Assembly: GCF_000003605.2 (NCBI RefSeq)
Contig: NW_003122929.1
Coordinates: 6,034 to 36,270 of the forward strand
Length of the DNA stretch: 30,237 bases
Source of the DNA: Saccoglossus kowalevskii
Lineage: Eukaryota > Hemichordata > Enteropneusta > Harrimaniidae
Direction: 5' to 3'
Below the pieces are notes generated by a model. It saw only the letters and a program-made list of their open reading frames with translations, was not told the DNA's origin and did no database searches. Positions 1 to 30,237 of this stretch are shown one piece after another. Made by a program: the position numbers and the translations under genes. Each line of letters begins with the position of its first letter. The first letter of the stretch is position 1.

Positions 1-442
1 TTGTAAGAGACTACTTAGTTAAATTTTATTAAAACAAGTATAATGCTGTTGTTAAAAAAAAAAACATCTTTCCAGATTACATTTTCCTGGTGTTATCAGT
101 GATCTAAAACTTGAAAATGCTTGATTTGACGATTTTTCCAGCAATTTTACCAAAAATGCACGTTTTTCAGTACATTCAACATACGATATCTTGAAAACTA
201 CTGAACCAATTTTGTTCAATTTTTTTTTGTTTTGTTTCTTTTTGACTGAGTAACAAAGTCATACTGTCAATAAAGCTATTTGGAATAATTTATTTTTTCA
301 CTGTACTCCCTAATATTTTCACGATAGTCTTGCAATTATAAATTCACTGGTAATTGTTGTATCACATAGAAATTCTGTGCCCTTGGAGTTGGGCGATGAT
401 GGGGAATTTATATGATTGAGGATGGTTTCACACACGACTCAC
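1..442 (-). other. ABCE1 intron, cut by window edge
   Basis: This is the intron after the exon at 443-540. No further ABCE1 coding is visible, so the Walker A exon lies to the left. The stretch is AT-rich with T and A runs (about 50-62 and 210-245); I see no other feature. Confidence 0.8.
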
Positions 443-540
443 CTGTGAAGTTTGAAAGAATTGGCACTGTATCTATGGGTTGTATCACGTTCTAAATTAC
501 TTGGTAAATTGATGATAGAAATAGCTTCAAACGGGCATTT
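443..540 (-). CDS. ABCE1: ABCE1 exon with last cluster cysteine
   Basis: The acceptor TTATTTACAG lies above 540. The 98-nt exon encodes [15 protein letters not shown] and on to SFKLH, then AG of a split Arg codon, followed by the donor GTGAGT. KCPF supplies the final Cys-Pro of the ferredoxin motif. Confidence 0.96.
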
Positions 541-1731
541 CTGTAAATAATTATTGAGAAACCATTAAAACACTGAATAAATATTGAGAAAATAATAAAC
601 ATGCCAACATTACATTCCTTTTTCATACGCCCTCCGAATGGTCTGACAGGGGTTAAGGTTAAAAGAGTCGACTCAAAAATTTGTCTACACATGTCCATTT
701 AATGTAACCAAAAAGGAATGATAAACGCATCGTTTCGACGACTGACAAGGTGCATGTTGGGTATTGTGATATCAAGTATGATATTTAATAATCAAGTTGA
801 CTCGTGTAAATACCCAAAATTTATTTCCCAAAGAATAATTATTATGATATAACAAATGAATATATCATGTACTCAAATCTTTGGTTGCCTTCTCATAAAT
901 TATTAACATAACATAAATCCACACCAGCAGAGCTAAAGTGCAGTACAAATTATATAAAACTTTTCAAAACTTTCTATGAATGGTATTTTCAGTGGTTTTT
1001 GTTGAGAAATTGAGTGTCCAGGACTTCTTAATTAAAATAACCACAAACCAATCACCACAAATAACACTTACGGTAGATCACTTAATTTAACAAATATTGC
1101 ATTTCTCCAGAGAGGAAGTATTTTAACTGTCGTCTCAGAAGTGATGCAACTGCTCTAACTAACAACTGATTCCTACCTTAGCGCATATACCACACCCAAT
1201 ACATAATTCTTCCGAGATGTATGCTATTTTATCGTTTGACGTCACTTCAATACAAAGCTTTCCTAGAAAATAATACAGATATTGTTACAATATTAAGTTA
1301 CCAAGCCACTACTCAAGTACCTATACATCATCTGAAAACTTGGATATAGGTGAAGACGGTAGGGCAGTTGATGTACCAATGTTTGTCTAGGGATTACATG
1401 ACAACCAAATTGCCCTACATAAAGTGAGTTTGTTATTTACATGTATTCCATTGACTATTGAACATTATTATACACCTGTCATCGTAACTCTATTTGTGAA
1501 GTGAGGGGAATCCTGATAAAATCTTCACAAAATCTCTTCAAAATAGTTTGATGAGTGACATTTAGCTGTGACAAGTATAAGCGAGTGGAGGGATAGTTCA
1601 AATTGTACACCATGATTATACTCACCCATTCTTACAACAGGACATGACTTCTTGCATTCCTGACGACACCTCTTAGGCTTACACTTGTCTGTACTCACTA
1701 TAGCAATACGTGTTAACTTGTCTTGAGACAT
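443..1731 (-). CDS. ABCE1: ABCE1 (RLI1) ribosome-recycling ATPase, N-terminal iron-sulfur part, three exons, incomplete
   Basis: ABCE1 splits post-termination ribosomes with release factors and acts in the cytosol. Joining 1731-1626, 1262-1177 and 540-443 gives 96 complete residues plus a split Arg codon, open throughout, with GT-AG junctions in consistent phases (1, 0, 2). The protein starts [12 protein letters not shown] and carries Cys17, Cys22, Cys26 and Cys30, then Cys39, then the ferredoxin motif Cys56-x2-Cys59-x2-Cys62-x3-Cys66 with Pro67. In the family these cysteines hold two [4Fe-4S] clusters. The last visible residues ([12 protein letters not shown]) are the segment just before the first nucleotide-binding domain, whose Walker A exon is not in the window, so the gene continues beyond position 1. 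The start has A at -3. I recognise the family by its sequence; the match is close along all three exons. Confidence 0.97.
541..1176 (-). other. ABCE1 intron
   Basis: An intron of 636 bp between the second and third visible coding exons, AT-rich. The open frame at 492-698 starts in this intron and reads through the exon in another frame, so it is not a gene. Confidence 0.9.
1177..1262 (-). CDS. ABCE1: ABCE1 exon with ferredoxin-like CIGCGIC motif
   Basis: The acceptor TATTTTCTAG lies just above 1262. The 86-nt exon completes Gly36, adds 28 codons ([11 protein letters not shown] to CIGCGICAK) and ends in phase 0 before the donor GTAGGA. The donor is weaker than consensus. Confidence 0.96.
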
Positions 1732-1744
1732 TTTGCCTTTTCTC
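1626..1744 (-). CDS. ABCE1: ABCE1 exon with start codon
   Basis: The acceptor TTTTTACAG precedes position 1744, followed by 13 bases of 5' UTR, ATG at 1731-1729 and 35 codons plus one base. The donor GTGAGT reads down from 1625. It encodes the first four cluster cysteines (C-x4-C-x3-C-x3-C) and ends in the split Gly36 codon (phase 1). Confidence 0.96.
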
Positions 1745-2418
1745 CTGTAAAAACACAATCACAATGTCACCGTATTATTAATGAAGATACTACAGACAGG
1801 TTGAACAGATTGAAGTTATTAAGTGTTTACGCATCACAGTATAAGCAGAGTTGCCACTTATAATAATTATATGTTTGACTAATTGAAGAAATTTACCGTA
1901 TCATGTTGGATTGCTGTCTCAGTGGTATTTTTCAGATTATTAGAATAATATTTGAAAAAACAAAATAACAATACTAGGCTTGGTAATCAATAATCCAACA
2001 CCGGCAACATAGTTTTTAACAAATTTTCTACTCTTACTCTCACTTTAAAGTAAATAGTAAAGATTATGTTCTGATAAGAAAGTAAACCGCGTATACAACC
2101 ATTTCCTACTGTTGTGAAACACTATTTCAATACTATTTGATGTGACATGCGCATAGTCCGTGACAGTCCTCTCCAGGTACACATACAATACGAACACGAG
2201 AAGGGTTAACGAAAGGTTTAAAAAGACTACGACAATCACTGATTTGCGGTGAAAACATTCAAACACCGACTACGACTACGACTTCAAAGTATGAATGGGA
2301 ACCATCGTCAGCATGGCTAATATTAAAGAATACTCAAAGCTCAATATGGTACAGACAAGGCGAGAAATAAAACTACTTGAAAAATAAAAGCTCACAGGTG
2401 AACAATTTCGAAACTTAC

Positions 2419-2540
2419 CCTAAAGAAAAACGAATAACTAGGATGTTATTTAAGATCACTTTTAGATACGAGTTTCAAATATTCTGAGTATTACGAAGAA
2501 CTTCTTTTCCAGACATCACAGTCGGAAAATCGCTTCCGAA
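2419..2540 (-). promoter_or_regulatory. Probable ABCE1 5' UTR exon and start region
   Basis: The coding exon begins with a splice acceptor, so an upstream non-coding exon is needed. On the minus strand the sequence up to 2419 is followed by GTAAGT, a consensus donor. The upper limit is only a guess: the sequence above it becomes GC-richer and holds inverted GGAA (ETS-like) cores at 2522-2539 (TCGGAA, six bases, TTCCGA) and ATGGCGG near 2546. No transcript data are available, so the start site is inferred. Confidence 0.45.
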
Positions 2541-2556
2541 GTAAAATGGCGGTGTA

Positions 2557-2592
2557 ACACGTGTGCGCATAGCTCACTGCGCACACATGTGT
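2557..2592. repeat. Imperfect inverted repeat with CACGTG E-box
   Basis: The left arm at 2557-2569 (ACACGTGTGCGCA) pairs with 2578-2592 apart from a two-base bulge, around a loop of 8 bases. The left arm holds a CACGTG E-box at 2558-2563. It lies just upstream of the inferred ABCE1 start. Confidence 0.7.
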
Positions 2593-2603
2593 CATTGAGC
2601 TCG

Positions 2604-2627
2604 CTCGTACCTTGTACAAGGTACGAG
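2604..2627. repeat. Perfect 24-bp palindrome upstream of ABCE1
   Basis: The half-site CTCGTACCTTGT is followed directly by its exact reverse complement, with no spacer. It lies 12 bp from the preceding inverted repeat and could be a dimeric protein site or a cruciform. Function unknown. Confidence 0.85.
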
Positions 2628-2639
2628 TTTAGTGCGGCA

Positions 2640-3148
2640 AAGCCAGACATCTAAATATACAGAGGGCGCACTGCAGAAAACACAGTTGTCGATTGCTCAC
2701 GTATGAAGACGGTGGTCTGCATCTCACAGCACGTCATTTTAACTACTGACCTTACATTGATTCAATATAAATATACATTCGAATCAAATTTACAATTCTC
2801 TGTATGTTCTGTTTCATAAATTGGTATTTCTATATCAATCAAAATTTAATAGACTACATTTTGTTCGTGGAAGTGTGCTGATTCAAGTTGCAGGGTTTAG
2901 GGTCATCTCAAGTCAGATATGCTCGCCATATCCTCGGGCGGACATCCGGGCATATTCACTGCCTGGCAACCCGCGGCGGTGAAAACAAAGGCCCCAAACT
3001 CGCAGAAAACGGTACTTTGGGATGATTGTTGAGACTCCTCTGAACAATGCAACAAAATTAGCCCTGCGTGTGTAACATATATACATTTGGTTGTTCGGGA
3101 TTACTTTAAAGTTGAGTTTGTGTTGTTTTCTCGTCGATTTTTCACCAG
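2640..3148. other. Intergenic stretch with a GC-rich patch
   Basis: No gene recognised. A GC-rich patch at about 2880-3015 is open on the plus strand up to the TGA at 3023 (it includes SQVRYARHILGRTSGHIHC). It may be a fragment of an old transposon or of the LINE 3' region, but I cannot assign it. Confidence 0.4.
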
Positions 3149-3585
3149 CTCGACCGCCGGGGTGGGGGGGGGGGGGCTACTTCCACATTAAGTGGGTAAG
3201 GGTATGAAGCCCACCTCTCGTAAACCATACTCACTTCTAAACCATTTTTTTCTATTTTTATACCCACTTCTAAACACAAGTGTTTTCAGCGAAAAAAAAC
3301 AACACCCAGCTCACAACTTTCGCAAGCAGTGAGCGCATCCGGGCAATGCATTTTATTCAGCCTTTTCCGGTATTTGGCTTACGATGAATCTCAGACTAGT
3401 CTTACTAATTTGAGAATGAATATAAGGACCTGTGAAAAAGTACATAAATGCTACACACTTCTAAACCAAACCATTGATAAATGACCACCCACTTATAAAC
3501 AAAATAACGTGAAATGACACCCCAGTCGGGCGGCACATACCCGTATTGCACTTCTAAGCAAGTAGCCCCCCCCCCGGCTCGACCG
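3149..3585. mobile_element. hAT-like non-autonomous DNA transposon (MITE) with 8-bp target duplication
   Basis: The element is 3157-3577 (421 bp). Its ends are inverted repeats: CCGGGG-T-G-run-CTACTT on the left, and the reverse complement of CC-G10-CTACTT on the right. It is bounded by identical 8-bp direct repeats CTCGACCG at 3149-3156 and 3578-3585. An 8-bp duplication is the hallmark of the hAT superfamily. There is no transposase ORF. Inside, the word CACTTCTAAAC(C) recurs in one orientation at 3232, 3265, 3456, 3490 (one mismatch) and 3549 (one mismatch), like the subterminal repeats that hAT transposases bind. The open frame at 3405-3761 runs from the LINE into this element and is not a gene. 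Confidence 0.85.
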
Positions 3586-3950
3586 GCGTTCCACAGCAGC
3601 GCATTATATTGGTATATTGAAGTTAATAATTCTACAATTTTATAAAAAGATGGAGGGTTGCAATAGTATTTTGGAAGATAAAATTGACGAAATTCAGAAT
3701 AAAATGTGCATACTAAAAGGGAGTGGTATTCGTTTTTCAATTTGATTTGCCTCACATACATTACAAAGCCGCTAGTCTATCGCAAGTGTTCCCCTGTCAG
3801 TTTCGATGCCCAGGCTATGCGAAGAGCAACGAACACGTGCTAAGGTTTTTCTGTGGGAGTTTATAGTGACCGAAGTAAGATATTTTTTCTGCTGTAACGC
3901 TGTTTTAAATTCGCGATATGTCACGAGTTTCTCAAACGTACATATGTCAC

Positions 3951-4361
3951 TTAGCCAGTTATGCTGCAAGTAACATTTAAATCTGACAGTATCAACGTGT
4001 TTGTATTATTTACTTCCTGACTGTACCAACAATTTTGCATATTACAAATAAACAACAAATTCTTTATATCAGTGATCCATGTATGCTTATTTCTAACTCC
4101 AGATTCTTCTATACTGTAAGGCATATCATACCATTTACGGGGATATCTATTATGGGGCATGTTAATTAATTTTGCCCAATATTTTGCACAGTGTTTCGCG
4201 GTATACAGAACAATGATATACCTCCCACACTCGCCTAATAAACTGTTGGGGGATTTTTGTGAGACACCAAGGTAATACCTACAAACAAGAAGCTGGATTC
4301 GTTCGAGGCGATCATACTGTCGAAACCCACAAATTTCAGCACTATATGTTAAAATTGGCAA
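3951..4361 (-). pseudogene. LINE C-terminal domain fragment
   Basis: A 136-codon open piece covering the region downstream of the reverse transcriptase: YSAEICGF, YDRLERIQLLVCRYYLG and GECGRY, followed by YTAKHCAKYWAKLIN. Such post-RT segments are conserved in several LINE families. It is joined to the next fragment (3969-3772, KKYLTSVTINSHRK) by a frame change. Confidence 0.85.
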
Positions 4362-5177
4362 AATCTTAGAATCAAAAAGTTTAAAAAATACTAGTACATC
4401 ATAATTTAGGGGACCTGTTTTGTCACTTTTTTTTCATAATGGCAAACATGGCATTTTTGGCTTGTTGTGCTAAAACCTTTGTTGACGCCGACTATAGAAA
4501 TCTACAAGAAAAACAACCACAAGATATTTATAGTAAGAATCTGCCTCGATTTCTTCACTTTTATAAAACCATTTTTCATTCTTAGACAAGTGTGCACCAA
4601 TTTTAAAAACCACAACTTTTGTTTTTCCCTATTCACTTTCATTTTCCACCTGTCACGGTTACTCCTTAATCTTTTAAAAGATCTTTGCAACCCGATCACC
4701 GTATCGGAAAACATTGCTACATCATCTGGAAATAATAAGCAAAAAAGTTTGACAGGGTCGGGAAGATCTTAATGCCAGGATCATTGCGTTGCTGAAATAC
4801 AAAAGACAGTTTGTTTATGAAAAATAAAAATAAAAAGGGACTTAGCATGCTGAACGCCTACAGTCAAAATATTGCGATTTTTTCCATTTGGGGTGCGGAC
4901 ACAAGATTCCACGTTTGAATATATGCTGGACAATATTTGAAATATTTTCATACCCCCTTTAACTGAATATACCACAACATTTGTCTATCAACAGTGTCAA
5001 AAAACCTTCGAAAAATCGACGAACGCACAATACAATTCCCCCCGTTTTCTTGTAATGTACTGCACAATAAAAATGTTATCAAACGTTGAGTAACACTTTC
5101 CGCCGGTGCTTTGTCGATCTTACCAAGTGTTTCTGCCCAAATATACAGCCGTCTATTTAGTATCGAAGTAAAAAAAA

Positions 5178-5606
5178 TTACCAAAGATTTTGAGCAAGTA
5201 ATTGCTCTATAATTCCCGGGTTATCAGCGGACCCTTTTTTATGTATTGGAATGACAATTGCTCTTGGCCAGACGTTTGGGAATTTTCCTGATTCAAATAT
5301 TTGGTTAAAAATGATGTTTAAAATTGGGGCAATGGCAGGAAAAGAGTTTTTAGAGAATTTGCCAATCAGCTCGTCAGGGCCTGCAGATTTACCATTTGTA
5401 ATACTAGCAGTGCTATGACCAATTTCGTCAGCTGTGATAGGCCCATTTAAAATATCCCAATCAATTTCCATAGTGCTAGGTTGAAATTCGTCAACTAATT
5501 TAAGTAGATCATGGAACTCGTCTGCAATAGTAAAGTTATCCCTTGCCTTATCACCTACAAAGAGCGTACTAATGTAGTCATACCATTTAGCTGGTGTGAT
5601 AGACAT
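5178..5606 (-). pseudogene. LINE reverse transcriptase, N-terminal fragment
   Basis: The longest open piece of the LINE (142 codons). It has the NGKSAGPDEL motif typical of non-LTR reverse transcriptases and the following PIHKKG. A frameshift falls after SADNPG, where the family continues with a NYR-type motif; the frame then continues as the fragment at 4948-5184. Confidence 0.9.
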
Positions 5607-5930
5607 ATTTGGTTTGGCAGAGAAAGGGTTATTTAGTCGTCTTAAATGACGACCAAAACCGATTTGTATCAGCGCATATCAAATTTGACTTGATTTGATC
5701 TATATGTTGACGTTTTTTGTCCCGCAAACATACTTAAACCTTTTACTCAATAAGTGGTATTCATGTAAATGAGTTGGGTTATTGGTAATTATACGAAATT
5801 TGCGTGACAATCTGTATTTCTCATTTTTATTTTGTTCACAATCATTGTCAAACCAAGGTGGTTGTTCTGTATGTGTGTTTGAAATTTTCTTTTTTATACC
5901 ACATTTATCAGCTACAGATCGAAACAACTA

Positions 5931-6664
5931 TTAAACATGGCGATCAATGAAACAGAGAATTAATAAAAAATGATATAATGAGTAGACGAGTCTCAACTCA
6001 GTTACTAAATGGTAGACGAGTGCGAGGGAATTGACATCCTGACAAGTGCGTTTGATTGGATAACAAAAATAATTGAGAGCTCTCATATTTTGGCATTTGG
6101 TGGCGCACTTTTACTTCGGCTAGAATCGGAAAGCCGGAAACAGTCGACTGCTTCAGGATAGGGGGCATGGCTACAACACGAGAATTACCTCAAATTTACT
6201 CGGATACGAGTAACCATTTTCAACACAAATCCAAAAAGGAAATGTCTTGGTGGGCATTTCACTGGCCCTTTTAATTATGGAACTTAACTATTGTTCACCC
6301 TTGAGGGGAACTGAAATTTTTCGCTTTTAGGTGCGTCATAATAAGCGAGGTTGGAAATAGTGTTTATGCTATGAACAATGAAGACCTTGAACGTACTTTA
6401 GCGCAAAGGCATTTTTTGTTTAATTACCAAGACTTTTAGGTTCATATGTTGCAAGTTAAAGTACACATACCTAAGCAGCCGTCCCCCAGCAAATGATTAA
6501 GCCCAGGCATTTTCCGTGTCAAAATCGCGAGACTAACGTTTTTAGGTAATCTTGGAAGTCCGAATTACTAAACGTAAATATTCTTGGTATATTTTAACTC
6601 TAACCGGACCGGAAGTGAGAATGTGTTATTATGCTAAATATCGAACATATTTTAGTATAAGGTA
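5931..6664. other. Intergenic stretch, nothing recognised
   Basis: Lies between the truncated 5' end of the LINE and the first R1 repeat. No exon, RNA gene or terminal repeats seen. A small word repeat, GTAGACGAGT, occurs at about 5981 and 6012. Confidence 0.6.
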
Positions 6665-7330
6665 GTAACTATTACTTGTCAGTGTGTTACAGTGTGTGTC
6701 AATGTAATGCGTGTTAAGTACTGGACTTACCACCACTGAAATTACTGAAAAACAAAAGCATTTGATCTGATACAGACGGCTTGTTTGGTACACACTGAAA
6801 AATACGGCTTTAGAATGTACAGTGCAATGTGGATTAACGAAGTGACAGCATGTAGGAGTGATACATGTGAAAAAGAAAATAAGCTGCTCAGATATCAGTA
6901 ATTTCGTAATTCCCTTTTAACGATTTCAACTATTTTTAACCGAATGACTGAAGTTTTATAATATTCCAAGTAGACTTTGGCTACGTGTACATGTTTATGT
7001 GAGTATTGCAGCACGTTTTGTTTTCCCAGTGTTGCCGACTTATTTCTGTTCCTAAAATCATTCTTTCTGTAGCATTTATTCGTGATCTTTGTAGAACGTA
7101 TTTGGCTTGGTGTGTTCGCATTTTCACACTGATGCCACAACAGGTTGGTTATAGATAATTGTTAGAACTGTACTTACTGAGAGTTGAAGTATGGCTACAA
7201 TGGCAGTTACTGTACTTTAATGAAGTAATACTGTGAATTTAAGTGCTTTTCTAGCAGCCCAATTGCAGTTTGTGTGTTGTTACAGTGTACATGTGTTAAG
7301 TCACGTTTTGTACATGTCACATACATGAAC
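6665..7330 (-). repeat. R1 repeat, left copy (3' flank of gypsy copy A)
   Basis: Aligns in the same orientation with 10800-11510. Shared words include CTGATACAGA, GATGTAGGAGTGATACATG (with A/T drift), GCTCAGATATCAGTAATTT, GGCTACGTGTACAT, GCACGTTTTGTTTTCCCA, TTTTCACACTGATGCCACAA and TTTAATGAAGTAATACTG. Many indels show age. It follows the pol remnant of copy A on the minus strand. It could be part of an LTR or flanking DNA duplicated with the element; boundaries are approximate. The open frame at 6895-7140 is incidental. Confidence 0.8.
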
Positions 7331-7404
7331 AGGAGAGGCCGCACGTGTTAGTTACCAAAATCTGAATTTTGTACAGAACAATGGTTCGGAGATAAATAAT
7401 TCAG

Positions 7405-7430
7405 CTATAACATATAGGAATATGTTATAG
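7405..7430. repeat. Perfect 11-bp hairpin
   Basis: Arms CTATAACATAT (7405-7415) and its exact complement (7420-7430) around AGGA. It lies in an AT-rich stretch between R1 and R2 that has no counterpart in the right copy, so it may be a separate small insertion. Confidence 0.6.
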
Positions 7431-7599
7431 TCATATGTTAACCAACCATGTGAACACACTATAATAATTATATATGAAAAAATAACATCGCAATACCTGT
7501 GCATAGCCTCGAAATAAACATAAAATACAATAAGCTGAGCTATGCCTTTATACTTCAAATCTAGAATTGTTCATTAATGCTAGCACTGGAATTTATTTG

Positions 7600-7720
7600 G
7601 GAAAGAACTTTTTATATTGTCTAAGCAATATAAAGTTCTTTCACTAATGTATAGCACTGTTCCAATTGTAATTCAAGACTCAAGGTCGCCATGGGTACCT
7701 AGGGGACCCCTTCATGAAGC
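7600..7720 (-). repeat. R2 repeat, left copy, with long hairpin
   Basis: Bases 7601-7619 and 7626-7642 form a near-perfect stem (GAAAGAACTT...TATATTG with CAATATAAAGTTCTTTC). After it come TAGCACTGTTCCAATTG and GGTCGCC, which recur at 10494-10545. The hairpin core TATATTGTCTAAGCA recurs at 10449 (one change) and in part at 17274. It sits at the 3' end of gypsy copy A and is a candidate LTR segment. Confidence 0.7.
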
Positions 7721-7879
7721 TCACTCCAAAAAAACTGTCAGGGTGGGTGCATTGTGTGTTTTCCCAATGTATGGCTCTGAGTCCATAGCCTGCGTCCATC
7801 TACAAACTACCAATGTCCTAAATTACCATGGTACTATCAGCCTTCAAACTTAGCGGCCCCACAGTTCATTGCCTCACGT

Positions 7880-8460
7880 GCCTCACCCTTCGACTGAAAT
7901 GCACGTTTGATGCTCCATGTTCATCTGAATATCAGATATTATAGCGAATATCCAGTTGAGCCATGGCATGTACAGTTGAACGCCTTTCATTTGCGGTTTT
8001 GTTCATTCTCATAGCCACCATGTCTAGCAAGGTACGATTCGTCCTCTTGCACTGCATGCATCCTTGTATGGGCTGTATTAGACTTTTAAATGTTGAGGAT
8101 TGTCAAAGTTCTGTGATGATTTTCATATACAAAAATGTTGTTCTTGGTCTGAGTGTATTCTCACTGGTCATCCATAGTGTTGTGTAAAAGCTTTGATTTG
8201 TTGTTTGTATCGCTATGATTAATTTGTTGGTAAAATGGTCAATGCATCCTTAACTCACATGGTTGGGATGTTATAATAGCTACCAATGGAGCTCCGGTCT
8301 TTGCACCAGCTGGATCTGTTTTTGATGAACATATGAACATGTTCGACTGCTCTAATACACAGTATGTCGTAGAATGATGGCAGCACAGCACTTTCCTTAT
8401 CACCATTTCGACAAACTTAGTATAATATTGTATCTCTGTAGCACATTCACACCACAAGCT
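7880..8460 (-). pseudogene. Gypsy copy A integrase remnant
   Basis: Recognisable pieces on the minus strand are AKTGAPLVAIITSQP (near 8300), IDHFTNKLI then AIQTTNQS (near 8230-8180), and ENEQNRK, stop, KAFNCTCHGSTG (8000-7945). The last matches the segment after the integrase core where gypsy proteins have an AYN-C-R-H-STG motif, followed by YSL-YLIFR (usually a YSP-YLMFGR type). Stops and frame changes are frequent, and no complete D,D,E triad can be read. Confidence 0.7.
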
Positions 8461-8689
8461 TCTCTATACCTCTCTGCCTTCGTCAGGTGTTTACTGTTTA
8501 CCATTCATCATCAAATTCACTACTCGTGATAATAATGTTCTTGCGCACTTCTCCATTCACGAATTGTGATTGTTGGAAGTATATTCTCCTCTGAAAATGT
8601 AAAAGGGTCCATTATTTCTGGCCTGTTTATGATCTGGGATTACTCTAATCACTCACTCAAGTCACTGATCAGCTTCTCTAAACGTTATT

Positions 8690-8890
8690 GATATATTGTT
8701 TGGTTGCCATGGCAATGCATCTATATCGGCATTGTTATGTCAAGGTTGGTAACTAATACTAGTAGTCAGGTCGAAATTTGCCAATTGGTCCACCATCTTT
8801 GGCCTGTAGTGCTGACTCTGGCAGTTGTAACTACCTACGTCAATGGATTGTTATACAAGACGACTTTTACCTTAGGTTGGCTTCATGCAA
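8690..8890 (-). pseudogene. Gypsy copy A RNase H remnant
   Basis: The minus strand gives VKVVLYNNPLT, stop, VVTTARVSTTGQRWWTNWQIS, then HNNADIDAL. This is the gypsy RNase H segment around NNPLTY and NADADALS, and the same segment is found in copy B. The plus-strand open frame 8704-8922 is its antisense shadow. Confidence 0.85.
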
Positions 8891-9096
8891 ATACTACACT
8901 ACCTTCTCCAGATGTCCCTTGAAAGTCTTCGAAATACTATAACATCATCATAAAAGGCGTGGCAGATGTTCATGTTATTCCTTCCCAGTGCTTTCTCTAT
9001 CGTCCTTTGACAAGTTGATCCAGTATTTTTTGGCGCTCGCTTTGAGTAGTTGGTGGTTTTTAAACAAACGATACTCATTTAACCCAAAACTTTTTG

Positions 9097-9306
9097 TTAC
9101 ACTTCTATGACGCCTTCATATTGTAAACAGCCATCAGTGCCACCTTGCATCCTAAATTTCTCTTGTAACAAAAAGGATTTGAAATAAATGTCTGTGGTAA
9201 TATAATATGAACTTGCTATCATCGATACCTGTGAACTGGCATCGACTAGAGTCATTGCTTTTTTACCATTGATGTTACTATTGAATTTGCTAAGTTTACC
9301 TATCAA
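9097..9306 (-). pseudogene. Gypsy copy A aspartic protease
   Basis: An open piece of 69 codons reading NINGKKAMTLVDASSQVSMI and ending YEGVIEV. It is a retropepsin fold fragment in which the catalytic D-T/S-G is D-A-S, so it is probably inactive. It lies between the zinc-knuckle remnant (CAKC at 9442-9431) and the RNase H, as expected for gag-pro-pol order. Copy B has lost this domain. Confidence 0.8.
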
Positions 9307-9419
9307 TCAATAGGGAGACCCTTATTGTCCACTTTGTGGCTCTCATCCCATGAAGACGACTACTGGAGTTATGACCTACCTTGCACTGTATACGCTTAGG
9401 GCAGTCACGTCACATATAG

Positions 9420-10250
9420 TCACATCCCTAACATTTAGCACATTGTTACCTAGACCTAAACGTTAACAATTGTATCATTACAATTCATTAGGTGTTCTTT
9501 CAGTACTACTATCCACAGGTGGTCCATTACTATATCTTCCTGTATTAGTACACATATCATTCCATGCCAGATTAGAATATCAACTTGACTCTACCACACA
9601 TTTGAATGGCTTCTATTAGCTTTTGTAGATGGGTGACATCCACTGATTCATCCACCTTCTGTTACATAGTATAACAGTTTATCATTGCAACTCCACTTGT
9701 ATCATTTTCACCAAACATAATTTCCATTTAATCTAACACACATTTACCGTGTCGACCACAGGAATGGTTAAACACGCGCCAGCAGCAGGTGGTTTCAATG
9801 ATTTAGTAACTTGCAAGAGTAAAATAGTTTCTGTGTACTGATCTGAAGTTACCAAGTGTTGAACTTCTCGCCATCACATCGTGAATATGATACAATCATT
9901 GGCTTCTACAAAAATTCGATACTATAAGCAACTGGGCATACCTGACAAGTGCAAAAACAACGCTGACCAAACCGAACTTCTTGCGTCACCTCCATAACTT
10001 AATCTCGCATCTGTCAGCCTCAACGCTCAGCCTCTGCACGATACCTATTTTCCACTCCACTTTCTGTTTATTCACACATATCGAAACTATTAATCACTGG
10101 GTCTAACAGCAGAGGTGTTAATAAATTCAAAACAAATTCATGGAAAGAAAAATAAATTTTCTTTGAAAACAATGGTTGAAGTGAGATCTATGACATTACC
10201 TTTTTGTCAACGAAACCATTGAACTCCCCCTTATTCTCCTTATTATCCTT
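9420..10250 (-). pseudogene. Gypsy copy A gag-like remnant
   Basis: No long frame survives. Identification rests on position upstream of the protease, a CAKC zinc-knuckle remnant at 9442-9431, and nucleotide similarity to the corresponding part of copy B (16550-16900). Confidence 0.55.
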
Positions 10251-10284
10251 ATTCTTATTATTCTCTGTAATGGATGCGAATTCT

Positions 10285-10580
10285 GACAAAAGAGATCGTG
10301 CATGTTAGTTACCAAATAATATGGGTTTTGTTCTCATCCAGGGTTCGCAGGTCAAATCCGAATTGCGACTAGTAAAAAGGAATCAATCTCAGACAACTGT
10401 GCTACAAAAAGTAATAACTTGAGGTTCCTAATTTGAGAAAGAAATTGCTATATTGTCTGAGCAATATAAAGTCCTCTCACAATCTTACATCTAGCACTGT
10501 TCCAATTGTTCTGTGATTTAACTGTAAACACTTTAGGTCGCCGGATGCTACATCAGTAGGTACCAGTTAACGAACATCAG
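10285..10580 (-). repeat. R2 repeat at 5' end of gypsy copy A
   Basis: Contains TGTTAGTTACCAAA (as near 7348), the hairpin block 10437-10482, then CTAGCACTGTTCCAATTG (10491-10508) and GGTCGCC. It lies directly 5' of the gag region on the minus strand. A matching block at the 3' end (7600-7720) makes R2 the best LTR candidate, but clean TG...CA ends are not visible. Confidence 0.65.
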
Positions 10581-10799
10581 TGTGACTTAAACGTGCACTG
10601 ATGTGGTGCACTGACGTGGTCTCATCTCATCATTGGTGAATCTAGTCGTTCAATAGCCTAGTAGAAATATCACAACTCTCGGCCTTAGAACGCAGGACTA
10701 CAACAAATATCAAAAGAAAATCGAATATTGCGGCGCCCACATTGATGTTACAGGTCAACAGTTACAACATCCAATCAGGTAGTTCAAAAATGATGCCTT

Positions 10800-11510
10800 C
10801 AATGTCAAATATTGACTTCAATATATATATAAAATTATTACTTATAAGTGTGTCAATGTTACTAAATCAACAAGCATGGGACTCGCCACAATTGGAATTT
10901 ATTCTGATACAGATACTCGATTACAATTCGGAAGATAAGGTGCTTGTTTGATGCATACAGAAAATACAGCTACAGAATGTTCAATGCAATGTGGAGAAAC
11001 AAAATGACAGGATGTAGGAGTGATACATGGAAATGAGAAAATAATTTGCTCAGATATCAGTAATTTTAATGATTTCAACTATTTTTAAATGAGTTCTATA
11101 AATAATATACCCAGTCAATTGAAACATAATATTTTCAGTAAATTCTGGCTACGTGTACATCTTCATGTGAGTATTGCTGCACGTTTTGTTTTCCCAATGT
11201 TGTTGACTTGTTCTGAAAATCCATTCATGCAGTAGCATTTATATTTCATCGTTAATTTGTTGAAATTATTTGACTTGTTGTGTTCGTATTTTCACACTGA
11301 TGCCACAATAGTTTGATTATAGATAATCTGCTCTTACTGATAGTGTGGCTACAATGACGCTAATGGCAGTCACGGATAGCGTGAGATGGGTTTCTGTATT
11401 TTAATGAAGTAATACTGGGAATTCAGGTTCAGCTCCATTGCAGTTTGCGTGTTGTTGCTGTGTACACGTGTTACAAAACTATTTTGTATACGTAGAACAC
11501 ATTGCTGGAT
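10800..11510 (-). repeat. R1 repeat, right copy (3' flank of gypsy copy B)
   Basis: The diverged partner of 6665-7330, in the same orientation and the same order of words. It follows the array and the R2 fragment on the minus strand, just as the left copy follows the 3' R2 block of copy A. The plus-strand open frame at 10742-10951 is incidental. Confidence 0.8.
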
Positions 11511-11514
11511 GAGA

Positions 11515-11590
11515 AATGGATCGCGGCCGACTGTGATACAAAACGTAATTTATGGTGGTTCTTTCTTTGGAAAGAATAATTGTGATGCAC
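11515..11590 (-). repeat. R2 fragment between the array and R1
   Basis: GATCGCGGCCGACTGTGATA, then GTGGTTCTTTCTTTGGAAAG, resembles 10295-10445 and 17225-17270 (GATCACGGACGCC, GGGGTTCCTATTTTGGAAAAG). It shows that the plus-strand left flank of the minisatellite is the 3' end of gypsy copy B. Confidence 0.55.
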
Positions 11591-11992
11591 CACATCAGTA
11601 ATCATTCAATGACATGGCATTCATACTTAACTGTACCATATGGTATTCATATTTAAACTTACCATATGGTATTCGTACTTAGTCGTACCATATGGTATTC
11701 GTACTTAGCCGTACCATATGATATTCGTACTTAACTGTACCATATGGCATTCATACTTAACTGTACCATATGGTATTCATATTTAAATTTACCATATGGT
11801 GTTCGTACTTAGTCGTACCATATGGTATTCGTACTTAGCCGTACCATATGATATTCGTACTTAACTGTACCATATGGAATGCATACTTAACTTTAACGTA
11901 TGGTATTTATAATTAACAGTACCATATGTCATTCATACTTAACTGTACCATATGGTATTCGTACTTAACTGTACTATATGGTGTTCATACTT

Positions 11993-12667
11993 AACTGCAA
12001 CATACGGTATTCGTACTTAACTGTGCCATATGCCATTCATACTTAACCTTAGCATATGGTATTCATACTTAACTGCACCATACGGCATTCGGACTTAACT
12101 GTACCATACGGCATTCGTACTTAACCGTGCCATACGGCATTCACACTTAACCATACCATATGGCGTTCATACTTAAGTGTACTATATGGTATTTATACTT
12201 AACCTTACCGTATGGTATTCATACTTAACCGTACCATATGGTATTCATACTTAACTGCAACATACGGTATTCGTACTTAACTGTACCATATGCCATTCAT
12301 ACTTAACCTTACCATATGGTATTCATACTTAACCGTACCATATGTTATTCGTACTTAACTGCAACATACGGTATTCATACTTAACTGTACCATATGCCAT
12401 TCATACTTAACCTTAGCATATGGTATTCATACGTAACTGCACCATACGGCATTCGGACTTAACTGTACCATACGGCATTCGTACTTAACCGTGCCATACG
12501 GCATTCACACTTAACCATACCATATGGCGTTCATACTTAAGTGTACTATATGGTATTTATACTTAACCTTACCGTATGGTATTCATACTTAACCGTACCA
12601 TATGGTATTCATACTTAACTGCAACATACGGTATTCGTACTTAAATGTACCATATGCCATTCATACT
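11993..12667. repeat. Higher-order repeat of 14 units (364 bp) within the array
   Basis: The block from about 11993-12310 recurs at about 12357-12667 with only a few changes. It includes the unusual series GCAACATACGG, CATATGCC, TTAGCATATGG, ATTCGGACTT, ATTCACACTT, GCGTTCATACTTAAGTG. The offset measured on ATTCGG is 364 bp, exactly 14 periods. The two copies are far more alike than neighbouring units, so this is a recent block duplication. Confidence 0.93.
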
Positions 12668-13317
12668 TATATGGTATTCATACTTAATCTTACCATATGA
12701 TATTCATAATTAAGCGTACCATATGGTATTCATACTAAACTGCACCATACGGCATTCGTACTTAACTGTACCATATGGCATTCATACTTAACCGTTCCAT
12801 ATGGTATTCATCCTTAAGTGTTCCATATGGTACCATATGGTGTCCATACTTAAGTGTACTATATGGTATTCATACTTAACCTTACTATATGGTATTCATA
12901 TTTAACCGTACAATATGGTATTCATACTTAACTGCACCATACGACATTCGTACTTAACTGTACCATATGGCATTCATACTTAACCTTACCGTATGGCATT
13001 CATACTTAAGCGTTCCATATGATATTCATACTTAACTATACCATATGGTATTCATACTTAACTGTACCATATGGTATTCGTACTTAGCTGTATCATATGA
13101 TATTCGTACTTAACCATACCATGTGGTATTCATATTTAACAGTACCATATGACATTCGTATTTAACTGTACCATACGGAATTCGTACTTAACTGTACCAT
13201 ATGGTATTGGTACTTACCTGTATCGTTTGGCATTCGTATCTAACTGTACCATACGGCATTCACACTTAACCATACCATATGGTATTCATACTTAACCTTA
13301 CTATATCGTATTCATAC

Positions 13318-14239
13318 TTAAGGTAGAGATGCAGGTTTGTGGGCACTTGGGAGTAAATTGTTTTTTTGCTTTTTTATTATCCAAAAAGTCTTGGCTATAG
13401 ACTGTTGAAATTTTGTGGAATTGTGAATAGTGGAACATACTCAAAAAACGATTTTAAAATGTAGATAACAGGTGCAAAATTATCTCTTTTGAATGCTTAG
13501 CAAGATTTCGCAAGGCTGTACATAAATAATAAAAAAACATGGTGAAAAAAGAAATGACGGGATCTCCATATTATGCACTGTATTTAACTTTTTACAAAAC
13601 GATAATACATTTAAATTTGAAACTGTAACAGCCATTTTAATTATGAGCATTAGCAAACTTCTCACTGAGTGAATTGTTATGCAAATTAGCAATTATCTCA
13701 GCTTCTTTTTAGTGCACATTCCAGAACTTTTAAAAAAATAGCTCCTAGACGCTTTGACATTTTGTTTTGAAATTTTCACAAATGATTGACAATGTTCTTA
13801 ATCCACAAAACGCCGTCGGGGCATTGTTTTTAGTTGAATAGTGTTACAGCAATCGTACAGACAACTAGCCTGGGTGTTAATTTATGCATAAACTTGAAGT
13901 AGTGAAATTTCAGCTGCTGCACTACAAAATTGACAACTGGTAGACAGTTTTCAAGACGGCGCTTTCTTCATAGTAAACAGATGTACCCATAAACCAATTT
14001 TGACAGGAAACAGAAGCATGGTTTAGAAGCTATTTTTTTTAAATCACTTTTGACCAAAAAAACACATTTTTGTGCATATTTCAAACTACAGTGTCCATAA
14101 AAATATAATACTAACAAAACTTTAAAATTCAAACAATAAGCTTTCCGAAAATATATAGTTTTGTGGACAAGGGAGGTCATCTTGGTTTCCTAATTAACTA
14201 ATTAAAATACCTGTCAGGTAAACTGCATCTCTACCTTAA
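13318..14239. mobile_element. 914-bp TTAA-flanked DNA transposon (piggyBac-like, non-autonomous) inside the array
   Basis: The element is 13322-14235. Its ends are a perfect 13-bp inverted repeat, GGTAGAGATGCAG (13322-13334) and CTGCATCTCTACC (14223-14235). Identical TTAA duplications lie at 13318-13321 and 14236-14239. TTAA is the target of piggyBac-type transposases. Deleting the element and one TTAA restores a normal array unit (ATTCATACTTAACTGTACC). Internal frames (13480-13692 and 13968-14180, minus) show no transposase features, so it must depend on another element. Confidence 0.93.
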
Positions 14240-15129
14240 CTGTACCATATGACATTCATACTTAACTGTGCCATGTGGTATTCGTACTTAAGTGTACCAT
14301 ATGGTATTCGTACTTAACCGCACCATATGGTGTCCGTGCTCAAGTGTACTATATGGTATTCATACTTAATCTTACCATATGATATTCATAATTAAGCGTA
14401 CCATATGGTATTCATACTAAACTGCACCATATGGCATTCGTACTTAACTGTACCATACGGCATTTGTACTTAACCGTTCCATATGGTATTCATCCTTAAG
14501 TGTCCCATATGGTATTCGTACTTAACCGTACCATATGGCATTCATACTTAACCGTACCATATAATATTCATACTTAACTGCACCATACTGCATTCGTACT
14601 TGACTGTACCATGCGGCATTCGTAATTAACCGTGCCATACGGCATTCACACTTAACCACACCATATGGTATTCATACTTAACCTTACCATATGGTATTCA
14701 TACTTAACCGTACCATATGGCATTCATACTTATCTGTAGCATAAGGTATTCGTACTTAATTGTACCATCTGATATTCATACTTAACCTTGCCATATGGTA
14801 TGCATACTTAACTGTACGATATGGCATTCATACTTAAACGTACTATATGGTATTCACACCTAACTGTACCATCTGAAATTCATACTTAACTGTATCATAT
14901 GGTATTTGTACTTAACTGTACAATATGGTATTCATACTTAACTGTACCATATGACATTCGTACTTAAATGTACCATATGATATTCATACTTAACCTTACC
15001 ATATAGTATTCATATGTAACCGTACCATATGGTATGTGTTCTTAAACGTACCATATGGTATTTATACTTAAAGATGCCACATGGCATGGAATTGTCCTGC
15101 ATATGGTATGGAGTTATTGTAACCGTTCA

Positions 15130-15560
15130 TTCAATTCATGATTATCTTCACCATGTAGTTCCACTCTTTGGTCACCATGACAATGCATCTGAATTGCATT
15201 ATTATGCATCAGCATTGTTATGTCCAGGTCTGTATCTAATAGTTACTAATTTGCCAATGGGTCCAGCATTTTTGGCTTTTAGTATCAAGTATGGTGGTTG
15301 TACCTATGTACGTCAATGGATTGTTATTCATGAAGACTTTTACCTGGTGCCCATAATAATAGTTGCAAATCCTTTCGGTAACAGGTATCCAAGATATTCA
15401 AGTTTGTGGGTTAGTTCTCTTCACTTGCAGATAGACTTCTACTCGTATACGACAATGGCAATGGTGCTAACCTTTTGCTCATGTCGAATTCATGGGCCTA
15501 GTACAATGATGCCCAGTCGTTTTTATTTGGTGGAGTACATAAACGATATCGATTAACAAT
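15130..15560 (-). pseudogene. Gypsy copy B RNase H remnant
   Basis: Pieces on the minus strand: TTGHHC (near 15510), ITERICNYYYGHQVKVF-type sequence (near 15360), NNNPLTYIGTTTILDTKSQK (near 15320-15265), and YRPGHNNADA in a shifted frame. The catalytic Asp of the family's TDNNPLTY is Asn here. Several frameshifts are present. Confidence 0.87.
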
Positions 15561-15699
15561 AATGTTAAGTGCTGCTGGACTTTCTTCTGTCCAGATGTGA
15601 GAAGGAATCTGTGTATGCTCAATCTTTTGAGTTTTCATCAGCTGACCCGAGGTTAACTAATGTATCGGTCAGGTGATTGCCGAATATCCCTGCACAAAT

Positions 15700-15965
15700 T
15701 GTCTACAATTTCATGTGACTTCCAAGCACCTGCCAAGTATGCAACACTTCGATATTTGCTGGGTCTGCTTTGATTCCATCTTTGGACACCACATGTAACA
15801 GATCCTTAACATGTTTGCGGAACAGCTGACATTTCAAGTGCTTTATTTTTAGGTTTATCTTATGTTATTTTTTCCGAGTACTCTCTTTATTGTCTGCCGC
15901 CAAATGCTTTGGAATTTGTCAAGCTGTATGGGGTCGTGGTATATTCGAAAAATCCAAAAGGATAA
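15700..15965 (-). pseudogene. Gypsy copy B reverse-transcriptase fragments
   Basis: The minus strand gives PFGFFEYTTTPYSLTNSKAF (near 15960-15895), matching the PFGLTNAPATF region of gypsy RTs. It then gives a 44-codon open run from 15840 to 15707 with KCQLFRKHVKDLLHVVSKDG and IKADPANIEVLHTWQV, the thumb and connection segment. The YxDD box that should lie between them is deleted. Confidence 0.87.
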
Positions 15966-16247
15966 CCAAATAATTATCTGACACCAGTTTGTGCTCTGTA
16001 ACAAGTACATCCCTTTCCCATATACGAGGAAGTGCATACACATTGCGCTTTACATTGCTTCATGTCTCTTGCCCTCCTGACTATCCTCAATTGGTTTATT
16101 GGTCACGTTGCTCATCACTAATAACAGTACAGTTCGATGGCTCATGCACATTAGTAACCATTAGTTTCAAATTCTTGTCTCTTATAGGCTGTTATCGACA
16201 TTCGCTCTGAGTAGTTGGTGTTTTTGTCATCAGGGTTATTACCTACC

Positions 16248-16330
16248 TTATTTATGTGATGTATAATTGTGTCTCTGACATTTAGCACATGGTTCCTGAC
16301 ACTCTTTTGCAATATGACCTTGATTGCCGA
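16248..16330 (-). pseudogene. Gypsy copy B gag zinc knuckle
   Basis: The minus strand reads GNQGHIAKECQEPCAKCQRH, then NYTSHK and a stop. It contains the G-H-x4-C end of a first CCHC knuckle (its first two cysteines lost) and the start of a second Cys-x2-Cys motif. Copy A retains CAKC at the same place. Confidence 0.8.
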
Positions 16331-17229
16331 TAGCATTTACATATTTATCGTTTGTGTGCTTGCGCCTGTTGTGTGACCCGAGGTGTTCATTGACTGACTA
16401 TCTCTAGGGGAACCAATTTCTCTATTTTAATTTGTGTTACTTGTGCGAATATTTCTGTTATTTGTCTCTGCAAATCTACAACGTCATTCCCTGGTCTTTC
16501 AGGTGCATTGGGTCAATCTGTAATCTTTCCTGGATTAAACTATCATAAAATTGCTGCTGGAGATGAATATCAACTTGTTCCTTCACTGACTCCACGCCAT
16601 TAAACAACTCCCATTAGCTTTTGTTGGTGGCTGCCATAATCACACATTATTCATCCATCTTCTGATGTGCAAGTTTCTTAATGCATCTTCACTTATATTG
16701 ACTTCATCGAACATCAGTTCCAATTCATATTAAACACATTTACTATGTTGACTGAAGGAATGTTGTTGAACACAGACCCAGCAATCGGCGCTTTCAATGA
16801 CTTAGTAATAATGAATTTACCAACTATTGAACCACATCGCAAGTTGGATACTATCATTGGGAGCCTTGGCTTCCACATCAAAACTGGGAATCCCCGACCA
16901 ATGCAAACACAGCAGGACGATCTCCCACTAATGACGAAACCAAACTTTTTGTATCACACCAGTCCTGCATCTCGGCTTCTAACACCTGTCATAGTTTATC
17001 CTTTAAAGCCACTTCTTGCTTTTGGCGTCATTTCCACATCTTTATATCTCGTACATGCCTGTCAAAACGCCCGACCTCTCTATGCTACTTCTTTTCCACC
17101 TCACTTTCTGCATCTTCACACAAAACAAAACTACTGTCATCATTATCAGAGCGGTTATCGTTGCTCAATTCTCTGTGTTGGGGAATAAAGGATGCCTATA
17201 ATGAAATGATCTATAAAGAGAAATTGATC

Positions 17230-17320
17230 ACGGACGCCTTTTTTCTGGGGTTCCTATTTTGGAAAAGAATTGTTATATTGTCTAAGCACATCTAGCACAG
17301 CTCAAAATGTTGCTCACCTT
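17230..17320 (-). repeat. R2 repeat at 5' end of gypsy copy B
   Basis: GGGGTTCCTATTTTGGAAAA, then TTGTTATATTGTCTAAGCA and ATCTAGCACAG, aligns with 10425-10500. The right arm of the hairpin is deleted. Confidence 0.6.
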
Positions 17321-17814
17321 GCCCATCCATCGATATTATTCCTATCCATACAAGTTTATCTATCACTAACATGACTTTCTGTTCATAGTTTTTCCGCGGT
17401 TTTAATCTTCAATCTTTTAATCTTTAATCTTCTTTTAAAGCTCTCTTTTACTTTTACTTTTGTTTTAGCTGAGTAGCATATTCCTTGGCATGCATCAAGC
17501 TTGAGTTAAATTCCTAGTGTGAGGCATATCTGGTCTTCACAAATTCGTTTAGGCTTAACTACAGTCTCAACATGATTTCATACATGCTGACACACTTAAG
17601 AAAGCACCATATTAATTTATATTACGTTCATTTTCAGAGTTGTTCACTCAATGTCACTCACATGAATTGCTTTCATCCTGTCGTCCTATGTTTCTATCAG
17701 GGGGAAATCTTCTCCTCTCGGGTTCTCCACACTTGTCAGGGGGGAATCTCGTCTCGTCTCTCTATCTCGTCCCCTTGAGGTACGGGATCGGGGAAGTCAC
17801 TTTAACTTTACAGT
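17321..17814. other. Intergenic stretch up to the gap
   Basis: No gene recognised. It contains a TTTAATCTT-rich low-complexity run (17399-17445) and a GC-richer part at 17695-17810 with two copies of TCAGGGGG and repeated CTCGTCTC words. That part may belong with the GC-rich sequence beyond the gap. Confidence 0.5.
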
Positions 17815-17864
17815 NNNNNNNNNNNNNNNNNNNNNNNNNNNNNNNNNNNNNNNNNNNNNNNNNN
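17815..17864. other. Assembly gap of 50 N
   Basis: A run of 50 N. The round number suggests an arbitrary-length scaffold gap, so the real distance is unknown. Confidence 0.99.
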
Positions 17865-18374
17865 CAAATAAGACACACACAACGAAATACGTTTCAACTC
17901 TCGTCTTAGTCGATCTTTTGGAGCACTCTATAAGACACAGCGCCCTGGGGAAAAGTCCCCAAGACTCTCACAAGGCTGAACCAAGACTCGCCCAAGACTG
18001 GACTGCCTCAAGGCTCGCCCCTGGACTCTCTCGGACTGCGTCTGTCGTGGAGTATTCGCCAAGACCAACTCAAACTGTCTTTATTCATTTTCAAAACTCT
18101 AACCAATTACAAAACAGTAAAAGGACTCTAGGGCGTAACCTTCAATCATAAAGCCAATCACACTAAGTACTGAATACGGCATATCTTTTGATTAATCGTT
18201 CACTACATTAATAACTACGGATGTCAGAATAGCGACGGTATCTTGTAATTAGTTCCAAACCACTGAGCCAAGTTCCGTCCAAAACTTCAAATAGGCCTAC
18301 ACGATGACAGACATAACACAACAATTCGCTCGTAATCAACTAATTAAGTCGGTCAAGAGATACGCGAAAACAAA
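17865..18374. other. GC-rich, repeat-like flank of the gap
   Basis: 17940-18060 is rich in CAAGACT, AAGGCT and GGACT words in imperfect tandem, with CTGGGGAAAAGTCCCC forming a small dyad. It looks like part of an LTR or another interspersed repeat; I do not recognise the family. After 18120 the sequence is ordinary AT-rich DNA without features. The open frame across it (17918-18151) has no recognisable protein. Confidence 0.4.
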
Positions 18375-18960
18375 TTCATGACATTTCCATCATTGATGTG
18401 GCAGATACTTTCCATTAGATTTAGTATTCAAAGCCCTTGTCACAATGTTTCACCTTACTCTTCTTTCTATATTCGAGTAGTTTCCTTCTTTTTTTAACAC
18501 CTTATTGCTGACATTGTCAATAACGTACACACTGTGGAACTTGTTGATCTTCATTCTTCTTTCCCCTGGTTGCATAAATGATGGAACATGGTGGGTCATT
18601 CCAATGGACACGTGTTAGAGAAGGTCACTAACTCACATGTGAGCGTTAACAAACTTCTAAAAGAATTCGGCGCAATTGCCTTCCATCTTTTCTACTCGTT
18701 CCTCTATGTTGTGAAGATTGAGGTTTATCCGCCAACCAAATTTATCTAAGTCATCTCTTTAGTCATTGTTCTGCCGTGTTCAATCTCACTCGCAATTGCT
18801 CTACCCCCCCCCCCTGCCCTCCATTTCGTGTTGTCATTGTTATATACGGTCATTTGCAGTGCCAATCGATTGCTGTATATCTTCAACTTTCTGGTTTAAC
18901 TCACCATCGATACCTTGTGTTCTAATTTCCCAACCTCTTCTTCTGATTTGGAATAGTATT
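18375..18960 (-). pseudogene. Decayed coiled-coil ORF, possibly a LINE ORF1 protein
   Basis: Open pieces on the minus strand have coiled-coil character: ELNQKVEDIQQSIGTANDRI (near 18910-18855), DDLDKFGWRINLNLHNIEER with VEKMEGNCAEFF and a stop (18750-18660), and RRMKINKFHSVYVIDNVSNK with VLKKEGNYSNIERRVR (18560-18455). Their order and shared strand suggest one old protein broken by stops and frameshifts. The family is uncertain. ORF1 of a LINE is a guess from the heptad-like pattern. Confidence 0.35.
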
Positions 18961-19140
18961 TTAATTGGAATGGGTGACTGTTGACAGTCAAATATACAAG
19001 TTGCAGAAGATATATTTCTAAGCTCTTCTACTCAGTACATATACATACAATTAATATCGCACGTATTCGGAACATCTTTAATATTATAGTCAGGCACTAC
19101 TCATCTCAGGTGCTTATAATATTTATTATAGTAATTATTA

Positions 19141-19870
19141 GTCCCCGTTCGGACGAAGTCCGAAAACGGGGACTTATAATTCGGTCTCCGTCCGTCCGTC
19201 CGGAGTCATATTTCAGAATCCGTCGGACCGATTCCATTCATTCTTTGCATGTGGTTAGTACTTTATGTGGGACATATTCACATGCAGTGGTTTAGCGATT
19301 CGATTCAAAATGGCCGACTGGCAGCCATCTTGTTTTTTGAAAAATGTCGTATTTTGGACATGCTTTGTCAGTTTTCATTCAAATTTGGTACACAGATTAT
19401 ATATGTTAGGATACATGTCCTCCGACTGTCTGTGTGTGCGTTCATCCGTGCGTGCGTCTGTCCGTCCGTCCGTCTGTGCGTGCATCTATGAGGAGTCATA
19501 TTTCAGAATCTTTTGGACCAATTTTGTTCATTCTTTGCATGTGCCTAGTATTTTATGTGGGACATATGCACATGCAGTGGTTCAGTGATTCAATTCAAAA
19601 TGGCCGACTGGTAGCCATTTTAGACATGCTTTCATTCAAAATTGGTAAATAGATTATACATGTTAGAATATATGTCCATGACAATATCTTTAGCAATTTG
19701 ATAAAAGATGGCCGACTGGCAGGCATGTTTTTTTTTTTAAATATGGTATCTTGGACATGCTTTGTCAGTTTTCATTCAAATTTGGCACATACTTTATACA
19801 TGTTAGGATACACCTTCATGACAATTTGCTTCAAAATCGGATCAAGGATGGCCGATTGACAGCCATCTGA
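19141..19870. repeat. Dispersed repeat with terminal hairpin and internal tandem units
   Basis: Starts with a hairpin at 19141-19173 (GTCCCCGTT-CGGAC, GAA, GTCCG-AA-A-ACGGGGAC), then GTCCGTCCGTCCG runs. An internal unit of about 290 bp recurs: GAGTCATATTTCAGAATC at 19203 and 19494, GTGGGACATAT at 19267 and 19557, CACATGCAGTGGTT at 19280 and 19570. The phrase ATGGCCGACTGGCAGCCAT appears at 19310 and, changed, at about 19600, 19707 and 19847. The overlapping plus-strand open frames (19249-19652) only translate the repeat. Confidence 0.85.
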
Positions 19871-20008
19871 CTTTTTGGCTTTACTACTATATTTCCAAGA
19901 TTTATGTATTTATGTACCATTTTACATATATATTATTATTATTTTGAATCTCTTTAAGTTATTAATTATGTTGTTTGTGTTATTAATTGAGAATCTTTAT
20001 TTTTACAG

Positions 20009-20075
20009 TGTTTTCAATTTGTTATAAAGTGGCGACAACATGGCAACTAAGATTTTGATTATGGCTTTGGCATTG
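20009..20075 (+). CDS. Secreted peptide exon with start codon
   Basis: TTTATTTTTACAG ends at 20008 and could be an acceptor, in which case an untranslated exon lies further left. Alternatively transcription starts close by (TTATAAAG at 20022 is very near the ATG). ATG is at 20040-20042 and the donor GTAAGT at 20076. Confidence 0.65.
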
Positions 20076-20629
20076 GTAAGTTTCCATCTGATACAATTGT
20101 ATTAAGTGATACATTTGTGTACATGCTTTCATGGACTTTTGTGTACATGTTTTCATGGACTGAGTGTTTATTACATATCTTGTTTTTTAAATGTGAAGTT
20201 CAACTGCTTTTTAAAAAAACACATATTTTAATTAAAGTGAAGATTTAAGGCAAATCTTACAATGCCGAGGTATTGTTTATTTACTGCAAATAAATTAATT
20301 ATACTTTATTTTTAATTTCAGTATGTCCACCAATCATTAAAATTCGCTAAATTAAATCCATATTAATATGCAAAATAACAATGGATCTTTTTGGATCAGA
20401 ATGACCTAATTACAATGACCTGATTGTATGTATTCTGTTCGTTAATCAGGTGTTGCTCTGTGCTGTCTTAGTCAGTGCCCAGCCAAGAATCGATCTATGG
20501 AAATTTAAATTAAATCGTGCGGTCGAAAACAACGCACTAGATGGTTATACGGCCAAAACCAGCGCACTGGATGGCGCTGAATCAGACGAGGAAACGAACA
20601 TTCCAGACGTGTTACCTTTAAATTATTAG
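20040..20629 (+). CDS. Small secreted peptide precursor, 71 residues, two exons
   Basis: Exon 20040-20075 (12 codons, MATKILIMALAL) ends at the consensus donor GTAAGT. Exon 20450-20629 follows an AG acceptor and adds 59 codons and TAG; the join is phase 0. The hydrophobic N-terminus MATKILIMALALVLLCAVLV ending SA is a signal peptide with likely cleavage before Gln23, leaving a 49-residue, cysteine-free, acidic peptide (starting QPRIDLWKFKLNR, ending IPDVLPLNY). The N-terminal Gln could become pyroglutamate. The decapeptides AVENNALDGY and TAKTSALDGA are tandem copies, from a 30-bp DNA duplication at 20520 and 20550. There are no dibasic sites. The start has A at -3 and G at +4, and AATAAA lies at 20761. 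I recognise no family. The exon structure is inferred from sequence alone. Confidence 0.75.
20450..20629 (+). CDS. Secreted peptide exon 2
   Basis: The acceptor context is CTGTTCGTTAATCAG. The exon carries the end of the signal peptide (VLLCAVLVSA) and the whole mature peptide, and stops at 20627-20629. A 374-bp intron separates it from exon 1. Confidence 0.72.
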   Translation: MLLCAVLVSAQPRIDLWKFKLNRAVENNALDGYTAKTSALDGAESDEETNIPDVLPLNY

Positions 20630-20760
20630 ACACAGGCCATTCAAGGTTATTGTTAATTTTGAGAATGTATAAACCAGTACGATTTTTTATATAGTTAACC
20701 CAACCGTAGAACACAAAGCAATGTTTTGGCAACAATTGACATGACAATTCTCAAGAACGG

Positions 20761-20766
20761 AATAAA
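20761..20766 (+). terminator. Poly(A) signal of the secreted peptide gene
   Basis: AATAAA, 132 bp after the stop codon, followed by a TACAC-rich stretch. Confidence 0.6.
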
Positions 20767-20947
20767 ACTGACAACTACACTACACTACACTGCGAATCAG
20801 TAAGAGGAAGAAGATATAATTTTTGTATTTCAAAAATGCTATTTGAAAAAAAAGCATAGCTGATAAATTCACTGAGACATATGAGCTTGTCACATTTCAT
20901 TGCGTGCAATTCGTGAGTGTGTATGTTAATATGTTACTCTTTTTCAG

Positions 20948-21013
20948 GTGGTGTGTACTTTGAAGGTTACTGAAAATAAAACGACGCTGAACAAGTCACT
21001 ACCAAGTAATTAG
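20948..21013 (+). CDS. Possible alternative last exon of the secreted peptide gene
   Basis: A good acceptor (TTACTCTTTTTCAG) ends at 20947. Spliced in phase 0 to the exon ending at 20075, the next 21 codons read VVCTLKVTENKTTLNKSLPS and N, then TAG. The segment carries two N-glycosylation sequons (NKT, NKS), and AATAAA follows at 21046. The product would keep the hydrophobic N-terminus with a short polar tail. It may instead be a decayed duplicate exon or chance. Confidence 0.3.
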   Translation: MVCTLKVTENKTTLNKSLPSN

Positions 21014-21045
21014 CAACTGGTGGCGGTAATTCATCTTTAGAACAT

Positions 21046-21051
21046 AATAAA
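21046..21051 (+). terminator. Poly(A) signal after the possible alternative exon
   Basis: AATAAA, 33 bp after the TAG at 21011-21013. Confidence 0.35.
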
Positions 21052-24000
21052 ATATGACCATTAAATATTGTCACTCGACATTAATATGCCTAGTTGTTCA
21101 ATCAGTGTCATGTGCACATGTCCAATCTAGCGTCTTCAATCCCTTCGTACTTATAAATGGAACACAGACGTTTCTGCCGACATATTCTGCAACCAATTAT
21201 GAGATTTTATTACATGTAAACACTCCTAATATACAGCAGGATAAAAGGGTGTGATGTCCCCTTTACCAATACAAACAGTTTTTCACTTATTTTACGTACC
21301 GCATATAATTTTTGGACCGTACAAAGTGACATAATAAGAAGGATATACTGGAATATAGTTCATATACTATGCTGATAGTAACTGATACTTGTTTTGTTTG
21401 AAAGGGCAATTTTTCCATAGAGATACATCGAATGGGTCTAATGATTGATAATTGATAATTTGTATTTAAATTACTGGTGTAGCGTTTTCAACTTAGTAGT
21501 TATCTTGTCTGTCTGCCTGCGTGTCTGTCCTCCTATCTATCCTTCCCACATTGTGCTACCATGTTCCCGGGAGGGGCACTCGAATCGGGGCTCAGTTTGC
21601 AGGCTGCAACACAAAAACGTGTATTTTGAGTGGTTTTCAAACAAATAGTCACGTGTATGCACACACGGTGTTTATGATTATTGAAGTCGAAATAAAATTA
21701 TTCTTTGCAAATATATTTTTCTTTTTAATCTCAATTTCCTTTGTGATTCTCCTGGCGAACATGCCGGCGAATCGCCAGTGTGAATCTGTATTGCAGATTT
21801 CTTTGTTAACAACAACTCGGTAATTATGAAGAAACACATAAAACAGTTAATAGTCAGTGGTGGCGTTGTATGGTGCATTACTTATAAACAAGCATTTATA
21901 TGGATTGTTTCCTGCATATGGCCCAAGATCGAACTTGTTCGGTGATATAGTTGTTGGGTGTCTACTTACTATATATTTCAAGTTTCTGAGACGGACCATA
22001 TTGGACTATGCGTATACCCCATGACACAGAACCAGGACAGGAAACATTGAAGCTATTCTTGGGATTGTTGGCGCGATGGAAAGCATGTATAGCGATGAGA
22101 ACATGTGAACATCAATAAATATAAACTCAATAGCCAAAAACACCAAAAAAAGTCGCCGCTGTAATGGCAATATTTTCGTTACAAACCCACGAGTGAACTT
22201 TGTATACTTTAGGGATATGTTGTTACATCGCCATAACCCCCCCCCCCCGCCCGCGCACACTGACTCACTCGAACTGAACCGTATACACACGACTTGATAT
22301 CGGCGTGTCGTAAAATTTAGTTTTTTTTATTATAAATAAGCGGGTGTGTATGTATGTATGTTACTACTAGTAACAGCTTTTTTCCAACACAGGTCAGATA
22401 ATTGTAATCATGATATCACACGTACAATAGGGGATGCGTGGCTAAATTGTCACAGCATAGAAACCTATATGCGAACGAGCAAAGCAAGGAGTGAGTATTT
22501 CAGAGAGTGTCAATCATTAACCATTACTGTTAACGAAGCACAATAAGCTTGGATTGGTTGTAGATATAAATCAGAACGAATCACCAATTCAACAACGAAT
22601 ATTGTTGGTTTCCTTGCCATTATTGAGTTTTTTTTTATTTATCGGTATTTCGGTGTAAACATTGCAGTTTCTCTAGATAAAGTTCCAAGGTATTATTTTT
22701 ACTGCGGATATTTCTCTCCGCTTCTTTTTGTTCCTGGACCTTGTAACGGTTATAAAACTTAAAAAATAAATATAGCCGTACATACAAATAAAAAAAAGTG
22801 AAACCCAGATAAGAATTTAAGGTCAAATGAATATTGTCACGTGCAAAGTATTAACAACAACAAAGACTGAATTCGCAGCGAATTGGATACCCCTTATTCG
22901 ACATTAATGTGTGTAATATAATGAATAATTTATTTTTTCAGGTAATAAATTTGGTAATTTGTAAATGTACTGTGATGCTTATGTACACGTCTTGGATGTC
23001 CTTGTCGGTCAATTTAGTTTAGTTTTGTTGTTTGTAATGACCTTATTTTATTTTATATTTCCAAGGTAATGTCGTATTAATTAATACACTAAAATTGAAA
23101 TAAATCACCCAAAACACAACTGAGTTTGTTTTTATTTTATTTCAGGTATAAGGAATATGATATTTCCTTGTTGTATGTTATATTTGCTCGCTTATAAGTC
23201 AATACAATCATATGTAGGTCGTCATCCGCGATATTTATATTTGTCCCTTTGTTTTACTTTACTTTTACTGTTATGTCATTTATTCAATACGGAGAATATT
23301 TTTCTGATATATGGAAAAAGCAAAGGCTAACCCTTCACATAAGTCTGGCTCAATACATGATCGATAATTTGAAAATAATTTTCATATACACTTTTACAGA
23401 TTTTTGAAACCGTTACTTGTTGATAGTTCGTGGCAAATGGCGGCCAAGTTAATTTCTAATATTTTCTGGAATCTAACATTTTTGTTTTTAGGCGTAATTT
23501 CAGCTTTCGTTAAGTAATCACAATTTAAAGTTTAGCTGAAGTTTTCAAAGTCATGCTTGTGGTGGCAACATCGCCCTTTCAAAAATAAGATGTTGAAATG
23601 AACAACGTAAATTAAAAATCCTATTTTCAATTTGAGGCTTTTCATTTTATTGACGCGTTAGGTGATACTGTCACGTGCCGAACGAAATTAACAATAGATC
23701 AAAGGCAAGTGGAATCAACAATGTATCCAGTCAGTTGCCTTCCCACGCTTCGTCAACGTGATGATCACGTGGGTGACCTGCAATGTACGCTATAGAAAAG
23801 TAACGCTTTTCATTGTCTGTATCGAATTTTAGTTGTCTGTCTGGAAAATAAGAGACAGAATAAGGTTGGGGACGTCTGAGCTACATGCGTATTTTCTGTA
23901 TACCCCACATTCTATGGATAATGATGAACTAAATAAAATTACTTTTATTAACTTTTAGAAAAGCTTTCTAGTCTTAGTCAACTATAAGGTTTTCCTTAAC

Positions 24001-24263
24001 AATCCTAAAATGTACAAAGGGCAGTGTTTTGAATTGTGAACCTCAGGCGCTCAATGAAAAATAGATCCGTATTTGTGACACCCCCGAAAACTAGAGTTTC
24101 TTGTTTCTGTCGCTGGCTGCGCACTTGTTCACAAAATGACGGAGCGCCACCACGCTGAATACTGTAATATTATTTACCTACTTTTAGTCAGGTGATCACA
24201 ACTCAGCAGGCTGGTGTTGTTATCGTATTCTGCTTGGGTTTTCACACTACCACTGCACTGACA
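21052..24263. other. Intergenic stretch between the peptide gene and acid ceramidase
   Basis: No further gene recognised. It contains a C10 run with CCCGCGCGCAC (22237-22260), a TGTATGTATG microsatellite (22346) and long T runs. A 26-codon phase-0 frame lies behind a strong acceptor at 22941 (GTAATAAATTTGG onward) with AATAAA at 23099, too short to call. The last part is the presumed acid ceramidase promoter, without an obvious TATA box. Confidence 0.5.
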
Positions 24264-24335
24264 ATGAACTTCGTCGTTTCTGTTTTGTTGCTGGCAGTGC
24301 TGCCCTTCGTTGTTCTCTCGCAGGATGTACCCCCA
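24264..24335 (+). CDS. ASAH1: Acid ceramidase exon 1, signal peptide
   Basis: ATG at 24264 (A at -3), 24 codons ending DVPP, donor GTAAGT at 24336. The open frame extends upstream without an ATG, so this ATG is the natural start. Confidence 0.9.
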
Positions 24336-27300
24336 GTAAGTATAGTCGCGGTTATCTTCTCAGAAAGGTGTTGTCATTTACAAAATATGCACCGAGCCGT
24401 AGTATAGTAGTATATTCAGTTCTCGAGATCGACTCTCCTAAGTGTCTCTGACCATGGACGTACTCTCCAGTACGTCCGTGCTCTGACTAACATTTGTAAC
24501 CATATGACAACTTGCCCATACTACTTAGTCGATCTTTTATGTTATTATTTCCCCTCCGTGGTCAAAACAAATCAAAAGTGCGTTGACCGTTCAGTACCAT
24601 GATACTTCCTTGACACCGGAAATAATGTAGGTCAAAAAATGAAGATCCTCTGATGGTGAATATTACGTTCCTTCCCCCTTTTTGTTGTTACTGTAGTTCA
24701 CACTTGTTTATTTTAAAGGTATTAAAATACACCTTGTTTCGTGAGGTGTGAATATAATTGTTTCATATAAAATATTCATAAGTGTTTATAACTTTCAAAT
24801 GAAAGCAACTTGACCAATCACAAACCTTAGTGGATGAATAGTGGTTAACCTCTGACCTCTCCTATTCTTTTAATTTTATTTCAGCAAACAAATCATTGTA
24901 ATTTCAGCATTTCAAACAAATTTGATGAGATCCATTTTGTTGCATTCATGACATCGAATCAGCCAAAAAATAGATCCTACAAAGGCTCGTGGGTAATGGC
25001 CGTTAATGGTTTCCACAGCCAGTGAAAGCATAATTATATTTTGATTCAAATGAAATACAAATAAATAAGAATAAATAAATGTTTTAATAATATTTATAAA
25101 TGTCTCTAAAACAAATTTGAGCCCTCATGAACCCAATGTATCGTAAAATAAACACTAAAATGACATATACAATGACTGAATAATTACACCAAATTAATGC
25201 TATAATGAAGACAAACTGCCATGAAAGGAGAAACAAGGAAATGAAAGCAACATAAAATTTACTCTTCCACAATTTAACGTGAGCTCGGCCGACATGTCAA
25301 ATGATATGACGACTACCTCTTTCTTGTTGTATATTCAATCAAAAACAAGTTAGAGTACATTTTCTGACTGAATATATATTTACTAGTGGTTGGCAACAGC
25401 AACATGTTGCTTGTCAGTATTTTAAGATGAGTTGCTGCCACGTTATTGGTCAGAATACTGTTTGACTGAAACTCAAGAAACTGCATGAAATAATAAGGTT
25501 AATTGTCGCATAGAGATCTCTCCACAAATTCCTAGCATGTAGCAAATTTTGATGGGCTTCCAAGCAAGCTCTTCCGCTTGTTAGTACAGGTAGTATATTA
25601 CCCATAAAAGTGTACAGCACATTTTAATGCTACTTTCCAAACTACCCCGGTAGTCAACAAAATAGATGAATTTATGGGTTATTTTTTATGTGACCAATCA
25701 GGTATAATACTAATATTGTATATGGACCATGAAAATCATGAAGCTGAGATCCTGAAATCCCAAAAATTAAAAAAAAATAATTATTTTTACCGCGGTTATA
25801 TTACTTTAAATATCACAGTCTGTCGCCAACTTATTTAAATAATTTTCTTATTTTAAATTTAAACATTCATTTTTGTCATTTAGATAAATGACAAATTTAT
25901 ATTCGTAAACACAAGCTCTTTATTTTTATTTGAACAGCTTGCTACATAAAATTAGGTCTGCATCTACATGTAATTTTATATATTATTGCACAGGCACTTT
26001 AAGAATTCGTAGTTGTCATTGTCAAAGTCAACTAAGTTATTTGCAAATATCTTGTTTTTTCTTTTTTATATTTCAATAAAACTGTTTCAAGTCAGATGGA
26101 TTTATCTATTCAAATGAAATAAGTTAGTTTGTGAAACTGATGTGTTCGAACAGTATTACATAACTACAAGAATAAATTTTATTAATATAAAATTAAATAT
26201 AAATTTATGGTCATTAAACTTTTTTCAGTGACAAAATTTATATCATATACACAAGCGGTTTGAGTCATTGCAATTGTATTTACTTTCATAGTTTACAGAA
26301 GATTGTCGGTTTGATGTATACCCACCAAAACTCGAAACCGCTGTACCAAACTACGTGATCAACCTGGACTTGGATCCAAAGGACAGATGGAATGAAGTCA
26401 TGAAGGACAAGGCACAAGAGGTGAGGCCCAGAAAAAAATAAAAAAGTTTCTAGTCAATTTGTTTGTAAAAAAATGGGTGCAATTTACCAATAATCTATTT
26501 TCAGACTATCTTAAAAATCATGTTGAAATTTTTTTCCATTTTTAAAAAAATATTTGGACAAAAATCTGAAAAAAATTGACAAACTTTAATCTACAAATTT
26601 TTAGCTGATACCTGGGATGACTGGATACGAAATATTACTCTGTATTATCATTTACTTGTGATGAAAGTGAATTTAGTATATTCTTGTACTTATCTGTAAA
26701 AAACAATCAATGTATTTATCCGGTATAAATACATTGATTGTATTTATACCGGTATTACTTTGATTGGTCGGTACATTCTGTAGCGCACACCTTATAAAAG
26801 AAATTACAGAAAAGTACAGCATTTTTTGTTAATTTCCATATAATAAAATACTATTGAAAATTGGTAGCACTGCAATCTCAATAAAAAGTAGGAAGCTAAA
26901 TTGATGACTAATACGGTAGTCCAACATGCTGAGCAATTGACAAATTTTCAACCATTTGAGCGCACTTTCCTTTCAAAATGATGGTGCAACATTTTGCCTA
27001 TATTTATGTAATTTTCTACAATAGTTTAGATAATTTTGAACCAGATGGACATAGTTTTGTATCAGTTGTAGGTCTTGATCAAAATTTACGAAAAAATATG
27101 GAAAAAATTATGCAGATTTAATTTTTGTTAAAGGTGTCAAAAGTTGAGGTTAGGATTAATGTAGGCCCTGTATGGTTAATAATCTTTGAAAAAAAGGGGC
27201 GTATATTGTATGCCTGTTACAATCAGTGATTGTAGATGTTATCTTGATCACAACTTCAGACTTTGATTTACTTAGTTGATGATATAGACAAAGGGTATTG

Positions 27301-30013
27301 TTCATTTTACTGTATACAATCATGTGAATATTGTTACCACCACAGTCAACATTCAATGTGCACAAAGTCAGCTTCAAGTGCGATACAAATAAACAAATAA
27401 GCAAAGACATGTTTTGTTTTATTTATTCAAATTTTATTCCAGCGACATACATTGTGCTTTTGAATATTGTATGAAAAAACAGTGTGCAACATACACATGT
27501 TGTATATATGGGACCTACATTGAACATGGCATGCCACAATGACTGTGGCACCTTCAATACATTTATCTTTATTGTGCCACTGAAAAATAATTCTGAAAAT
27601 CAACACGTGAGGTAGCAATCATGAATGATTTTTCTTGTAACCTGTTATCAAACCATATATAATTTGGGAAGGTGAGTAACCTTCTTGTAGAATGTACAAT
27701 GAAATAAGAGGGGGGGGGGTAGTGGGGGGTAGGGTAGCTGGTACAGTTTTACGGGAAATGAAAAGGGCCTTTTACAATTTTACAGTTTACAGTGAAAATT
27801 GACTTTTGCAGTGAATTGTGTCATCTAGTCGTTTTACAGTTTCGAAAATATAATTTCCCTGGATTATTCTTTCAACTTTTTTTATTTGAATGTAAATTCG
27901 TGTACGTACCGAGAAAAATGACACATTTTTACAGTGTACAAAAAAAATATTTGATTGATTACGTCTAGCCTGTGATTACAGAATTACGGATTTATTTTTT
28001 TCAATTTATGTTGTAGGAACAAAAATATATTGCAATTACGTTGAACGAAAATAACCCTTGCTCCCCCCAAATAATCTTTGGTAGTACACGTATATTTATG
28101 ACATCAAACTATGTGATGTGTATTTCGGCTTAGTTCAGTATTACATTCGCCGCACTGTGAAGATATACATTTTATGTATTTGATGAAAGTTCTGATCAAA
28201 ATGTTTGTAAAAATATAGAAAAAAATTAAAGTTTTGCATAATTGTGCAGTTTTCCGTGATTTAAAAAGGTTTTTTAGCATGCATTCTTTTTTAAACAAAA
28301 TTCTGATCAATAACCAATATAAAATCATGTTCATTTTGTTCAAATTGTAAAGGACGGTGGTCATCGCGTTGCGTCTTGTTCGATATGGGACTCATAGTGA
28401 CGTACATTGTGTACATGAAATTCAAACTGCCCACCACCCTATGGATGACCACTGCTCTTTTACAAAAAAGTTGTAGTAAAATATACAAAAATTTGCAAAA
28501 TGTTGCAACAAATTATGTCAAAATATGTTTCGCCATTTTTATTTTACACTGAGTTAGTATAAAACTATTTTTGTTTGTTTTACTCATTGACTATACTGAC
28601 TTTTTAATTTCAGTTTGGTGATATGCTGAATGTGATTAAAAATCTGACAGGCTCTTTTTTTAACGGTGCGCTGATTGAATTTGTGGATAAACATTTTGTA
28701 AGTATCAAAAGTACTTGATCTTTGTATTAAAATTTCAGTAAATCAGCATGATTTGGTCAGTTTTGTATACAAGCATGCAGGAATGGACTGGGACCAAAAA
28801 ACGGCCCTGGACTTTCTTGCCAATAGGCCACAGAAAAACCGGGGGGAGGGGAGTAGTCATTCTGAATGTTGGCTGTTAAAGTTTGGAACAGTATAGTGCT
28901 GATGCCCGTCGGCTGTAGACCGAACGGCCATTCTGGACTTTTATCAGTCTGCAATAATGGACAGACTTAAACATGTATTGAATGTACTTGGAATACACAC
29001 GTCTTTAAACTACGTACGTTTCATAAGGATATATACTCAATAATAAATGGAACTGTTGTTGTTGCACAGTCACTCATTACACATGTTGTTATTACAGGAT
29101 CATTTCATGATTATTTAATTGATTTGTTTGGAAACAGATTAATTATCATTGTTATATTTTCTTTTATCAGTATCATACACTTATTTCCATGAGTATATGA
29201 ATTGCAATGTCGTAATAATTTAATGATCCAATCTATTTGCAAACTTTATTTTATGTGTATTAGAGCAAATATGGTATATATGCAAATAAGACAAAATACA
29301 TCACAAACAGTTGGTTACAATGTACATAGACTGCTACTATGTATGTCACATGTCACAATTTTTCTTTTAATTTGTTTTTAGTTCCTTAAGATGTAATTTG
29401 TATATTTATGTCCATGTGTCAGTCAATTCAACAACATTTTTCTAGGTCATGCTTGGACTGATTTTTAAAGTTGGTAGACTGACATGCCACTATCGTAAAT
29501 GCTTGTTAATTTGTTTATGAATTTTTTAATCGGCAACCACTTTTCTTGAAAAAAACAACATTTTAACATTTGCCATTTCTCAGTCATACCTGGACTGATT
29601 TGCTTCACCATTTCTTGTAGTCAGATTTTGTTCAGAGTATAATTATATCGCTACAGTTGAAAAACTTTGGTGATTTTACTTTACTAAATTTATTAACCTG
29701 GTGGGACTTGCTTACATGGGTGTTAGGTAAGCAGACACTGTCATTTTAAAGCCATCACATTGTTACATGCACTGGTTGGAATATACTTAAATATATCTCT
29801 AGTAAGTCAATGCAATTTAATCAGTGTCACCTAGCTGCAAAAGTAACAGCTTAGGTTTTTACTCACTTTTCTCTTAGGGATGTAATTTCTCATATTTTAC
29901 CTGGGTTTTAGTTATGTGTCTTTGTATCTTTGTAGGACAAAATTGTTTCCACACTACCAGCTCCATATAATGAAGAAATTATTGGTATAGCAGCACTAGT
30001 GGCCTCAAACTTG
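24264..30013 (+). CDS. ASAH1: Acid ceramidase (ASAH1-like), first four exons, incomplete
   Basis: Acid ceramidase is a lysosomal N-terminal-nucleophile hydrolase that cleaves ceramide to sphingosine and fatty acid. Exons 24264-24335, 26292-26420, 28614-28697 and 29936-30013 have GT-AG borders, are all phase 0, and join into 121 residues. Residues 1-20 are a signal peptide ([20 protein letters not shown]). [12 protein letters not shown] and then [17 protein letters not shown] match the start of the mature alpha chain, including the Cys that in the human enzyme bridges the two chains. KNLTGS has a glycosylation sequon, and [15 protein letters not shown] matches the segment shortly before the autocleavage site. 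The catalytic Cys that begins the beta chain lies beyond the window. The TEDC-YPP and NLDL motifs favour acid ceramidase over its relative NAAA. Confidence 0.93.
24336..26291 (+). other. Acid ceramidase intron 1
   Basis: 1956 bp, AT-rich. It holds the hairpin at 24456-24477 and a hydrophobic minus-strand frame at 25084-25272 that I regard as chance in AT-rich DNA. No other feature seen. Confidence 0.85.
24456..24477. repeat. Perfect 9-bp hairpin in intron 1
   Basis: GGACGTACT, loop CTCC, AGTACGTCC. It is GC-richer than its surroundings; with CATG before it and GTG after, the symmetry extends imperfectly. Confidence 0.7.
26292..26420 (+). CDS. ASAH1: Acid ceramidase exon 2
   Basis: The acceptor TTTACTTTCATAG ends at 26291. 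43 codons from FTEDCRF to DKAQE, donor GTGAGG. This is the most diagnostic exon (TEDC, YPP, NLDL, RW). Confidence 0.94.
26704..26752. repeat. Two overlapping, mutually exclusive perfect hairpins
   Basis: CAATCAATGTATTTAT (26704-26719) pairs with 26725-26740 across CCGGT. CCGGTATAAATACA (26720-26733) pairs with 26739-26752 across TTGAT. The middle segment takes part in both stems, so only one can form at a time. Confidence 0.85.
27710..27734 (+). other. G-rich run, possible G-quadruplex
   Basis: G10, TAGT, G6, TA, G3 on the sense strand of the acid ceramidase intron. The first run can supply two of the four G tracts needed. Confidence 0.5.
28614..28697 (+). CDS. ASAH1: Acid ceramidase exon 3
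   Basis: The acceptor TTTTTAATTTCAG ends at 28613. 28 codons from [13 protein letters not shown] to FVDKHF, donor GTAAGT. It is the helical segment between the NLDL and FPxPF-like regions. Confidence 0.92.
28698..29935 (+). other. Acid ceramidase intron 3
   Basis: 1238 bp. The part at 28781-28945 (GGACTGGGACCAAAAAACGG, later GCCCGTCGGCTGTAGACCGA) is GC-richer than its surroundings and may be an interspersed repeat. The phrase GGACTGATTT occurs near 29455 and 29592 in similar contexts. Confidence 0.6.
29936..30013 (+). CDS. ASAH1: Acid ceramidase exon 4
   Basis: The acceptor TTTGTATCTTTGTAG ends at 29935. 26 codons from [14 protein letters not shown] to LVASNL, donor GTAAGT. The next exon, expected to carry the catalytic Cys, is outside the window. 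Confidence 0.92.
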
Positions 30014-30237
30014 GTAAGTTATTTGAAATAAAACAGTATTATTAGAAAAGGGGGTGATATTTTAGACGGGGGAGTTGGATTATAGATTTAATGAAGAGAG
30101 GGGGGGGGGGGGACAGAACTAGAGAAAGGTAGATGGATAATTGGTAAGGAATTCCAATTTTTGTGAACATGTGGTTTTCAATCTCAATTTAAAAAAAAGG
30201 CCAATTATTATGAAAGGCCAATTAATCAAAAATTATA

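What the first reader, a model, noticed from the sequence alone, without database searches (positions are those of the whole stretch)
20040..20766. Hidden two-exon gene for an unrecognised secreted peptide
Seen: two short exons join in phase 0 with a consensus donor, an AG acceptor, a strong start context and a poly(A) signal. The join creates a complete signal peptide that neither exon has alone, which is unlikely by chance. The mature 49-residue peptide has no cysteines or dibasic sites, begins with Gln, and matches no family I know. Inference: a lineage-restricted secreted peptide or hormone-like factor.
Basis: partly seen in the sequence, partly recalled or inferred. Interest (0 to 1): 0.8.

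Follow-up and report, generated by a model that had tools for sequence, protein, structure and literature searches.

The report
Probable split-signal secreted peptide gene
An animal genome fragment holds what looks like a real small gene for a short secreted peptide with no relatives found in the collections searched; genes of this kind are common, and what the peptide does is unknown.

Summary
The host is an animal: the window also holds the start of ABCE1 (minus strand) and the first exons of acid ceramidase (plus strand), used as controls. At candidate-like thresholds, a scan of the real window finds two donor loci, the candidate and the true acid-ceramidase signal exon; 4 of 10,000 shuffled windows hold any. 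At loose thresholds 48 of 60 do. The frame of exon 2 ranks first of 159 open frames for control-like codon-position bias. A real coding gene is likely (about 0.7), but no transcript or relative could be tested: nine own-genome searches did not complete. No credible relative was found. 'Hormone-like' has no support: no dibasic or amidation site. The layout (signal peptide, weakly cationic start, acidic tail, no cysteine in the mature part) recalls linear antimicrobial precursors, but amphipathicity and charge separation do not stand out from shuffled peptides, and two myticalin features fail. An ordinary kind of gene; function unproven.

The parts
20009..20039 (+). possible 5'-UTR part of the exon that carries the ATG, behind an acceptor-like TTATTTTTACAG; holds an in-frame stop TAA 20025-20027
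   Evidence: sequence and translation; that an upstream exon is joined here is inference. One search counted the pyrimidines of this acceptor one base off; by eye 12 of 20
20040..20075 (+). coding exon 1: MATKILIMALAL, start codon and first half of the signal peptide, phase-0 donor
   Evidence: the same donor GTAAGT follows 3 of the 4 acid-ceramidase exons of the window
20076..20449 (+). intron of 374 nt, GTAAGT...CAG, 27% G+C, with a 24-bp tandem duplication
20450..20629 (+). coding exon 2 and stop: second half of the signal peptide and the 49-residue mature part
   Evidence: codon-position bias; 44% G+C
20480..20626 (+). predicted mature peptide QPRIDLWKFKLNRAVENNALDGYTAKTSALDGAESDEETNIPDVLPLNY
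   Evidence: -3/-1 rule by inspection; properties
20516..20575 (+). in-frame duplication of 10 codons, RAVENNALDG / YTAKTSALDG
   Evidence: best 30-nt self-match 22 of 30, reached by 0 of 300 shuffles; codon-aligned units differ at 9 of 30 sites
20761..20766 (+). AATAAA poly(A) signal, about 130 nt after the stop

Best explanation
A small protein-coding gene of an animal nuclear genome: perhaps a 5'-UTR exon, then a short exon with the start codon and half of the signal peptide, a 374-nt phase-0 intron, and a last exon with the rest of the signal peptide and a 49-aa mature part. Shown by the sequence: the anatomy and the open spliced frame. Inferred: the transcript is spliced at 20075/20450, the product enters the secretory pathway, signal peptidase cuts after A22, and a peptide of about 5.5 kDa is released, most likely whole, since it has no dibasic site. 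The first 13 residues carry net charge +3 and the other 36 carry -7. My committed mechanism, weakly supported (about 0.2 on its own), is a host-defence type of secreted peptide with a cationic N-terminal part held in check by an acidic tail, in the manner of cysteine-free animal antimicrobial precursors that are thought to be cut before acidic residues. The confidence below is for the claim that this is a real gene for a secreted peptide.
For: Complete anatomy. Candidate-like models: in the real window only this one and the true acid-ceramidase signal exon; any in 4 of 10,000 shuffled windows; none in the reversed window at strict or middle thresholds. The frame of exon 2 is first of 159 open frames by control-trained codon-position score, and no frame of the 159 reaches exon 2's total score. 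G+C 44% in exon 2 against 27% in the intron. Of 130 AG sites within 3 kb, 6 are YAG with at least 13 of 20 pyrimidines; of these six joins the one at 20450 gives the longest product, 71 aa, and the next 33 aa. Layout like Ciona linear antimicrobial precursors (PMC7387483, passages).
Against: No transcript, no relative, no conservation test; own-genome search unanswered in nine tries. At loose thresholds 48 of 60 shuffled windows give a model. Thresholds were set knowing the candidate. The codon-position score is coarse: both ABCE1 control exons score below zero on it, and exon 2 alone is equalled by 3 of 159 frames, one of them its own. The two duplicated units show no constraint (dN 0.41, dS 0.32). 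For the defence reading: the helical moment is reached by 1294 of 2000 shuffled peptides, the charge separation by 935 of 10,000, and the mature part as a whole is acidic (about -4).
Confidence: 0.7

Rival explanations
1. Chance: in AT-rich animal intergenic DNA an ATG with a hydrophobic run happens to face a hydrophobic open frame across plausible splice sites.
For: 48 of 60 shuffled windows give a model at loose thresholds; at the strict rate (4 of 10,000 windows of 30 kb) a genome of 1 Gb would hold about 13 by chance (my arithmetic).
Against: 4 of 10,000 shuffles at candidate-like thresholds, plus codon-position bias and higher G+C confined to the exon, which the scan did not ask for.
Confidence: 0.2
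2. A decayed gene or a piece of a multi-copy repeat: the exons were once coding but are no longer functional.
For: Dispersed-repeat-like DNA lies directly upstream (19140-19870, seen by eye); no constraint seen between the duplicated units.
Against: Frame, start, splice sites and poly(A) signal are intact; no other copy of the coding part in the window (best other tblastn match E 0.31). Copy number in the genome could not be tested.
Confidence: 0.07
3. A neuropeptide or hormone precursor.
For: Signal peptide, Gln at the predicted N-terminus, a short repeated unit.
Against: No dibasic site, no amidation signal at the C-terminus (sequence), repeated units not flanked by cleavage sites.
Confidence: 0.05
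4. A secreted acidic phosphoprotein of a matrix or mucus, phosphorylated at its S-x-E site in the acidic tail.
For: One S-x-E site at mature residue 35, pI about 4.4. That S-x-E is a secretory-pathway kinase site is recalled.
Against: A single such site in a 49-aa acidic peptide is not informative; no test of tissue or partner was possible.
Confidence: 0.1

Closest known systems
Linear cationic alpha-helical antimicrobial precursors of Ciona (Ci-MAM and others; PMC7387483, passages seen)
   Same: Short cysteine-free secreted precursor in the order signal peptide, positively charged part, anionic part, without basic processing motifs between them
   Different: The positive part here is weak (+3 over 13 residues) and not more amphipathic than shuffled peptides; no sequence comparison with the Ciona proteins was made; host not shown to be a tunicate
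Myticalins of mussels (PMC12294457, passages seen)
   Same: Secreted precursor with a cysteine-free mature part and an acidic C-terminal part; exon 1 of myticalins is 5' UTR only, which is possible here too
   Different: Myticalins have a phase-1 intron in the coding sequence, a dibasic site in nearly all precursors and a strongly cationic mature peptide; here phase 0, no dibasic site, net charge about -4
Neuropeptide precursors of animals (general class, recalled)
   Same: Signal peptide, small size, N-terminal Gln
   Different: No dibasic cleavage sites, no amidation signal

Membership tests
Myticalins | coding sequence interrupted by a phase-1 intron at a conserved position (PMC12294457) | tested here: not met
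   the intron is phase 0: exon 1 has 36 coding nt
[quoted passage not shown]
   no KR, RR, KK or RK in the mature part
Myticalins | strongly cationic mature peptide | tested here: not met
   whole mature part about -4.2 at pH 7; first 13 residues +3
Myticalins | sequence similarity to known myticalins | not tested
   no myticalin sequences were fetched; Pfam gave no family
Ciona-type linear cationic alpha-helical antimicrobial precursors | 50-100 residues, secreted, no cysteine in the mature part | tested here: met
   71 aa, signal peptide by simple rule, no cysteine in the mature part (sequence)
Ciona-type linear cationic alpha-helical antimicrobial precursors | cationic amphipathic helix | tested here: inconclusive
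   helical moment reached by 1294 of 2000 shuffled peptides; low-confidence helix 6-28 from the single sequence, mean pLDDT 61.7; HeliQuest thresholds of the paper not run
Ciona-type linear cationic alpha-helical antimicrobial precursors | anionic C-terminal region without basic processing motif | tested here: met
   residues 14-49 net -7, no dibasic site; but 935 of 10,000 shuffled peptides separate positive charge to an end as well
Neuropeptide precursors | dibasic cleavage sites flanking the bioactive peptide (recalled) | tested here: not met
   none in the mature part
Any Pfam family | profile match | tested here: not met
   0 families at E up to 10 for the 71-aa product

The most novel reading that the evidence does not exclude
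A lineage-restricted secreted peptide of a family not yet described, built around a duplicated ALDG unit with a cationic start and an acidic tail, acting outside the cell as a defence or signalling factor.
Probability: 0.35. Interest if true: 0.4.

Novelty: new member of a known kind. Interest (0 to 1): 0.27.

Why it matters
Short secreted genes whose signal peptide is split by an intron are easy for gene finders to miss, and such genes include lineage-restricted defence and signalling peptides (general knowledge, recalled). If expressed, this is one more example with a precise, testable gene model. It changes no general picture.

Tried and rejected
PDB sequence matches to designed proteins 'Scone-R' and 'Cake' (whole-sequence E down to 2.5e-06 and 1.5e-07): rejected, because the score is summed over repeats of one weak match of 18-20 residues, each with an i-Evalue of 270 or more in the two alignments shown. 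A match to complement factor H at E 0.96 is at chance level.

Copies of the coding part elsewhere in the window: none convincing (best other tblastn E 0.31; a 32-nt blastn match at E 0.006 involves the intron). Viral contigs with the 71-aa product and prokaryote genomes with the mature part: 71 and 117 stretches matched short patterns, none confirmed, as expected for an animal gene. Naming the species by scanning viral contigs for a dispersed-repeat stretch and a satellite unit: no match. Text search for six peptide strings: three papers, unrelated by title. Three topical searches listed 10, 4 and 7 papers; I read titles and abstract openings, and passages of two papers only.

Exon 1 to other acceptors: 2 of 130 AG sites give longer products (119 and 87 aa), with weaker pyrimidine tracts (11 and 8 of 20) and a further long hydrophobic stretch seen by eye. 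A non-ATG start in exon 2 without splicing is not excluded. CpG content as a hint at expression type: exon 2 observed/expected 1.24 against 0.89 (ABCE1 exons) and 0.63 (acid-ceramidase exons), but the stretch 20800-24000 has 1.01, so not used. tRNA and Rfam scans of the window: nothing.

Small flaws of my own controls: the ABCE1 exon used for training (1624-1731) seems to include two intron bases at its end; a training exon (acid-ceramidase signal exon) lies in the frame that ranks second of 159.

Full report
What was checked. The finding describes a two-exon gene at 20040-20766 on the plus strand. Every stated element is at the stated place: ATG at 20040 in the context CAACATGG, 36 coding nucleotides, donor GTAAGT at 20076, acceptor TTAATCAG|G at 20450, stop TAG ending at 20629, and AATAAA at 20761. 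The spliced product is 71 aa. Exon 1 read through its donor stops after 21 residues, and the frame of exon 2 has no Met codon before its hydrophobic half, so a Met-initiated signal peptide needs the join.

Host and controls. The window is animal nuclear DNA. The minus strand at 1624-1731 encodes the start of ABCE1 (Pfam Fer4_RLI, E 2e-14); a second ABCE1 exon at 1177-1260 was recognised by eye and located. The plus strand from 24264 encodes the first exons of an acid ceramidase: Pfam NAAA-beta, E 1e-19, PDB acid ceramidase chains, E 2.4e-20; its exon 2 starts in frame at 26292. Six exons with 182 codons served as controls. The species was not identified; the impression that the dispersed repeats look molluscan is recalled and untested.

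More than chance? I scanned both strands for an ATG with a purine at -3, at most about 150 nt to the donor GTAAGT, an intron of 60-1000 nt, a YAG acceptor with a pyrimidine tract, a product of 60-160 aa and a signal peptide by a simple rule (hydrophobic core, -3/-1 residues, hydrophilic mature part). With at least 13 of 20 pyrimidines the real window gives two donor loci, the candidate and the acid-ceramidase signal exon. Of 10,000 dinucleotide shuffles in 1-kb blocks, 4 give any; with at least 9 of 20 pyrimidines, 28 of 10,000 and 2 of 1500 in an earlier run. The window read backwards gives none at strict or middle thresholds. At middle thresholds 21 of 1500 shuffles give one; at loose thresholds 48 of 60 do, mean 1.77 loci, against four loci in the real window. 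The thresholds were set knowing the candidate, and a whole genome would hold some chance cases, so this is strong but not conclusive.

Coding character. With codon-position frequencies learned from the control exons, the open frame that holds exon 2 has the highest position score of 159 stop-free frames of 50 codons or more. For exon 2 alone, 3 of the 159 frames reach its position score (its own frame, the frame with the acid-ceramidase signal exon, which was used in training, and 26960-27118), and none reaches its total score. Against this, both ABCE1 control exons score below zero on position, so the measure is coarse. Exon 2 has 44% G+C against 27% in the intron; 6.4% of 180-nt stretches of the window reach that.

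Surroundings. An acceptor-like sequence ends at 20008, with an in-frame stop between it and the ATG, so a separate 5'-UTR exon is plausible. Of 130 AG sites within 3 kb downstream, 6 are YAG with at least 13 of 20 pyrimidines; the one at 20450 gives 71 aa and the next best, at 20948, 33 aa. No convincing other copy was found in the window. Exon 2 holds an in-frame duplication of 10 codons; its best 30-nt self-match (22 of 30) is reached by 0 of 300 shuffles. The codon-aligned units differ at 9 of 30 sites, dN 0.41 and dS 0.32: no visible constraint, on very little data.

What the peptide looks like. If cut after A22, the mature part has 49 residues, about 5.5 kDa, pI about 4.4, charge about -4, no cysteine, no dibasic site, no N-glycosylation site and one S-x-E site at residue 35. 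The first 13 residues carry +3 and the rest -7; 935 of 10,000 shuffled peptides show as positive an end. The helical moment is ordinary (1294 of 2000 shuffles reach it), and so is the strand-type moment (981 of 2000). AlphaFold2 on the single mature sequence gives a helix at 6-28 with low confidence (mean pLDDT 61.7, pTM 0.25).

Relatives. Pfam: none at E up to 10. PDB sequences: only summed weak matches to designed repeat proteins and a chance-level match. Viral contigs and prokaryote genomes: none. The own-genome search was unanswered in nine tries. No animal collection was available, so neither conservation nor restriction to a lineage was tested.

How it might work. The order signal peptide, weakly cationic part, acidic part, without cysteine in the mature part and without a dibasic site, is the order described for linear antimicrobial precursors of Ciona, whose authors suggest processing before acidic residues (PMC7387483, passages). 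Myticalins of mussels share the cysteine-free layout with an acidic tail, but have a phase-1 coding intron and, in nearly all precursors, a dibasic site (PMC12294457, passages); both were tested here and not met. I hold the defence reading at about 0.2, the matrix reading at about 0.1 and the hormone reading at about 0.05; the rest is an unknown secreted role or no gene.

Verdict. The kind of gene is ordinary for animals. The functional label in the finding goes beyond the evidence.

Noticed in passing
window 1177-1731, minus strand: First two coding exons of ABCE1 (RNase L inhibitor); exon 1 matches Pfam Fer4_RLI at E 2e-14, exon 2 recognised by eye.
   Followed up: partly
window 24264-30013, plus strand: First four exons of an acid ceramidase gene (Pfam NAAA-beta E 1e-19; PDB acid ceramidase E 2.4e-20); used as a positive control.
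   Followed up: yes
window 11614-13321 and 14235-15071: Two arrays of one 26-bp satellite unit (ATGGTATTCATACTTAACTGTACCAT, about 66 and 32 copies), the unit beginning with ATGGTA and ending with the near-complementary TACCAT.
   Followed up: no
window 3954-5678, minus strand: Open stretches that look like a decayed non-LTR retrotransposon reverse transcriptase by eye; the two longest gave no Pfam match at E up to 1.
   Followed up: partly
window 7600-11500 and 15100-17200: By eye, stretches on both sides of the satellite arrays resemble each other (for example near 8700 and 15170), perhaps diverged copies of one mobile element.
   Followed up: no
window 17816-17865: Run of about 50 N, probably an assembly gap.
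   Followed up: no
window 19140-19870: Dispersed-repeat-like DNA with repeated ATGGCCGACTGGCAGCCAT-like and GTCCGTCC blocks directly upstream of the candidate gene.
   Followed up: partly
window 20946-21013, plus strand: A second good acceptor (CTCTTTTTCAG) that would join exon 1 in frame to a 21-codon alternative last exon, giving a 33-aa product.
   Followed up: partly
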